DNA of 64,000 nt from positions 1-64,000 of the forward strand of contig NZ_FTMY01000020.1 in assembly GCF_900156165.1 (NCBI RefSeq), written 5' to 3'. This DNA comes from Pseudacidovorax sp. RU35E. Lineage in GTDB: Bacteria; Pseudomonadota; Gammaproteobacteria; Burkholderiales; Burkholderiaceae_C. The position numbers and the translations under genes were made by a program. Under the pieces are notes generated by a model, which was not told the DNA's origin, did no database searches, and saw only the letters and a program-made list of their open reading frames with translations. The number at the start of each line of letters is the position of its first letter. Position 1 is the first letter of the stretch. Positions 1-64,000 of this stretch are shown piece by piece.

Positions 1-2102
1 TCGTGAGCAGCGACGGCCCGCTGGGCGGCGTGCTCGGCGCCACGGGCCTGGACGGCGTGGTGGGCGGCCTGCTGGCCGAGGACGGCGTGGTGGGCGGCCT
101 GCTGGCCGAGGACGGCGTGGTGGGCAACCTGCTCGGCAGCGTCGCGGGCGATAACGGCCTGGTGGGCGGCCTGCTCACCGAGAACGGTCTGGTGGGCGGC
201 CTGCTTGCCGAGGACGGCCTGGTCGGTGGCCTTGTGGCCGACGACGGCCTGTTGGGCGGCGTCGTGGGCAATGGCGGCATCGTGGACGGCCTGACCGACA
301 CGCTGCTGGGCGACCAGGGGCTGGTCGGCGGCCTGGTGGGTGGCACCCTGGGCGGCCCGCTCGATGCCGTGCTGGGCGACCAGGGCGTGCTGGGCGGCGT
401 GCTCGGCGACAACGGCCTGGTCGGTGGCCTGCTGACCGAGGACGGCCTGGTCGGTGGCCTGGTGGGCGAGAACGGCGTCGTCGGCGGTCTGCTGGGTGGT
501 GACCTCCTCGGCGGTGACCTGCTGGGTGGCGTGCTGGGCGAGGACGGCGTGCTCGGCGGCCTGACGGGCGGTGACCTGCTCGGTGGTGACCTGCTGGGTG
601 GCGTGCTGGGCGAGAACGGCGTGCTCGGCGGCCTGACGGGCGGCGATCTGCTGGGCGGTGACCTGCTCGGCGGTGTGCTCGGCGAAGACGGGCTGGTGGG
701 TGGCCTGCTCGGGGGCCTCACCGGCGGTGGCGAGGGCGGCACGGGCAGCCAGCTGCTGGACCCGGCTGCGGGCGTGGTCTCCGACACTGTCGCCAGCCTG
801 GACAGCCTGCCCCTGGTGGGCGACCTGGGTCTGACGGACACGCTCGCGCCGGTGACTGGCCTGGTGGACAGCACGACCAGCACCGTGAGCGGTGCGCTCT
901 CGCCGCTGCTGGGCGACAGCTTCACGGCCAACGACCCGAACACACTGGATCCGGTGGACGACGTGGTCGGCACGGCCACCGGCGCGGTGGACGGCCTGGT
1001 CTCGCCACTGACCGAAGGCCTGCTCGGCTCGATGCTCGTGCACGACGCGCTCTCAGGCGTGACGCAGCAGGTGGACTACCTGACCGACGGCGTGGCGCAC
1101 CTCGCCGACGGCGCGCTGGGTGGTGACCTGCTGGGCGGCCTTGCCGGCGGTGATCTGCTCGGTGGTGACCTCCTGGGTGGCGTGCTGGGCGAGGACGGCG
1201 TGCTGGGTGGCCTGACGGGCGGCGACGTCCTGGGTGGCATCAACGGTGGCGATCTGTTGGGCGGTGTGTTGGGCAACGACGGCCTGCTGGGTGGTCTGAC
1301 GGGTGGCGATCTGCTCGGTGGCCTCACCGGCGATACCGGTGTCGTGGGCGGCCTGCTCGACAGCGTGACCGGCGACAGCGGCCTGCTGGCTGGCCTCACC
1401 GACGGCGAGCTGCTGGGTGGCGACCTGCTCGGCAGCGTGCTGGGTGAGGACGGCCTACTGGGGAGCCTGACCGGCGGCGGCCTGCTCAATGGCCTCACCG
1501 GCGACACAGATGTCGTGGGCGGCCTGCTCGACACGGTGACTGGCGACAGCGGCCTGCTGGGCGGCCTGACCGGCGGCGAGCTGCTGGGCGGGGACCTGCT
1601 CGGCAGCGTGCTGGGAGAGGAAGGCATCCTGGGGAGCCTCACCGGTGGCACTCTGGCGGGCGGCGATGTCACTGGCGGGCTGCTCGGCAACGACGGCATC
1701 GTGGGCGGCCTTGTCGACACGGTCACCGGTGCGGATGGTGTGCTGAGCAACGTCACGGCCGGCGATCTTCTCGACAGCGTCCTGGGTGACAGCGGCCCGC
1801 TCAGCGGCGCCCTGGGTGGTGCTGCGGGTGCCAACGATCTGCTGGACAGCGTGCTCGGCGACAACGGCGCTCTGGCCGGCGTGCTGGACACGGTCACCGG
1901 TGACGGCGGCATTCTGGGGGGCAACGTTGGCGGTGCCACCGGAGGCTTCCTGTCTGGAGAGGGCGCTGTCGGCGGCCTGCTGGGCAGTCTGGTCGGCACC
2001 GTCTCGGGTGCGACGGAGCCGGTGTCCAGTGGTACGGGCACCGGCACGGCAAACAGCCCTGTCGGCGCAGTGTCTGGTCTGCTCCAGAACCTTCTGGGCT
2101 GA
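1..2102 (+). CDS. Gly/Leu/Val-rich repeat protein, 5'-truncated by the window
   Basis: The open frame runs in from the left edge. The first possible start (GTG at 3) lies inside the repeats, so the true start is probably upstream. About 700 residues are visible, dominated by Gly, Leu, Val and Asp. There are two repeat registers. One is an 11-residue unit like GGLLAEDGVVG near the start. The other is a roughly 24-residue unit built from GGDLLGGDLLGGVLGEDGVL plus GGLT, recurring around 500-720 and 1120-1700. A less repetitive stretch (about 740-1080) separates two repeat blocks. No Cys, no transmembrane helix and no C-terminal anchor or sorting motif can be seen; it ends in LQNLLG. The composition suggests an extended, beta-rich secreted or surface protein, but I do not recognise a defined family and assign no function. 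The Pro-rich antisense frame is a shadow. Confidence 0.75.
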   Translation, partial: VSSDGPLGGVLGATGLDGVVGGLLAEDGVVGGLLAEDGVVGNLLGSVAGDNGLVGGLLTENGLVGGLLAEDGLVGGLVADDGLLGGVVGNGGIVDGLTDTLLGDQGLVGGLVGGTLGGPLDAVLGDQGVLGGVLGDNGLVGGLLTEDGLVGGLVGENGVVGGLLGGDLLGGDLLGGVLGEDGVLGGLTGGDLLGGDLLGGVLGENGVLGGLTGGDLLGGDLLGGVLGEDGLVGGLLGGLTGGGEGGTGSQLLDPAAGVVSDTVASLDSLPLVGDLGLTDTLAPVTGLVDSTTSTVSGALSPLLGDSFTANDPNTLDPVDDVVGTATGAVDGLVSPLTEGLLGSMLVHDALSGVTQQVDYLTDGVAHLADGALGGDLLGGLAGGDLLGGDLLGGVLGEDGVLGGLTGGDVLGGINGGDLLGGVLGNDGLLGGLTGGDLLGGLTGDTGVVGGLLDSVTGDSGLLAGLTDGELLGGDLLGSVLGEDGLLGSLTGGGLLNGLTGDTDVVGGLLDTVTGDSGLLGGLTGGELLGGDLLGSVLGEEGILGSLTGGTLAGGDVTGGLLGNDGIVGGLVDTVTGADGVLSNVTAGDLLDSVLGDSGPLSGALGGAAGANDLLDSVLGDNGALAGVLDTVTGDGGILGGNVGGATGGFLSGEGAVGGLLGSLVGTVSGATEPVSSGTGTGTANSPVGAVSGLLQNLLG

Positions 2103-2320
2103 GGGTGATGAGCCGGTGACCGTGCGCCTGCGGCGACGCATCACCGGCGCCATCGGCCGCGGCTGGCGGGCCAAGATCGTTTCACCCGGGCAGAAGCCAC
2201 TCCAGGCGATGTCCCAGGTGGACGATGGCAGACGCAGGACGGGGCGACGTCGCGGCTCCGCCCGCGTCCTACCAATAAAAACTATCGACTATGCGGCAAT
2301 GATGGGAACTCACCCGGCTG

Positions 2321-2347
2321 TTAGCACTCCAAACTGGCGAGTGCTAA
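2321..2347. promoter_or_regulatory. CIRCE operator (HrcA-binding site) upstream of rpoH
   Basis: TTAGCACTC (2321-2329), nine bases, then GAGTGCTAA (2339-2347). This matches the classical CIRCE consensus at every position, including the 9-base spacer. It ends 25 bases before the rpoH start codon and 11 bases before its Shine-Dalgarno sequence, so it would lie in or next to the promoter or leader. CIRCE is the operator of the heat-shock repressor HrcA. The hrcA gene is not in this window. Confidence 0.93.
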
Positions 2348-2372
2348 CATCCTCAAGCAAGGAGTAACCCTG

Positions 2373-3308
<936 letters not shown>

Positions 3309-3327
3309 GCGTCACCCGCGTCGAAAG

Positions 3328-3355
3328 AAACCCGGCCGCGGCCGGGTTTTTCTTT
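3328..3355 (+). terminator. Rho-independent terminator after rpoH
   Basis: AAACCCGGCC, a 2-base loop, and GGCCGGGTTT form a perfect hairpin (arms 3328-3337 and 3340-3349) continuing into a T-rich run to 3355. It begins 20 bases after the rpoH stop. Because the A-tract and T-tract are symmetric it could also stop transcription on the other strand, where the cytochrome oxidase operon ends at 3385. Confidence 0.9.
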
Positions 3356-3384
3356 GGGAGACTGCCGCCAGCGGGCCGCCCCGC

Positions 3385-4029
3385 TCAGTTCGACGACAGC
3401 AGCGTCTTGAGGTCGGAGGCCATCGCGTCGGTGCCCAGGCCATAACGGGCATACAGGCGCAGCCGTCCTTGCGGGTCGTAGACGAAGCTCGCGGCCGAAT
3501 GGTCCATCGAATAGCTGGTGGGCGTCTTGCCCTCCACCTTCTTGTAGTAGACCTTGAAATCCTTGGCGAGTGCGGGCAGCTGGTCAGGCTTAGGGATCAG
3601 CGCCAGGAAGCTGGGATCGAAGGCGGTCATGTAGGCCTTCATCACCTCGGCCGTGTCGCGCTCCGGGTCCACGGTGACGAACAGCACCTGCACGCGTTGG
3701 CCGTCCGCCCCGAGCTTCTCGCGCACCTGGAGCATCTCGCTCATGGTAGTAGGGCAGACATCGGGACACTGCGCGTAGCCGAAGAAGAGCACCACTGCCT
3801 TGCCCTTGAAGTCCGCCAGGGTGCGCTCGCGGCCGTTCATGTCGGTCAGGCGGAAATCCTTGGCGTAGTCGGCACCGGTGATGTCCACGGCCTGGAAGCT
3901 GGGCTTGGGCTCGGTGCAGGCACCCAGCGCCACGGCGGCGCAGCCGGCGCCGAGCAGTTGCAGCGCGCGGCGCCGACCCGCCAAACTATGCGCGGGCGTC
4001 GAAGTAGGCGAAGACGGTCGATCGGTCAT
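3385..4029 (-). CDS. SCO1/SenC family copper chaperone lipoprotein
   Basis: A 214-residue protein that, by family knowledge, delivers copper to the CuA site of cytochrome c oxidase or keeps its cysteines reduced. It has a twin-Arg-containing N-terminus and a lipobox (LGAC, with the modified Cys in GACTEP), so it is predicted to be a periplasm-facing lipoprotein. The thioredoxin fold carries the copper-binding CPDVC motif and the distal ligand His in [12 protein letters not shown], so both metal-binding elements are intact. The ATG at 4029 overlaps the ctaB stop by four bases (ATGA), pointing to translational coupling. It is the last gene of the cox operon and faces rpoH convergently. The upstream extension of this frame overlaps ctaB and is a shadow. 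Confidence 0.95.
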
Positions 4030-4931
4030 AGGACGTAGTGGTCCACCAGCAGTGCCGCGAACAGCACACTCAGATGGATGAGCGAGAAGCGGAAGGTCTT
4101 GCGCGCCAGCTGGTCGGAATAGCGGCGCCACAAGGCGTAGGCATAGCCGCAGAAACCCACGCTGACGGCAATGGCGGCCAGCAGGTAGAGCCAGCCGCTC
4201 ATGCGGTAGACGAAGGGCATCAGGCAGGCCGCGAACAGGATCAGGGTGTACAGCAGGATCTGCAGCCGCGTGTACTCGTTGCCATGCGTGACGGGCAACA
4301 TGGGCAGGCCGGCTCGGCGGTAGTCCTCCACCCGGTAGAGTGCCAACGCCCAGAAGTGCGGCGGCGTCCACAGGAAGATGATGAGGAAGAGGATCAACGC
4401 CTCGGGGTCCACGCTGCCCGTCATGGCGGCCCAGCCCAACACCGGAGGCATCGCACCGGAGGCACCGCCGATCACGATGTTCTGCGGCGTGAGCGGCTTG
4501 AGCACCACGGTGTAGATCACGGCATAGCCGACGAAGGTGGCGAAGGTGAGCCACATGGTGAGCGGGTTGACCGCGAACCACAGGATCGCCGAGCCAAGCG
4601 CACACAGCCCGCCCGAGAACAACAGCGTCTGCCGGTCGGAGAGCTCGCCACGCGCCGTTGGCCGCCAGGCCGTGCGCTTCATGCGCGCATCGATGCCCTT
4701 CTCGACCAGGCAATTGAAGGCTGCAGCCGCACCCGCAACCAGCCAGATGCCGATGCAGGCCTCCGCCATGCGCAGCAGCTCGGCCAGCGTCGGTACCTCG
4801 GGCACTGCCAGCACCATGCCGATCAAAGCGCAGAAGACGATCAGCTGCACCACACGCGGCTTGGTGAGCGCATAGAACTGCCGCCACACGCTGGTGATGG
4901 GCAGCTGGGCGGGACGGGCCGGCGCGCTCAC
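4026..4931 (-). CDS. ctaB: Protoheme IX farnesyltransferase (heme O synthase)
   Basis: A 301-residue polytopic UbiA-family prenyltransferase that adds a farnesyl group to heme b to give heme o, the precursor of heme a for the oxidase encoded in the same operon. The signature [19 protein letters not shown] contains the Asp-rich prenyl-diphosphate binding motif. A second conserved loop segment reads [21 protein letters not shown]. About eight to nine membrane helices are evident. A GTG start at 4931 is chosen because AGGAGG sits at 4939-4944, seven bases upstream, and because it overlaps the ctaA stop as GTGA. The much longer frame upstream duplicates ctaA territory and is rejected. Length matches the family. 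Confidence 0.96.
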
Positions 4932-6130
4932 GACCTCGCCTCCTGTGGACCGAAGGCAGGTCGCCGCACTGGCGCCTGCGGCAAGCCGCCCAGCTGCAAG
5001 CGGCTTTCGCACAGCGCCCAGGTCATTGCCGTGGCCAACGCCGCAGCACCGCCGGTGTGGAGCACCGCCGCGGCCAGCGGCCAGCCCAGCAGCACATTGC
5101 CAAGACCCGTGGCCAACTGCAGCAGGGCCAGGCCGCCCAGCCAACGGGCCTGGGTGCGCAGGGCGGGAACAGGGTGAAGCTTGAAAAAGAGCACGATGAG
5201 AACGGCAAAGACCGCATAGGCCATCAGGCGGTGTGTGTAGTGGATGGCCGTGAGCGAGGCGAACTCGATGGGCACGCCGGCCGGGTCGACGCCGAGGTGG
5301 CGCCAGGGCTGGAAGCCCTGGGCGAAATTCATGGTGGGCCACCAGCTGCCTTGGCACTTGGGGAATTCGGTGCAGGCAAGTACCGCATAGTTGGTGCTGA
5401 CCCAGCCACCGAGCGCAATCTGCGCGACCAGCAGGCCCATGCCCAGCCACAGCCACCGACGAAGAGAGGCAGGCACAGCGGTGGGTCGCCGGGCAGCGGC
5501 CGCCTGCTGATAGCGCACGGCCTGGATGCACAGCAGCATCAGCAGCACGATGGCGCCCATCAGGTGCAGCGTGACGATGGCCGGGAAAAGCTTCCAAGTG
5601 ACGGTGAACGCACCGAAGGCGCCCTGCAGGCATACCCACACCAGCGTGGCCGCAGGCCACAGAGGATTGAGGACCTGAGGCTCACCGTCTGGTTGCAACC
5701 GTTGCCGGCGCCGTGCCCACCAAGTTGAGAGGGCCAGGGTGACGATCAGCGCTCCGACGCCCGTGGCCAGATAACGGTGGACCATCTCGATCCAGGCCTT
5801 GGCATGCGTGACAGGACCGGTCGGCTGCGCCGACTGCGCCATCGCGATCTCATGGCGCGCGCCCACGGGGCTGGCATTGCCATAGCAGCCCGGCCAGTCG
5901 GGGCAGCCCAAGCCGGAATCGGTCAGGCGCGTGAAGGCACCGAACAACGTGAGGTCGAAGGTGAGGAAGAGCGTCAACACCGTGAGCGCATGGAGGCGGC
6001 GCGCCGCCCCCGCACCGGCGTTGCGCCGCCACACCCACAGCACGGGGCCAAGCGCGAGCAGCGCGCCGCCGAGCAACAGCAGCGCCACGGGCTCGAAGTC
6101 GTAGAGGGCCTGGGTCTGCACGTCGATCAC
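4928..6130 (-). CDS. ctaA: Heme A synthase (COX15/CtaA family)
   Basis: A 400-residue membrane protein that oxidises the C8 methyl of heme o to the formyl group of heme a. The first helix is at residues 13-35. The conserved extracytoplasmic segment [18 protein letters not shown] is present, followed by the conserved histidines in [28 protein letters not shown] and [10 protein letters not shown], the heme ligands of this eight-helix family. A GTG start at 6130 overlaps the upstream gene's TGA (GTGA), the same coupling as at other junctions here. An in-frame GTG at 6121 is a less likely alternative. It lies directly upstream of ctaB in the cox operon. Confidence 0.94.
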
Positions 6131-6771
6131 CGCCCCGGCTGGTCCCACGAACTCGACGCGCGCAGCAGGCGGTCGAGGTCGCGCTTGGCCTTGGCCGCGC
6201 TCTTGAGGTCCATGCGGGCCGGGAAGCGCATCATCCAATTGCCCATCGGGTCGACGACGTACAGGTGCTCGCCGATGGCGGCGCCCGACGCCGGCGTCAG
6301 CCACTGGGCGAGCGCGTCGGAGGACACACGCAGCACGGTCGCGCCTTCGAGCGCGGCCTGCAGCCGGTTCGGTATGGGCGCGTCATCGGACACCAGCCAG
6401 ACGCGGTCGACGCGATCCTTCTCGCGCCCCAGCGTCTCGCGCAGTTGCCGCTGAAGATAGAGCTGCTGCTCGCATAGCTTGTCGCAGGCGCCACCGCCCA
6501 CCGCCACGATCAGCCACTGGCCTTTCAGCCCGGCCAATGGCTGGATCGCGCCATCGGGCGTACGGGCCTGTACGGCCGGCACCGGCCGCTGCGGATCGAT
6601 CAGCTCCCCGAACACGCTGCGGCTCTGTGGCCGGATCACGTAATAGGTGAAGTACGAGGCGATCACGGGGGCCGCACAGCACAGCAGCACCAGCGCCATC
6701 TGCCAGCGGCCCCGCTTGCGCTGACGACCGGCATTGGCGTCCCCGCCCAGCGCCTCGTCAGGCGAAGGCAT
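6127..6771 (-). CDS. Membrane-anchored SCO/thioredoxin-like protein with a CxxxC motif
   Basis: A 214-residue protein with one N-terminal membrane helix (about residues 25-45, MALVLLCCAAPVIASYFTYYV) and a periplasmic domain resembling SCO proteins. It has a redox CxxxC (GGACDKLCEQQ) in the position of the SCO copper motif and a later VVDPMGNWMMRF resembling the SCO segment VYDPQGRL. The SCO distal histidine is not at the expected spacing: the nearest His, in GEHLYVVDP, is displaced by three residues. A thiol-redox role in oxidase assembly is therefore more likely than copper delivery; this is inference. It sits between SURF1 and ctaA and overlaps ctaA by four bases. The ATG at 6771 has no obvious Shine-Dalgarno sequence. 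Confidence 0.8.
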   Translation of the reverse strand: MPSPDEALGGDANAGRQRKRGRWQMALVLLCCAAPVIASYFTYYVIRPQSRSVFGELIDPQRPVPAVQARTPDGAIQPLAGLKGQWLIVAVGGGACDKLCEQQLYLQRQLRETLGREKDRVDRVWLVSDDAPIPNRLQAALEGATVLRVSSDALAQWLTPASGAAIGEHLYVVDPMGNWMMRFPARMDLKSAAKAKRDLDRLLRASSSWDQPGR

Positions 6772-6799
6772 CGAATGGACGGTCAGGCCCAGGGGTTCG

Positions 6800-7618
6800 T
6801 CAGCGAGAGCGGCGACGGCGGGGCGCGATGAGTTGGAACCAGACATAGAGGATGACCACCAGGGCGGCAAGCCCGAACCACTGGAAGGCGTAGCCGTAGT
6901 GCTTTTCGATGCCCAGCGCCGGCGCCGGCCACTCGCGCAGCAGACCTTCGGAAGCGGGGCCGACCTGCTGCAGCGAAAAGTCGGTGCGCAGCGGCAGCCC
7001 GGTCTCGTTGCGGAAAGTCTCCAGGTCGAGATTCTGCCGGATGCGGGCATGGGCGACGTCTGCAGGCTTTTCCAGCAGAGGCGCCGCGGCAGAGGCGGGC
7101 TGGGCCGGCGGATCTGCACCCAGTTGCAGCAGCCTGGCGGGCGGCAATTCGATGCGGGCCTCGATGTCCACCAGTCCTGCGGGCGTCTCGACCGGTGGCA
7201 GTTGGGTGCGGTCCGCAAAATTGCGGGGCACCCAGCCGCGCTGGACCATCAGCGTCTGGGCCGTGCCCTCCAGCGCAAACGGGGTGAGTACATAAAAGCC
7301 GGGCTGGCCATGCATCTGCCGGTTGTCCAGGAAGATCGTCTGCGTGGGCAACCACAGGCCCCGCAGCCGTACCTTGCGGTGGAGTTCGGTGACCGCCTGT
7401 TCCACACCCAGGAAGTCCGACATCTCCAGGGCAGGATAGCCCTGCTGCGCCTCGACGCTGGCCTGCAGCGCCTCCTTCTGCGCCGCACGCGAAAGCTGCC
7501 AGCGCCCCAGCGCGACGGCCGTGGCCGCCACCACGAGGGCAGCAAGGGTGATGATCCAGAAACGCACCGCAGGGTGGGCACGCGACGGGGAAGAGGAAAC
7601 CCGCATCCGGTCACGCAT
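6800..7618 (-). CDS. SURF1 family cytochrome oxidase assembly protein
   Basis: A 272-residue protein with the SURF1 architecture: an N-terminal transmembrane helix (about residues 20-42), a periplasmic domain, and a C-terminal helix (about 245-263). Family hallmarks include LGRWQLSRAAQK just after the first helix, GFYVLTPFAL, VQRGWVPRN and, before the last helix, HYGYAFQWFGLAALVVILYVWF. Members help heme a insertion into subunit I. Its 5' end is divergent from a small membrane gene starting 38 bases away. Genes on either side (SCO-like protein, ctaA, ctaB) share its orientation, so it heads the assembly-factor half of the operon. Confidence 0.95.
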   Translation of the reverse strand: MRDRMRVSSSPSRAHPAVRFWIITLAALVVAATAVALGRWQLSRAAQKEALQASVEAQQGYPALEMSDFLGVEQAVTELHRKVRLRGLWLPTQTIFLDNRQMHGQPGFYVLTPFALEGTAQTLMVQRGWVPRNFADRTQLPPVETPAGLVDIEARIELPPARLLQLGADPPAQPASAAAPLLEKPADVAHARIRQNLDLETFRNETGLPLRTDFSLQQVGPASEGLLREWPAPALGIEKHYGYAFQWFGLAALVVILYVWFQLIAPRRRRSR

Positions 7619-7656
7619 GGCGGTGGACTCGGCCGTGGCCGCTCATAATCGAACTC

Positions 7657-7878
7657 ATGAAATATCTCGTGGCCCTGGGCTTCGTGGGCATCCTGGGCAG
7701 CCTGGCATGGGCGCTGTTCCACATGCTCACCGGTGGACGCGATGGCAAGTCCAGGTCGGGGGGCATGGCTCGCGCGCTGACCGTTCGGATCGGGTTGTCT
7801 GTGATTTTGTTCCTCTGCCTGCTGCTCGCCTGGAAGCTCGGCTACATCCAGCCGACCGGCTTGCCCGCAGGGCGCTGA
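7657..7878 (+). CDS. Twin transmembrane protein, DUF2909 type
   Basis: A 73-residue protein with two predicted membrane helices (about residues 4-24 and 44-64) joined by a short polar loop (GGRDGKSRSGG). It is the only plus-strand gene within the cox region. It is divergent from SURF1 and followed 20 bases later by a bidirectional terminator. Small proteins of this kind commonly sit between coxC and SURF1 in related bacteria and are assumed to be linked to oxidase biogenesis. No biochemical function is assigned. Confidence 0.85.
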   Translation: MKYLVALGFVGILGSLAWALFHMLTGGRDGKSRSGGMARALTVRIGLSVILFLCLLLAWKLGYIQPTGLPAGR

Positions 7879-7897
7879 GCCCCCAGTAGACGACAAC

Positions 7898-7925
7898 AAA
7901 AAAGCGCCTTGCGGCGCTTTTGTGC
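7898..7925. terminator. Bidirectional Rho-independent terminator
   Basis: AAAAGCGCC (7900-7908), a TTGC loop, and GGCGCTTTT (7913-7921) form a perfect hairpin flanked by an A-run on the left and T-rich sequence on the right. It lies between the convergent ends of the DUF2909 gene (stop at 7878) and coxC (stop at 7972), so it can serve both. On the minus strand it would separate the coxB-coxC half from the SURF1-SCO half of the gene series. Confidence 0.9.
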
Positions 7926-7971
7926 TTTCTGGGCCTCGATCATAGCGAGGCCCCTCCGCTGGGCTTGTCGG

Positions 7972-8853
7972 TCAAAGCCAATAGACGAGCACGTACAGGC
8001 CGAGCCACACCACGTCTACGAAGTGCCAGTACCACGCTGCGCCCTCGAAGCCGAAATGGCGCTCCGGCGTGAAGTGGCCCTTCATGAGGCGGAGTGTGAT
8101 GAACAGCAGCATCAGCATGCCAACGAACACATGCAGACCGTGGAAGCCGGTCAGCATGAAGAAGGTGGAGCCATAGGCACCGGAACTGAGCTTGAGATTG
8201 AGCTCGGTATAGAGGTGGTAGTACTCATAGCCCTGCACACCCAGGAAGATCACGCCGAGCAGCACAGTGATCCACATGAAGCGGATGGTCTGGGCACGAT
8301 GGCCGGCACGCAGTGCATGGTGGGCGATCGTCAGCGTCACGCCCGAGGACAGCAGCAGCGCCGTGTTGATGGTCGGCAGCCAGAAGGGACCCACGGTCTG
8401 GAAGGGCTCGACGATGCCGGCCGGCGAGCCGGTGGCGCCGGCCTGCACGCTGGGCCACACGGCCCGGAAGTCGGGCCACAGCAGTGCGTTGTCCAGGCTG
8501 CCCAGGGCGGGCAGCGAATGGGTGCGCGTCCACCACAGCGCTGTGAAGAAAGCGCCGAAGAACATCACCTCAGAGAAGATGAACCAGCTCATGCTCCAGC
8601 GGTAGGAAAGGTCGATCCGCGCGCTGTACTTGCCGGCCTCGCTCTCACCCACCGCTTCGCGGAACCACTGGAACAGCACCACCCACCACCAGATCAGGCC
8701 AAAGGCGAGCGAGTACGCGCCCCAGGCATGGTCGTTGATCCACTGCCCGGCCCCGAGGATGACGAAGAACAGGCCGATGGCGGCCATCAGCGGGTGGCGC
8801 GATGGGCCCGGCACGAAGTAGTAAGGCGCAGTGCCGTGGGTGGTCGAACTCAT
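7972..8853 (-). CDS. coxC: Cytochrome c oxidase subunit III
   Basis: A 293-residue, seven-helix subunit III of the aa3-type heme-copper oxidase. Recognisable features are the N-terminal YYFVPGPSRHPL, the conserved EVMFFGAFFTALWW segment bearing the Glu of helix III, and the C-terminal GFHGLHVFVGMLMLLFI and AWYWHFVDVVWLGLYVLVYW. The GFHGLHV and WYWHFVDVVW motifs are strongly conserved in the family. It follows the DUF2970 gene with a 55-base gap and ends ahead of the terminator at 7898-7925. Confidence 0.97.
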   Translation of the reverse strand: MSSTTHGTAPYYFVPGPSRHPLMAAIGLFFVILGAGQWINDHAWGAYSLAFGLIWWWVVLFQWFREAVGESEAGKYSARIDLSYRWSMSWFIFSEVMFFGAFFTALWWTRTHSLPALGSLDNALLWPDFRAVWPSVQAGATGSPAGIVEPFQTVGPFWLPTINTALLLSSGVTLTIAHHALRAGHRAQTIRFMWITVLLGVIFLGVQGYEYYHLYTELNLKLSSGAYGSTFFMLTGFHGLHVFVGMLMLLFITLRLMKGHFTPERHFGFEGAAWYWHFVDVVWLGLYVLVYWL

Positions 8854-8908
8854 GTTGCTCCTCGGGCTTGATCTTTGTCTTGTGGTTGGCAGGCGAACGG
8901 GTATGGGC

Positions 8909-9133
8909 TCAGGTCGAAACAGCGAACTTCACCAGTGCGAGCAGCACGGCAATGAGCACCAGCACGGCGACGAAGCCCACGGCAACGATATGCAGTGGGG
9001 ACAGACGCGAGATGTCTTCCTGGTATTCGCTGTGTTTGCGGACGCCGAAGAAGCCCCAGGCGACGGCCTTGACGGTCCGCCACAGCGAGGGCTTGTGGGG
9101 CCGCGGTACGGTGTTGTCCTGTGGTCGCGTCAC
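8909..9133 (-). CDS. DUF2970 small membrane protein of the cox operon
   Basis: A 74-residue protein with a polar N-terminus, the characteristic TVKAVAWGFFGVRKHSEYQED segment and a single C-terminal membrane helix (about residues 45-70). The GTG start at 9133 overlaps the ctaG stop as GTGA, so it is probably translationally coupled. This family regularly lies between ctaG and coxC in Burkholderiales. Its role in oxidase assembly is inferred only from context. Longer upstream readings of this frame overlap ctaG and are not used. Confidence 0.88.
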   Translation of the reverse strand: MTRPQDNTVPRPHKPSLWRTVKAVAWGFFGVRKHSEYQEDISRLSPLHIVAVGFVAVLVLIAVLLALVKFAVST

Positions 9134-9753
9134 GAGCGCGGCTCCCCACCCCCGGCTGCCGCCGTGGGCGCTGGCGGCGTGCGGCCGCCGACCTCGAAGA
9201 AGGTGTACGACAGGGTGATTGTCTTCACATCCTTGGAGATGCGGGGGTCGATCACGAAGGCGACGGGCCACTGTTTCTTCTCGCCCGCGTCGAGCGTGTA
9301 TTGGTTGAAACAGAAGCACTCCAGCTTGTTGAAGTAGGGTGCAGCCTGCTGCGGCGCATAGCTGGGCACGGCCTGCGCGGCCATGCGACGGTTCTGCACA
9401 TTCTGGAATTCGTACATCACCGTGTGCAGTTCGCCCGGATGCACCTGCATCGAGCGCTGCGCGGGGGCGAAGTCCCAGAGACCATGGGCATTGGCGTCGA
9501 ACTCGACCGTGATGGTGCGCGAGGTGTCGACCTGCGTATTGCCGGGCAACCTCGCCGCTGCGCCACCCTTCGCACCACCGGGAACCTCCAGCTCGGAGCG
9601 CGCCAGCACATTGATGCCCGTCACCTCGCAGATGGCGCGGTACAGAGGCACGAGCGCATAACCGAAGGCGAACATGCCCGCCACCACGACCGTGAGCTTG
9701 CCCACCATCTGGACGTTCTCGCGCCGAAGGCGCCGGGCGAACTGCAGTGCCAT
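9130..9753 (-). CDS. ctaG: Cytochrome c oxidase assembly protein CtaG/Cox11
   Basis: A 207-residue protein with one N-terminal helix (about residues 20-42) and a periplasmic immunoglobulin-like copper-binding domain. The Cox11 signature CFCFNQYTLDAGE with its copper-ligand cysteines is intact, and the Cys in the helix-proximal segment YRAICEVTGIN is also present. Family members insert copper into the CuB centre of subunit I. It follows the 36-residue small protein with an 8-base gap and is coupled to the DUF2970 gene at its end. Confidence 0.97.
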   Translation of the reverse strand: MALQFARRLRRENVQMVGKLTVVVAGMFAFGYALVPLYRAICEVTGINVLARSELEVPGGAKGGAAARLPGNTQVDTSRTITVEFDANAHGLWDFAPAQRSMQVHPGELHTVMYEFQNVQNRRMAAQAVPSYAPQQAAPYFNKLECFCFNQYTLDAGEKKQWPVAFVIDPRISKDVKTITLSYTFFEVGGRTPPAPTAAAGGGEPRS

Positions 9754-9761
9754 GAGCGTCC

Positions 9762-9872
9762 TCAGTGGCCCAACCAGACCATGCGGATGATGAAACCGAT
9801 GAAGAACAGCACAGCGATGGAAGCCAATGTCAGGCCCATGCGGCGGTTGTTCTTCTTCTGATCGGGCGTCAT
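9762..9872 (-). CDS. Cytochrome oxidase small assembly protein (36 residues)
   Basis: A very small gene read from the ATG at 9872. It encodes a basic N-terminus (MTPDQKKNNRRMG) and one membrane helix (about residues 12-32) ending in RMVWLGH. It sits in the 17-base to 8-base space between coxA and ctaG, and proteins of this size and composition are a known feature of betaproteobacterial cox operons. No Shine-Dalgarno sequence is obvious. The longer reading of the frame overlaps the coxA end and is unlikely. Annotation tools often miss a gene of this length. Confidence 0.8.
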   Translation of the reverse strand: MTPDQKKNNRRMGLTLASIAVLFFIGFIIRMVWLGH

Positions 9873-9889
9873 GACAACGACGTCGGCGT

Positions 9890-11524
9890 TCAGCCGATCA
9901 CCTTGGTCGCGGTAGCGTCCAGGCGGGGCGGGTTCTCGAAGGTGTGGAAGGGCGCAGGCGACGGCACTTCCCATTCCAGGCCTTCAGCGCCTTCCCAGGG
10001 CTTCTGGGGCGCGGGCTCGCCCTTGCCGCGCATGGCAGGCAGTACGACGAAGAGGAAGAAGTACACCTGCGCCAGGCCGAAGGCGAAAGCACCCACCGAC
10101 GCGACAGCGTTGAAGTCCGCAAACTGCATCGGGTAGTCGGCGTAGCGGCGCGGCATGCCAGCGAGACCCAGGAAGTGCATCGGGAAGAAGGTGACGTTGA
10201 ACGAGATCAGCGACCACCAGAAGTGCAGCTTGCCGCGAGCCTCGTCGTACATCACGCCGGTCCACTTGGGCAGCCAGTAATACACGCCGGCGAACATGGC
10301 GTAGAGGGAACCCGCCACCAGCACGTAGTGGAAGTGGGCCACCACGTAATAGGTGTCCTGCAGCTGGATGTCGATGGGTGCCACGGCCAGGATCAGGCCA
10401 GTGAAGCCGCCCATCGTGAACACGAAGATGAAGCCCACGGCGAACAGCATCGGCGTCTCGAAGGTCATCGAGCCCTGCCACATGGTCGCGATCCAGTTGA
10501 AGATCTTCACAGCCGTCGGCACCGCGATCAGCATGGTCGCGTACATGAAGAACAGCTGGCCCGTCACCGGCATGCCAGTGGTGAACATGTGGTGCGCCCA
10601 CACGATGAAGGACAGGATGGCGATGGAACTCGTGGCGTACACCATCGAGGCATAGCCGAAGAGCTTCTTGCGCGCGAAAGCCGGCACGATCTGGCTGATG
10701 ATGCCGAAGGCCGGCAGGATCATGATGTAGACCTCGGGGTGGCCGAAGAACCAGAAGATGTGCTGGTACATCACCGGATCGCCGCCGCCGGCTGGATTGA
10801 AGAAGTGCGTGCCGAAGTGGCGGTCCGTCAGCGTCATGGTGATCGCGCCGGCCAGCACGGGCATGACGGCGATCAGCAGGTAGGCCGTGATGAGCCACGT
10901 CCAGCAGAACATCGGCATCTTCATCAGCGTCATGCCAGGGGCGCGCATGTTGAGGATGGTGACGATGATGTTGATCGAGCCCATGATCGACGAGGCACCC
11001 AGGATGTGCATCGCGAAGATGCCTGCATCCATCGAGGGGCCCATCTGCAGGGTGAGCGGCGCATACAGCGTCCAGCCGGCGGCCGGCGCGCCGCCGGGCA
11101 TGAAGAAGGAGCCGACAAGCATCAGCGCCGCAGGAATCATCAGCCAGAAGCTGAAGTTGTTCATGCGCGCGAAGGCCATGTCGCTGGCACCGATCTGCAG
11201 CGGGATCATCCAGTTCGCGAAGCCGACGAAGGCCGGCATGATGGCGCCGAACACCATGATGATGCCGTGCATCGTGGTGAACTGGTTGAACAGCTCTGGG
11301 TTCACCAGTTGCAGGCCGGGCTGGAACAGCTCGGCGCGGATCAGCAGCGCCAGAACGCCGCCCACCATCAACATGGTGAACGAGAACAGCAGGTACAGCG
11401 TGCCGATGTCCTTGTGGTTGGTGGCGAACATCCATCGGCGCCAGCCGTGCGGGTGGTCGTGGTGTTCGTCGTGCACATCGCCACCGTGGGCGGCGTGACC
11501 GTGCGGGTCGAGAACTGCGCTCAT
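9890..11524 (-). CDS. coxA: Cytochrome c oxidase subunit I
   Basis: A 544-residue heme-copper oxidase catalytic subunit with 12 membrane helices. Visible landmarks are [11 protein letters not shown] at the start of helix I, the low-spin heme ligand in [17 protein letters not shown], the CuB-His/Tyr crosslink motif [19 protein letters not shown], the CuB histidines in WAHHMFTTG, and the heme ligands in [13 protein letters not shown]. The Tyr/His crosslink motif marks it as an A-type oxidase. A His-rich N-terminus ([20 protein letters not shown]) precedes the core. It follows coxB with a 48-base gap. Confidence 0.98.
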
Positions 11525-11572
11525 GTCGTTATTCCTTGGCTGACTCTCGGTGGGACTGCAGTGGCGCCGGCA

Positions 11573-12742
11573 TCACTTGCCGCGCTGTGCCAGCACCTCG
11601 GCCGGCTGCACGAGTTGGCCCGTCTTGTTGGACCAGCTGTTCTTGGTGTACGAGATCACCGCAGCGATGTCGGTGTCGGACAGTTGTTTCCACGAGGGCA
11701 TCGCGCCGTTGTTCTGGCCATTGAGCAGCACATGGATCTGCTTGGTGTGATCGGCGTCGAGCACCACGGCCGCGCCGTCGAGCGGCTTGATCGGGCCGGC
11801 GCCCTTGCCATTGGCCTGGTGGCAGGCGGCGCAGTTGGCGGCATAGACCCGTTCACCGCGGGCCAGGATGTCGGGCAGCGTCCAAACCTTGTTGGGGTCG
11901 TCCTGCTTGGCGGCCGCTTCCTTCTTCTTGGTGTCGACCCAGGCGGTGTAGTCGGCAGCGGACAGAACCTTGACGTGGATCGGCATGTAAGCATGCTCCT
12001 TTCCACACAATTCCTGGCATTGACCATAGAAATCGCCAGTTCGCTCGGCGCGGAACCAGGTGTCGCGCACGAAGCCCGGGATCGCGTCCTGCTTGATGCC
12101 GAACTGTGGCACCGCGAAGGCGTGGATCACGTCGTTGGCCGTGGTGATGATGCGGATCTTCTGCTTCTCGGGCACCACCAGCGGGTTGTCGACCTTGAGC
12201 AGGTAGTCGTTGGGCACGTCGCCCTTTGCGCCGGCATCGGACAGGGCGCGGTGCGAGCTGTCGAGCGTGGAGATGAAGGACAGGCCTTCGCCCTCCCCCT
12301 TGATGTAGTCGTAGCCCCACTTCCATTGGTAGCCGGTGACCTTGATGGTCAGGTCGGCGTTGGTGGTGTCCTTCTGGGCCACCAGGATCTTGGTGGCAGG
12401 CAGAGCCATCAGGATCACGATGATGAAAGGCACGATGGTCCAGATCACCTCGACCACCACGGACTCGTGGAAATTGGCGGCCTTGTGCCCGACCGATTTG
12501 CGGTGCTTCCAGATGGAATAGAACATCACCGCGAACACGCCGACGAAGATCACAAGGCACAGCAGCAGCAGCGCGTTGTGGAGGGAGTGCTGCTCCTCAG
12601 AGATGCGCGTGGCCCCCACCGGCAGGTTGAGCTGGCGCACCATCGGTCCGCCCGGCAGATCTTCGACTGCGTGCGCGGCACCGCTGAAAGCCACGCCAGC
12701 CGCCAGCATCCATCTTGCCGGCACGGTCCAAATGCTCTTCAT
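11573..12742 (-). CDS. coxB: Cytochrome c oxidase subunit II with fused C-terminal cytochrome c domain
   Basis: A 389-residue subunit II: a signal peptide ending near SGAAHA, two membrane helices (about residues 65-85 and 105-130), and a periplasmic cupredoxin domain. The complete CuA site is in YGQCQELCGKEHAYMPIHV (about residue 240). A C-terminal cytochrome c domain has the heme-binding CAACH (about residue 302) and a downstream Met candidate in NGAMPSW. The fusion marks a caa3-like arrangement in which electrons pass through the tethered heme c. The ATG at 12742 (MKSIWTV) is preferred; a TTG at 12772 would add ten residues ahead of the signal peptide. Confidence 0.96.
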   Translation of the reverse strand: MKSIWTVPARWMLAAGVAFSGAAHAVEDLPGGPMVRQLNLPVGATRISEEQHSLHNALLLLCLVIFVGVFAVMFYSIWKHRKSVGHKAANFHESVVVEVIWTIVPFIIVILMALPATKILVAQKDTTNADLTIKVTGYQWKWGYDYIKGEGEGLSFISTLDSSHRALSDAGAKGDVPNDYLLKVDNPLVVPEKQKIRIITTANDVIHAFAVPQFGIKQDAIPGFVRDTWFRAERTGDFYGQCQELCGKEHAYMPIHVKVLSAADYTAWVDTKKKEAAAKQDDPNKVWTLPDILARGERVYAANCAACHQANGKGAGPIKPLDGAAVVLDADHTKQIHVLLNGQNNGAMPSWKQLSDTDIAAVISYTKNSWSNKTGQLVQPAEVLAQRGK

Positions 12743-12808
12743 CGTGTTCACTTTTTTCAGACCTTCAAACAATCCACCGTCTCCACCATCCGCCAGCGCC
12801 GCGCGAGC

Positions 12809-13354
12809 CTAATAGGCTTCGCGCAGTGCGCTGCGGATCTCCCGTGCCAGTGCGGCCCGAAGCTCGGGGCGCACATAGCGCCCCACGCAGACCGAACGCC
12901 CCTGCGCCGACACCTCGATCAGCGAGCGGTCGCTCCCCTGAGGCTCGACGCGCACCTGATGCCGCAGGAATTCCGCACGCTCCACGTTTCCACCATGTTC
13001 GTGCTCGATCACGAGCCGGCCGTCCTGAAGCGCGATGCGCTCGCCGTCGGTCGCATGCCGCGCGTAGAACATGAACGCCAGGCCCACCGCAGCGAGCTCG
13101 AGCCACGCGAAAGGCAAGATGAGCTTGGCGCCCTGCAACCAGAACACGGCGCCGATCCCCAGTGACACCACGCACAACGATGCGTACGCCCACCCGAGCT
13201 GGATGGGCGTGATCGAGCAATTGCGGCGCAGGAACCAGTGAATGCTCTGGCCCGAAACAGTGGCGAAGCGAAACACGGGATTCGGCACGGGCGGGTGGGG
13301 CTCTTTCGAGGGTGTGTCACTGCCGCCAAGGGCCAGTCCCAGGGACGCAGGCAC
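12809..13354 (-). CDS. DUF2244 membrane protein at the head of the cox operon
   Basis: A 181-residue protein with two close membrane helices (about residues 55-75 and 80-98) and a C-terminal soluble region rich in Arg and Glu. It matches the DUF2244 pattern (RRNCSITPIQLGWAYASL near the first helix). It lies 66 bases upstream of coxB in the same direction, the usual position in this group of bacteria, so co-transcription is likely. Its function is not established. The N-terminus may start a little later than 13354, since the first 20 residues are low in conserved features. Confidence 0.85.
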   Translation of the reverse strand: MPASLGLALGGSDTPSKEPHPPVPNPVFRFATVSGQSIHWFLRRNCSITPIQLGWAYASLCVVSLGIGAVFWLQGAKLILPFAWLELAAVGLAFMFYARHATDGERIALQDGRLVIEHEHGGNVERAEFLRHQVRVEPQGSDRSLIEVSAQGRSVCVGRYVRPELRAALAREIRSALREAY

Positions 13355-13436
13355 TCAAGAATTGTAGCGTGGCACCCTGTTTCGGCAGTCGGGGCAAGCC
13401 CTGCCCCGGAGGCACTTGCCAGGGGCGCGCAAGCGG

Positions 13437-14351
13437 CTAGGCGCCTTCCCGCCCACGCCGCAGCATTTGGCGCATGTCATTCAGACCGATGGCGCTTTCG
13501 GGGGCGACGGCCACCCGCGAAACCGGCTTGAAGGCGTGGCCGTAGATGATCTCGAAAGTCAAGGCGATGCGTCCGCCGTGCTCGGCGGACGCCAGGCCGG
13601 CCAGCAGATCCAGCATCTGCGCACGCCAGTCCCGCCCGCGCAGGGCCGGGAAACGCTCGCGATGCAGGTTGCGTCCCAGCGTGCGCAGTTCGGCAAGTGC
13701 TGCCTCGGGCGAGCCCCAGGTCAACACGATGCGCTCCATGTCCATCACCGGTTCGGCAAAGCCGGCGTGCACCAGCATGTCGCCCCAGTCGTGCATGTCG
13801 GTGAATGCATGGGCGGGCGCTGGCCACCCACGCGACTGGTAGGCCGCGCGCAGCTCGATCAGCGTGTCGGGCCCGAGGCCCGAAAACATCAGGAAGCCAT
13901 CTGTGGCGACCCGGCGATGCCAGTCGGCGATGAGCAATTCAGGATCGGCCGCCATGTGCAGGCCCATGTTGGCCCACAGCAGGTCGACACCACCCTCCGG
14001 CAAGGCCCCGAAAAGCTGCGGCCGGCCACCGCGCCAGCGCTTGGCGCTCCACCACGGCGCGGCAAAGGCGGCCGCCGTCGGCGCGTGCAAGGCGGATTCG
14101 GGCTCCTGGACATGCACGGCCGCCTGGGGATAGCGCTGCGCCACCCGCTGGTGAACCTCGAGGCCGCCACGAAGCGGCGACCAGTCGGCCCAGTGACGGG
14201 GCGTGGCCTTGATCCACTGCAGACGCTCCTCCATCCGCCGCCCCACTTCCTCGTGCAGCCAGGGCGCGGCGTCGCCGGGTGCCTGCCGCGCCCAACGACG
14301 AGCGGCCACCGGGTCGATGGTGGGCGGCCGGGATGCGGGAGAGGAGGACAT
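13437..14351 (-). CDS. BioC-like SAM-dependent methyltransferase
   Basis: A 304-residue class I methyltransferase-like protein of the BioC-related group. The first third resembles BioC (ARRWARQAPGDAAPWLHEEVGRRMEERLQWI). Motif II/III-like segments (VDLLWANMGLHMAADPELLIADWHRRVATDGFLMFSGLGP) are clear. The glycine-rich motif I is poorly conserved: around residue 60 the sequence reads WADWSPLRGGLEV rather than the usual DxGxGxG. It may thus be a divergent enzyme rather than true malonyl-ACP methyltransferase, and I give no symbol. The C-terminal EIIYGHAFKP segment is typical of the betaproteobacterial homologues. It is divergent from comF across 80 bases. Confidence 0.75.
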   Translation of the reverse strand: MSSSPASRPPTIDPVAARRWARQAPGDAAPWLHEEVGRRMEERLQWIKATPRHWADWSPLRGGLEVHQRVAQRYPQAAVHVQEPESALHAPTAAAFAAPWWSAKRWRGGRPQLFGALPEGGVDLLWANMGLHMAADPELLIADWHRRVATDGFLMFSGLGPDTLIELRAAYQSRGWPAPAHAFTDMHDWGDMLVHAGFAEPVMDMERIVLTWGSPEAALAELRTLGRNLHRERFPALRGRDWRAQMLDLLAGLASAEHGGRIALTFEIIYGHAFKPVSRVAVAPESAIGLNDMRQMLRRGREGA

Positions 14352-14431
14352 GGCGCTCAGCAGGCGCGCCGCGTGCGAATCGTCACGGCGGCGGGTAGGG
14401 TCGTCAAGGAGCGCGCCAGTATATTGAGCCG

Positions 14432-15178
14432 ATGCCGACCTCTGCGCCGACCCGGCCTGCGTTCGCAGGCATGAAACGCCTGTTCAGCGCGCTGCTCGGG
14501 CTGCTGCCCAGCCAATGCGCCCTGTGCCGGGCCTGGCCAAACGCGGTGCTCTGCAGCGCCTGCCTGGACCAGTTCGCCGTTGCCGTGCCGCGCTGCCGCC
14601 GCTGCGCACTGGCCGTCCCACCCGGCCAGCCCATCTGCGGCGGCTGCCTGCGCGACCCACCGCCGCTGGACGAGTGCGTTGCCGCCTGCGATTACGAGTG
14701 GCCCTGGAGCGCCTGCGTCTCGCGCTTCAAGTTCGCGGGCGAAGCCGGCTGGGCCACTCCGCTGGCGGCGGTGCTGCAACGCCATCCGCGGGCGACCCAC
14801 CTCATCGACACCGCCGATCTCGTGCTGCCCATGCCACTGTCGCTGGAACGCCTGCGCGAGCGCGGCTTCAACCAGTCCCTGGAGCTCGCGCGACGGCTGG
14901 CGCCCGGCCGCTGCAACCCGCACGTGCTGCTGCGGCCCATCCACACACCGCCCCAATCGGGGCTGAGCCGGGCCGACCGGCTGCGCAACCTCCGAGGCGC
15001 CTTCGCCGTGGCGCCCGACCTTGCCGACGCCGTGCGCGGCCGCCGCGTACTCCTGATCGACGACGTGATGACGACCGGTGCCTCGCTCAGCGCCGCGGCC
15101 CAGGTGTTGCGGCAGGTTGGTGCGACACAGGTGACAGGCCTGGTGCTGGCGCGCACGCCCCCGCCGGGCTGGACATGA
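14432..15178 (+). CDS. ComF family protein (zinc-ribbon plus phosphoribosyltransferase-like domain)
   Basis: A 248-residue ComF/GntX-type protein. The N-terminal third carries paired cysteines arranged as a double zinc ribbon (CALCRAW, CSACLDQ, CRRCAL, CGGCL). The C-terminal half is a type I phosphoribosyltransferase fold with the PRPP-binding signature VLLIDDVMTTGASLSAAA. In competent bacteria ComF takes part in DNA uptake; in many others its role is unclear. Two starts are possible: ATG 14432 and ATG 14471 (MKRLFSALLG). The second gives a more typical N-terminus. Confidence 0.88.
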   Translation: MPTSAPTRPAFAGMKRLFSALLGLLPSQCALCRAWPNAVLCSACLDQFAVAVPRCRRCALAVPPGQPICGGCLRDPPPLDECVAACDYEWPWSACVSRFKFAGEAGWATPLAAVLQRHPRATHLIDTADLVLPMPLSLERLRERGFNQSLELARRLAPGRCNPHVLLRPIHTPPQSGLSRADRLRNLRGAFAVAPDLADAVRGRRVLLIDDVMTTGASLSAAAQVLRQVGATQVTGLVLARTPPPGWT

Positions 15179-15260
15179 GCTGCGGCGGCAGTCGTCGGCC
15201 GCGCGGCGGCTGCCGGCCGCGGTTAAGCTCGCCGCCCCTGCCCCGCCTGGTCGACCGCCC

Positions 15261-15731
15261 ATGTTCCGCATCGTTCTCGTCGAGCCCGAGATCCCGCCCA
15301 ACACGGGCAACGTGATCCGCCTCGCGGCCAACACCGGCTGTGAACTCCATCTCGTGGAGCCGCTCGGCTTTTCGATGGAGGACCGCCTGCTGCGTCGCGC
15401 CGGACTCGACTACCACGAGTTTGCGCGGGTCGAGCGCCATGCCAGCTGGCAGGCCCTGGTGGAACGGCACGCGCCGGCGCCCGAGCGAACCTTTGCGCTC
15501 ACGACACGCGGCACGCGCATGGTGCACGAGACCCTGTTCGAGCCCGGCGACTGGCTGGTGTTCGGGGCCGAGACGCGAGGACTGCCCCCCGAACTGCGCG
15601 CACGCTTTGCGCCTGCCCAGCAATTGAAGCTGCCGATGCGGCCGGGCCAGCGCAGCCTCAACCTGTCGAACGCGGTGGCCGTGACGGTGTTCGAGGCCTG
15701 GCGGCAGAACGGCTTTGCCATGGAAGGCTGA
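15261..15731 (+). CDS. trmL: tRNA (cytidine(34)-2'-O)-methyltransferase TrmL
   Basis: A 156-residue SPOUT-class methyltransferase of exactly the TrmL length. The N-terminal VLVEPEIPPNTGNVIRLAANTG, the middle VFGAETRGLPPE and the C-terminal LNLSNAVAVTVFEAW are the conserved motifs that form the trefoil-knot AdoMet site. It methylates the wobble base 2'-hydroxyl of certain leucine tRNAs. It follows comF after 82 bases in the same direction. Confidence 0.96.
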   Translation: MFRIVLVEPEIPPNTGNVIRLAANTGCELHLVEPLGFSMEDRLLRRAGLDYHEFARVERHASWQALVERHAPAPERTFALTTRGTRMVHETLFEPGDWLVFGAETRGLPPELRARFAPAQQLKLPMRPGQRSLNLSNAVAVTVFEAWRQNGFAMEG

Positions 15732-15883
15732 GGAGGCCGCCGGGAAAAACACGGCGCCCTGGCGCATGCATTTGTTGGCTACCCGCGAATCCAGGCGGCG
15801 AGACCGGGCGTATCTGGAATAGGCGCCGCAGAGCCATGGGGCAACCCGGCGCCGCCTCTTCCACCCTTTCTCAGGAGCCTCTC

Positions 15884-16165
15884 ATGATCCGCAAGCTGAC
15901 CGCCGTCGCCCTGGCCACCCTCTTCACCGCCGGCGCCGCCCATGCGGTGGATGGCGAGATGTCGCCCAACCCGCCCGCCCCCTTCCAGTCCAAGCTGTCG
16001 CGAGCACAGGTCCAGGCCGAAGCCCGCAATGCGCCCACGCCCAACAACGGAGGCACCGGCGTGCTGCAGGTTCGCGGCAACGCCGACCGGGCCATGGTGC
16101 GCGCAGGCGCACTGGTCAATGCCCGCCAGGGCTGCGCCAATTGCGCAGAGGTCGGCACGATGTAA
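15884..16165 (+). CDS. Small secreted protein (DUF4148-like), function unknown
   Basis: A 93-residue protein with a clear Sec signal peptide (MIRKLTAVALATLFTAGAAHA) and a mature part of about 70 residues. The mature part contains LSRAQVQAEARNAPTPNNGG, reminiscent of the periplasmic DUF4148 family common in Burkholderiales. Two cysteines near the C-terminus (QGCANCAEVG) could form a disulfide. The ATG at 15884 has AGGAG about 8 bases upstream, which is better than the in-frame start at 15836. It stands alone between trmL and a convergent MaoC gene. Confidence 0.7.
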   Translation: MIRKLTAVALATLFTAGAAHAVDGEMSPNPPAPFQSKLSRAQVQAEARNAPTPNNGGTGVLQVRGNADRAMVRAGALVNARQGCANCAEVGTM

Positions 16166-16186
16166 GAGGCGCTGCGCGCCCCTGCC

Positions 16187-16645
16187 TCAGGGGTAGCGCC
16201 GCATGACCGACTCGGCCACGCAGGCCGGCTTCGGCACGCCTTCGAGCTCGATGGTGCTCTGCCACACCATCTGGTAGCCGCCTTCGATGGTCTCGCTGGA
16301 CAGCAGCTTGAGATGGGCGCGCAGCCGGCTGCCGACGGGGACGGGTGACATGAAGCGCACCCGGTTCAGTCCGTAGTTGACGCCCATCCGGGCTTGCACC
16401 ACCTCCACCGCGGTGTCGAAGAAGGTGGGCAACAGCGACAGCGTCAGAAATCCATGGGCGATCGGTGCACCGAAAGGCCCGGCCTTGGCCCGCTCGACGT
16501 CGACATGGATCCACTGGTGGTCGCCCGTCGCCTCGGCGAACTGGTTGACCTGAGCCTGCGTCACGGTGGTCCATTCGCTGGTGGCGATGTCCTGACCCAC
16601 GCAAGCGTGAAGGTCGGCCAGGGTCTGGAAGATGCGCTTGGTCAT
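16187..16645 (-). CDS. MaoC family dehydratase (enoyl-CoA hydratase 2-like)
   Basis: A 152-residue hot-dog-fold protein. The hydratase 2 motif is present as FAEATGDHQWIHVDVERAKAG, with the catalytic Asp and His of the D-x4-H pattern, and the following PFGAPIAHGFLTLSLLP is the usual conserved loop. It probably hydrates short (R)-enoyl-CoA or acts on a related acyl-CoA. I start at ATG 16645 (MTKRIFQTL); the 19-residue upstream extension looks non-coding. It is convergent with the small secreted protein gene and shares orientation with the ParA gene upstream. Confidence 0.9.
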   Translation of the reverse strand: MTKRIFQTLADLHACVGQDIATSEWTTVTQAQVNQFAEATGDHQWIHVDVERAKAGPFGAPIAHGFLTLSLLPTFFDTAVEVVQARMGVNYGLNRVRFMSPVPVGSRLRAHLKLLSSETIEGGYQMVWQSTIELEGVPKPACVAESVMRRYP

Positions 16646-16769
16646 GCGGCAGATGATGCCGCCACCCGATGCGCGCAAGTGTCTGCGCGGGGACAGAGCC
16701 ACTCAGGTCTTTCCCGGAAGGACGCTGCGCAGACACGACATTCAGACTTCAGCCAGTGCCGTTGCGCCC

Positions 16770-17393
16770 TCAGCTTTCGAGCCATTCGATCAGGGGGGCC
16801 CACTGCGCCATGTCGCGCTCGTAGCGCGATGGCGACAGGTCGAACAAGGTCAGTCCATGAGCAGCGACCTGGACATAGTTCTGCGTTTCGCGCAGTTCCG
16901 TGACCAGCGGCATCTCCACCTGGGCCGCGAATTCACGAAGCCGCTCGGCCGCCAGCGTACGCAATCCGACGCGCATGCCCACCAGTCCGATGCGCGGCAC
17001 GCGTTTGCCCGAGAGCCGCTCTGCCAGCCGGTCCAGGAATTCGCGTGTGGCAAAGATATCGAACAAGCTGGGCTGGACCGGCACCACCACCTTGTCCGCC
17101 AGGGCCAGCACTTCCTTGAAGCGCCAGCCATGCAGGCCCGCAGGCGTGTCGAGCACTGCGTGCGTGGTGCCCGGGGGCGGCCGCACCACGCTGCCCTCGC
17201 CCTGCGCCTCCCAGCTGCGGATGGGCGCGACCTGCGGCGGCCGCAGCGACAGCCACAACCGGGACGATTGCTGACGGTCCACATCGCCCAGCATCACCGG
17301 ATGGCCCTGGTTGGCGAAATGGCCCGCGATGTGCGTGGCGATCGTGGACTTGCCTGATCCCCCCTTGGGATTGGCGACGAGAACCACCGGCAT
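16770..17393 (-). CDS. ParA family ATPase (orphan)
   Basis: A 207-residue MinD/ParA-type ATPase. It has the deviant Walker A PKGGSGKST (residues 9-17), switch I-like DVDRQQSSRLW and the Walker B-like segment THAVLDTPAGL. It is short and lacks the N-terminal DNA-binding helix-turn-helix of plasmid ParA. No parB or parS-like repeats are seen nearby. Such stand-alone proteins often position cellular machines or act in division control, but the partner is unknown here. It is divergent from kefF across about 75 bases. Confidence 0.9.
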   Translation of the reverse strand: MPVVLVANPKGGSGKSTIATHIAGHFANQGHPVMLGDVDRQQSSRLWLSLRPPQVAPIRSWEAQGEGSVVRPPPGTTHAVLDTPAGLHGWRFKEVLALADKVVVPVQPSLFDIFATREFLDRLAERLSGKRVPRIGLVGMRVGLRTLAAERLREFAAQVEMPLVTELRETQNYVQVAAHGLTLFDLSPSRYERDMAQWAPLIEWLES

Positions 17394-17468
17394 GCAGCGC
17401 TCCTGAGCTTGGACGGACCTTAGATGGTAGGGCCCGACGCCGCCGCCGGACCAGCACGAGTTTGCGCT

Positions 17469-18143
17469 ATGGTCGCCGCCATGCCGACCATTCCAACCTC
17501 AACATCCGGCGCCCCCATCGAAGAGCCTGGGACGGCAGCGATCTATGTGCTGGCCGCCCATCCCCATTGGCGGGAATCGCGGGCCAACCGGCGCCTGCGC
17601 GATGCCGCCGCGCGTCTTCCAGGCGTCCAGGTCAACGACCTCTACGCCCGCTACCCCGACTACGCCATCGACGTGGAGGCCGAACAGCAACGCCTGGCGG
17701 CCGCCGAACTGGTGGTCCTGCTGCACCCGATCCAGTGGTACAGCATGCCGCCGCTGCAGAAGCTCTGGCTGGACGAGGTGCTGGACTATGGCTGGGCCTA
17801 CGGGCCAGGCGGCGGGGCGCTGCGCGGCAAGTCGCTCTGGCTCGTGGCCAGCACCGGCGGCGCCGAGGACAGCTACCACCCTGCGGGCTACAACCGCTAT
17901 TTCTTCGACGCATTCCTGCCGCCCTATGAGCAGACCGCCGCCTTGTGCGGCATGCGCTTCCTGCCGCCGCTGCTGCTGCACGATGCGCGGCGCGTGCCGG
18001 AAGCCGAACTCGCCGCGCATGAGAACGTGTTCGTGCAAAGGCTGGCCAGCTACCCGGACTGGCCCGAGATGGCCGAACTGGACGACTGCCCCGAGTGCCG
18101 CGTGCCGGTGGGCGACCGGCCCCAGGGCCCGGGGGTGCGCTGA
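17469..18143 (+). CDS. NAD(P)H-dependent flavodoxin-like oxidoreductase, KefF type
   Basis: About 224 residues with the flavodoxin-like fold of the KefF/MdaB/NQO family. The conserved features are YVLAAHPHWRESRANRRL near the N-terminus, LHPIQWYSMPPLQKLWLDEVLDYGWAYGPGG in the middle and the LVASTGG loop. KefF is the ancillary, FMN-binding subunit that activates the glutathione-gated potassium efflux channel KefC. The next gene is a KefC homologue starting two bases after this stop, which supports that role. ATG 17481 (MPTIPTS) is an alternative start. The last 20 residues are Pro/Cys-rich and not typical. Confidence 0.88.
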   Translation: MVAAMPTIPTSTSGAPIEEPGTAAIYVLAAHPHWRESRANRRLRDAAARLPGVQVNDLYARYPDYAIDVEAEQQRLAAAELVVLLHPIQWYSMPPLQKLWLDEVLDYGWAYGPGGGALRGKSLWLVASTGGAEDSYHPAGYNRYFFDAFLPPYEQTAALCGMRFLPPLLLHDARRVPEAELAAHENVFVQRLASYPDWPEMAELDDCPECRVPVGDRPQGPGVR

Positions 18144-18145
18144 CC

Positions 18146-20002
18146 ATGGAACACGCACCCGCCTGGCTGACCAACAGCCTCATCTACCTGGGCGCCGCCG
18201 TGCTGGTGGTGCCCCTTTCACGCGCGCTCGGCCTGGGCTCGATCATCGGCTACCTGGTCGCCGGCATCGCCATCGGCCCCACCGGCCTCGGACTGGTGTC
18301 CAGCGTCGAGGAGGTCCTGCACTTCGCCGAGTTCGGCGTGGTGCTGATGCTCTTCCTGGTCGGTCTGGAACTGGAGCCGCGCCGGCTCTGGCTGCTGCGC
18401 CGGCCCATCTTCGGCTGGGGAAGCGCCCAGGTGCTGGGCTGCGCCGTGGTGCTGTTCGCCGTGGGCTGCCTGGCCGGCGCACCGTGGCGTGTCTCGCTCG
18501 TCGCGGCGCTCGGCCTAGCGCTGTCGTCGACCGCCATCGCGCTGCAGGTCTTCGGCGAGCGCAAGCTGCTCAAGACAGCCAGCGGCCAGGCGGGCTTTTC
18601 GATCCTGCTGTTCCAGGACGTGGCGGCCATCCCCATCCTGGCGCTGCTGCCGGTGCTGGCCAGCGGTCCGGCCGACGCGCCGCTGGACGCGACGGCGCGC
18701 GCGCTGGAGGCCGCCAAGATCATCGGCGTGGTCGGCGGCATCGTGCTGGGCGGCCGCCTGGCGCTGCGGCCGATCCTGCGCTGGATCGCCCGCAGCAACA
18801 CGCCCGAGATCTTCACCGCCGCCTCGCTGCTGCTGGTGGTCGCCATTGCCGCGCTCATGCAGTTCGTGGGCCTCTCGATGGCGCTGGGTGCCTTCCTCGC
18901 TGGCGTGCTGCTGGCCGAAAGCGAGTACCGCCGCGAGCTGGAGACCGACATCGAGCCCTTCAAGGGCCTGCTGCTCGGCCTGTTCTTCATCGCGGTGGGC
19001 ATGAGCATCGACTTCCGCGTGCTGCTCGCGCAACCCCTTCTGATGGCCGCACTGGTGGTGGGCTTCATGGTGCTCAAGTTCGGCGTCATCCTGCTGCTTG
19101 CACGCGCCATGGGCTTGCCGGCGCGCGAGCGGCCTGTGTTCACGCTGCTGCTGGCGCAGGGCGGCGAGTTCGCCTTCGTGGTCTTCCAGACGGCGGTCGG
19201 TGCGCAGGTGCTGGCACCGGAGACCTCCTCGCTGCTCGTCGGGGCGGTGGCGCTGTCGATGCTGCTGTCGCCCCTGCTGCTCGTGCTTTTCGACCGTCTC
19301 ATTCCGGACCCGCAGAGCCAGGCGCAGGTGGAAGAAATCTCCGAGCCGCAGGAGGCCCAGGTGCTGATCTGCGGCTTCGGCCGCTACGGCCAGATCGTGG
19401 GCCGCGTGCTCCTGTCGCAAGGCATGCCGGTGACGGTGCTCGACCACGACCCCGACACGGTGGAAGGCCTGCGGGAGTTCGGTTTCCGCGTGTTCTACGG
19501 CGATGCGACCCGGCTCGACCTCCTGCGCATCGCGGGGGCCGGTCATGCCCGGGCCATCGTGGTGGCCGTCGACGAGGTGACCACCTGCCTGGCCATCGTC
19601 GACCTGGTGCGGGAGCACTTTCCACAAGCGGAGATCATCGCCCGCGCGCGCAACCTGGGGCACTACTACCAACTGCGCGACCGCGGCATCACGCTGGCCG
19701 AGCGCGAGCTCTTCGAGTCGTCGCTGCGCAGCGCGCGCTCGGTCCTGGAGACGCTCGGCTGGCCGGCGCACGAAGCGCGCGAGGCCGCCATGCACTTCCG
19801 TCAGCGCAACCTGCGCATCGCGGAAGACAGCTATCCCCACTACAAGGACCGCAAGAAGCTCATCGCCGTGGCCAAGGAAGGCCGCCAGCAGTTCGAGGAG
19901 CAGATGGCCCGGGAGCGCGAGGAACGCCGGAGGGCACGCGACTCATGGGGCGTGCGGCACGAGGGCCAGGGCGACGGGGCACGCGCCGAAAGGCCCGACT
20001 GA
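18146..20002 (+). CDS. kefC: Monovalent cation:proton antiporter-2, KefC-like, with RCK domain
   Basis: A 618-residue CPA2 transporter. Roughly 12-13 membrane helices occupy residues 1-390, with characteristic LGSIIGYLVAGIAIGPTGLGL and LLFQDVAAIPILALLPVL. A cytosolic RCK_N/TrkA-N Rossmann domain follows (about residues 405-530, ICGFGRYGQIVGRVLL with GxGxxG, then VTVLDHDPDTVEGL). The C-terminal tail is charged. It exchanges potassium for protons under glutathione/electrophile control with its KefF partner. The ATG at 18146 is two bases past the kefF stop. It is convergent with the amidohydrolase gene, with only 18 bases between. Confidence 0.94.
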   Translation: MEHAPAWLTNSLIYLGAAVLVVPLSRALGLGSIIGYLVAGIAIGPTGLGLVSSVEEVLHFAEFGVVLMLFLVGLELEPRRLWLLRRPIFGWGSAQVLGCAVVLFAVGCLAGAPWRVSLVAALGLALSSTAIALQVFGERKLLKTASGQAGFSILLFQDVAAIPILALLPVLASGPADAPLDATARALEAAKIIGVVGGIVLGGRLALRPILRWIARSNTPEIFTAASLLLVVAIAALMQFVGLSMALGAFLAGVLLAESEYRRELETDIEPFKGLLLGLFFIAVGMSIDFRVLLAQPLLMAALVVGFMVLKFGVILLLARAMGLPARERPVFTLLLAQGGEFAFVVFQTAVGAQVLAPETSSLLVGAVALSMLLSPLLLVLFDRLIPDPQSQAQVEEISEPQEAQVLICGFGRYGQIVGRVLLSQGMPVTVLDHDPDTVEGLREFGFRVFYGDATRLDLLRIAGAGHARAIVVAVDEVTTCLAIVDLVREHFPQAEIIARARNLGHYYQLRDRGITLAERELFESSLRSARSVLETLGWPAHEAREAAMHFRQRNLRIAEDSYPHYKDRKKLIAVAKEGRQQFEEQMAREREERRRARDSWGVRHEGQGDGARAERPD

Positions 20003-20020
20003 GCGGGCCCGCCTCGACGC

Positions 20021-20884
20021 CTACTTCAGCCCCAGCAGGCGCACCGCGTTGTCCTTCAGGATCCCCGGCATCACCTCGGGCTTGAAGCCGGCTTCCTGGA
20101 AGTCCTTCATCCAGCGATCCGGCGTGATCAGCGGGTAGTCGCTGCCGAAGAGGATGCGGTCCTTCAGCAGCGTGTTGGCGTACTGCACCAGCTGCTTCGG
20201 AAAGTACTTGGGACTCCAGCCGGACAGGTCGATCCAGACGTTGGGCTTGTGCGTGGCCACCGACAGCGCTTCGTCCTGCCACGGGAAGCTGGGGTGGGCC
20301 ATGATGATCTGCATGTCCGGGAAGTCGATGGCGACGTCGTCCAGGTGCATCGGGTTGCTGTACTCCAGTCGCAGGCCGCCGCCGCAGCGCATGCCGGAGC
20401 CGATGCCGCTGTGCCCGGTGTGGAAGATGGCCGGAAGCTTGTGCTCGGCGATCACCTCGTACAGCGGCCAGGCCATGCGGTCGTAGGGATGGAAGCCCTG
20501 CACCGTCGGATGGAACTTGAAGCCCTTCACGCCGTGCTCCTCGATCAGCCGGCGCACCTCGCGCGCGCCCATCTTGCCCTTGTGCGGATCGACGCTGCCG
20601 AAGGCGATCATGATGTCGCTGTTCTTCTGCGCCGCCTCGGCGATCTCCTCGTTCGGGATGCGTCGGCGGCCCAGGTTGGACTCGCTGTCCACACCGAACA
20701 TCACCAGCCCGATCTTGCGCTCGCGGTAGTAGTCGATGCTCTCCTGGATGGTGGGGCGCCGGCTGGAGCGGAAGTACTTGTCCGCCGCGCGGTCGTACTC
20801 CTCGCCATAGTTGTCGAAGGGGTTCCAGCAGCTGATCTCGGCGTGGGTGTGGATGTCGATGGCAGTGAGGTTCGCGATGTCCAT
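20021..20884 (-). CDS. Amidohydrolase-2 family metal-dependent hydrolase of the hydroxycinnamate cluster
   Basis: A 287-residue TIM-barrel hydrolase of the amidohydrolase-related group (COG2159-like). Metal-site elements are IDIHTHAEI at the N-terminus, the His of AIFHTGHSG, MAHPSFPW and the terminal Asp in ILFGSDYPLITPDRW. Its only divergent partner is the crotonase/feruloyl-CoA synthase operon, and the two share a palindromic promoter region. From memory of the Agrobacterium fabrum hydroxycinnamate pathway, an amidohydrolase-like protein there hydrolyses 4-hydroxyphenyl-beta-ketoacyl-CoA; the same role is plausible here but unproven. A decarboxylase is the alternative. Start at 20884 is favoured by GGAG nine bases upstream; ATG 20899 is possible. 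Confidence 0.8.
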   Translation of the reverse strand: MDIANLTAIDIHTHAEISCWNPFDNYGEEYDRAADKYFRSSRRPTIQESIDYYRERKIGLVMFGVDSESNLGRRRIPNEEIAEAAQKNSDIMIAFGSVDPHKGKMGAREVRRLIEEHGVKGFKFHPTVQGFHPYDRMAWPLYEVIAEHKLPAIFHTGHSGIGSGMRCGGGLRLEYSNPMHLDDVAIDFPDMQIIMAHPSFPWQDEALSVATHKPNVWIDLSGWSPKYFPKQLVQYANTLLKDRILFGSDYPLITPDRWMKDFQEAGFKPEVMPGILKDNAVRLLGLK

Positions 20885-20934
20885 GGGGCGCGTCTCCATT
20901 GGGGTAAGTACTGATGAGTTGGCCGTTCCGGGCC

Positions 20935-20973
20935 GTTGAATTGATTATTTTTGATAACCATAATCGATCCAAC
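20935..20973. promoter_or_regulatory. Palindromic operator covering two divergent promoters
   Basis: GTTGAATTGATTAT (20935-20948) and ATAATCGATCCAAC (20960-20973) form an inverted repeat matching at 12 of 14 positions around an 11-base spacer. Rightward, TTGAAT (20936-20941), 17 bases and CATAAT (20959-20964) make a good sigma-70 promoter for the crotonase operon. Leftward, by symmetry, TTGGAT (20972-20967), 17 bases and AATAAT (20949-20944) make one for the amidohydrolase. One regulator bound to the palindrome would occlude both. The MarR protein at 33694 is the natural candidate. Confidence 0.8.
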
Positions 20974-20987
20974 TTCCGAACGCAATC

Positions 20988-21761
20988 ATGACCCATCAGG
21001 ACCTCAGCCTCGACATCCAGGGCGACATCGCCATCGTCCGCCTCACGCGCCCGGCCAAGCGCAACGCCCTCAATGACGGCCTGATCCTGGCCCTGCGCAA
21101 CACCTTCGAGAGCCTGCCCGACACCGTGCGCGCCGTGGTGCTCGACGGCGAAGGCCCGCATTTCTGCGCCGGGCTGGACCTTTCGGAAATCAGCGAGCGC
21201 GATGCCGGCGGCGGCCTGCGCCATTCGCGCATGTGGCATGCCGCACTGGAGCTGGTGCAGCATGGTCCCGTTCCCGTGGTGGCCGCCCTGCACGGCGCCG
21301 TGGTCGGTGGCGGCCTGGAGCTCGCCAGCGCCTGCCACATCCGCGTGGCCGATGCCAGCACCTTCTATGCGCTGCCCGAAGGCACGCGCGGCATCTTCGT
21401 GGGCGGCGGCGGCTCGGTGCGGATCCCGCGCCTGATCGGCGTGGCCCGCATGACCGACATGATGATGACCGGCCGCGTCTACAACGCCGAGGACGGCGAG
21501 CGGGCCGGCTTCGCACAGTACCTGGTGCCCGAAGGTGCGGCCGTCGACAAGGCCATCGAACTGGCCCGCCGCATCGCCACCAATGCGCCGCTGACCAACT
21601 ACGCATTGATGCACGCGCTGCCCCGCATCGCCGAGCAGAGCGCCGACCACGGTTTCTTCACCGAGGCGCTGATGTCCGGCATCGTGCAGGACGCGCCCGA
21701 GGCCAAGGCCCGCGTGCGTGCCTTCCTCGAAGGCAAGGCCGCCAAGGTGAGCAAGGGCTGA
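20988..21761 (+). CDS. Crotonase/enoyl-CoA hydratase family protein (hydroxycinnamoyl-CoA hydratase candidate)
   Basis: A 257-residue crotonase. The oxyanion-hole segments GPHFCAGLDLSEIS and HGAVVGGGLELASACHIRVAD are clear, and the active-site Glu region reads FYALPEGTRGIFVGGGGSVRIPRLIG. In this cluster it most likely hydrates feruloyl- or coumaroyl-CoA to the beta-hydroxy thioester. Whether it also cleaves that product to the aldehyde, as hydratase-lyases do, cannot be read from the sequence. The SDR downstream argues for oxidation rather than cleavage. It is the first gene after the palindromic promoter; its leader is only about 17 bases long and lacks a visible Shine-Dalgarno sequence. Confidence 0.88.
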   Translation: MTHQDLSLDIQGDIAIVRLTRPAKRNALNDGLILALRNTFESLPDTVRAVVLDGEGPHFCAGLDLSEISERDAGGGLRHSRMWHAALELVQHGPVPVVAALHGAVVGGGLELASACHIRVADASTFYALPEGTRGIFVGGGGSVRIPRLIGVARMTDMMMTGRVYNAEDGERAGFAQYLVPEGAAVDKAIELARRIATNAPLTNYALMHALPRIAEQSADHGFFTEALMSGIVQDAPEAKARVRAFLEGKAAKVSKG

Positions 21762-21786
21762 GGCCCGGGTCCGCACGGAGAAGAAC

Positions 21787-23694
21787 ATGACGGAGACACT
21801 GGACATGCCTACGCCCACCGCCACCGCCACCGCCGCACCGGCCGCCCGCTACCGCGCGCTCGAATTCGGCATCACCCGCGGCGTGCTGCGCGAGGTTGAG
21901 GGCGGCGTGCAGTACCTGCAGGCCGACAAGCCGCTGGGCCATCATGCCCACCGCATGACCGACCGCCTGGTGTACTGGGCCGCCATGGCGCCCGATCGCA
22001 CCTTCGTCGCCCGCCGCGCCCGCAATGCCGACGGCAGCACCGGCGACTGGATCCGCATCAGCTACCGCGAGGCACTGGCCAAGGTCCGCGCCATCGGCCA
22101 GGCGCTGCTGGACCGCGGCCTGAGCGAAGACCGGCCCGTCGCCATCCTGAGCGAGAACAGCATCGAGCACCTGCTGCTCGCGCTGGGCGCACTCTACGTT
22201 GGCATTCCGCACTGCCCGGTGTCGCCGCCCTACTCGCTGGTCAGCAAGGACTACGACAAGCTGCGCCATGTGATCGGCACGCTCACGCCCGGACTGGTGT
22301 TCGCCAGCGACACGCGCTATGCCGCAGCCATCGCCGCCGTGGTGCCCGCCGACACCGAGGTGGTGCTGGGCGGCGGCGCGCTGGAAGGGCGCACGGTCAC
22401 ACCGCTGTCGCAGCTGCTGGCGACCGAGCCCACCTCGGCGGTCGAGGCGGCCATGCACGGCACGCACCCGGGCACCATCACCAAGTTCCTGTTCACCTCG
22501 GGCTCCACCAAGAATCCCAAGGCGGTCATCAACACCCATCGCATGTGGTGCGCCAACCAGCAGCAGCTGCGCGCCTCCATCCCGGCGCTGGGCGAGGAGC
22601 CGCCGGTGCTGGTCGACTGGCTGCCCTGGAACCACACCTTCGGCGGCAACCACAACGTCGGCATCGTGCTGGACAACGGCGGCACGCTGTACATCGACGA
22701 CGGCAAGCCCACCCCGGGTGGCATCGCCGAGACGCTGCGCAACCTGCGCGAGATCGCCCCCACCGTCTACTTCAACGTGCCCACCGGCTTCGAGTACATC
22801 GCCAACGCGATGGAGGAAGACCCGATGCTGCGCAAAAAGCTGCTGTCGCGCTGCCGCATGTTCTTCTATGCCGGCGCCGCCCTGCCCCAGGCCGTGTGGG
22901 ACCAGCTGCACCGCCTGCAGGAGGCCGAGATCGGCGAGCGCCTGGTGATGGGCACCGGCCTGGGCATGACCGAGTCCGGCCCCTTCGGCCTGTACATCAC
23001 CCGGCCCGAAGTGCGCACCGGCGACCTGGGCCTGCCCACCGCGGGCATGGAGATCAAGCTGGTGCCCACGGACGGCAAGGTCGAGATCCGCTACCGCGGC
23101 CCCAACGTCACGCCCGGCTACTGGCGCATGCCCGAGGCCACGCACGAGGCCTTCGACGAGGAAGGCTTCTTCAAGACCGGCGACGCCGTCACCTGGATCG
23201 ACCCCGACAACATCCACCTGGGCCTGCGCTTCGACGGCCGCATCGCCGAGGACTTCAAGCTGGCCACCGGCACCTTCGTGAGCGTCGGCCCGCTGCGTGC
23301 CAAGGTGATCGCCTTCGGCGCGCCCTATGTGCAGGACGTGGTGCTCACCGGCATCAACCTCAAGGAAGTCGGCGCGCTGATCTTCCCGACCCAGGCCGTG
23401 CGCGAACTGGCGCCCGGCCTGCCGGCCGATGCGCCGCTCAAGGACGTGCTGGCCCATGCCGATGTGCAGCTGCACTTCCAGAAGGTCGTCGACCGCCTGG
23501 CCGGCGACGCCACGGGCAGTGCCAACCGCATCGCCCGCGCTGCGCTGGTGGCCGAGCCGCCTTCCATCGACAAGGGCGAGATCACCGACAAGGGCTCGAT
23601 CAACCAGCGCGCCGTGCTCAAGCACCGCGACGACGCGGTCCAGGCCCTGCACGCCGACACGCTGCCCTTCACCATCAAGCCCCAGTGGCAGTAG
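21787..23694 (+). CDS. fcs: Feruloyl-CoA synthase (AMP-forming)
   Basis: A 635-residue ANL-superfamily ligase matching the long feruloyl-CoA synthase group. Motifs in order: the N-terminal substrate segment GITRGVLREVEGGVQYLQ, the ATP-binding loop FLFTSGSTKNPKAVINTH, LVDWLPWNHTFGGNHNVGI, the adenine-binding GTGLGMTESGP, and GFFKTGDAVTWIDP. The hinge segment is FDGRIAEDFKLATGTFVSVG. It activates ferulate and related hydroxycinnamates with ATP and CoA. GGAG at 21777-21780 precedes the ATG by six bases. It follows the crotonase gene after 25 bases and is probably co-transcribed with it. Confidence 0.93.
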   Translation: MTETLDMPTPTATATAAPAARYRALEFGITRGVLREVEGGVQYLQADKPLGHHAHRMTDRLVYWAAMAPDRTFVARRARNADGSTGDWIRISYREALAKVRAIGQALLDRGLSEDRPVAILSENSIEHLLLALGALYVGIPHCPVSPPYSLVSKDYDKLRHVIGTLTPGLVFASDTRYAAAIAAVVPADTEVVLGGGALEGRTVTPLSQLLATEPTSAVEAAMHGTHPGTITKFLFTSGSTKNPKAVINTHRMWCANQQQLRASIPALGEEPPVLVDWLPWNHTFGGNHNVGIVLDNGGTLYIDDGKPTPGGIAETLRNLREIAPTVYFNVPTGFEYIANAMEEDPMLRKKLLSRCRMFFYAGAALPQAVWDQLHRLQEAEIGERLVMGTGLGMTESGPFGLYITRPEVRTGDLGLPTAGMEIKLVPTDGKVEIRYRGPNVTPGYWRMPEATHEAFDEEGFFKTGDAVTWIDPDNIHLGLRFDGRIAEDFKLATGTFVSVGPLRAKVIAFGAPYVQDVVLTGINLKEVGALIFPTQAVRELAPGLPADAPLKDVLAHADVQLHFQKVVDRLAGDATGSANRIARAALVAEPPSIDKGEITDKGSINQRAVLKHRDDAVQALHADTLPFTIKPQWQ

Positions 23695-23700
23695 CCATCG

Positions 23701-23727
23701 GCGCCCTCCCCTTGAGGGGGAAGGCGC
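23701..23727. repeat. Intergenic hairpin between fcs and the SDR gene
   Basis: GCGCCCTCCCC (23701-23711), a TTGA loop and GGGGGAAGGCGC (23716-23727) form a stem with one mismatch. There is no T-run, so it is not a classical terminator. The core CCCCTTGAGGGGG resembles the CCCCTCGAGGGGG element at 34312-34324, suggesting a dispersed palindromic repeat family. It could stabilise the upstream mRNA or partly attenuate transcription into the SDR gene. Confidence 0.7.
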
Positions 23728-23751
23728 AAGACCCGACAAGGAGATGAATCC

Positions 23752-24516
23752 ATGAAGATCGAAGGACAGAGCGCCCTGGTCACCGGTGGCGCTTCCGGTT
23801 TGGGCGAAGCCACCGCCCGCGAACTCGCACGCCTGGGCGCCAAGGTGGCGGTGCTCGACCGCAACCTCGACCAGGCAAAGAAGGTCGCGGCCGACATCGG
23901 CGGCACCGCCTTCGCCTGCGACATCACCGACACGGCGAGCGTCGAGGCCGCACTGAGCGCCGCGGCGGAGGCCCACGGCCCCGCCCGCATCCTGATGAAC
24001 GTGGCCGGCATCGGCAGTGCCAAGCGCATCGTCGGCAAGGATGGCAGCGCCGCTCCGCTGGAGGACTTCGCCCGCGTCATCCAGGTCAACCTGATCGGCA
24101 CCTACAACGTGAGCCGCCTGTTCGCGGCCCGCTGCGCCAAGCTCGAAGCGCTGGACGGCGGCGAACGCGGCGTGATGATGTTCACCGCCTCCGTGGCCGC
24201 CTTCGACGGCCAGGTCGGACAGCAGGCCTACAGCGCCTCCAAGGGCGGCCTGGTCGGCATGACGCTGCCGATGGCACGCGACCTGGCGCAGCACGGCATC
24301 CGCGTGTGTACCGTGGCGCCCGGCATCTTCGCGACGCCGCTGCTGCTGGAGCTGCCCGAGCCGGTGCAGCAGTCGCTGGCCGCCGCCATCCCCTTCCCCC
24401 CCCGTCTGGGCAAGCCCTCGGAATTCGCCGAGCTGGCCTGCCACATCGTGACCAACGGCCACCTCAATGGGGAGGTGATCCGGCTGGACGGCGCGCTTCG
24501 CATGGCGCCGCGCTGA
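23752..24516 (+). CDS. SDR family 3-hydroxyacyl-CoA dehydrogenase
   Basis: A 254-residue classical short-chain dehydrogenase resembling type-2 (HSD10-like) 3-hydroxyacyl-CoA dehydrogenases. The NAD-binding TGGASGLG (about residues 11-18), the Asp in VAVLDRN that favours NAD over NADP, the NVAGIG loop, and the catalytic Tyr and Lys in YSASKGG are all present. In this operon it would oxidise the beta-hydroxy-phenylpropionyl-CoA produced by the crotonase to the beta-keto thioester. AAGGAG at 23738-23743 lies eight bases before the ATG. Confidence 0.9.
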   Translation: MKIEGQSALVTGGASGLGEATARELARLGAKVAVLDRNLDQAKKVAADIGGTAFACDITDTASVEAALSAAAEAHGPARILMNVAGIGSAKRIVGKDGSAAPLEDFARVIQVNLIGTYNVSRLFAARCAKLEALDGGERGVMMFTASVAAFDGQVGQQAYSASKGGLVGMTLPMARDLAQHGIRVCTVAPGIFATPLLLELPEPVQQSLAAAIPFPPRLGKPSEFAELACHIVTNGHLNGEVIRLDGALRMAPR

Positions 24517-24583
24517 ACCGGGGACGGCAGCGGACCGTCCCCTTGTACGAAGACCTTCAACACAACCACCACGGAGACAACCG

Positions 24584-26395
24584 ATGAAGAAGAAGGAAGA
24601 CGGCAAGACATTCGCGCTGCGCGCACTGGCGGCCGCAGCCCCGTTGGCGCTGCTGGCGGCCTGCGGCGGCTCGGGCAACGACAACGCGCAGAACGCGGCC
24701 CTGGCGGCGGCACTGGCGGCCGCGAACCGGCCGGCGCCCGCACCGGCGCCGGCACCGGCCCCAGCGCCTGCACCCGCGGTCGAGACCATCCCTCAGCTGT
24801 CGGCCGCCGTGGGCGCCGCGCTGCAGTCCTGTACCGACCTGGCCACGCGCATCAGCTTCCCCAACACCACCATCAGCGCCTCCACGCTGGTGACGGCGGG
24901 CACGCTCAAGATCGCAGGCAGCGATGTGCCCGAGCACTGCCTCCTGACCGGCAGCATGTTCCCGCGCACCAGCAGCGTGGACGGCAAGAACTACGCCATC
25001 GGCTTCGAGATGCGCCTGCCGCGGGCCTGGAACGGACGCTTCTTCTACCAGGCCAACGGCGGCCTGGATGGCAGCGTCGTGACCGCCACGGGCACCCTCG
25101 GCGGTGGCCCGCTGACCGGTGCGCTGTCGAACGGCTTCGCCGTGCTGAGCTCCGACGCGGGCCACACGGCCGCCGTGGGCGCAACCTTCGGCATCGACCC
25201 GCAAGCCCGCCTCGACTACGGCTACCAGGCCGTGGCCAAGCTCACGCCCATGGCCAAGAGCGCCATCCAGACCGCCTATGGCAAGGGCCCGGACCGCTCC
25301 TACTTCGGCGGCTGTTCGAACGGCGGGCGCCACGGCATGGTGGCGGCCTCGCGCTACGCCGACCAGTACGACGGCATCATCGCCGGCGACCCCGGCACCC
25401 GCCTACCGCTCGCCGCCACGGCCAACATCGCTGGCGCGCAGACCTATGCCACGCTGGCAACCACGCCGGGCGATCTGGGCAGTGGCTTCACGCAGGCCGA
25501 GCGCACGCTGGTCACCAAGGCCGTGCTGGCGCAGTGCGACGGCCTGGACGGCGCCGCCGACGGCATGGTGCAGGACACCGCGGCCTGCCAGGCGGCCTTC
25601 GACATCAACCGCGACGTACCCACCTGCGCCACCACGCGCAACGGCACCTGCCTGAGCGCGGACCAGAAGACGAAGATCGACAAGCTGTTCAGGAACGGCG
25701 CCACCACACCCAGCGGCCAGCGCATCTACAGCAGCTTCCCCTACGACGCCGGCCTGGACACGGGCGGCTGGAGCTTCTGGAAGTTCACCGTACCGGTGGC
25801 ACTGGACTCGGGCTCGGTGGGCCTGGTGTTCCAGTCGCCGCCCGAAGACCCGAGCTTCAACGGCGCCAATTTCGCGCTGACGGCCAACCTGGACACCGTG
25901 CTGGCCAAGGTGCTGGGCACCACTGCCCTGTACACCGAGAACAGCATCTCCTTCATGACGCCGCCCAACTACGGCAAGCTGCCGGCGCTCAAGAAGCGCG
26001 GCGCCAAGCTGATGGTCTACCACGGCACGGCCGACCCGATCTTCTCGAGCGACGATTCGGTGAGCTGGTACAAGCTCCTGCAGCAGGACAACGGCGGCGA
26101 CGCATCCAACTTCGCCCGGCTGTACCTGATCCCCGGCATGAACCACTGCTCGGGCGGCCCCGCCACCGACCAGTTCGACATGCTCAGCGCCATGGTGAAC
26201 TGGGTCGAGAAGGGCCAGGCGCCCGACAGCGTGGTCGCCAGTGCCCGGGGCACCGGCAATGCCGGCGGTGTGAACACCGACCTGCCCGCCACCTGGTCCG
26301 CCACCCGCACCCGGCCCCTGTGCCCCTATCCGAAGGTCGCCCGCTTCAATGGCACGGGCAGCCTGGAGGATGCGGCCAACTTCAGCTGCCGCTGA
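24584..26395 (+). CDS. Tannase/feruloyl esterase family lipoprotein
   Basis: A 603-residue protein of the tannase/feruloyl esterase family. The N-terminus has a signal peptide with lipobox LLAAC, followed by an Ala/Pro linker of repeated APAP units (about residues 42-66), so it is probably tethered to the outer membrane. The catalytic domain carries the nucleophile motif GGCSNGGRHG (about residue 243), a candidate Asp in YHGTADPIFSSDDS and the His in PGMNHCSGGP. The cysteine pairing typical of the family is likely (Cys next to both the Ser and the His motifs). It would hydrolyse ester-linked hydroxycinnamates or gallates outside the cytoplasm and feed the CoA pathway encoded upstream. Confidence 0.92.
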   Translation: MKKKEDGKTFALRALAAAAPLALLAACGGSGNDNAQNAALAAALAAANRPAPAPAPAPAPAPAPAVETIPQLSAAVGAALQSCTDLATRISFPNTTISASTLVTAGTLKIAGSDVPEHCLLTGSMFPRTSSVDGKNYAIGFEMRLPRAWNGRFFYQANGGLDGSVVTATGTLGGGPLTGALSNGFAVLSSDAGHTAAVGATFGIDPQARLDYGYQAVAKLTPMAKSAIQTAYGKGPDRSYFGGCSNGGRHGMVAASRYADQYDGIIAGDPGTRLPLAATANIAGAQTYATLATTPGDLGSGFTQAERTLVTKAVLAQCDGLDGAADGMVQDTAACQAAFDINRDVPTCATTRNGTCLSADQKTKIDKLFRNGATTPSGQRIYSSFPYDAGLDTGGWSFWKFTVPVALDSGSVGLVFQSPPEDPSFNGANFALTANLDTVLAKVLGTTALYTENSISFMTPPNYGKLPALKKRGAKLMVYHGTADPIFSSDDSVSWYKLLQQDNGGDASNFARLYLIPGMNHCSGGPATDQFDMLSAMVNWVEKGQAPDSVVASARGTGNAGGVNTDLPATWSATRTRPLCPYPKVARFNGTGSLEDAANFSCR

Positions 26396-26431
26396 CCCCC
26401 GCTTTCCTACCCTCGTTCTCCGGAGACTTCC

Positions 26432-27418
26432 ATGCAACACCGTCGTCAATTCCTCCACACCCTGGGCGGCGCGGCCGCCCTGGGCGCCCTGTCGCCCCTG
26501 TCGGCTTTCGCGCAGGCCATCGAGCAGGTCAAGATCATGTACGGCTTCCCGGCCGGCAGTGCGGGCGACACCGTCGCCCGCCGCGTGGCCGAGAAGATCG
26601 CCGGCTCGGCCTATGCCAAGGGCGCCTATGTCGAGAACAAGCCGGGCGCCGGCGGCCGCATCGCGGTCGAGACGCTGAAGAACTCGCCGCCGGACGGCTC
26701 AGTGCTCACGCTGGCGCCGGTGTCGGCCATCGCGGTGTACCCGTACATCTACCCCAAGCTGACCTACAAGCCCGAGGACGTCACGCCCGTCTCCATAGGC
26801 GCCATCATGTTCCACGGCCTGGCCGTGGGCCCGGCCGTGCCGGCCGAGGTGAAGACGCTGAAGGACTTCCTGGCCTGGGCCAAGGCCAATCCGGGCCAGG
26901 CCAGCTACGGGTCGCCCGGTGCCGGCTCGATGCCGCACCTGCTGGGCGCGCTGCTGGGCATGCGCTCGGGCGTGGAACTGAAGCACGTGCCCTACCGCGG
27001 CACCGTGCCCAGCATCACCGACCTGGTGGGTGGCCAGATCGCCGCCGCCATGAACCCCAGCGGCGACTACCTGCAGTACATGAAGAACGGCCGCGTGCGC
27101 GTGCTGGCCACCTCCGGCCGCAAGCGCTCGCCCTACCTGCCCGACGTGCCCACCTTCACCGAACTGGGCTATCCGGACGTGACCTCCGAGGAATGGTTCG
27201 GCTTCTATGCCCCGGCCAAGACGCCGGCTGCGACCCTCGCTTCGGCCAACGCGGCCATCAACACCGCGCTCAAGGACAAGTCGGTGATCGACTCGCTGGC
27301 GCTGGTGGGCCTGGTGGCCCATGGCACCACGGCGCAGGACATGGCCGCCGACCAGAAGGCGGAGTTCGAACGCTGGGGTCCGCTGGTCAAGCAGATCGGC
27401 TTCACGGCAGAGTCCTGA
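26432..27418 (+). CDS. Bug-type periplasmic substrate-binding protein (tripartite tricarboxylate receptor family)
   Basis: A 328-residue protein with an Arg-Arg-containing signal peptide (MQHRRQFLHTLGGAAALGAL, cleavage near AFAQA). The Bug/TctC fold is indicated by VKIMYGFPAGSAGDTVARRVAEK, ENKPGAGGRIAVE, HVPYRGTVPSITDLVGGQI and LPDVPTFTELGYPDV. These receptors bind small carboxylates for TctAB-type transporters or act as sensors. No tctA or tctB is in the window. Sandwiched between two tannase-family esterase genes, it may bind the released aromatic acid. CGGAGA precedes the ATG. Confidence 0.92.
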   Translation: MQHRRQFLHTLGGAAALGALSPLSAFAQAIEQVKIMYGFPAGSAGDTVARRVAEKIAGSAYAKGAYVENKPGAGGRIAVETLKNSPPDGSVLTLAPVSAIAVYPYIYPKLTYKPEDVTPVSIGAIMFHGLAVGPAVPAEVKTLKDFLAWAKANPGQASYGSPGAGSMPHLLGALLGMRSGVELKHVPYRGTVPSITDLVGGQIAAAMNPSGDYLQYMKNGRVRVLATSGRKRSPYLPDVPTFTELGYPDVTSEEWFGFYAPAKTPAATLASANAAINTALKDKSVIDSLALVGLVAHGTTAQDMAADQKAEFERWGPLVKQIGFTAES

Positions 27419-27489
27419 TCGCCCCAGGCTGCCATTGGCGAAGCCGGCTCGTACGATGCCGGCTTCGCGCCGTTTGCGAGACCCTGTCC

Positions 27490-29184
27490 ATGAACGCCTT
27501 CCGCCTTGCCGCCATCGGCGGTGCCATCACCCTGCTCGCGGCTTGTGGCTCGCGTCCGCCGGACGCCGCCACGTCCATGAAAGCCGCACGGCCGGGTGAG
27601 CTGCACACTTGCGAGCGGCTGGAGGCCGCGCCCGGCGTGGTTTTCACCGACGTGCGCAGCGTGCCTGCCGGCCCGGTGGCCGTGCGTGGCGGCAGCGAGC
27701 AGGCACCGGCCCACTGCCTGGTGCAGGGGCGCATGGCCGAACGCACCAGCACGGTGGACGGCCAGCGCTACGCCATCGGCTTCGAGCTGCGGCTGCCGCA
27801 GGCCTGGAATGGCCGCTTCCTGTTCCAGGCCAACGGCGGGCTGGACGGCGTGGTGGTGCCCGCGCTGGGCGGCATCGGGGGCGGCGGGCCGCGCAGCAAC
27901 GCGCTCTCCATGGGCTTCGCGGTGGTCAGCAGCGACGCCGGCCACCCGGCCCCCAATCCGCGCTTCGGCCTCGACCCCCAGGCGCGGCGCGACTACGGCT
28001 ACAGCGCCGTGGCCCAGCTCACGCCGGTGGCCAAGCAGATCGTGGCCCAGGCCTATGGTCGGCCGGCCGACCGCTCCTACATCGCCGGCTGCTCCAACGG
28101 CGGCCGGCATGCGATGGTGGCCGCCTCGCGCCTGCCACAAGCCTTCGACGGCGTGCTGGCGGGCAACCCCGGCTTCCACCTGCCCCGCGCGGCCGTGGCC
28201 CAGCTCTACGGCGCGCAGCAATACGCGCCGCTCGCCACGGCCAAGACGCCACAAGGCGAACCCGACCTGCAGACCGCCTTCACGCCCGGCCAGTTGCAGA
28301 CGCTCTCGCGCGCCGTGCTGGCGCGCTGCGACATGCTCGACGGCCTGACCGACGGCATCGTCGGCGACCTCAAGTCCTGCCAGGCCCGCTTCAACCTGGG
28401 CCGCGACGTGCCCACCTGCACTGCCGGCCGGCAGGACAGCTGCCTGGACCCGGCCCAGAAGATGGCGCTGGCGCGCGTCTTCGCCGGCGCCCGCGACAGC
28501 AACGGGCGGCAGATCTACAGCAGCTTCCCCTTCGACCCCGGCGTCTCGGGCGCCAACTGGCGCGAATGGAAGCTGGCCAGCCCCGCCACCCGCGATGCCG
28601 GCGCCGTGGCCTTCATCTTCAGCACGCCACCGATGGCCGACCGCCCGCAGGGCATGGCCTTCGCGCTCGGCTTCGACATGGACCGTGACGCGCCGCGCAT
28701 CGACGCCACGCAGGCGCCCTATGACGAATCCGCCATGTCCTTCATGACGCCTCCCAATGCCGAGCGGCTGCAGTCGCTGCGGGCGCGCGGAGGCCGCATG
28801 ATCGTCTACCACGGCACGGGCGACGGTGTGTTCTCCTCCGACGACACCGCAGCCTGGTACGAGCGCGTGCAGGCCAACCATGCCGGCCGGGCGGGCGAGT
28901 TCGTGCGCTACTTCCCGGTGCCGGGCATGAACCACTGCAGCGGCGGCCCCTCGACCGACCAGTTCGACATGCTGACCGCACTCGTCGACTGGGTCGAAGG
29001 CGGCCATGCGCCCGAGCAGGTCGAGGCCCAGGCCCGCGGCCCCGTCTCGCCGCAGCCCAATCCCGAAGTGCCTGCCAACTGGGCGCCCGACCGCACCCGG
29101 CCCCTGTGCCCCTATCCCACCGTCGCCCGCTTCCGCGGTGGCGACACCGAACGCGCGACCAGCTTCGCCTGCGTCGCGCCCTGA
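27490..29184 (+). CDS. Second tannase/feruloyl esterase family lipoprotein
   Basis: A 564-residue paralogue of the esterase at 24584, lacking the Ala/Pro linker. It begins with a lipoprotein signal (ITLLAACGS). The nucleophile motif AGCSNGGRHA (about residue 200), Asp segment YHGTGDGVFSSDDT and His segment PGMNHCSGGPSTDQFDM are intact. Extended stretches such as QAWNGRFLFQANGGLDG and FMTPPNAERLQSLRARGG parallel the first copy, so the two arose by duplication, although the linker and many loops differ. Different ester substrates are plausible. The ATG at 27490 is chosen; the frame is open far upstream only because of high GC, and that part overlaps other genes. Confidence 0.92.
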   Translation: MNAFRLAAIGGAITLLAACGSRPPDAATSMKAARPGELHTCERLEAAPGVVFTDVRSVPAGPVAVRGGSEQAPAHCLVQGRMAERTSTVDGQRYAIGFELRLPQAWNGRFLFQANGGLDGVVVPALGGIGGGGPRSNALSMGFAVVSSDAGHPAPNPRFGLDPQARRDYGYSAVAQLTPVAKQIVAQAYGRPADRSYIAGCSNGGRHAMVAASRLPQAFDGVLAGNPGFHLPRAAVAQLYGAQQYAPLATAKTPQGEPDLQTAFTPGQLQTLSRAVLARCDMLDGLTDGIVGDLKSCQARFNLGRDVPTCTAGRQDSCLDPAQKMALARVFAGARDSNGRQIYSSFPFDPGVSGANWREWKLASPATRDAGAVAFIFSTPPMADRPQGMAFALGFDMDRDAPRIDATQAPYDESAMSFMTPPNAERLQSLRARGGRMIVYHGTGDGVFSSDDTAAWYERVQANHAGRAGEFVRYFPVPGMNHCSGGPSTDQFDMLTALVDWVEGGHAPEQVEAQARGPVSPQPNPEVPANWAPDRTRPLCPYPTVARFRGGDTERATSFACVAP

Positions 29185-29201
29185 CTTCCTGCCCGCTTCC
29201 C

Positions 29202-30905
29202 ATGGATTACGCACCCCGTCCTGAAGACGTCCGCTTCCTTCTCGAACCCGTCCTGGGCGCCTCCCAGCAGCTGTCCCGGCTGGCCCCCTTCGCCGAGGTC
29301 GATGCCGACCTGCAGGCCCAGGTGCTGGAGCAGGCCGCCACCTTCGTCGGCGAGGTCATCGCGCCGCTGCAGCGCGATGGCGACGAGATCGGCTGCCGTC
29401 TCAAAGGCGGCCAGGTCCGCACGCCGCCGGGCTTCGCCGCCGCCTACCAGGCCTTCGTGGAGGGCGGCTGGCCCAGCCTGTCTGCCGCGGCCGAAGACGG
29501 CGGCCAGGGCCTGCCCGCCGTGCTGGAGGCCGTGCTCTACGAATGGCTGGCCGGTGCCAACCACGGCTTCACCATGGCGCCCGGCCTGCTGCACGGCGCC
29601 TATGAATGCATCCGCCACCATGCCAGCGACGAACTGAAGGCCCGCTACCTGGGCAAGGTCGCCACCGGCGAATGGCTGGCCACCATGTGCCTCACCGAGG
29701 CCCATGCCGGCAGCGACCTGGGCCTGGTGCGCACGCGCGCCGTGCCGCAGGCCGACGGCAGCGTGCGCGTCTCGGGCACCAAGATCTTCATCTCGGGCGG
29801 CGAGCACGACCTCACGCCCAACATCGTCCACCTGGTGCTGTGCCGCCTGCCCGACGCGCCGGCTGGCCCCAAGGGCCTGTCGCTGGCGCTGGTGCCCAAG
29901 GTGCTGGAGGGTGGCGAGCGCAACGCCGTGCAGTGCGAACGCATCGAGGAAAAGATGGGCCTGCACGGCAGCCCCACCTGCGTGATGCGCTTCGACGAGG
30001 CCACCGGCTGGCTGGTGGGCGAGCCCGGCCGCGGCCTGGCCGCCATGTTCGTCATGATGAATGCAGCCCGCCTGCATGTGGCGCTGCAGGGCATCGGCCT
30101 GCTCGACGCCGCATGGCAGAAGGCGCATGCCTATGCGCAGGAGCGCCGCCAGATGGTGGCCCCGGGCGCCGACCGCGCGGCCGGCCCCAACCTGATCGCC
30201 GAGCATCCCGCGGTGGCGCGCGTGCTGGACGTGCAGCGGGCCTGGATCGACGGCGGCCGGCTCATCGCCTACCGCACCGCGCTGCAGCTGGACGTAGCGC
30301 GCCATGCCGACGATGCCAAGGCGCGCGAGGCCGCGCAGCAGTGGTGCAGCTACATCACGCCCGTGCTCAAGGCCGCATGCACGCAGCAGGGCTTCGACGG
30401 CGCCAGCGCCTGCCTGCAGGTCTTCGGCGGCCACGGCTATGTGCGCGAATGGGGCATCGAGCAGATCCTGCGCGACGCCCGCGTGACCATGATCTACGAG
30501 GGCACCAACGAGATCCAGGCCATCGACCTGCTGGTGCGCAAGGTGCTGCCCGATGCCGGCGCCGGCTTTGCCGCCACGCTGCTGGCGCTGCGCGACGAAC
30601 TGGACGCCTCGCGCGACGTCGATGCCGACGCCCAGCGCCGCCTGGCACAGCTGCGCTACCTGACCACCCAGATCGCCATGGCCGCCCATGCCCAGCCGCG
30701 CCTGCCCTACGAGCTGGCCGACGACTATCTGCGGCTGGTGATGGTGACGCTGCTGGCCTGGGCCTGGGCCCGGATCGAACAGGCGCCCGGCGCTGGCGAA
30801 GCGCAGGCGCGCGCCGCCCGGGCCTTCCGCCGCTGGGTGCTGCCGGAGTTCGACATGCGGGCGGCCATCATCAAGAAGGCGTGCGAGCCGCAGGCTCAGG
30901 CCTGA
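29202..30905 (+). CDS. Acyl-CoA dehydrogenase with C-terminal extension
   Basis: A 567-residue flavoprotein dehydrogenase. Family landmarks are the LATMCLTEAHAGSDLG FAD/substrate segment, IFISGGEHDLT, EEKMGLHGSPTCVMRFD, and FGGHGYVREWGIEQILRDARV. The catalytic Glu is in MIYEGTNEIQAIDLL (about residue 432). The C-terminal extension of about 120 residues places it with the long FadE5-like group. In context it could desaturate phenylpropionyl- or dihydroferuloyl-CoA to the cinnamoyl-CoA level, widening the substrate range of the pathway. It begins 17 bases after the second esterase gene and is convergent with the histidine kinase. Confidence 0.93.
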   Translation: MDYAPRPEDVRFLLEPVLGASQQLSRLAPFAEVDADLQAQVLEQAATFVGEVIAPLQRDGDEIGCRLKGGQVRTPPGFAAAYQAFVEGGWPSLSAAAEDGGQGLPAVLEAVLYEWLAGANHGFTMAPGLLHGAYECIRHHASDELKARYLGKVATGEWLATMCLTEAHAGSDLGLVRTRAVPQADGSVRVSGTKIFISGGEHDLTPNIVHLVLCRLPDAPAGPKGLSLALVPKVLEGGERNAVQCERIEEKMGLHGSPTCVMRFDEATGWLVGEPGRGLAAMFVMMNAARLHVALQGIGLLDAAWQKAHAYAQERRQMVAPGADRAAGPNLIAEHPAVARVLDVQRAWIDGGRLIAYRTALQLDVARHADDAKAREAAQQWCSYITPVLKAACTQQGFDGASACLQVFGGHGYVREWGIEQILRDARVTMIYEGTNEIQAIDLLVRKVLPDAGAGFAATLLALRDELDASRDVDADAQRRLAQLRYLTTQIAMAAHAQPRLPYELADDYLRLVMVTLLAWAWARIEQAPGAGEAQARAARAFRRWVLPEFDMRAAIIKKACEPQAQA

Positions 30906-30914
30906 GCGGCAGCG

Positions 30915-33410
<2,496 letters not shown>

Positions 33411-33693
33411 GCCCGTTCGTCCACCTCACGCGACGGCCATCGAGCAGCCGGACCGCACCCCGGTGCTCCTTCGCGGGCAGTGTGGCAGGCGGGGCTCGCC
33501 CGCGGTGTCGGAATCGCCTCAATTCGCGGCAGCGCGCAGGCACGTCGGCGGCGCAGGAGGCGCTCGTTTAAAGTAGCCCGCTCCTGCACCGGCCACGAGC
33601 CGCTGCCGCGTATCCCACGGCGCCCCGGCCTGGCGCGACCGCGGCGCCCGCATGACGCGGCCTGCACCCAAGCTCCGAGACGACACCCCTTCC

Positions 33694-34176
33694 ATGCCCA
33701 CCCCCAAGCCTCGTTCGCGCAAGCCTGTTCCAGCTGCGACCACGGCAGCCGACCCGCTGGACAGCCACGTGCTCGAAAGCCTCGTCGGCTACAACACGCG
33801 CCGCGCCTACCTGGTGGTGTATGCGACCTTCGCGGAACGCATGGCCGTGTACGGCCTCAAGCCGACCGACTTCTCGGTGCTCTCGCTGCTGGCGCACAAC
33901 CCGGGCGCGACCTCGCGCCAGCTGTGCGCCGCGCTGGACATCCAGCCGCCCAACTTCGTGAGCCTGGTGGCGGCCATGGACCGACGCGGGCTGATCGAAC
34001 GGCGCCCGCATCCGCACGATGGGCGCGCGGTGGGGTTGCACCTCACGGACGCCGGCCACCAGTTGATGGCCGAGGCGGAAGAGGCCGTGATCCAGCTGGA
34101 GAAGGACGCCAGCCACAAGCTCACCGACCGCGAGCGCGACACGCTGATCCGCCTGCTGCAGAAGATCTACCTGTAG
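33694..34176 (+). CDS. MarR family transcriptional regulator
   Basis: A 160-residue winged-helix regulator. The DNA-binding region runs from LKPTDFSVLSLLAHNPGATSRQLCAAL through the wing LIERRPHPHDGRAVGLHLTDAG. It is transcribed divergently from the histidine kinase, beside the hydroxycinnamate genes. MarR proteins that respond to hydroxycinnamoyl-CoA control such operons in several bacteria, so the palindrome at 20935-20973 is its likely target. I saw no second copy of that palindrome in its own upstream region. ATG 33652 is an alternative start that adds 14 residues; neither has a clear Shine-Dalgarno sequence. Confidence 0.88.
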   Translation: MPTPKPRSRKPVPAATTAADPLDSHVLESLVGYNTRRAYLVVYATFAERMAVYGLKPTDFSVLSLLAHNPGATSRQLCAALDIQPPNFVSLVAAMDRRGLIERRPHPHDGRAVGLHLTDAGHQLMAEAEEAVIQLEKDASHKLTDRERDTLIRLLQKIYL

Positions 34177-34234
34177 CCGGGCGCACCGGCCCCGTCGGAC
34201 AAGGCGGCATGCCGCCTCGCATGCACCCGGCGCT

Positions 34235-34356
34235 CCCCTTGATCGAAGGGCCGCGGAGCACGCCATGCCAGTGCACCCGCGGAACCGGCTTCGCCGGGCC
34301 GGGGGGTGCGCCCCTCGAGGGGGATTGGACTTCCACACGAAGTGAGGAAGTCCAAA
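34235..34356. repeat. Composite palindromic intergenic element
   Basis: Between the convergent MarR and SDR genes lies a run of nested palindromes. These include CCGGCTTCGCCGG near 34285-34297 and the core CCCCTCGAGGGGG around 34312-34324. A perfect 10-base inverted repeat follows: TTGGACTTCC (34325-34334) and GGAAGTCCAA (34346-34355) around an 11-base loop. No gene fits here. The core resembles the hairpin at 23701-23727. It can act as a bidirectional transcription stop, but the modular structure looks like a dispersed repeat. Confidence 0.7.
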
Positions 34357-34371
34357 CGGGGTGGCTTCATT

Positions 34372-35136
34372 TCACGGCTGGCGCACATCCGCCACCGGCT
34401 GCGCGCCGAAGTCCGGCCGCTCGAGCCAGGCCAGCACCTTGCGCGCAGCCGACTCGGGCGAATCCAGCTGCCCGTTGCGGTGCAGCGCCTCGAAGCGGCT
34501 GCGGTCGGGGAACAGCCCCGCATCGGCGCTGCGCAGTGCGACCTGCATGTCGGTGTCGATCACGCCGGGCGCCAGCGACACGATGCGCGCACCGCCCTCC
34601 TGCGCCCCCTCCAGCGCCACGGCGCGCGAGAAATGGTCCATGCCGGCCTTGGCGGCGCAGTACGGCGCCTGGCTGCCCATGGCGTTGCGGCCCAGACCCG
34701 AAGAGATGTTGAGCACCTGCCGCGACGCAGCCCAGCCCGTGGTCGCGGACAGGAAGGCGCTGGTCAGCAGCAGCGCCGCTTCCAGCCCGACGCGCAGCGC
34801 TGCCGACAGCTCGGGCAGCGAGGCGCGCGCCAGCGGCGCCGTCCGTCCGACGGTGCCGGCGTTGTTGATGAGCACCGCATGGCGAAGCAGCGCCGCGTCC
34901 TGCGCGGCCAGCCAGTCCGCGAGCCGCTCGGCCACGGGCAGGGGGTCGGCCAGGTCGACCGACCATTGCAGGACCGCGCTGCCCGCCGCTGCCGCTTCGG
35001 CCTCCAGCGTGGCGTCGATGCCGCGCGACAGGCACAGCAGCTGCACGCCGCCGCGCGCGAGCAGCTGGCTCGCCATTGCACGGCCCATGCCGCGCGAGGC
35101 GCCTGTCAGGACGACGAGTTCGTTGATGGAAGCCAT
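34372..35136 (-). CDS. SDR family oxidoreductase
   Basis: A 254-residue short-chain dehydrogenase. Visible motifs are the cofactor-binding TGASRGMG (residues 11-18), the NNAG loop (LINNAGTVG), the catalytic Ser in LNISSGLG, and the Tyr and Lys in YCAAKAGMDH. Arg and Ser following the first strand (LSRGID) suggest NADPH preference, as in sepiapterin reductase-like SDRs; that is inference. AAGGAG lies about 10 bases before the ATG at 35136. It may be co-transcribed with the TauE/SafE gene upstream. The substrate is unknown, and a longer frame here that joins it to the upstream gene is not real. Confidence 0.9.
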   Translation of the reverse strand: MASINELVVLTGASRGMGRAMASQLLARGGVQLLCLSRGIDATLEAEAAAAGSAVLQWSVDLADPLPVAERLADWLAAQDAALLRHAVLINNAGTVGRTAPLARASLPELSAALRVGLEAALLLTSAFLSATTGWAASRQVLNISSGLGRNAMGSQAPYCAAKAGMDHFSRAVALEGAQEGGARIVSLAPGVIDTDMQVALRSADAGLFPDRSRFEALHRNGQLDSPESAARKVLAWLERPDFGAQPVADVRQP

Positions 35137-35204
35137 GGGCGTGAAGCTCCTTGCAGTGGAAGGTGGAGGGTGGGTCCCGGCGGGACGAGGTGCGGGCGCT
35201 GCGC

Positions 35205-35975
35205 TCAGAAGAAGCCGTCCCACACCAGCTTGATGCCGGTGAGGAACATGCCCAGGTAGACACAGCGATAGAACCAGGCCGGATCGATGCGCCGAGCGAT
35301 GCGCACGCCGATCCAGACGCCGAGCGGCGCGAGCGGCATCAGCAGCAGCGCGGTACTGAGATTGCGCGCCTCCAGCAGGCCCAGCCAGGCATAGGGGATC
35401 CATTTGGCGAGATTCACCAGGAAGAACAGGTAGGCCATGGTGGCCGTGAAGACGATCGGCCGCAGCTTCAGCGGCAGCAGGTAGGCATTGATGGGCGGGC
35501 CACCCGCATGCGAGATGAAGCTGGTGAAGCCCGACAGCACGGTGAGCACCCAGCCCGCCGCGCGCGAGGGCGGCGGCGCATCGGGGCGTGGCGGAAAGAG
35601 CAGCCGCTGCGCCAGGAAGACCAGTGTGCACACGCCCACGATGCCCGCCACCGTCGTCGCCGCCAGCGCGTGGAAGAGCACCGCCCCCAGCACCACGCCC
35701 ACCAGCGCCGGAGGCACCAGGAAGGCCAGCAACCGCCTGTCCACATCGCGCCGGAAGGCGGCGATGCCCAGCACGTCCATGACGAACAGCAGCGGCATGA
35801 GGATGGCGGCCGCCTGCGGCACCGTCACCGCCAGCGACATCAGCGGCACGGCCAGCGAGCCGAAGCCTGCGCCGAAGCCGCTCTTGCTGATGCCCAGCAG
35901 CAGCACGGCGGGCACGGCGACCAGGTAGAAGGCGGCATCCGCGATGGGCGGCGCGAGGAACTCGGGGAAGGACAA
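35205..35975 (-). CDS. TauE/SafE family membrane transporter
   Basis: A 256-residue polytopic protein with about eight membrane helices. It has the duplicated TauE/SafE pattern: LLGISKSGFGAGFGSLAVPLMSL in the first half, and GFTSFISHAGGPPINAYLLPLKL in the second half, where the conserved GGPP loop lies. Members export or import small organic or sulfur-containing anions such as sulfite or sulfoacetate. Nothing in the context fixes the substrate. It is on the minus strand, 68 bases upstream of the SDR gene. Confidence 0.92.
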   Translation of the reverse strand: MSFPEFLAPPIADAAFYLVAVPAVLLLGISKSGFGAGFGSLAVPLMSLAVTVPQAAAILMPLLFVMDVLGIAAFRRDVDRRLLAFLVPPALVGVVLGAVLFHALAATTVAGIVGVCTLVFLAQRLLFPPRPDAPPPSRAAGWVLTVLSGFTSFISHAGGPPINAYLLPLKLRPIVFTATMAYLFFLVNLAKWIPYAWLGLLEARNLSTALLLMPLAPLGVWIGVRIARRIDPAWFYRCVYLGMFLTGIKLVWDGFF

Positions 35976-36119
35976 GGCGAAGGCGGCCGCGCAACGGGCC
36001 GGCGCAGGGAGAGCGAAGCGCGGATTGTGCCGAGGGTTGCCGATGCGTGCAGGAAGGAGCGCCTGCCTGCGCCGGAGGTCAAGGACACCGACGCGATACG
36101 GGCAGCCGCAGCGCCCCCG

Positions 36120-39116
36120 TCAATGCGCGATCAGTTCGACATCCAGCTGCGACTCCAGCACCTCCACCGGCTGCGGCCGGCCGAAGAGGAAGCCCTGGCA
36201 CACACGGCAGCCGTTGCGGATGAGGAAGTCCAGCTGCGCGCGGGTCTCCACACCCTCGGCCACCACCTCCAGGTCGAGGTTGGCGGCCATGCCGATGAGC
36301 GTCTGCACGATCAACTCGATCTTGGGATTGGCGCCGATGCCGCTGACAAAGAACCGGTCGATCTTGATCTGGTGCAGGGGCAGCTGCGCCATGTACGACA
36401 GCGACGAGTAGCCCGTGCCGAAGTCGTCCATCGAGAAACGGATGCCGATGGCGGCCAGCGACTTCATCTTGCGGATGGTCTCGGCCACCTCGTCGTGCAG
36501 CAGGCTTTCGGTGAGCTCCAGCTTGAGCTTGGACGGATCGGCGCCGGTGCGGATCAGCACCTCGCGCACCTTGTCCGCGAAGTCCTCCTTGCGGAACTGG
36601 CGGGCGCTCACGTTCACGGCCAGCGTGAGGTGCCGGCGGCGGGGATGGGTGCTCCATTCGTCCAGCTGCTTGCAGGCCTGCTCCAGCGCCCACAGGCCGA
36701 TGGGCGAGATCAGGCCCGTTTCCTCCGCCACGTCGATGAACGCGGCCGGCGGGATCAGGCCGCGCTGCGGATGCAGCCAGCGGATCAGCACCTCGGCCCC
36801 CACCACGCGGCCTTCGGTCGTCACCTGCGGCTGGTAGTGCAGCAGGAACTGGCCGCGCGCCTTCAGGGCCGCGCGCAGCTCGCTCTCCAGCGAGGCCCGC
36901 GCATTGACCGTGGTCTGCATGTCGACCTCGAAGAAGCGCAGCACGTCGCCGCCCGCCGTCTTGGCATGGAACATCGCGATGTCGGCCTGCTTGAGCAGGT
37001 CGTCCAGCGAGGCCGAGCTGGCGCTGATGAGCGTGGCACCGATGCTGCAGGTGCCGTGGTAGGTCATGGCCGGCAGCTGGATCGGTCGGCCCAGCTCGGC
37101 CAGCACGGCCTCGCCGAAAGCCTGGGTCTGCATCACGGCGGTGGCCGAGTCGGCGCTCAGACCCTCGATCAGGATCACGAACTCGTCGCCGCCCAGACGG
37201 GCCACGGTGTCGCCTTCGCGCATGAGCTGCTGCAGCCGCTGCGCCACCTGCTTGAGCAGCACGTCGCCCGCGTTGCGGCCCTGCGCGTCGTTGAGGGTCT
37301 TGAAGTGGTCCAGGTCCAGGAAGAGCAGCGCCGCCTGCCGCTCACGCCGCACGTTGGCGTCGATGGCCGACTGCAGGCGGTGCAGCAGCATGCGCCGATT
37401 GGGCAGGCCGGTGAGGTTGTCGTAGAAGGACAGGTGGTCGATCTGCAGCTGCGCCGACATGCGGTCGGTGATGTCGCGCAGGATGACGATGAAGCGCGCG
37501 TCGGCGCCCTCGCCCACCAGCTTGCGCGAGGCCGAGATCTCGAACCAGGCGGTGCCCTGCGAGGCACGTCGCTCGAACTGCTTGCCGAACGACAGGCCCT
37601 TCAGGTACGCCTCGCGCATGGCGGCCATGATCTGGATGGCGGCATCGCCGGGCAGCACCTCCGACAGTGTTCGTCCGACCGGATCCCCGATGTCCAGCAG
37701 CGAGGCACGCGCCGAATGGAAGCCGATGCAGCGGCCGTCCAGGCACAGCTCCAGCAGGACGTCGGGCAGCGCATCCAGCGTGGCCTGCAGCTGGGCCTTG
37801 CCTTCCACCATGTCGGCCAGGTGACGGCGCTTCTCGCTGGTGTCGCGGTAGACGCAGACCATGCCGCCATTGGGGGTGGGACTCTTGACGACGACCACCG
37901 TGCGGCCGTCGGGCAGTTCCAGTTCCTGCTCGCCGGGCGCGGGCAGGCGGGCCGACTGGGTATCGGGCTCCTCGACGCTTCGGCCCGACACGGCGTTCTC
38001 CAGCGCCACCATCGGCATGTGCGCCTCCAGGGCGATGCGCGCCTGGGGAAAGATCTCGGCGAAGCGCCGGTTCCAGGCCGTGACGCGGCCCTCGGGGTCC
38101 AGCAGCACGAAGCCGTCGGACATCGACTCCAGGGCCTGGTCCAGCATGCTCTTGGCGTGCAGGGCCTCGCGGCGGCGCAGCCATTGCTCGCGCAGCTGAT
38201 GCAGCGCATAGGCCGAGACGCCCACCACCATGAGCATGAGAAGCACGGTCACGCCGACGATCAGGTTGCGCTCGGTGCGGAAGCCCTCCAGCACCTGCTC
38301 CATCGGCAGGCCGGCGCTGAGCACGATGTCCTGGTTGAGCGTGGGTCGCAACGCCAGCAGCGCGTCCTGCCCCATGAGGCGCGAGTTGGCCTGCACGATG
38401 CCCCGCGCGTCGGCTGCACCGCGCAGCTCGGGCAGCGCCGCGGAGCCTTCGGCGATCTCGCTGCGCGGGGGCACGCTGACCAGCAGGCCCTGGCTCAGGC
38501 TCTCGAGCGTGACCTCCATGCCCTCGATGCCGGCACCATGCGCCAGCAGTCGCGCCAGCGAGGCCACCTGCACCTCGGCCAGCGCGATGCCGGGCGCGCC
38601 ATCGGGCAGGCGGACCACGCGCGTGAAGTACAGCACCTGCTGCGACGTCCGGGGGCTGAGCGCTGGCCCCGTCGTCATCAGCTCGGGCACGGGCTGACCC
38701 ATCAGCCGCGCGGTGAAGGCCGGCGACAGCGGCACCGCGTCGCCATCGGGCGGCGACACCACGCTGCCATCGGGACGCAGCACTTCCAGCCGCTCGACCA
38801 GCAGGCTGTGCCGCGCCAGCGACTGCATGCTGCGGGCCGCGCGCTGGTTGGCCTGGGCCATGTCCTCGTTGCCCACCGGCCGCAGCAGCATGCCCAGATC
38901 GGCCAGCAGCAGGTCGACGCCCAGCAGGTTCTGGTTGACGGCGGCCACCGAGCCGCTGAGGAAGCGGTCGATCTGGTCGCGCGCATCGTCGACCGCACGG
39001 TTGCGCATCTCCACCACGGCGAACACCGCCAGGCCGAAGACCACCACGATGAAGAGCGCCGCCAGCGCAAAGGTGGACGCGGCGAGCTGCCGCGGCGGTG
39101 CGCTCGTCGACTTCAT
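36120..39116 (-). CDS. Membrane-anchored Cache-like/PAS/GGDEF/EAL cyclic-di-GMP protein
   Basis: A 998-residue protein. One helix (about 15-37), a periplasmic sensor region of about 220 residues of Cache type, and a second helix (about 268-290) precede two cytoplasmic PAS-like domains. Then come GGDEF (RLGGDEFVILIEG, about 642, motif intact) and EAL (about 745-985). EAL reads EVL in GAEVLIRWLHP, while the catalytic Glu, DDFGTGYSS, IKIDRFF and AEGVE elements are present, so phosphodiesterase activity is plausible. Both activities may exist. The ATG at 39116 overlaps the upstream TRAP-type binding-protein gene by four bases (ATGA), tying this sensor to that periplasmic protein. Confidence 0.95.
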   Translation of the reverse strand: MKSTSAPPRQLAASTFALAALFIVVVFGLAVFAVVEMRNRAVDDARDQIDRFLSGSVAAVNQNLLGVDLLLADLGMLLRPVGNEDMAQANQRAARSMQSLARHSLLVERLEVLRPDGSVVSPPDGDAVPLSPAFTARLMGQPVPELMTTGPALSPRTSQQVLYFTRVVRLPDGAPGIALAEVQVASLARLLAHGAGIEGMEVTLESLSQGLLVSVPPRSEIAEGSAALPELRGAADARGIVQANSRLMGQDALLALRPTLNQDIVLSAGLPMEQVLEGFRTERNLIVGVTVLLMLMVVGVSAYALHQLREQWLRRREALHAKSMLDQALESMSDGFVLLDPEGRVTAWNRRFAEIFPQARIALEAHMPMVALENAVSGRSVEEPDTQSARLPAPGEQELELPDGRTVVVVKSPTPNGGMVCVYRDTSEKRRHLADMVEGKAQLQATLDALPDVLLELCLDGRCIGFHSARASLLDIGDPVGRTLSEVLPGDAAIQIMAAMREAYLKGLSFGKQFERRASQGTAWFEISASRKLVGEGADARFIVILRDITDRMSAQLQIDHLSFYDNLTGLPNRRMLLHRLQSAIDANVRRERQAALLFLDLDHFKTLNDAQGRNAGDVLLKQVAQRLQQLMREGDTVARLGGDEFVILIEGLSADSATAVMQTQAFGEAVLAELGRPIQLPAMTYHGTCSIGATLISASSASLDDLLKQADIAMFHAKTAGGDVLRFFEVDMQTTVNARASLESELRAALKARGQFLLHYQPQVTTEGRVVGAEVLIRWLHPQRGLIPPAAFIDVAEETGLISPIGLWALEQACKQLDEWSTHPRRRHLTLAVNVSARQFRKEDFADKVREVLIRTGADPSKLKLELTESLLHDEVAETIRKMKSLAAIGIRFSMDDFGTGYSSLSYMAQLPLHQIKIDRFFVSGIGANPKIELIVQTLIGMAANLDLEVVAEGVETRAQLDFLIRNGCRVCQGFLFGRPQPVEVLESQLDVELIAH

Positions 39117-40165
39117 GGGGTCTGGGGCGCTTTGCTGTCGATCACGGGTGCGATGGTGCGCTGCCACAGCCGCGTGCATTCGGAGCCGCAACGGCGCAGC
39201 CAGTTCACCAGGATGGTGGAGGCGAGGATCTGGCGGCGAAGCCGGTCGTCCTGCGCCGTGGGCCGCACGGCCACCATGGCGCCGGGTGTGCCGCTGTCGC
39301 AGGGCCCGGCCCCCGTGTTGCAGGCCACGGCCGACTCCGTGTCGCGGATGGATTGCGCCCAGATGCGCTGCTCCAACTGCGGCAGTTGCTGCTCCAGCAC
39401 GATGCGCACGTCGGCCGGCAGCACCGCCCAGGCATCCGCGTTGGCGCCGAAGACGGCCAGACCCCAGTTGATGGGCATCGTGAACAGTGAGTGGGTGATG
39501 CGGTGCAGCCCCAGCGTGTTGCCCGAACTCCCGCCCGTGATGGCGCAGTCGGTGTTGGCCGAGGTCATGTTGCTCATGAGGGCGGCGAAGGCCGTGGGCA
39601 CGGGCGTGCCGCCCAGGGCCTGCACGAACTCGGCCTGCGTACCGCTGGAGACACGCACGCGCCGGCCCTGCAGGTCCGCCAGGCCCTTCAGCGGCGCCGT
39701 GCAGAAGATGACCTGCGCGGGGTAGATGTACATGGCCAGCAGCTTCACGTTGAAGCGCTCGCGCAGCATGGCGGCCATCTCGGGCCGGAACGCATCGACG
39801 ACGCGGCGCAGGGTGGCGGCATCGGCGCTCAGCCCGGCCATGTCGGGCAGCGCCAGCGCGGGATGTTCACCGCCCACCTGGCTCAACAGCACGGTGCCGA
39901 AGGGCACCACACCGGTTTCCAGCAAGGTGAGCATCTTGTTGCCGGGCACGCCGGCCTGGTCGAAGGGCGCGATCGTGGCGACCACGCGGCCCTGCATCAG
40001 CCGGGGCAGTGTCTCCGTCCAGAATGGCGCTTCGTGCTGGGTGTACTGCGCGATGCCCGCCAAGCCGCCCACCACCCGCAGTTGCAGGGGCGCGTCCTGA
40101 CCTGCCGCCGGCCAGGCAGCGGCCGCCCAGACAGAGCAGAAAAAAATCCTCAGCAGCAGGCGCAT
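39113..40165 (-). CDS. TRAP-type periplasmic solute-binding protein (DctP-like), orphan
   Basis: A 350-residue protein with a signal peptide (MRLLLRIFFCSVWAAAAWPAAG) and a DctP-like fold. The segments LQLRVVGGLAGIAQYTQHEAPFW and ADLQGRRVRVSSGTQAEFVQALGGTPVP match the family's substrate-binding core, including its conserved Arg. No TRAP permease (DctQM) gene is nearby. Instead it is coupled by an ATGA overlap to a membrane GGDEF-EAL protein, suggesting that it presents a ligand to that sensor. Four Cys occur in the last 110 residues. The ATG at 40165 is chosen because it begins the signal peptide; the frame is open 33 residues further. Confidence 0.85.
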   Translation of the reverse strand: MRLLLRIFFCSVWAAAAWPAAGQDAPLQLRVVGGLAGIAQYTQHEAPFWTETLPRLMQGRVVATIAPFDQAGVPGNKMLTLLETGVVPFGTVLLSQVGGEHPALALPDMAGLSADAATLRRVVDAFRPEMAAMLRERFNVKLLAMYIYPAQVIFCTAPLKGLADLQGRRVRVSSGTQAEFVQALGGTPVPTAFAALMSNMTSANTDCAITGGSSGNTLGLHRITHSLFTMPINWGLAVFGANADAWAVLPADVRIVLEQQLPQLEQRIWAQSIRDTESAVACNTGAGPCDSGTPGAMVAVRPTAQDDRLRRQILASTILVNWLRRCGSECTRLWQRTIAPVIDSKAPQTP

Positions 40166-40231
40166 AGGGCGGAGAAAAACGGGCAGCGCGCAATCAATCC
40201 CCGCATCTTGAAGAGGAATCGTCCATGTTGC

Positions 40232-40269
40232 AAATTGTGTCGCGTTTATCAAAGTTGATGACACAATTT
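40232..40269. promoter_or_regulatory. Nested palindrome in the divergent region upstream of the TRAP/GGDEF-EAL pair
   Basis: AAATTGTGTC (40232-40241) and GACACAATTT (40260-40269) are perfect 10-base inverted arms around 18 bases. Inside, ATCAA (40248-40252) and TTGAT (40255-40259) form a second inverted pair. The element is 66 bases upstream of the TRAP-type binding-protein start and 98 bases upstream of the divergent hypothetical gene. The AT-rich arms and nesting fit a regulator operator. A weak rightward promoter (TTGATG, 18 bases, TAAAGT at 40279-40284) overlaps it. Confidence 0.65.
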
Positions 40270-40367
40270 TTGGAAACCTAAAGTATTCGTTCTTGCGCCG
40301 TTCAGCCAGCAGGTGTTGCAGACCTGCCTACACTGCCTCTTCTTCGGCATTTCTTCCCGGAACTTTC

Positions 40368-40976
40368 ATGGACTTTCTGGCCTTGGTGGCCCTGGCCGCA
40401 CTCGGCCTGCACTGGATGAGACGGCGCGATCAACAGCGCCACATCGCCCTTCTCGGCGCCCGGCTCGCGCCCTTCCGCATCGAGCCCCAGATGGAGACGC
40501 TCCTCGACGGCTACCTGCGCTGGCTCGACGAAGCCGACGACGAGCGTCGCCGGCAGATCTGGCAGACGCTGTGCGCGACCGAGGAGTCGCTGGCCGAACA
40601 ACTCCAGCGCTTCGCGGCCGACATGGCGAAGCTCGAGGCCCCCCTGGCCCAGGTCAGCAAACTGCCGATGTGGCTGCCGTGGGCGCAGCCCCTGCTCTCG
40701 GGCCGCCTGCTCTTCGACGTGCGGCGTGCCTTCGCCATCCATGCGAAGGGCATCGCGGCCGTGGCCGCCAATGAGCCCAGCCTGGCCGACAAGCCGCGCG
40801 CCTTCATGATGAGCGCCGAGCTGCTGCTGCTGCAACACACCTGCCACTGGTACTGCCGCTCGAAGGCCGTGGCCAGCGCGCGGCTGCTGGCCAGGCACGG
40901 CACCTCGTACGAGCAGGTGCTGGCCTCGGTGTCGCCGCGCACGCGCAGCGACTACCTCGCCCTCACCGGCCGCTGA
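40368..40976 (+). CDS. Conserved hypothetical protein with N-terminal hydrophobic segment
   Basis: A 202-residue protein that I cannot place in a family. Residues 2-17 (DFLALVALAALGLHWM) could be a membrane anchor or uncleaved signal. The rest is mostly alpha-helical, rich in Leu, Ala, Arg and Glu, with acidic and basic stretches (LDEADDERRRQIWQ). Two Cys lie in LLLQHTCHWYCRSKAV. It is divergent from the TRAP/GGDEF-EAL pair with the nested palindrome between them. Its stop codon directly abuts the stop of pcaF on the other strand. Confidence 0.7.
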   Translation: MDFLALVALAALGLHWMRRRDQQRHIALLGARLAPFRIEPQMETLLDGYLRWLDEADDERRRQIWQTLCATEESLAEQLQRFAADMAKLEAPLAQVSKLPMWLPWAQPLLSGRLLFDVRRAFAIHAKGIAAVAANEPSLADKPRAFMMSAELLLLQHTCHWYCRSKAVASARLLARHGTSYEQVLASVSPRTRSDYLALTGR

Positions 40977-42182
<1,206 letters not shown>

Positions 42183-42223
42183 GCGGAAGGTCTCCTTGAA
42201 TCGGATGGAAAGAGGGGTGGTGT

Positions 42224-42883
42224 TCAGTCTGCCGCTGCGTCTTCGGCGATGGGCAGGCCCACCAGCCGTTCGAGTTCCTGCAGCGACAGGCCCGGCACGC
42301 GGTCGATGCAGCGCAGGCCCTGCGGTGTGCAGGCCAGTGTCGCCAGGTCGGTGTAGATGCGCTTGACGCACGCGAGACCGGTGAGCGGGTAGCTGCACTG
42401 CGCAACGACCTTGCTGGCACCCTGCTTGGTCAGCAGGTCCATCATGACCCAGGTCTGCTTGGCGCCGGTGGCCAGGTCCATGGCGCCGCCGACGGCCGGG
42501 ATGGCACCGGGCTCGCCGGTGCTCCAGTTGGCCAGGTCGCCCGTGGCGCTGACCTGGAAGGCGCCCAGAACGCAGATGTCGATGTGGCCGCCGCGCATCA
42601 TGGCGAAGCTGTCGGCATGGTGGAAGTAGGCGCCGCCGGGCAGCAGCGTCACCGGCTGCTTGCCGGCGTTGATGAGGTCGTAGTCCTCCTCGCCCGCGGC
42701 CGGCGCCGGGCCCATGCCCAGGATGCCGTTCTCGCTGTGCAGCACCACCTCGCGGCCGGCGGGCAGGTGGTTGGCCACCAGCGTGGGCTGGCCGATGCCG
42801 AGGTTGACGACGGCGCCGTCGAAGATGTCCTGCGCCACGCGGGCGGCGAGCTGGTCCTTGGTTCGGCGTTGGTAGTCGGCCAT
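42224..42883 (-). CDS. pcaJ: 3-oxoadipate CoA-transferase subunit B
   Basis: A 219-residue class I CoA-transferase beta subunit. The catalytic Glu lies in HSENGILGMGP, preceded by VVNLGIGQPTLVANHL, and followed by PGGAYFHHADSFAMMRGGHIDICVLGAFQVS. With PcaI it moves CoA from succinyl-CoA to 3-oxoadipate. The start ATG 42883 overlaps the pcaI stop by one base (TGATG) and has AGGAGG seven bases upstream; GTG 42886 would place that sequence too close. The enzyme family is certain; the exact substrate rests on the gene neighbourhood. Confidence 0.93.
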   Translation of the reverse strand: MADYQRRTKDQLAARVAQDIFDGAVVNLGIGQPTLVANHLPAGREVVLHSENGILGMGPAPAAGEEDYDLINAGKQPVTLLPGGAYFHHADSFAMMRGGHIDICVLGAFQVSATGDLANWSTGEPGAIPAVGGAMDLATGAKQTWVMMDLLTKQGASKVVAQCSYPLTGLACVKRIYTDLATLACTPQGLRCIDRVPGLSLQELERLVGLPIAEDAAAD

Positions 42884-43590
42884 CACGCCACCTCCTTCTT
42901 CTTGAAGCCGCCGGCCTGGGTGGCCGTGCGGTCGATCTTCACGACGCGGCTGACGAAGATGCCCGGCGTGACGATGGCCTCGGGGTCGAGCGTGCCCAGC
43001 TCGGCCACCTCGTGCACCGTGGCGACGGTCTTCTTCGCAGCCATGGCCATCACGGGGCCGAAGTTGCGCGCGGCCTTGCGGTAGGTGAGGTTGCCCCAGC
43101 GATCGCCGCGCTCGGCCTTGATGAGGGCCAGGTCGCCGTGGATCGGGTACTCCAGCACGTAGTGGCGGCCGTCGATGACGCGGGTCTCGCGGCCGGCGGC
43201 CAGTTCGGTGCCGTAGCCGGTCGGGCAGAAGAAGGCACCGATGCCGGCACCGGCAGCGCGGATGCGCTCGGCCAGGTTGCCCTGGGGCACCAGCTCCAGC
43301 TCGATCTTGCTCGCGCGGTAGAGGCCGTCGAACACGAAGCTGTCGGCCTGCCGCGGGAAGCTGCAGATGATCTTGCGCACCCGGCCGGCCTTGAGCAGCG
43401 CGGCGAGGCCCGCTTCGCCGTTGCCGGCGTTGTTGTTGACCACCGTGAGCTCGCGCGCACCCTGCGCGATGAGGCCGTCGATGAGCGCGTCAGGAATGCC
43501 GGCGGTGCCGAAGCCTCCGATCAGCACCGTGGCGCCATCGGGCGTGCCCTGGAGCGCCTCCTCCACCGAGGCGGCGAGTTTGTCGATCAT
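42883..43590 (-). CDS. pcaI: 3-oxoadipate CoA-transferase subunit A
   Basis: A 235-residue class I CoA-transferase alpha subunit. The glycine-rich LIGGFGTAGIPDALIDGL, the VVNNNAGNGEAGL loop and the GNLAERIRAAGAGIGAFFCPTGYGT segment are characteristic. The ATG 43590 (MIDKLAASVEE) has AAGGAA about 8 bases upstream. The 33-residue upstream extension of this frame runs through the operator region and is not coding. It is the first gene of the pcaIJF operon and is divergent from the IclR regulator. Confidence 0.94.
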   Translation of the reverse strand: MIDKLAASVEEALQGTPDGATVLIGGFGTAGIPDALIDGLIAQGARELTVVNNNAGNGEAGLAALLKAGRVRKIICSFPRQADSFVFDGLYRASKIELELVPQGNLAERIRAAGAGIGAFFCPTGYGTELAAGRETRVIDGRHYVLEYPIHGDLALIKAERGDRWGNLTYRKAARNFGPVMAMAAKKTVATVHEVAELGTLDPEAIVTPGIFVSRVVKIDRTATQAGGFKKKEVA

Positions 43591-43668
43591 GCGGGGTTCC
43601 TTCTGCAGGGACGTCTGCCTTTGCGGGGGCAGGCGCGGGTCATGGAAAGTCGACGGGAAGAAGCCGGA

Positions 43669-43702
43669 AAATGTTCGCAATACGAACATTTGTTCTTAGA
43701 AT
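43669..43702. promoter_or_regulatory. IclR/PcaR-type palindromic operator and regulator promoter
   Basis: AAATGTTCG (43669-43677), five bases (CAATA), CGAACATTT (43683-43691): a perfect 9-base inverted repeat between pcaI and the divergent IclR gene. An extra half-site, TTGTTC (43691-43696), follows, as in the three-part operators of PcaU/PobR-like proteins. A rightward promoter, TTCGCA (43674-43679), 17 bases, TAGAAT (43697-43702), overlaps the palindrome, so the regulator probably controls its own gene as well as pcaIJF. Confidence 0.8.
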
Positions 43703-43726
43703 GAATTCTAGCTCGCTTCCTCGCAC

Positions 43727-44521
43727 ATGCCATCCACCCCGTCTTCCACCGAAGTCCCCGAAGCGCCACGCCCCGGCGACGGCTTCGTGCAGTCCTTCGC
43801 CCGCGGCCTGCAGGTCATCCGCTCCTTCAGCGCCAGCGCACCGCGGCAGACCTTGAGCGAGGTGGCCGCCGCCAGCGGTCTCACCCGCGCCGGGGCGCGG
43901 CGCATCCTGCTCACGCTGCAGACGCTGGGCTATGTGGAAAGCGACGGCCGCTTCTTCTTTCTCACGGCCCGCATCCTGGACCTGGGCTTCGCCTACCTGT
44001 CGTCGATGCCGATCTGGAACCGCGCCGAGCCGGTGATGGAATCGCTGGTGGCCCAGGTCAAGGAGTCGTGCTCGGCCGCCGTGCTGGAGGGCACCGACGT
44101 GGTCTACGTGATGCGCGTGCCCACGCACAAGATCATGCGCATCAACGTGGGCATCGGCTCGCGGTTGCCGGCCTACTGCACCTCGATGGGCCGCGTGCTG
44201 CTGGCCGCCCTGCCCGAGGACGAGCTCCAGCGCCGCCTGACCGCCTCGCCCGTCGCCCCGCTCACGCGGCACACACTGACCGATCCGGAGGCCATCGTCG
44301 CCCGCATTGCGCAGGCCCGGCGCCAGGGCTGGTGCCTGGTCAACCAGGAGCTGGAGGAGGGCCTGATCTCCATCGCCGCGCCGGTGCGCGACCGCGCGGG
44401 CCGTGTGCTGGCCGCGCTCAACATCAGCGGCCAGGCCAACCGCACCAGCGCCAAGGTGATGCAGGACAGCCTGCTGCCGCCGCTGCTGGACGCCGCGGCG
44501 CGGGTGTCGGGCCTGCTCTGA
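43727..44521 (+). CDS. IclR family regulator of the pca operon (PcaR/PcaU-like)
   Basis: A 264-residue IclR-type regulator. The winged helix-turn-helix spans about residues 22-85 (FARGLQVIRSF, LSEVAAASGLTRAGARRILLTLQTLGYV). The effector-binding domain follows (VYVMRVPTHKIMRINVGIGSRLPAYCTSMGRVLLA). The N-terminal FVQSFARGLQVIRSF and the GSRLPAYCTSMGRVLLA segment fit the aromatic-pathway branch (PcaR, PcaU, PobR), which activates in response to beta-ketoadipate or related acids. The divergent pcaIJF operon and the palindrome between them support that role. Confidence 0.92.
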   Translation: MPSTPSSTEVPEAPRPGDGFVQSFARGLQVIRSFSASAPRQTLSEVAAASGLTRAGARRILLTLQTLGYVESDGRFFFLTARILDLGFAYLSSMPIWNRAEPVMESLVAQVKESCSAAVLEGTDVVYVMRVPTHKIMRINVGIGSRLPAYCTSMGRVLLAALPEDELQRRLTASPVAPLTRHTLTDPEAIVARIAQARRQGWCLVNQELEEGLISIAAPVRDRAGRVLAALNISGQANRTSAKVMQDSLLPPLLDAAARVSGLL

Positions 44522-44546
44522 GCCGGGCCGGGCGCCCCGGCAGGAC

Positions 44547-44560
44547 TTGATCTAGCGCAA
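44547..44560 (+). promoter_or_regulatory. FNR/ANR-like box upstream of the second GGDEF-EAL gene
   Basis: TTGAT (44547-44551), CTAG, CGCAA (44556-44560) resembles the FNR/ANR consensus TTGAT-N4-ATCAA, with a perfect first half and 3 of 5 matches in the second. A possible -10 element CAGAAT sits at 44583-44588, which places the box centre near -41.5 of a start at about 44595, the class II activator distance. The GGDEF-EAL gene starts at 44678. Confidence 0.6.
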
Positions 44561-44677
44561 TACAAGCGCGGATGGCGCTGTCCAGAATCGGCGCGCCATG
44601 CGCCCATCCTCCCTGCCATTCCGCCCCGACGGCCGCCGGCGCCCCGCGTTCCTGCGCAGGCCTGGGAGGCGTGCGCG

Positions 44678-47600
44678 ATGAGTGCCGCACCCTCTGCCCC
44701 GCCATCGGACTGGGGCGCGCTGCGCGCGCGGCATCTCGGCGAGGCGGCACCGCCCCGACTGCCAACGCTTGAGAGCGTCCGGCTGCCTCGCGCCTGGTAC
44801 CTGCGCGTGGTCTTCATGGCCGTGTTGCTGCTGGTGGGCCTCACGCTCACCTACCTGCGCGCCGACCCCGCGCCCGCCAGCGCGCACATGGCCTTCCTGT
44901 GCCAGCTGCTGACCGCGCGCGAAGCCGATGCCCGGTTCGACGCGCAGCTGCTGTCGCTGCAGGCAGGGCGGACCATCGACGACCGCGCCCTGACGCAGCT
45001 CGCCGACCAGGCACTGCAGCAGGTCCGGCGCATGGAGGCCCTGCCCCCGGTGGTGCCGCTGCCGGACCGCCCCGAACTGCAGCAGACCCTGGCCGCGCTG
45101 CGCCACGCACTCGAGGCCAAGGCAGCCGGACTGTCCGACTTCCGCCGCGCCCACCTGGGCCTGACGCAGGCCCAGGCCGAGTTGCCCTCCGCCGCCCTGG
45201 ACCTGCTCCTGGCCACCGAGAACCTGCTGCTGCGGGCCACGGCCGAGCAGTACCTGCTGGGCTTTCTGCCCGGTGCCGCCGACCCGGCCGAGATGGCCGA
45301 GGCCGCGCAAGCCCTGCGCGCGGCCGCCCAGGGCGAGCCGTCGCTCGCGCCTTCGATCCAGCGCCTGCTTGCGCTGGGCGAGGCCATCCAGCGCCTGCGC
45401 GCCGCGCGCGACGACGCCATCGACGCCGCCCGCCAGCGCGACTCGGCCGCGCGCATCCAGGACGTGCAGCGCCGCTACGAGCAAAGCTGGCAGCGCCTGG
45501 ATGCCGACGCCCATGCCTGGCGCCTGGTCCTGTTCGGCCTGGCCCTGCTGATGGCCGCCTACCTGAGTTGGGCCTTCCTGCAGTGGCGGCGCATGCAGCG
45601 CCAGCTGGCAGGAGCCCACAGCGAGGTGCAGCACCGCTACCTGGCCCAGCAGGCGGCCGAGCAGCGGCTCAAGCTGCATGCCACGGCCTTCGAGAACGCC
45701 TACGACGGCATCACCCTCACCGATGCACGCGGCAACATCGTCGACGTCAACCCGGCCTTCTGCCGCATCACGGGCTACAGCCGCGCCGAGGTCATCGGCC
45801 GCAACCCGAGCATGATGCAGTCGGGCCGGCATGACCGGGCCTTCTACACGGCCATGTGGAAGCGCATCCTCGAGACCGGCAACTGGAACGGGGAGATCTG
45901 GAACCGCAACAAATTCGGCGAGGTGTACCCGGAACTGCTGTCCATCTCCGCCATCCGCGATGCGAAGGGCACGGTCAGCAATTTCGTGGCCGTGTTCGCC
46001 GACATCCGGCACCTGAAGGCGCAGGAGAAGCAGCTCGCGCGCATGGCCTACTACGACGCGCTCACCGGACTGCCCAATCGTGTGCTGCTGGCGGACCGTC
46101 TGCAGCACGCCGTGGCGCGCGCCCGCGGCAGGAACACCGTGCTGGCGGTCTGCTACATGGACCTGGACGACTTCAAACCCATCAATGACGGCCACGGCCA
46201 CGCGGCGGGCGACATGGCGCTGGTCCAGGTGGCGCGGCACCTGCAGGCGGCCGTCCAGCCCGATGACACGGTGGCGCGCATCGGCGGCGACGAGTTCGTG
46301 CTGCTCTTCGAGCGCAACGACGTGGACGCCTGCCAGCGCATGCTGCAACAGACGATCGACGCCATCGCGGTGCCGGTGCAGGTGGGCAGCGGCAGCCACC
46401 CGCTCGCCGGCAGCATCGGCGTCACCTTCTTCCCGCACGACGACGTCGAGCCCGAGGCACTGCTGCGCCATGCCGACCAGGCCATGTACCGTGCCAAGCA
46501 GGCGGGCGGCGGCCGGTTCCATGTCTTCGATGCCGACGACGACCGCCATGCACGCGACGTCGGCCACCATGCCCAGCGTCTGCGGCAGGCCATGCGCGAG
46601 GGCGAACTCGTGCTGCACTACCAGCCCAAGGTGGACATGCGCCGAGGCACCGTGCTGGGCGCCGAGGCACTGATCCGCTGGCAGCACCCCGAACGCGGCC
46701 TGCTGCCGCCCAGCGCCTTCCTGCCCCTGCTGGAGGACGACGCGCTGACCATCGACCTCGGCGAATGGGTGATCGAGCAGGCGCTGTTGCAGGCGGGCCG
46801 CTGGGCCGCGCAGGGACTGCGGCTGCCGGTGTCGGTCAACGTGGCGAGCGCGCAGCTGCAGGCGGCCGACTTCATGCGCAAACTGGGCCTGGCCCTGGAG
46901 CGGCACCGGGCGGCGGCGGACCTGCTGGAGCTTGAGATCCTGGAAACGACCAGCCTGGACGACGTGGTCAAGGCCGCCCGCATCATCGAGCAGTGCCACG
47001 ACCTGGGCGTGCATGTCTCCATCGATGACTTCGGCACCGGCTATTCGTCGCTCACCTACCTCAAGCGCCTGCCCGCGCGCACCATCAAGCTGGACCAGAG
47101 CTTCGTGCGCGAACTGCTGGAGGACAGCGACAACCTCGTGATCGCCCATGGCGTGATCCGGCTGGTGCATGCGCTGGACCGGCAGGTGATCGCCGAAGGC
47201 GTCGAAAGCGAGGCCCACGGCCGTCTGCTGCTGCAGATGGGCTGCGACCGCGCGCAGGGTTATGGCGTGGCCCGCCCCATGCCGGCCGACGCGCTGCCCG
47301 CGTGGGTGCAGGTATGGCAGCCGCCACAGGCCTGGCGCGACTGCGCCCGGGTGCGCTGGACGGACGAGGTCTATCCCCTGCTGCTGGCCGAGGTGCAGGC
47401 CCGGGGTCACATGCAGCAACTGCGCCATGCGCTGCAGCATGGACGTCGCTTCACAGGGCCCGTACTGCCGCCGCTGCCGATGCTCTCCGAGGCCGTCGCC
47501 GCGCCCACGCTGTCCGCGACGGGAAGGCTGGCGCTGCTCGAACGGGTGAGACAGGAGCACGCGGCCCTGCGCCAGCACAGCGACGCCATCGGACGGGCCC

Positions 47601-47758
47601 TGGCGCAGGGCGCCGTCGACGAGGCACGCGCGCGGGCGGAGATCGTCCAGACCGCGCATTCACAGCTGCTGGGCGCGCTGGCCGAGATGCAGTTTGCGCT
47701 CGCCTGCCCGGCCGCCGCCCGGCCGGTGCCGGCGGTGCCCGAGCCCGTGCCCGCCTGA
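44678..47758 (+). CDS. Membrane PAS/GGDEF/EAL cyclic-di-GMP protein
   Basis: A 1026-residue protein. Two helices (about 41-60 and 283-303) bracket a periplasmic, helical region of roughly 220 residues resembling a four-helix sensor. A PAS domain follows (about 338-445, ENAYDGITLTDARGNIVDVN). GGDEF is intact (RIGGDEFVLLFE, about 535). EAL is intact (GAEALIRWQHPERG, about 661; IDDFGTGYSSLTYL; TIKLDQSFV; IAEGVESEAH). A C-terminal helical extension of about 170 residues contains further conserved His positions (HMQQLRHALQHGRRF) and could be another sensor. Both synthesis and hydrolysis are possible; PAS-GGDEF-EAL proteins with intact EAL commonly act as hydrolases. An FNR-like box lies upstream. 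Confidence 0.94.
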   Translation: MSAAPSAPPSDWGALRARHLGEAAPPRLPTLESVRLPRAWYLRVVFMAVLLLVGLTLTYLRADPAPASAHMAFLCQLLTAREADARFDAQLLSLQAGRTIDDRALTQLADQALQQVRRMEALPPVVPLPDRPELQQTLAALRHALEAKAAGLSDFRRAHLGLTQAQAELPSAALDLLLATENLLLRATAEQYLLGFLPGAADPAEMAEAAQALRAAAQGEPSLAPSIQRLLALGEAIQRLRAARDDAIDAARQRDSAARIQDVQRRYEQSWQRLDADAHAWRLVLFGLALLMAAYLSWAFLQWRRMQRQLAGAHSEVQHRYLAQQAAEQRLKLHATAFENAYDGITLTDARGNIVDVNPAFCRITGYSRAEVIGRNPSMMQSGRHDRAFYTAMWKRILETGNWNGEIWNRNKFGEVYPELLSISAIRDAKGTVSNFVAVFADIRHLKAQEKQLARMAYYDALTGLPNRVLLADRLQHAVARARGRNTVLAVCYMDLDDFKPINDGHGHAAGDMALVQVARHLQAAVQPDDTVARIGGDEFVLLFERNDVDACQRMLQQTIDAIAVPVQVGSGSHPLAGSIGVTFFPHDDVEPEALLRHADQAMYRAKQAGGGRFHVFDADDDRHARDVGHHAQRLRQAMREGELVLHYQPKVDMRRGTVLGAEALIRWQHPERGLLPPSAFLPLLEDDALTIDLGEWVIEQALLQAGRWAAQGLRLPVSVNVASAQLQAADFMRKLGLALERHRAAADLLELEILETTSLDDVVKAARIIEQCHDLGVHVSIDDFGTGYSSLTYLKRLPARTIKLDQSFVRELLEDSDNLVIAHGVIRLVHALDRQVIAEGVESEAHGRLLLQMGCDRAQGYGVARPMPADALPAWVQVWQPPQAWRDCARVRWTDEVYPLLLAEVQARGHMQQLRHALQHGRRFTGPVLPPLPMLSEAVAAPTLSATGRLALLERVRQEHAALRQHSDAIGRALAQGAVDEARARAEIVQTAHSQLLGALAEMQFALACPAAARPVPAVPEPVPA

Positions 47759-47777
47759 GCGGGAGATTGAAGGGGCC

Positions 47778-48980
47778 TCAGGCCCGCTCGAAGAGCAGCA
47801 CCGCGTTGGAGCCGCCGAAGGCGAAGGAACTGCTCATGGCGGCCCGCAGCCCGGGGGCGGCCAGACCCTGCGCCGGCACCAGGCTCAGTCCGAAGGCCGG
47901 ATCGGGCTGCTCGGCATGGGCATTGGGCGGCAATTGGCTGTTCTCCAAGGCCAGCACGGTGATGGCGGCCTCGAGTGCGCCGGCCGCGCCCAGCAGGTGT
48001 CCGTGCAGCGCCTTGGTGGAACTGACGCGCAGGTCGCCAATGGCATCGCCCCAGACCGTGCCCAGCGCCTCGGCCTCGACGCCATCGCCTATGCGCGTGG
48101 CCGTGCCATGGGCATTGCAGTAGCCGACGTCCGACGGCTGCAGGCCGGCGGTCTGCAGGGCGGCCCGCATGGCACAGGCCTGGCCGGCCGCGTCGGGCTT
48201 GGTGAGATGGGTGGCGTCGCAGCTGTGACCCCAGCCGGTCAACAGGGCATGGACCTTCGCGCCGCGTGCATGGGCGCGCTGCGCGGATTCGAGCACCAGG
48301 AAGGCCGCGCCTTCGCCCAGCGCGAAGCCGGCCCGGTCGGCCGCGAAAGGCCGCACGGCGCGCGATTCCTCGCCCGCGACCACGGGCGCGAGCGTCTGCA
48401 TGGCCTGCCAAGCCAAGACCACGCCGGGCACGATCAGCGCCTCGCTTCCGCCCGCGATGGCCACATCGACCTCGCCGCGCTGCACTGCCTTGGCGGCCTC
48501 GGCAATGGCCACCGCCGACGAGGCGCAGGCCACGGAATAGGTGAAGACCGGGCCCCGCGCGTTCAGCCGCATCGCCACCTGCGAGGCCGGCGCGTTGGGC
48601 ATGAAGGCGGGGATGGTCAGCGGCGGCACGCGGCCATTGCCGCGGTAGGCGGCCTCCAGCGCGGTGGCGCCGCCCATGCCGCAGCCGCCATACACGCCCA
48701 CGCGCTCGGGCGCCGCATCGCCCAGGGTCGCGGCGTCGCGCACCGCCAGTTCGGCGGCGGCCACGGCCAGTTGGCTGACGCGGTCCACGCCAGGCAGCTG
48801 CAGCTTGGTGAACCAGCGCGATTCGTCGAACTGCAGCGTGGCAGCTGCAGCCGGCTTGGGCAGTTCGGGAAAGACGGGCCGGATGGCCGATTCGCCGCGC
48901 ATCAGGGCCGCGAACATGGCCTGCGCGTCGTCGCCATGCGGCGAGACCACCCCCAGGCCGGTGACGGCAACCTGCGTCAC
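47778..48980 (-). CDS. Beta-ketoacyl-ACP synthase (FabF/KAS II-like)
   Basis: A 400-residue condensing enzyme. The Cys-His-His triad is complete: SVACASSAVAIAEAA, NAHGTATRIGDGVE and STKALHGHLLGAAGALEA. The C-terminal SSFAFGGSNAVLLFERA is typical. Its GTG start at 48980 overlaps the stop of the acyl carrier protein gene by four bases, so the two are made together. It is not in a fab cluster: the upstream neighbours are ACP and a PAP2 protein. This suggests a dedicated acyl chain for a special lipid or a polyene-type product rather than general fatty acid synthesis. Confidence 0.93.
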   Translation of the reverse strand: MTQVAVTGLGVVSPHGDDAQAMFAALMRGESAIRPVFPELPKPAAAATLQFDESRWFTKLQLPGVDRVSQLAVAAAELAVRDAATLGDAAPERVGVYGGCGMGGATALEAAYRGNGRVPPLTIPAFMPNAPASQVAMRLNARGPVFTYSVACASSAVAIAEAAKAVQRGEVDVAIAGGSEALIVPGVVLAWQAMQTLAPVVAGEESRAVRPFAADRAGFALGEGAAFLVLESAQRAHARGAKVHALLTGWGHSCDATHLTKPDAAGQACAMRAALQTAGLQPSDVGYCNAHGTATRIGDGVEAEALGTVWGDAIGDLRVSSTKALHGHLLGAAGALEAAITVLALENSQLPPNAHAEQPDPAFGLSLVPAQGLAAPGLRAAMSSSFAFGGSNAVLLFERA

Positions 48981-49228
48981 GACGCCTGCTTCGCGGCCGC
49001 CTCGGCGCGCGCCTTGTCGACGGCGGCCGCGAGGCCGGCGAGCGTCTCGATGCTGGGATCCGGGTCGGGCATGGAGATCTTGAACCGGTCCTCGATCTCG
49101 AACAGGAATTCGACCAGGGCCAGGGAATCGAGCCCCTTGTCGCGCATGGACTCATTGGGGTCCAGAGTGGCCGGGTCGATGCCGTACTTCTCCTGGATCA
49201 GATCCTGCAATTCCTTCAGCGAGCTCAT
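48977..49228 (-). CDS. Acyl carrier protein paired with the ketoacyl synthase
   Basis: An 83-residue ACP. The phosphopantetheine attachment site is Ser35 in KGLDSLALVEFLFEIEDRF, with the usual DSL motif and the acidic helix II. It is unlike the housekeeping AcpP in length, its relaxed DSLALVE context and its Ala-rich C-terminal tail (DKARAEAAAKQAS). ATG 49228 (MSSLKELQDL) is chosen; ATG 49258 would add ten residues and overlap the PAP2 gene. It is coupled to the ketoacyl synthase gene. Confidence 0.93.
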   Translation of the reverse strand: MSSLKELQDLIQEKYGIDPATLDPNESMRDKGLDSLALVEFLFEIEDRFKISMPDPDPSIETLAGLAAAVDKARAEAAAKQAS

Positions 49229-49254
49229 TGGTGTTGTGTCCGTCCTGTCAAATT

Positions 49255-49938
49255 TCATGATATCCGCTCGATCCGCGGCGCCTCGCCGGGCTCTCGCCAA
49301 CGCCAGCGCAGCGAGGCGGCGGCAAACACCAGGCCGAGCGCCGTGCCAGCCACCACATCCCAGGCCACATGCTGGCGCGTGGCCAGCGTGGACCAGGCGA
49401 TGGCCAGCACCCAGACCAGGTTCGCCACCCGCAGCCCGGCCGGCGCGCCGACACGGCGCATCAGGTGCTCGATCCATACCGCCGTGAAGACCGAGATCGC
49501 CACATGCATCGATGGACAGGCATTGCCCGCGGCGTCGATGCCTGCGAGCAGCGCAAAACCGGGCGCATCCGCGCGGTCCAGCGGCAGCGGAGGTATCTGC
49601 GTGGGCCATAGGTAGAAGATCATCAGTCCGCCGACGCACAGCGCCGCCGCCCATACGCCATAGACCAGAAGCGGCATGAAGCCCCGAAGCAGGCCGGGCG
49701 CAATGCCCACGTACAGCCACAGCGACAGGTAGGGCACCAGTGCGATGGGCGCGAAGGGCACCCAGGCGTCGACCCACGTCAGCGGCATGACCAGGGGCGG
49801 CTGCGAGGGATTGCGCAGCAGGTGGAAATAGCCGATGAAGAAGATCCACACCCAGGCCGTGGTGCCGACGATCTTGAGCAGGGCGCGTTCGCGCATGCGG
49901 GAGCCCAGCTCGCGGGCCCAGGGGGGCAGGTTGGTCAT
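49255..49938 (-). CDS. PAP2-superfamily membrane phosphatase/inositolphosphotransferase-like protein
   Basis: A 227-residue membrane protein with about six helices. PAP2 catalytic motifs are CPSMHVAISVF (motif 2, with the active His) and STLATRQHVAWDVVAG (motif 3, His and Asp). The classical motif 1 (K-x6-RP) is not evident, as in the Aur1/Ipt1-like branch that transfers head groups onto lipids. It is 26 bases upstream of the ACP gene in the same direction, so PAP2-ACP-KS probably form one operon. A lipid head-group or lipid A/undecaprenyl phosphatase role cannot be chosen from sequence alone. The start is ATG 49938. Confidence 0.85.
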   Translation of the reverse strand: MTNLPPWARELGSRMRERALLKIVGTTAWVWIFFIGYFHLLRNPSQPPLVMPLTWVDAWVPFAPIALVPYLSLWLYVGIAPGLLRGFMPLLVYGVWAAALCVGGLMIFYLWPTQIPPLPLDRADAPGFALLAGIDAAGNACPSMHVAISVFTAVWIEHLMRRVGAPAGLRVANLVWVLAIAWSTLATRQHVAWDVVAGTALGLVFAAASLRWRWREPGEAPRIERIS

Positions 49939-50029
49939 CCGGACGGTGCAAAGGGGAATCCGCGATCTTGCCTGATGCGCAAGACAGTCCCGCGGCGACG
50001 CCCGGGTGGCCGGTGCTAACCTCGCCCCA

Positions 50030-50464
50030 ATGTTCAATCCCACCCAGGAAGACGTGCGGCGCTTCTTCTGCGCCGTCTACGCCAAGCACCGCGCCGGCCA
50101 GCCGATGGAGGCCCTCGAGATCATCGCCGCCGAGTGGATTGCGCAGCACCCCGAGTACCACGCCGACCTGGCCGATGCCGACGCGGCCGTCAGCCGCGTC
50201 TACGACGGCAAGGACGGTCGCGAGAACCCATTCCTGCACCTGTCGATGCACCTGTCCATCAGCGAGCAGTGCTCCATCGACCAGCCGCGCGGCATCCGAC
50301 AGGCGGTGGAGCTGCTGGCCGCGCGCCGCAACTCGCTGCTGGAGGCCCATCACGAGGCCATGGAGTGCCTCGGCCGCATGATGTGGGAGAGCCAGCGCGC
50401 CGGCCGGCCGCCCGATGGCCATGCCTACGTGGACTGCGTCCAAAGGAAGGCGACGCGCGACTGA
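50030..50464 (+). CDS. DUF1841 family protein
   Basis: A 144-residue protein matching the betaproteobacterial DUF1841 pattern: FNPTQEDVRRFFCAVYAKHRAG at the start, followed by EWIAQHPEYHADL, NPFLHLSMHLSISEQCSIDQPRGI, and HEAMECLGRMMWESQRAGRPPDG near the end. Three Cys and several His suggest possible metal binding, but its function is not known. It is divergent from the PAP2 gene across 91 bases and precedes a Bug-type receptor gene by 49 bases. Confidence 0.85.
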   Translation: MFNPTQEDVRRFFCAVYAKHRAGQPMEALEIIAAEWIAQHPEYHADLADADAAVSRVYDGKDGRENPFLHLSMHLSISEQCSIDQPRGIRQAVELLAARRNSLLEAHHEAMECLGRMMWESQRAGRPPDGHAYVDCVQRKATRD

Positions 50465-50513
50465 CCGCGGCACCGGGCCGCCCGGATTCCATTTCCAGAA
50501 TAAAGACACGCCA

Positions 50514-51500
50514 ATGCACAGCAAACGCCAATTCCTCGCCACCTCCGCCGCGCTGGCTGCCGGCAGCCTGCTGCCTGGCCTGGCCGACGCCCAGGGCAGC
50601 TTTCCGTCGCGCCCGATCCGCATCGTGGTGCCCAATGCCGCCGGCGGCGGGGCGGACCTGACGGCACGGGCCGTCGGCCAGGCCATCGCCGGGCCGCTTG
50701 GCCAGGCGGTGGTCATCGACAACAAGCCGAGCGCCGGCGGCATCGTGGCAGGTGAAACCGTCGCGCGTGCCGAGGCGGACGGCCACACGCTGCTGCTCAT
50801 CTCCAGCGGCTCGGCCGTGAGCGCGGCACTGTTCAAGACCCTGCCCTTCGACACCATGAAGGATTTCGCGCCCATCTCGCTGCTGGCCACCTTCGATCTG
50901 GTGATCGCCGTGGCCGAGAACGGCCGCTTCAAGACGCTGGCGGACATGGTGAGCTGGGCCAAGGCCAACCCCGGCAAGCTCAACATCGGCACGCCCCAGA
51001 TCGGCACCACCCAGAACCTCGCGGCCGAGATGTTCAAGCTGACGGCCGGCATCGACGCACAGGTGGTGCCCTTCAACGGCACGCCGCCGGTGGTGACGGC
51101 CGTGCGCGGCGGCGAGATCGACGCCATGGTCGACATCCTGGGCCCGCTGGTCACCCAGATCTCGGGCAAGACGCTGCGCGCCCTGGCCGTGCTGGGCAAG
51201 GACCGGGCGCCCCAGCTTCCGGACGTGCCCGCTGCACGGGAAACCGGGCCCGCCTTTGCCCAGATGAACCTGAGTTCCTGGAACGGCCTGGCGGCGCCGG
51301 CGAAGACGCCGCCGGCGGTGGTGGAGCGCCTGAGCAAGGAGATCCAGACCGCACTGGCCAAGCCCGAGCTGGTCCAGCGCCTGCGCGAGCTGAACCTCAC
51401 GGCACGCAGCAGCACGCCGCAGCAGGCGCGCGACTTCCTGGCGGCGGACGTCCAGCGCTGGAGCGACGTCATCGCGAAGGCGAAGATCCAGAAACTCTGA
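50514..51500 (+). CDS. Second Bug-type periplasmic substrate-binding protein
   Basis: A 328-residue Bug/TctC receptor with a Sec/Tat-like signal (MHSKRQFLATSAALAAGSLLPGLADA). Family segments are PIRIVVPNAAGGGADLTARAVGQ, DNKPSAGGIVAGETVARAEADG, VVPFNGTPPVVTAVRGGEIDA and LPDVPAARETGP. The two Bug proteins in this window have the same length but differ in the ligand-loop sequences (AAGGGADLT here against PAGSAGDTV in the other), so different carboxylates are expected. No TctAB transporter genes are adjacent. The ATG 50514 begins the signal. Confidence 0.93.
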   Translation: MHSKRQFLATSAALAAGSLLPGLADAQGSFPSRPIRIVVPNAAGGGADLTARAVGQAIAGPLGQAVVIDNKPSAGGIVAGETVARAEADGHTLLLISSGSAVSAALFKTLPFDTMKDFAPISLLATFDLVIAVAENGRFKTLADMVSWAKANPGKLNIGTPQIGTTQNLAAEMFKLTAGIDAQVVPFNGTPPVVTAVRGGEIDAMVDILGPLVTQISGKTLRALAVLGKDRAPQLPDVPAARETGPAFAQMNLSSWNGLAAPAKTPPAVVERLSKEIQTALAKPELVQRLRELNLTARSSTPQQARDFLAADVQRWSDVIAKAKIQKL

Positions 51501-51660
51501 TCCCCTCGGCCTTCGCCGCGGCTTTCCGATCGGGTCTGATCGGCGTTCTCCGCGTGCTGCCCAGAGGATTCAGCGCCCGCATGGCAATTGCGGGATTGGG
51601 ACCGGGTGCTGGCACTTCGGCGACAGCATGGCCTAACATCCGGCGCTTCCCTGCCAGCCG

Positions 51661-51688
51661 TCAACCGATTGCGCTGCCGATCGGTTGA
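51661..51688. promoter_or_regulatory. Inverted repeat in the leader of the SGNH hydrolase gene
   Basis: TCAACCGAT (51661-51669) and ATCGGTTGA (51680-51688) are perfect 9-base arms around a 10-base loop, ending 13 bases before the ATG at 51702. It could be an operator or an RNA hairpin that limits ribosome access. No T-run follows, so it is not a terminator. The roughly 160 bases before it back to the Bug gene show no other clear feature. Confidence 0.6.
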
Positions 51689-51701
51689 GTTCTTCGTGCC
51701 G

Positions 51702-52541
51702 ATGACATTCCTGCCCCACCTTTCGTCCCGCCTTGGTGCGCGCGTGCGCCCGGTGGCCCTCGGTCTTGCGACCCTGCTGGCGGCCGGCGCGGCACTGGCG
51801 CAGAGCCCGGTGGCCATCGCCACCCATGCGCCCTCGCCCGCCTACCTCGCGGCCCACGCGCGCTGGAAGGCCTCGCTCGAAGCCTTCGAGAAGGCGGACA
51901 AGGCAGCGCTGCCGGCCGAAGGCGGCGTGCTCTTCGTCGGCAGCTCCACGGTGCGCATGTGGACCAACCTGGCGCAGGACTTCCGCAACTGGCCGGTGGT
52001 CATCAACCGCGGCTTCGGCGGCTCCACCATGGCCGACTGCAGCCTCTTCGTGCGCGACCTGGTGCTGCGCTACAAGCCCAGCCACGTGCTGGTCTACGCC
52101 GGGGACAACGACCTGGCCGAAGGCCGCACCCCCTTCCAGGTGCTGGAGGACTTCGCCCTCTTCGTCAACACCGTGCAGCACGAACTGCCGGACACACGCA
52201 TCAGCTACATCTCGATCAAGCCCAGCCCATCGCGGGCCCACCTGCTGCCGAAGATCCGCGAGACCAACGACATCATCGCGGCCTACCTGCGCACGCAGGC
52301 CAAGTCGGACTTCATCGACATCTACACGCCCATGCTCGGCGCCGATGGTCAGCCACGGCCCGAGCTGTTCCTGCCGGACCGGCTTCACATGACAGACGCC
52401 GGTTACCGCGTCTGGCATTCGGTGATCGCCAGCCAGGTGCAGCCCGCAGCCAGCGCGCAGGCGGCGTCGCCCGTGCCCTCGGCGGTGAAGACCGGGACGC
52501 AGCCGCCGGCCGCGGTCACCACGGCCAGCCGCCCGCACTGA
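51702..52541 (+). CDS. Secreted SGNH/GDSL-type hydrolase
   Basis: A 279-residue protein with a signal peptide (about residues 1-29, ending near GAALAQ). The SGNH blocks are visible: block I GVLFVGSSTVRMW (catalytic Ser), block II NRGFGGSTMADC (Gly), block III YAGDNDLAEG (Asn) and block V FLPDRLHMTDAGY (Asp and His). These enzymes are esterases or lipases acting on acylated polysaccharides or lipids in the periplasm or outside. The C-terminus is Ala/Pro-rich. It is convergent with opgC, with 19 bases between stops. The ATG 51702 follows the inverted repeat. Confidence 0.92.
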   Translation: MTFLPHLSSRLGARVRPVALGLATLLAAGAALAQSPVAIATHAPSPAYLAAHARWKASLEAFEKADKAALPAEGGVLFVGSSTVRMWTNLAQDFRNWPVVINRGFGGSTMADCSLFVRDLVLRYKPSHVLVYAGDNDLAEGRTPFQVLEDFALFVNTVQHELPDTRISYISIKPSPSRAHLLPKIRETNDIIAAYLRTQAKSDFIDIYTPMLGADGQPRPELFLPDRLHMTDAGYRVWHSVIASQVQPAASAQAASPVPSAVKTGTQPPAAVTTASRPH

Positions 52542-52560
52542 GCGGGCCGGGCTCCGCGGC

Positions 52561-53742
52561 TCAGGTGCCGCCCACGGACCCTGTCGGGACGGCCACGGGC
52601 GGCTCGGGCGGCTGCACCGTCTCCTCGGGCGGCGCGGCATCCGCGTTCTGCGTGTAGCGCGCCACCGCCCACATCCACGCAAGCACCACGGCAAGCAGCA
52701 GCGTGTCGCCCCACCAGGGCCGCGAGGTCTGGCTGTCGCCAAAGATGGCCAGCACCGTCAGCACCGCCACCAGGTGCGCACAGAAGGCGGGCAGCGAGGC
52801 CCGACCCATCGTCTCCAGCCATCGCACACGCGGCAGCCAACGAGCCCAGGTCGGGCCGAAGCGGATGGCGAGGATGCCCAGGGCGATCAGGTTGAGCAGG
52901 CGCAGCGGCCCCAGCTGCCACTTGTCCACCCACAGGTTGCGGGCGATGTCGGCGCCGAAAGGCGCCTGGCCGTGCTCACCGAAGTGGCGCCAGTACAGCC
53001 CCACCAGCGCCACCGCCACGGCGGCCAACACCAGTGCCCAGTGCAGCCGCAGCGGCCTGGCCTGCGGCGCGCTGCGCGTGAAGCCCAGCCAAAGCCCGCC
53101 AAACCACAGGAACTGCCAAGCATAGGCATTGAAAGCGCCCATCTCGTTGAAGGGCACCGGCAGCCCGGTGAGCGCGAACGCCCAGCCGTATACCCACTCG
53201 CTGAGCCCGTGCTGTGCCGCCGCCCACAGCGCCGCGCTGGCCACCATCACCGCCGGCCAGCCCCAGCGCTGGTGGCGCAGCGCAAAGGCCAGCACCCACG
53301 GGCTCAGCAGCATGAAGAAGATGTACATCGGCAGGATGTCCAGCAGCGCCGGCTCGTAGATGAGCAGCAGGCCGAAGAGGAAGCCCTCAGCCGGCTGCGC
53401 CAGGTACCAAGACACCAGGTTGGTGACCGCCGGCTCCATGCGCCGGATGCCCAGCGCCGTGATGACGGTGAACAGGAAGAGCAGCAACGCCGCATGCGCG
53501 ACGTAGATCTTGAGCACCCGGCGCCAGAAGGCGCTGCGCATCGACTCCACGCCGTCGCGTCGCGCATAGCGGCTGTAGACAAGCCCTGCCATGAAGGCCG
53601 ACAGGAGCACGAAGCCTTCGGCTGCGGACACCCAGCCGAAGGGCTGGCCCAGCGGGTCGGTGAAGTGGGTGGGCAGATGGGTGACGGTCATCAGCACGAG
53701 CATCAGCCCGCGCAAGGCGTCGATTTCCCAGTGGCGTTTCAT
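52561..53742 (-). CDS. opgC: OpgC family membrane acyltransferase
   Basis: A 393-residue protein with about ten membrane helices. The N-terminal WEIDALRGLMLVLMTVTHLP, SAAEGFVLLSAFMAGLVYSRYA and LPMYIFFMLLSPWVLAFAL fit the OpgC/MdoC group of acyltransferase-3 proteins, which succinylate osmoregulated periplasmic glucans. The conserved Asp and Arg of the first helix (IDALRG) and the His of THLPTHF are present. Other opg genes are absent from the window. The neighbouring secreted SGNH hydrolase, an esterase type, is convergent, so the two are not co-transcribed. Confidence 0.87.
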   Translation of the reverse strand: MKRHWEIDALRGLMLVLMTVTHLPTHFTDPLGQPFGWVSAAEGFVLLSAFMAGLVYSRYARRDGVESMRSAFWRRVLKIYVAHAALLLFLFTVITALGIRRMEPAVTNLVSWYLAQPAEGFLFGLLLIYEPALLDILPMYIFFMLLSPWVLAFALRHQRWGWPAVMVASAALWAAAQHGLSEWVYGWAFALTGLPVPFNEMGAFNAYAWQFLWFGGLWLGFTRSAPQARPLRLHWALVLAAVAVALVGLYWRHFGEHGQAPFGADIARNLWVDKWQLGPLRLLNLIALGILAIRFGPTWARWLPRVRWLETMGRASLPAFCAHLVAVLTVLAIFGDSQTSRPWWGDTLLLAVVLAWMWAVARYTQNADAAPPEETVQPPEPPVAVPTGSVGGT

Positions 53743-53906
53743 GAGGCGGGGGAGCGGCAGTCGGGCCTGAAGCGAAACGACTTAAGCCGCCCACGCGCAC
53801 AACCTGCGAAAGAGGGCGCGATTGTAGGAGGCGACCGGTTCTCCTGCGGGTCTGCCACACACATCCGCTAACCTGCCGGGTGCTTTCCGAGTCAGAGGGA
53901 CAAGAA

Positions 53907-56900
53907 ATGAGACTTGCACGACGGCTTCCGTCCATGGCCGCCCTGCTCGCCGCGGGCCTGACGGCCCTGGGGGCCCACGCACTGCAGATCGGCAACCTGT
54001 CGCCCCAGGGCGAAGTCGCCCGCGTGCGGCAAGTGGTGGCCAGCTTCGACCAGCCCGCCGTGCGCTTCGGCGATGCCCAGGCGCCGGCACCCCTCACCGT
54101 CAGCTGCGACAACCCGCAGGCCGGCCGCGGCAGCGGCCGCTGGACCAGCGACCGCCGCTGGGTCTGGACCTTCGAGGACGACCTGCCCGCCGGCGTGCGC
54201 TGCACCGCCAACCGCGTCGCCAACTTCAAGTCGCCCGCCGGCGACGCGCTGGCCGGCCCGCAGAGCTACGCCTTCAGCACCGGCGGCCCGGCGGTGCGCA
54301 ACCACTGGCCCAGCTACGGCAAGATCGACGAGGAACAGCTCTTCCTGTTGCAGCTGACCGGCCCGGCGACGCCGCAGAGCCTGCAGGCCAACCTGTGGTG
54401 CGCGGCCGACGACATCGGCGAGCGCATTCCCGTCAAGCTGGTCGAGGGCGACCAGCGCGCGGCGCTGATCAAGGCCCGCGGCGTCGAGAGCCTGGCGAAG
54501 AAGGAGCCGCTGCGCTTCGTCGCCCTGCAGTGCAACCGCACGCTCACGCCGGGCAGCCGGGTGCAGCTGGTGTATGGCAAGGGCGTGGCCACGCCGTCGG
54601 GTGTCGCCAACTCGGTGGAGAAGCGCCTGTCCTTCGAAGTGCGCGAGCCCTTCGCCGTCAGCTTCAGCTGCGAGCGCGAGAACGCGCAGGCCGCCTGCCT
54701 GCCGCTGCGCCCTATGACGCTGAGCTTCAACGCGCCGGTCACCCGCAAGCTCGCCAGCCAGATCGAGGCCAAGGGCGGCGGCAAGACCATCCAACCGGTG
54801 CTGGAGGACAACGGCGGCAGCGACGACGCCGTGGTCGATTCGGTCACCCTGCCCGCGCCCTTCCCCGAGCGCACGGAGTTCACCATCTCGCTGCCGCGTG
54901 GCTTCCAGGACGCCTCCGGCCGCACGCTGGGCCAGGCCGATGCCTTTCCCATGAAGACGGCGACCGGCGCGATGCCGCCGCTGGCCAAGTTCGCGGCCTC
55001 GCCCTTCGGCGTGGTCGAGCGGCTGGCCGAACCCAACGGCGTGGCGCTGATGCCCGTGACCGTGCGCCGTGTCGAGCCCGCACTGCGCGTGGAGGCACTG
55101 ACGCCCGGCAAGGTGAGCGACCTCAACCCGAAGACCGACGCCGAGATCATCGGCTGGTACCGCAAGGTGCAGCGCTACGACCAGACCACCGTCGCGCGTG
55201 ATCAGGCCCGCAAGGACAGCCGCGTCCCGCTGCCGCCGGTGGTGGACCGCGACAACGCCAAGCGCGTGGAGACCCGCGCCGTCTCGCTGCTGGCCAGCCA
55301 GAGCGGCGCCCGCCAGCTGGACATGCCCAAGTCCGATGCCGGCGACGACCGGCCCTTCGAAGTGGTCGGCATTCCGCTCACGCCGGGCTTCCATGTGCTG
55401 GAGATCGCATCGCGCAAGCTGGGCGAGGCCCTGCTGAACGAGGAATACGGCGCCAACCGCACGATGTACGTGCGCACCACGGCGCTCGCCACCAACCTGG
55501 CGGTGCACTTCAAGCTGGGCCGCGAGAACAGTCTGGCCTGGGTGACCACGCTGGACAAGGGCAAGCCGGTGGCCAACGCGCAGGTGCGCGTGTCGGACTG
55601 CCGCGGCAGGGAAATCGCCACCGCCCGCACCGACGCCAACGGCCTGGCCCGGCTGGCCGACGTGCCCTCCGATCCGACGAGTTGCGCAGGCGACGACGAC
55701 TACTACAGCGAGGCCGCCTGGTTCGTCAGCGCCCGCGCCAAGGACGACAAGGGCGTGGAAGACCTGGCCTTCGTCTGGAGCAACTGGCAGCGCGGCATCG
55801 AGCCCTGGCGTTTCAACGTGCCCACCAGCATGGATATGCAGCCCGACGTGGTGGCGCACACGGTGCTCGACCGGCCGCTGCTGCGCGCCGGCGAGACGGT
55901 GTCGATGAAGCACCTGATCCGTACCCAGACGGCGCAGGGCTTCGGCCTGCCGACCGACCGGCCGGGCCAGCTGGTCATCACGCATGTGGGCAGTGGGCAG
56001 GAGTTCACCCAGCCGATCAACTGGCGCTCGACCGGCACCGGTGGCCTGAGCGCGGAGAACACCTTCCAGGTGCCGCCTGCGGCCAAGCTGGGCGTCTACC
56101 AGATCGAGCTGCGGAGTGGCTCGGCGCCGCAGCGCGGCGAGGCCGAGGAAGACGGCGAGCGCAGCGGCCGCAGCTATTCGACCGGCCAGTTCCGCGTCGA
56201 GGAATTCCGCCTGCCGGTGCTGGAAGGCCGCGTGGCGCCCGCCGACAACAAGCCGCTGGTGGCCGTCACCAGCCTGCCGGTGGCGGTGCAGGTGAACTAC
56301 GTCTCGGGCGGGCCGGCCACCAACCTGCCGGTGCGCGTCTCGGCCATGGTGCGCGGCATGGTGCCGAACTATCCGGACTTCGATGGCTTCAGCTTCTCGC
56401 CGCCGCGCAAGGCCAGCGAGCGCTCGTCCAGCAGCGACGAGGAACAGCCCGAATCCACGCAGGACACCCGCGTCGTCGCCGACAAGCTGCCGCTGACGCT
56501 GGATCGCAGCGGCGCCGGCCGCGTCACCGTCGACAAGCTGCCCGCCACGGCCGACACCGGCCCGCGCGAGCTGCTGCTCGAAGCAAGCTATGCCGACCCC
56601 AACGGCGAGGTGCAAACGCTGCGCAGCACGCGCACGCTGTGGCCGGCCGCCGTGGTCGCCGGCATCAAGACCGAGGGCTGGGTCTCCACCGACCGGCAAC
56701 TGCGCTTCCAGGCGCTGGCGCTGGACCTGGCGGGCAAGCCCCAGCCCAACGCCAAGATCAAGGTGGAGGCCGTGGCCCGCATCACCACTACCAGCCGCAA
56801 GCGCATGGTGGGCGGCTTCTACACCTACGACAACAAGACCGAGGTCAAGCCGCTGGGCACCGTGTGCAACGGCCAGAGCGACAGCCGCGGCCTGCTGCTG

Positions 56901-59897
56901 TGCGAGGCGCAGATCAAGGAGGCAGGCGAGGTCGAACTGGTCGCCACCGCCACCGACGGCGAGGGCCGCGCAAGCCGTGCCGCCGGCTCGGTGTGGGTGA
57001 CCAGGCAGGGCGAGCTGTGGTTCGGCGGCGAGGACAACGACCGCATCGACGTGCTGCCCGAGAAGAAGACCTACCAGCCCGGCGAGGTCGCCAAGTTCCA
57101 GGTGCGCAGCCCCTTCCGCTTTGCGACCGCGCTGGTGTCGGTGGAGCGCGAGGGCGTGCTCGACACGCAGGTGGTGCAGCTCAACGGCCAGGACCCGACG
57201 GTCAACCTCACCATCAAGCCCGAGTGGGGCCCGAACGTGTACGTCAGCGTGCTGGCCTTGCGCGGCCGGCTGCGCGAGGTGCCGTGGTATTCCTTCTTCA
57301 GCTGGGGCTGGAAGGCGCCGCGCGAGTGGTGGACGGCCTTCTGGGTCGAGGGCCGCGAGTACGTGGCGCCGACGGCGATGGTGGACCTGTCCAAGCCGGC
57401 CTACCGGCTGGGCGTGGCCGAGATCCGCGTCGGCACCGAGGCGCACCGCCTGGACGTGAAGGTGGCCACCGACCAGCCCAAGTACACCGTGCGCGGCAAG
57501 GCGCAGGTCACCATCACCGCCCGCCTCCCCGATGGCAAGCCCGCCGCCGGCGCCGAGGTGGCGCTGGCCGCCGTCGACCAGGCGCTGCTGGAGCTGATGC
57601 CCAACGACAGCTGGAAGCTGCTGGACGCCATGCTGCAGCGGCGCAGTTGGGGCGTGTCGACCTCGACCGCGCAGATGGAGATCGTCGGCCGCCGGCACTA
57701 CGGCAAGAAGGCCGTGCCCGCGGGCGGCGGCGGCGGCAAGGCCGCCACGCGCGAGCTGCTGGACACGCTGCTGCTGTGGAACCCGCGCGTGGTGCTGGAT
57801 GCCAACGGCCAGGCCACGGTGACGGTGCCGCTGAACGACGCGCTCACCACCTTCCGCATCGTGGCCGTGGCCGACTCGGGCACCAACCTGTTCGGCACCG
57901 GCGAGGCCACCATCCAGAGCACGCAGGACCTGCAGATCATCAGCGGCCTGCCGCCGCTGGTGCGCGAGGACGACGCCTACCGCGCCCAGTTCACGCTGCG
58001 CAACACCACGGCCAAGCCGATGAAGGTGGAGGTGTCGCCGCGCGCCACGCTGCTGAAGCTGGCGCCGCGCACGGTGGACATCCCGGCCGGCGAATCACGC
58101 GAGCTGGCCTGGGACGTGACCGCGCCCGCCCAACTGGGCCAGACGCGAGCCGAGGCCATCCTGTGGGAGATCGAGGCCAAGGACGTTTCGGGCAACGCGC
58201 GCGACGCGCTCAAGGCCAGCCAGCGCATCCTGCCGGCCGTGCCGGTGACGGTGCAGCAGGCCACGCTGGCGCAGGTGGACGGGATGTTCACGCTCGACGT
58301 GCAGGCGCCCGCCGGCGCCCTGCCCGGCCGCGGCGGCATCCAGCTGGCGCTGCAGCCGCGGCTGGCCGAGGGCCTGCCCGGCGTGCGCGACTGGTTCGCC
58401 CGCTATCCCTTCGCCTGTCTGGAGCAGAAGACCAGCAAGTCCATCGGCCTGCGCGACGGCAAGCTGTGGCAGTCGGTGGCGGCGCAGATCCCCGGCTACC
58501 TGGACGGCGACGGCCTGGCGAGCTACTTCCCGCCGCAGGGCGGCGATGCCAACCGGGGCAGCGACATCCTGACCAGCTACCTGCTGGCCGCGACCAACGA
58601 GGCGGCGGGACTGGACCCGGCCTTCGCCCTGCCCGATGCGGTGCGCACACCGATGGAGAACGGCCTGATCGCCTTCGTCGAAGGCCGCATCCAGCGCGAT
58701 TTCTGGAGCCCCCGCAAGGACCTGGACGTGCGCAAGCTGGCCGCCCTGGAGGCGCTGTCGCGCTACGGCCGCGCCACCGGCGCCATGACCGGCAGCCTGA
58801 CCATCGCGCCCAACCAGTGGCCCACCAGCGCCGTGATCGACTGGATCAACGTGCTGCGCCGCGTGAAGGACGTGCCCCAGCGCGAACAGCGCCTGCGCGA
58901 GGCCGATCAGGTGCTGCGCGCACGCCTGTCGTACCAGGGCACCAAGCTGATCTTCAGCACCGAGCAGGACGACTACTGGTGGTGGCTGATGGCGGGCGGC
59001 GACGTCAACACCGCGCGCCTGCTGCTCACCGTGATGGACGACCCGGCCTGGAAGGACGACCTGGGCCGCATTGCCGCCGGCTTCATCGGCCGCCAGCAGC
59101 GCGGCGCCTGGGCCACGACCACGGCCAACCTGTGGGGCGGCCTGGCGCTGGAGAAGTTCAGCCGCGCCTTCGAGAGCGCGCCCGTGACGGGCGTGACCGG
59201 CGCCACCCTGGGCGATGCCAAGGCCCAGGTGGACTGGGCCCGCGTCGAGCGCGTCAAGGCCAGCGACCCGACGGGCGCGCCGCATCAGGCCAGCGCCATC
59301 GGCGCCCCGGCCGCCACCGGCATGCTGCGCAACAACACCATGAGCCTGCCCTGGCCCGTCGGCGAGGGCCGCGGCACGCTGCTGGTCACGCAGCAGGGCA
59401 GCGGCCGGCCGTGGCTCACGGTGCAGTCGATGGCCGCCGTGCCGCTGACCGCGCCGGTGGCGGCGGGCTACACCCTCAAGAAGACCATCACGCCGGTCGA
59501 GCAGGCCACCGCTGGCCGCTACAGCCGCGGCGACGTGCTGCGCGTGGCGCTGGAGGTGAATGCCAGCACCGACATGACCTGGGTGGTGATCAGCGACCCG
59601 ATCCCGGGTGGCGCCACCATCCTGGGCAGCGGGCTGGGCCGCGATTCGCAGATCGCGACGCAGGGCGAGAAGTCGGCCTCCGGCCGCGCCGCGCCGGCCT
59701 TCGAGGAACGCAGCTTCGAGGCCTTCCGCAGCTACTACGAGTACCTGCCCAAGGGCGTGGTGAAGACGGAATACACCGTACGCCTGAACAACGTGGGCGA
59801 CTTCGCCCTGCCGCCCAGCCGCGTTGAGGCGATGTACGCGCCGGAGATGTACGGCATGGTGCCGAATGCGCGGATGAAGGTGGAGGTCAAACCATGA
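53907..59897 (+). CDS. Alpha-2-macroglobulin family protein, about 2000 residues, with CLEQ thioester motif
   Basis: A 1996-residue periplasmic protein with a Sec signal peptide (MRLARRLPSMAALLAAGLTA, cleavage near AHALQ). Its extended tail of repeated macroglobulin domains is followed by the complement-like region. The segment PFACLEQKTSKSIG (Cys1504) matches the CxEQ thioester motif used by alpha-2-macroglobulins to trap proteases covalently. No lipobox is visible, unlike the E. coli lipoprotein form. No penicillin-binding protein 1C gene follows in this window, which is the usual partner. It is longer than the 1500-1650-residue E. coli homologues. A periplasmic protease trap is the likely role. 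The gene is divergent from opgC. Confidence 0.92.
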   Translation: MRLARRLPSMAALLAAGLTALGAHALQIGNLSPQGEVARVRQVVASFDQPAVRFGDAQAPAPLTVSCDNPQAGRGSGRWTSDRRWVWTFEDDLPAGVRCTANRVANFKSPAGDALAGPQSYAFSTGGPAVRNHWPSYGKIDEEQLFLLQLTGPATPQSLQANLWCAADDIGERIPVKLVEGDQRAALIKARGVESLAKKEPLRFVALQCNRTLTPGSRVQLVYGKGVATPSGVANSVEKRLSFEVREPFAVSFSCERENAQAACLPLRPMTLSFNAPVTRKLASQIEAKGGGKTIQPVLEDNGGSDDAVVDSVTLPAPFPERTEFTISLPRGFQDASGRTLGQADAFPMKTATGAMPPLAKFAASPFGVVERLAEPNGVALMPVTVRRVEPALRVEALTPGKVSDLNPKTDAEIIGWYRKVQRYDQTTVARDQARKDSRVPLPPVVDRDNAKRVETRAVSLLASQSGARQLDMPKSDAGDDRPFEVVGIPLTPGFHVLEIASRKLGEALLNEEYGANRTMYVRTTALATNLAVHFKLGRENSLAWVTTLDKGKPVANAQVRVSDCRGREIATARTDANGLARLADVPSDPTSCAGDDDYYSEAAWFVSARAKDDKGVEDLAFVWSNWQRGIEPWRFNVPTSMDMQPDVVAHTVLDRPLLRAGETVSMKHLIRTQTAQGFGLPTDRPGQLVITHVGSGQEFTQPINWRSTGTGGLSAENTFQVPPAAKLGVYQIELRSGSAPQRGEAEEDGERSGRSYSTGQFRVEEFRLPVLEGRVAPADNKPLVAVTSLPVAVQVNYVSGGPATNLPVRVSAMVRGMVPNYPDFDGFSFSPPRKASERSSSSDEEQPESTQDTRVVADKLPLTLDRSGAGRVTVDKLPATADTGPRELLLEASYADPNGEVQTLRSTRTLWPAAVVAGIKTEGWVSTDRQLRFQALALDLAGKPQPNAKIKVEAVARITTTSRKRMVGGFYTYDNKTEVKPLGTVCNGQSDSRGLLLCEAQIKEAGEVELVATATDGEGRASRAAGSVWVTRQGELWFGGEDNDRIDVLPEKKTYQPGEVAKFQVRSPFRFATALVSVEREGVLDTQVVQLNGQDPTVNLTIKPEWGPNVYVSVLALRGRLREVPWYSFFSWGWKAPREWWTAFWVEGREYVAPTAMVDLSKPAYRLGVAEIRVGTEAHRLDVKVATDQPKYTVRGKAQVTITARLPDGKPAAGAEVALAAVDQALLELMPNDSWKLLDAMLQRRSWGVSTSTAQMEIVGRRHYGKKAVPAGGGGGKAATRELLDTLLLWNPRVVLDANGQATVTVPLNDALTTFRIVAVADSGTNLFGTGEATIQSTQDLQIISGLPPLVREDDAYRAQFTLRNTTAKPMKVEVSPRATLLKLAPRTVDIPAGESRELAWDVTAPAQLGQTRAEAILWEIEAKDVSGNARDALKASQRILPAVPVTVQQATLAQVDGMFTLDVQAPAGALPGRGGIQLALQPRLAEGLPGVRDWFARYPFACLEQKTSKSIGLRDGKLWQSVAAQIPGYLDGDGLASYFPPQGGDANRGSDILTSYLLAATNEAAGLDPAFALPDAVRTPMENGLIAFVEGRIQRDFWSPRKDLDVRKLAALEALSRYGRATGAMTGSLTIAPNQWPTSAVIDWINVLRRVKDVPQREQRLREADQVLRARLSYQGTKLIFSTEQDDYWWWLMAGGDVNTARLLLTVMDDPAWKDDLGRIAAGFIGRQQRGAWATTTANLWGGLALEKFSRAFESAPVTGVTGATLGDAKAQVDWARVERVKASDPTGAPHQASAIGAPAATGMLRNNTMSLPWPVGEGRGTLLVTQQGSGRPWLTVQSMAAVPLTAPVAAGYTLKKTITPVEQATAGRYSRGDVLRVALEVNASTDMTWVVISDPIPGGATILGSGLGRDSQIATQGEKSASGRAAPAFEERSFEAFRSYYEYLPKGVVKTEYTVRLNNVGDFALPPSRVEAMYAPEMYGMVPNARMKVEVKP

Positions 59898-59959
59898 GCG
59901 CCCGCCCGGCCGCTCCGAAGGGCGCTCGCACCGTAGCGCGCCAGCGCGGAGGCTTTTGA

Positions 59960-60229
59960 ATGACCATCGAGCTCGAACGGGACCAGCGCCAGGACGCCGT
60001 GGCCTCCATCGAGCGCTACTTCGCCGAGAACATGGAGGAGCGCATCGGCAACATCGCGGCCGGCGCCCTGCTCAACTTCTTCCTGGAGGAGATCGGTCCG
60101 CTGGTCTACAACCAGGCGGTGGCCGAGGTGCAGGAGCGCCTCGCCCGCCGTGTGGCCGAGATTGACCTGGAGGTGCACGAGGACCCGTTCACCTATTGGC
60201 AGAAGCAGGGCAAGGGCAAGCGCAAGTAG
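59960..60229 (+). CDS. DUF2164 family small protein
   Basis: An 89-residue protein of the DUF2164 type, recognisable by the pattern AVASIERYFAENMEERIGNI and AGALLNFFLEEIGPLVYNQAVAEVQERL. It is mostly helical, with a basic tail (QGKGKRK). It follows the macroglobulin gene after 62 bases that contain an 8-base inverted repeat (GAGCGCCC at 59896 and GGGCGCTC at 59920), which might attenuate read-through. Function unknown. Confidence 0.88.
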   Translation: MTIELERDQRQDAVASIERYFAENMEERIGNIAAGALLNFFLEEIGPLVYNQAVAEVQERLARRVAEIDLEVHEDPFTYWQKQGKGKRK

Positions 60230-60276
60230 ACCTCCAGCAGGGGAGATGGGGCGCGCTGGGATAATCCGCGCCCACC

Positions 60277-62274
60277 ATGTCGCTCCTGCCCCACCAGCTC
60301 GAACTGCTCTCCCCTGCCCGCGACGCCGACATCGGCATCGAGGCCATCAACCATGGCGCCGATGCCGTCTACATCGGCGGCCCGGCCTTCGGCGCGCGGG
60401 CCGGCGCGGGCAACGACATGCAGGGGCTGGAGCGGCTGATCCGCCATGCGCACCGCTTCGGCAGCCGTATCTTCATCACGCTCAACACCATCCTGCGCGA
60501 CGACGAGCTCGAAGCCGCGCGCCGCATGGCCTGGCAGGTGTACGAGGCCGGGGCCGATGCGCTGATCATCCAGGACATGGGCCTGCTGGAGCTGGACCTG
60601 CCGCCCATCCAGCTGCATGCCAGCACGCAGACCGACATCCGCACGCCCGAGAAGGCGCGCTTTCTGCAGGACGCCGGACTGTCGCAGATCGTGCTGGCGC
60701 GCGAGCTGACGGTGCAGCAGATCGCCGCCGTACGCGCCGCCACCGACCCCAGCCGCTGCACCATCGAGTTCTTCATCCACGGCGCGCTGTGCGTGGCCTA
60801 CAGCGGCCAGTGCTACATCAGCCATGCCCACACCGGCCGCAGCGCCAACCGCGGCGACTGCTCGCAGGCCTGCCGCCTGCCCTACCAGGTGATCGACGAC
60901 GCGGGCCGCTTCGTGGCGCACGACAAGCACGTGCTGTCGATGAAGGACAACAACCAGTCCGACAACCTGCGGGTGCTGATCGACGCCGGCGTGCGCAGCT
61001 TCAAGATCGAAGGCCGCTACAAGGACATGGCCTACGTCAAGAACATCACGGCCCACTACCGCCGGCTGCTGGACGGGATCATCGAGGAGCGCGAAGGCGG
61101 CGCCGCGCCGCTGGCCCGCGCGTCGAGCGGCAGCACCCGCTTCTTCTTCGACCCGGACCCGGAACAGAACTTCAACCGCGAGTTCACCGACTACTTCGTC
61201 AACGGCCGGAAGCAGGACATCGGCGCCTTCGACACGCCCAAGAACCCCGGCCGTGCCATCGGCTGGGTGACGCAGACGGGCCCCAACTGGTTCGAGCTGG
61301 AAACCGCCGACCATGCCGCCGTGCTGCACAACGGCGACGGCCTGTGCTACTACGACCTGCAGCGCGAGTTGGTGGGCGTGGCCATCAACCGCGCCGAGGC
61401 GGTGGGCAAGCCGGGCGCCGGCAAGTGGCGCGTGTTCCCCAAGGACCCGATGGACGGCTTCAGGGACCTGCGCCGCGGCACCGAGCTCAACCGCAACCGC
61501 GACATGGACTGGGTGCGCATGCTCGACAAGAAGTCGAGCGAACGCCGCATCGGCCTGTGGGCGCATCTGGCCGAGACGCCCAAGGGCTTGGCGCTGACGC
61601 TGACCGACGAGGACGGTTTCGTCGGCGCCGCCGACCTCACCCTCCCGCACGAGCCCGCCAGCGACGCCGCGAAAGCCGAGGCCAGCCTGCGCGACCAACT
61701 GGGCCGCTTCGGCAACACCGTGTTCGAACTCATCGACCTGCAGCTGGCGCTGTCGCAGCCCTGGTTCGTGCCGGCCTCTCAGCTCAACGCGTTGCGGCGT
61801 GAGGCAACGGACGCGCTGGAATCGGCGCGGGCCGCGGGCTTCCAGCGCCTGCCGCGCGCCCAGCCGGTGGAGCCGCCCGTGCCCTACCCCGAGGACTCGC
61901 TGAGCTACCTGGCCAACGTCTTCAACCAGAAGGCTCACGACTTCTACGCCCGCCACGGCGTGAAGGTGATCGACGCCGCCTACGAGAGCCAGGAAGAGGA
62001 AGGCGAGGTGAGCCTGATGATCACCAAGCACTGCGTGCGCTTCTCGCTGAGCCTGTGCCCCAAGCAGGCCAAGGGCGTGATCGGCGTCAAGGGCACCATC
62101 AAGGCCGAGCCGCTGCACCTGGTCAACGGCAAGGAGAAGCTCACCCTGCGCTTCGACTGCAAGCCCTGCGAGATGCACGTGGTCGGCCGCATGAAGCGCT
62201 CGGTGCTGCAGCAGCAGCGCAAGGAGATGGAGGCGGTGCCGATGCAGTTCTATCGAACGCGACCGACCGCCTGA
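60277..62274 (+). CDS. rlhA: Peptidase U32 family protein RlhA-like (23S rRNA C2501 hydroxylation)
   Basis: A 665-residue U32 protein, close in length to E. coli RlhA (about 650). The family signature EFFIHGALCVAYSGQCYIS is present, and the nearby cysteine cluster (CSQACRLPYQV) fits an iron-sulfur site. The C-terminal half has further conserved Cys (CVRFSLSLCPKQAKG, LRFDCKPCEMHVVG). U32 proteins of this kind hydroxylate nucleotides using prephenate-derived chemistry; RlhA acts on 23S rRNA. TrhP (tRNA hydroxylation) is the shorter relative and less likely on length. The ATG 60277 is 47 bases after the DUF2164 stop. Confidence 0.88.
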   Translation: MSLLPHQLELLSPARDADIGIEAINHGADAVYIGGPAFGARAGAGNDMQGLERLIRHAHRFGSRIFITLNTILRDDELEAARRMAWQVYEAGADALIIQDMGLLELDLPPIQLHASTQTDIRTPEKARFLQDAGLSQIVLARELTVQQIAAVRAATDPSRCTIEFFIHGALCVAYSGQCYISHAHTGRSANRGDCSQACRLPYQVIDDAGRFVAHDKHVLSMKDNNQSDNLRVLIDAGVRSFKIEGRYKDMAYVKNITAHYRRLLDGIIEEREGGAAPLARASSGSTRFFFDPDPEQNFNREFTDYFVNGRKQDIGAFDTPKNPGRAIGWVTQTGPNWFELETADHAAVLHNGDGLCYYDLQRELVGVAINRAEAVGKPGAGKWRVFPKDPMDGFRDLRRGTELNRNRDMDWVRMLDKKSSERRIGLWAHLAETPKGLALTLTDEDGFVGAADLTLPHEPASDAAKAEASLRDQLGRFGNTVFELIDLQLALSQPWFVPASQLNALRREATDALESARAAGFQRLPRAQPVEPPVPYPEDSLSYLANVFNQKAHDFYARHGVKVIDAAYESQEEEGEVSLMITKHCVRFSLSLCPKQAKGVIGVKGTIKAEPLHLVNGKEKLTLRFDCKPCEMHVVGRMKRSVLQQQRKEMEAVPMQFYRTRPTA

Positions 62275-62320
62275 GGACGAAGCGGGAGCAGCCGCGCTCG
62301 CGGCGCTTCGCGACACGCAG

Positions 62321-62917
62321 TCAAAGCCGCTGCGCGGGAATGCCCCGTGGCGGCACGAGCGGCCGGCGCGCGGCGCGGCTGGGCGCGGGCAGATCGGGCG
62401 GCAGGGCATCGATGGCCTCGTCACTCATGGCCTGTCGGGCCCGGGCGGCGGCCCATTCCTTTTCACGCGCGACCTGCGCCGCCTGCGCGGCCTCTTCGCT
62501 GCCGGCCACGGGCGGGGCCACGCCCGGCCCGGCTGCCGGCGGCCAGGTGGGCGTCGTAGGCGCAGGCGTGGGCACCGGTGGCAGCGGAGACGCCGCCGTC
62601 CAGCCATAAGCGGCCAGGGCGGCGCGCAGGTACTCGCGCAGCTCGGCGGACTGCCGCCCCTCACGCTCGGCCTGCTCGCGGCTGTGGAATTCGAGCTCGA
62701 CCTGGATCGCCTGCTGCACGCTCTGGGGCACGCGCTGCTGCTCCTGCCGCAGGGTGGCGAACTGCGGGGCGAGCCGCGCCTCCAGCACCTGGGCGGCGGC
62801 GCCGCAGAGCCGGCGCCAGCCAAGCGCCAGGACGACCGTCGCGCCCAATGCGCCGCCGAGTCCCAACAACGCCACCGCCCCGGCGATGACCATCCATTCG
62901 TCCATGCTTGGATTCAT
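62321..62917 (-). CDS. Membrane-anchored protein of unknown function coupled to tssA
   Basis: A 198-residue protein. One N-terminal membrane helix (about residues 8-30, VIAGAVALLGLGGALGATVVLAL) is followed by a helical coiled-coil-like region rich in Gln, Glu and Arg, a Pro-rich linker (PLPPVPTPAPTTPTWPP) and a basic C-terminus. Its start ATG 62917 overlaps the tssA stop by four bases (ATGA), so it is translationally coupled to a type VI secretion gene. I cannot place it in a known Tss family. Confidence 0.75.
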   Translation of the reverse strand: MNPSMDEWMVIAGAVALLGLGGALGATVVLALGWRRLCGAAAQVLEARLAPQFATLRQEQQRVPQSVQQAIQVELEFHSREQAEREGRQSAELREYLRAALAAYGWTAASPLPPVPTPAPTTPTWPPAAGPGVAPPVAGSEEAAQAAQVAREKEWAAARARQAMSDEAIDALPPDLPAPSRAARRPLVPPRGIPAQRL

Positions 62918-63996
62918 GCCCGGCCTCCCTGCGACTCTTCGTCCGCGGCTTCCCAGCGGCGCAGCAGGTCGAGCGGCACCCAATCAGCGACTTCGCTGAA
63001 CCGGCGACCGACCATGCGCTCGCCCAGCCGCAACAGGGCGGGAACCGGACTGCTGGGCTCGTGCAGCTCGAACCATTCGCGCGACTGCCGGATCGCCTCC
63101 AGGGCGTCCTCGCGCGTCACCGGCCGGGCCGCGGCCACGATACCGACAGCCAGGCGCCGCTCGGCCGGCGCGCCGGGCTGGGCCGGCATCAGCAGAGGCG
63201 CGCCGGTCGCCGCTGCAACGGCGTCCAGGTCTTCGGCAGAGGGCACGAAGACCTCCAGCAGTTGCAGCAGTGGCTGCAAGTCCGGCGCCAGGTCGCCAAG
63301 CTGGCTGCGCGCCCAGGCTGCCACCGCCTGGGCATGGCGGCAGGCGGCTGCTAACTGATGCACCGGCACCTCGGGGTTGCCCTGCGCCGCCCGCCGCAGC
63401 GCCGTGAGCTGCCGCCGCACCGAATCCGGCGAGCGCGCGCCCTCGGGCCGCGGCATGGCGAAGGCCCGCTCCACGTCGCGCACGCTCAGGGCCACACCCG
63501 CCCCGGTGTCGACCGTGATCTCGCGGATGTCGGCAAGCAGCCCCTGCGGATCGGCCAGCGCGGCGAGCGCATTGGCGCGGACGGCGGGTTCGTGCTCGCC
63601 GTCGATGCGCGTCTGCGGATGGATGTCGTCCGGCCAGGCCCGCAGTGCCTGCACCAGCATCTCAAGCCCCTGCAAAAGGCCGGCCGCCTGGCCCAGCCGC
63701 GCCCGCGCCCGGGTCAGGCAGATGAGCAGGTGCAGGTCCTTGGTGCGCAGCAGCAGGCGCCGGCAGTCGCGCTCGACCTCGGCCCAGTTGGGCCCATCGG
63801 GCGCATCGATGAAGCTGCCGTACTGGGCCTCGCCACGCGGCTGCAGACGGGTCCACAGCATGGCGTATTCCGGGTCGTACTCCAGGTTGGGGCCGCAGGG
63901 GTCGGTGTCGCTGACGGGCAGCAGCCAGTCGGCCGAGGCGATCACTGTCTGGCGCACGGCGAGCGGCGGCGTTGGGGAAGCGAGAGCGTGGGTCAT
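62914..63996 (-). CDS. tssA: Type VI secretion system protein TssA
   Basis: A 360-residue TssA/ImpA protein. The ImpA N-terminal domain is clear: LLPVSDTDPCGPNLEYDPEY, followed by DGPNWAEVERDCRRLLLRTKDLHLLICLTRARARLGQAAGLLQGLE and HPQTRIDGEHEPAVRANALAAL. TssA organises the baseplate or distal cap and primes tail-sheath growth. The C-terminal region (REDALEAIRQSREWFELHEPSSPVPALLRLGERMVGRRFSEVADWVP) is the short TssA type. It starts at ATG 63996, four bases from the window edge, so the rest of the type VI cluster is expected beyond it. Confidence 0.95.
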   Translation of the reverse strand: MTHALASPTPPLAVRQTVIASADWLLPVSDTDPCGPNLEYDPEYAMLWTRLQPRGEAQYGSFIDAPDGPNWAEVERDCRRLLLRTKDLHLLICLTRARARLGQAAGLLQGLEMLVQALRAWPDDIHPQTRIDGEHEPAVRANALAALADPQGLLADIREITVDTGAGVALSVRDVERAFAMPRPEGARSPDSVRRQLTALRRAAQGNPEVPVHQLAAACRHAQAVAAWARSQLGDLAPDLQPLLQLLEVFVPSAEDLDAVAAATGAPLLMPAQPGAPAERRLAVGIVAAARPVTREDALEAIRQSREWFELHEPSSPVPALLRLGERMVGRRFSEVADWVPLDLLRRWEAADEESQGGRA

Positions 63997-64000
63997 GGGG

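Follow-up and report, generated by a model that had tools for sequence, protein, structure and literature searches.

The palindrome between a divergent amidohydrolase gene and a hydroxycinnamoyl-CoA operon in Pseudacidovorax sp. RU35E is very probably the operator of a CouR-type MarR repressor (gene 33652), located inside the rightward catabolic promoter. The site is conserved upstream of orthologous operons, its core lies in the spacer of the rightward promoter, and it co-occurs with this MarR gene; we infer from sequence comparison that the MarR protein binds and represses there, that a ligand releases it, and that the amidohydrolase gene is co-repressed. Positions refer to the window, the whole 64,000-nt stretch of contig NZ_FTMY01000020.1 that was analysed, and its relevant features are as follows.

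20021..20899, minus strand: divergent amidohydrolase (Amidohydro_2), possibly a CouO-like hydrolase (sequence and domain match)
20902..20914, plus strand: second conserved box, GGGTAAGTACTGA (also GGGTAARYACYGA), whose GGG lies 40 to 44 nt before the dyad in 102/123 distinct loci
20935..20973, no strand: inverted repeat with 14-nt arms, comprising the operator, the rightward -35 and -10, and poorly conserved bases (arm pairing, column conservation)
20936..20941, plus strand: rightward -35, TTGAAT (promoter scan, column conservation)
20943..20959, no strand: operator core, the 6-5-6 dyad GATTAT-TTTTG-ATAACC, with family consensus GGTTAT-N5-ATAACC (orthologous upstream regions)
20944..20972, minus strand: claimed leftward promoter TTGGAT-17-AATAAT, present and not conserved (strict form in 2/123 distinct loci, the window being neither of the two)
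20959..20964, plus strand: rightward -10, CATAAT (promoter scan, column conservation)
20988..21761, plus strand: crotonase/enoyl-CoA hydratase (ECH), first gene of the operon (domain and NCBIfam matches)
21787..23694, plus strand: acyl-CoA synthetase, candidate hydroxycinnamate (feruloyl)-CoA ligase (PRK12582, 695 bits, under the cutoff of 777)
23752..24516, plus strand: short-chain dehydrogenase (SDR), candidate beta-hydroxyacyl-CoA dehydrogenase (domain match)
24584..26395, plus strand: tannase/feruloyl esterase (domain match)
26432..27418, plus strand: TctC/Bug solute-binding protein (domain match)
27490..29184, plus strand: second tannase/feruloyl esterase (domain match)
29106..30905, plus strand: open reading frame of an acyl-CoA dehydrogenase, whose true start is probably within the frame (domain match)
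30915-33410, minus strand: hybrid sensor kinase (GAF, PAS, HisKA, HATPase, receiver), separating the acyl-CoA dehydrogenase gene from MarR
33652..34176, plus strand: MarR-family repressor, CouR-like, starting at 33652 or 33694 (domain matches, co-occurrence with ECH)

The amidohydrolase gene has an alternative start at 20884, preceded by GGAGAC, that may be the true one. The two tannase/feruloyl esterase paralogs stand on both sides of the TctC gene, and many relatives show only one of them. A terminator scan found 6 candidates, with 5.8 expected.

The arms GTTGAATTGATTAT (20935-20948) and ATAATCGATCCAAC (20960-20973) are complementary at 12 of 14 positions with 11 nt between them, and both the inverted repeat and the hexamer positions put forward by an earlier, sequence-only reading of this DNA are confirmed. 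When the 103-nt intergenic region was shuffled 400 times with dinucleotides preserved, one shuffle gave arms matching at 12/14 or better with a spacer of 3 to 20 nt. The surrounding 30 kb contains 20 such pairs, compared with 7 and 6 in two shuffles, so the palindrome as evidence from one sequence alone is weak. This abundance is also what speaks for a chance palindrome in an A+T-rich promoter, an explanation that is refuted by conservation of the site over 126 distinct loci and by its presence in other families as well, and to which we assign a negligible probability. Scanning the window for GATTAT-N11-ATAATC with up to 3 mismatches returned the target alone (1.05 expected by chance), as did a search of the organism's own genome for GGTTAT-N5-ATAACC with up to 1 mismatch. 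At 2 mismatches, the genome holds 37 further places, compared with 18 for a reversed-pattern control.

We retrieved ECH orthologs from all 15 genomes of the genus (E<=1e-60, own genome included) and from 120 of 200 genomes of the family (E<=1e-90), together with 80 named loci from Pseudacidovorax, Variovorax, Xenophilus, Polaromonas, Ramlibacter, and others. The nearest named locus is that of Pseudacidovorax sp. NFM-22, with an ECH identity of 100%. The resulting 167 loci, consisting of the window, 86 from the genus and family searches, and the 80 named ones, were each read over about 300 nt upstream of ECH; in two of them (L099 and L185), a nearby contig start truncates the sequence. Some species appear twice, in the whole-genome and named sets, and counts are therefore given for 126 distinct 52-mers, or for the 123 that match the dyad at 9/12 or better. 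The dyad matches GGTTAT-N5-ATAACC at no fewer than 9 of 12 bases in 164 of the 167 upstream regions, and the three that fall below are L099 (cut at its contig start), L124, and L135. Best scores among the 126 distinct sequences are 12 in 29, 11 in 60, 10 in 27, 9 in 7, 8 in 2, and 7 in 1. Scores of at least 9/12 thus occur in 123/126 distinct loci versus 53/630 shuffles, and scores of at least 11/12 in 89/126 versus 1/630.

The conserved element is smaller than the repeat with 14-nt arms. It is GATTAT-N5-ATAACC, contained within the 17-nt spacer of the rightward promoter; the rest of the 12/14 palindrome, its outer arm bases, consists of the rightward -35 and -10 together with bases of poor conservation. 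Across the 123 distinct sequences, the inner dyad's TTAT and ATAA have 1.7 to 2.0 bits per column, in columns anchored on the dyad, which inflates the dyad itself. An anchor-free count gives the same element: TTAT-N5-ATAA is present in 79/87 loci, and any other 4-N5-4 dyad in 5 at most. Pairs 0/16 and 1/15 are complementary in 71 and 78 of 125 sequences where 65 and 76 were expected, and the inner pairs vary too little for covariation to be informative. One locus, L124, has a double change at dyad pair 4/12. The dyad is also kept at 9/12 or better in 38 of the 41 distinct loci with no amidohydrolase seen within the roughly 300 nt read, indicating that the element belongs to the rightward operon. 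Counting against an operator inside a promoter are four loci (L103, L104, L105, and L107) that keep the dyad and lack the usual -35 and -10.

TTGAAT-17-CATAAT is the sole sigma-70-like match in a scan of both strands from 18000 to 36000, and as 0.7 matches are expected from shuffles, promoter likeness by itself proves nothing. It is conservation that sets the two directions apart. The sequence-only reading had proposed two back-to-back, mirror-image sigma-70 promoters within the palindrome, both shut by one dimer. Both hexamer pairs are indeed present in the window, the amidohydrolase gene is divergent from ECH in 85/126 distinct loci, and the Rhodococcus couN/couR pair demonstrates the principle (PMC4737184). 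However, 86 of the 123 distinct sequences pass a strict test for the rightward promoter and 2 (L109 and L195) for the leftward one, and among the 85 loci with a divergent amidohydrolase, a pair total of at least 9/12 is reached by 75/85 rightward and 5/85 leftward. The rightward hexamer columns carry about 0.8 to 1.5 bits, compared with 0.08 to 0.55 bits for those of the leftward -35 (20967-20972), both across the 123 distinct sequences. In the window itself, the leftward TTGGAT matches TTGACA at 3/6, and the pair, at 8/12 in total, is absent from the scan output. The TTAT half-site produces the leftward -10 as a by-product, and loci with the commoner half-site form, GGTTATT, have AATAAC in its place. 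The mirror promoter is thus not supported by the comparison, and this arrangement is unlikely.

Co-control of the divergent amidohydrolase gene by the operator nevertheless appears plausible. We consider it about an even chance that one operator co-represses both directions, as in Rhodococcus CouR, through a different leftward promoter, such as one with its -10 at TATGGT (20957-20962) or one of a nonconsensus type. In the window, some 60 nt separate the amidohydrolase start from the operator, and in the 85 loci it is likewise nearby; in 25 of these, the TATGGT/TATTGT position scores best among the leftward candidates. The search of the 85 loci gave no single leftward position common to them, and it is only the rightward promoter that is seen to be conserved and overlap the operator. 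Pathway logic favors co-control: the ligase, hydratase, SDR, and amidohydrolase appear to suit a beta-oxidative route better than the vanillin route, and a CouO-like last step in such a route is a reason for switching the amidohydrolase together with the operon. In R. jostii, CouO, a member of the amidohydrolase superfamily, is described as performing the last step of hydroxycinnamate deacetylation to the aromatic acid (PMC4737184; PMC9618137).

The protein most likely to act on the site is one dimeric MarR-family repressor, encoded by gene 33652 (or 33694), with the operator lying before the hydroxycinnamoyl-CoA genes. The protein matches PF12802 at 57.5 bits (cutoff, 27) and PF01047 at 37.7 bits (cutoff, 24.6). 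Among solved structures, its best relative is CouR 6c28 (E = 1.4e-20; the next is at 2.9e-09), which we take to be the Rhodopseudomonas palustris protein. The best NCBIfam model is the Saro_0803 equivalog, which it matches at 81 bits, under the cutoff of 200. At E<=1e-25, the MarR protein is found in 69 of the 76 family genomes whose ECH is at least 66% identical, compared with 0 of the 44 genomes with a lower-identity ECH and 4 of the 80 without an ECH at 1e-90. In the 69 genomes with both MarR and a close ECH, the two share a contig in 57 and lie on different contigs in 12; all 57 same-contig MarR genes are on the ECH strand, and 54 lie downstream within 15 kb. A CoA ligase follows ECH in all 41 loci examined for gene order. 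This co-occurrence, the uniform strand, and CouR as best relative lend good support to the assignment, already made from the single sequence, of this MarR gene (33652/33694) to one operator.

Several observations count against the pairing. The window contig has no other operator site at up to 2 mismatches. The sensor-kinase gene intervenes between MarR and the operon in the window; in its closest relatives, MarR directly follows the acyl-CoA dehydrogenase gene without it. The distance from the dehydrogenase match to the MarR match is about 1.8 kb in four of the loci (L059-L062) and about 4.5 kb in the window. Seven of the 76 close-ECH genomes lack MarR at 1e-25, two of which are incomplete (G022 at 65% and G054 at 74%). 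G022, without a MarR match, keeps a good operator site (L020). G137 has an altered site, GTTCT-N5-AGAAC (L124), and, 3.1 kb downstream of it, a MarR of 31% identity. The dyad of G168 (L135) is under 9/12, the loci of G036 and G066 (L130 and L138) match the promoter-operator core poorly yet reach 9/12, G054 (ECH, 68%) has a 9/12 match off the usual place (L266), and the locus of G191 is the cut L099. Clades also confound the co-occurrence, as joint changes of regulator and operator may have been few.

Boxes of LysR-type regulators follow the rule T-N11-A, and GTTAT-N5-ATAAC fits this form, so the dyad could in principle serve an unlinked LysR-type regulator. Against this, the dyad lies between -35 and -10, a position for a repressor, its presence tracks MarR, and no LysR gene is found among the 30 window ORFs scanned (a selection, some in a wrong frame); we regard a LysR box as very improbable.

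Under the MarR assignment, a dimer would bind GATTAT-N5-ATAACC (20943-20959), filling the 17-nt spacer between -35 TTGAAT and -10 CATAAT, and would bar RNA polymerase from the promoter of the operon for ECH, CoA ligase, SDR, esterase, TctC, and acyl-CoA dehydrogenase. When a hydroxycinnamate is present, the CoA ligase would yield p-coumaroyl- or feruloyl-CoA, and the repressor would be released; by homology to CouR, a CoA thioester is the likely inducer. Any amidohydrolase promoter overlapping the region of about 100 nt would be switched by the same dimer, and the amidohydrolase may be the CouO-like last step of beta-oxidative deacetylation.

We also compared the MarR-bearing loci with 40 contrast loci (L228-L267), drawn from 39 of the 44 lower-identity genomes (five were left out) plus G054, which has an ECH of 68% and no MarR. 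These mostly keep ECH adjoining the CoA ligase. On the 12-base dyad, they score 7 in 14, 8 in 16, 9 in 9, and 10 in 1. GTTAT-N5-ATAAC at 9/10 or better is found in 2/40 contrast loci versus 79/87 in the MarR-bearing set. The split is not clean: a threshold of 8/10 is reached by 14/40 contrast loci where 2.4 are expected, as a related site would give, which suggests that a related site remains there. Conversely, TTAA-N5-TTAA at 7/8 or better occurs in 26/40 contrast loci (1.1 expected) versus 9/87 of the other set, and at 8/8 in 6/40 versus 1/87; the motif had been spotted by eye in the contrast loci before being counted there. We quote the TTAA-N5-TTAA counts because a perfect GTTAT site already scores 8/10 on the pattern GTTAA-N5-TTAAC.

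A search for diverged MarR proteins in 40 genomes (the 33 lower-identity genomes covered and the 7 close-ECH genomes without MarR), with one match entered for 33 of them and that on the ECH contig where seen, found, in 22 genomes, a MarR of 29 to 41% identity on the ECH strand and no more than 15 kb downstream (21/33 lower-identity, 1/7 close-ECH). Recognition helices were compared in 71 of 81 sequences: 47 in the first group, which includes the window and in which 9 of the 40 loci L059-L098 gave none, and 24 of 25 in the second, in which L290-L292 are off the ECH contig and two (L285 and L291) belong to close-ECH genomes. At residue 103, the first group has V in 47/47 and the second A or T in 24/24; at residue 98, the first has L or Q in 47/47 and the second S or T in 20/24.

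The site recurs in other families of the phylum (L313-L330), where GTTAT-N5-ATAAC at 8/10 or better lies upstream of ECH in 15/18 loci and is perfect in 10. Ten of the 15 belong to one family (f48), nine of them to one genus, and hence are not independent. Most f48 genomes have a CouR-like MarR within about 14 kb of ECH, and all nine f48 MarR proteins examined near ECH read ILRPNFV, as in CouR 6c28; the MarR proteins of these other families were picked by eye as near ECH, plus three on other contigs. Two MarR proteins of family f38 count against the pattern, as in G223 and G502 the site is accompanied by other helices (IQPPNFG and IKKTNFV). The remaining three other-family loci do not have the site; the helices of G593 and G470 differ widely, and that of G485 reads RPNLV, contrary to the pattern.

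A second conserved element lies upstream of the dyad. A GGG[T/A]AA-type box is found 15 to 75 nt upstream in 113/123 distinct loci, compared with 26 on the other strand and 5 in the next 60 nt as controls. Its GGG starts 40 to 44 nt before the dyad in 76/85 loci with the amidohydrolase and in 26/38 without. The center of the box is some 64 nt upstream of the predicted start, a location that would suit an activator, and the box is a possible activator site. The pattern occurs in 24/40 contrast loci over a longer stretch (200 nt), a count that is hence not comparable with 113/123. Patterns of the box match 2, 3, and 4 places in the organism's own genome, and its palindromic form is rarer than its control (14). 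The genes beside these places form no clear common set and gave no candidate regulator. Near-exact copies lie beside a PTS gene and a LacI-family gene (G000:C4:11698) and near a TctC gene (G000:C13:184455).

It is possible, at slightly less than even confidence, that regulator and operator have changed together within one family while the ECH-ligase core stayed constant, with GTTAT-N5-ATAAC accompanying PPN[F/L]V and TTAA-N5-TTAA accompanying [A/P]PN[M/L][A/T], and that a second, putative activator acts at the conserved GGGTAA box near -64. A third pair may come from G137, whose GTTCT-N5-AGAAC site lies beside the MarR of 31% identity. This co-divergence is a correlation with few independent changes, and clades confound it. 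If true, it would provide a natural series for a base-by-base MarR recognition code, with residue 103 (V versus A/T) as the first suspect. With operator and recognition helix diverging in pairs, these loci form a natural set for tests of DNA choice by MarR proteins, and the GGGTAA box hints at a second layer of control. The operator and its MarR protein form a testable regulator-operator pair for the catabolism of lignin-derived phenolic acids in Pseudacidovorax, Variovorax, Polaromonas, and relatives.

Among known systems, CouR of R. palustris (PDB 6c28, 6c2s, and 6c9t) is the best solved relative of MarR 33652 and shares the recognition helix PNFV with it; the likeness is one of protein and gene context. 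It is described as repressing enoyl-CoA hydratase and CoA ligase genes and as being released by p-coumaroyl-CoA (PMC10458429), and its DNA site is reported to differ from that of R. jostii CouR (PMC9594313). The same operator letters may already have been published for R. palustris. Saro_0803 of Novosphingobium aromaticivorans (nov1) resembles our protein as its best NCBIfam model and has an A/T-rich 22-bp site near -10 with the inverted repeat GCAATA-N6-TATTGC (PMC10046596); it differs in its ligand, resveratrol, and in its gene context. FerC of Sphingobium SYK-6, FerR of Pseudomonas fluorescens BF13, and HcaR of Acinetobacter and Agrobacterium are likewise MarR regulators of hydroxycinnamate genes that answer to CoA thioesters (PMC4737184, PMC10458429). 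They are likened here by regulator type and ligand class, and FerR and Acinetobacter HcaR are unlike the present system in controlling non-beta-oxidative (vanillin) pathways (PMC10458429). The parts of two further papers available to us name MarR control of ferulate genes without an operator (PMC5863372, PMC6388921), and by title or the start of the abstract, our literature search yielded no paper recognizable as describing an operator in the window's family.

CouR of Rhodococcus jostii RHA1 offers a parallel in site layout. It is a MarR repressor of a beta-oxidative hydroxycinnamate pathway ending in the amidohydrolase-superfamily CouO, and its box, cATTGA-N5-TCAATg, lies between divergent promoters and shares the 6-5-6 layout of the dyad described here (PMC4737184). 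The half-site letters differ, couR is itself one of its divergent genes, and its box overlaps the -35, whereas the present dyad fills the -35/-10 spacer. As that box overlaps both predicted -35 boxes of the divergent cou promoters (PMC4737184), calling the arrangement in the window unusually economical was an overstatement. The design is of a known kind, and its placement in the -35/-10 spacer and its half-site letters are what this group shows.
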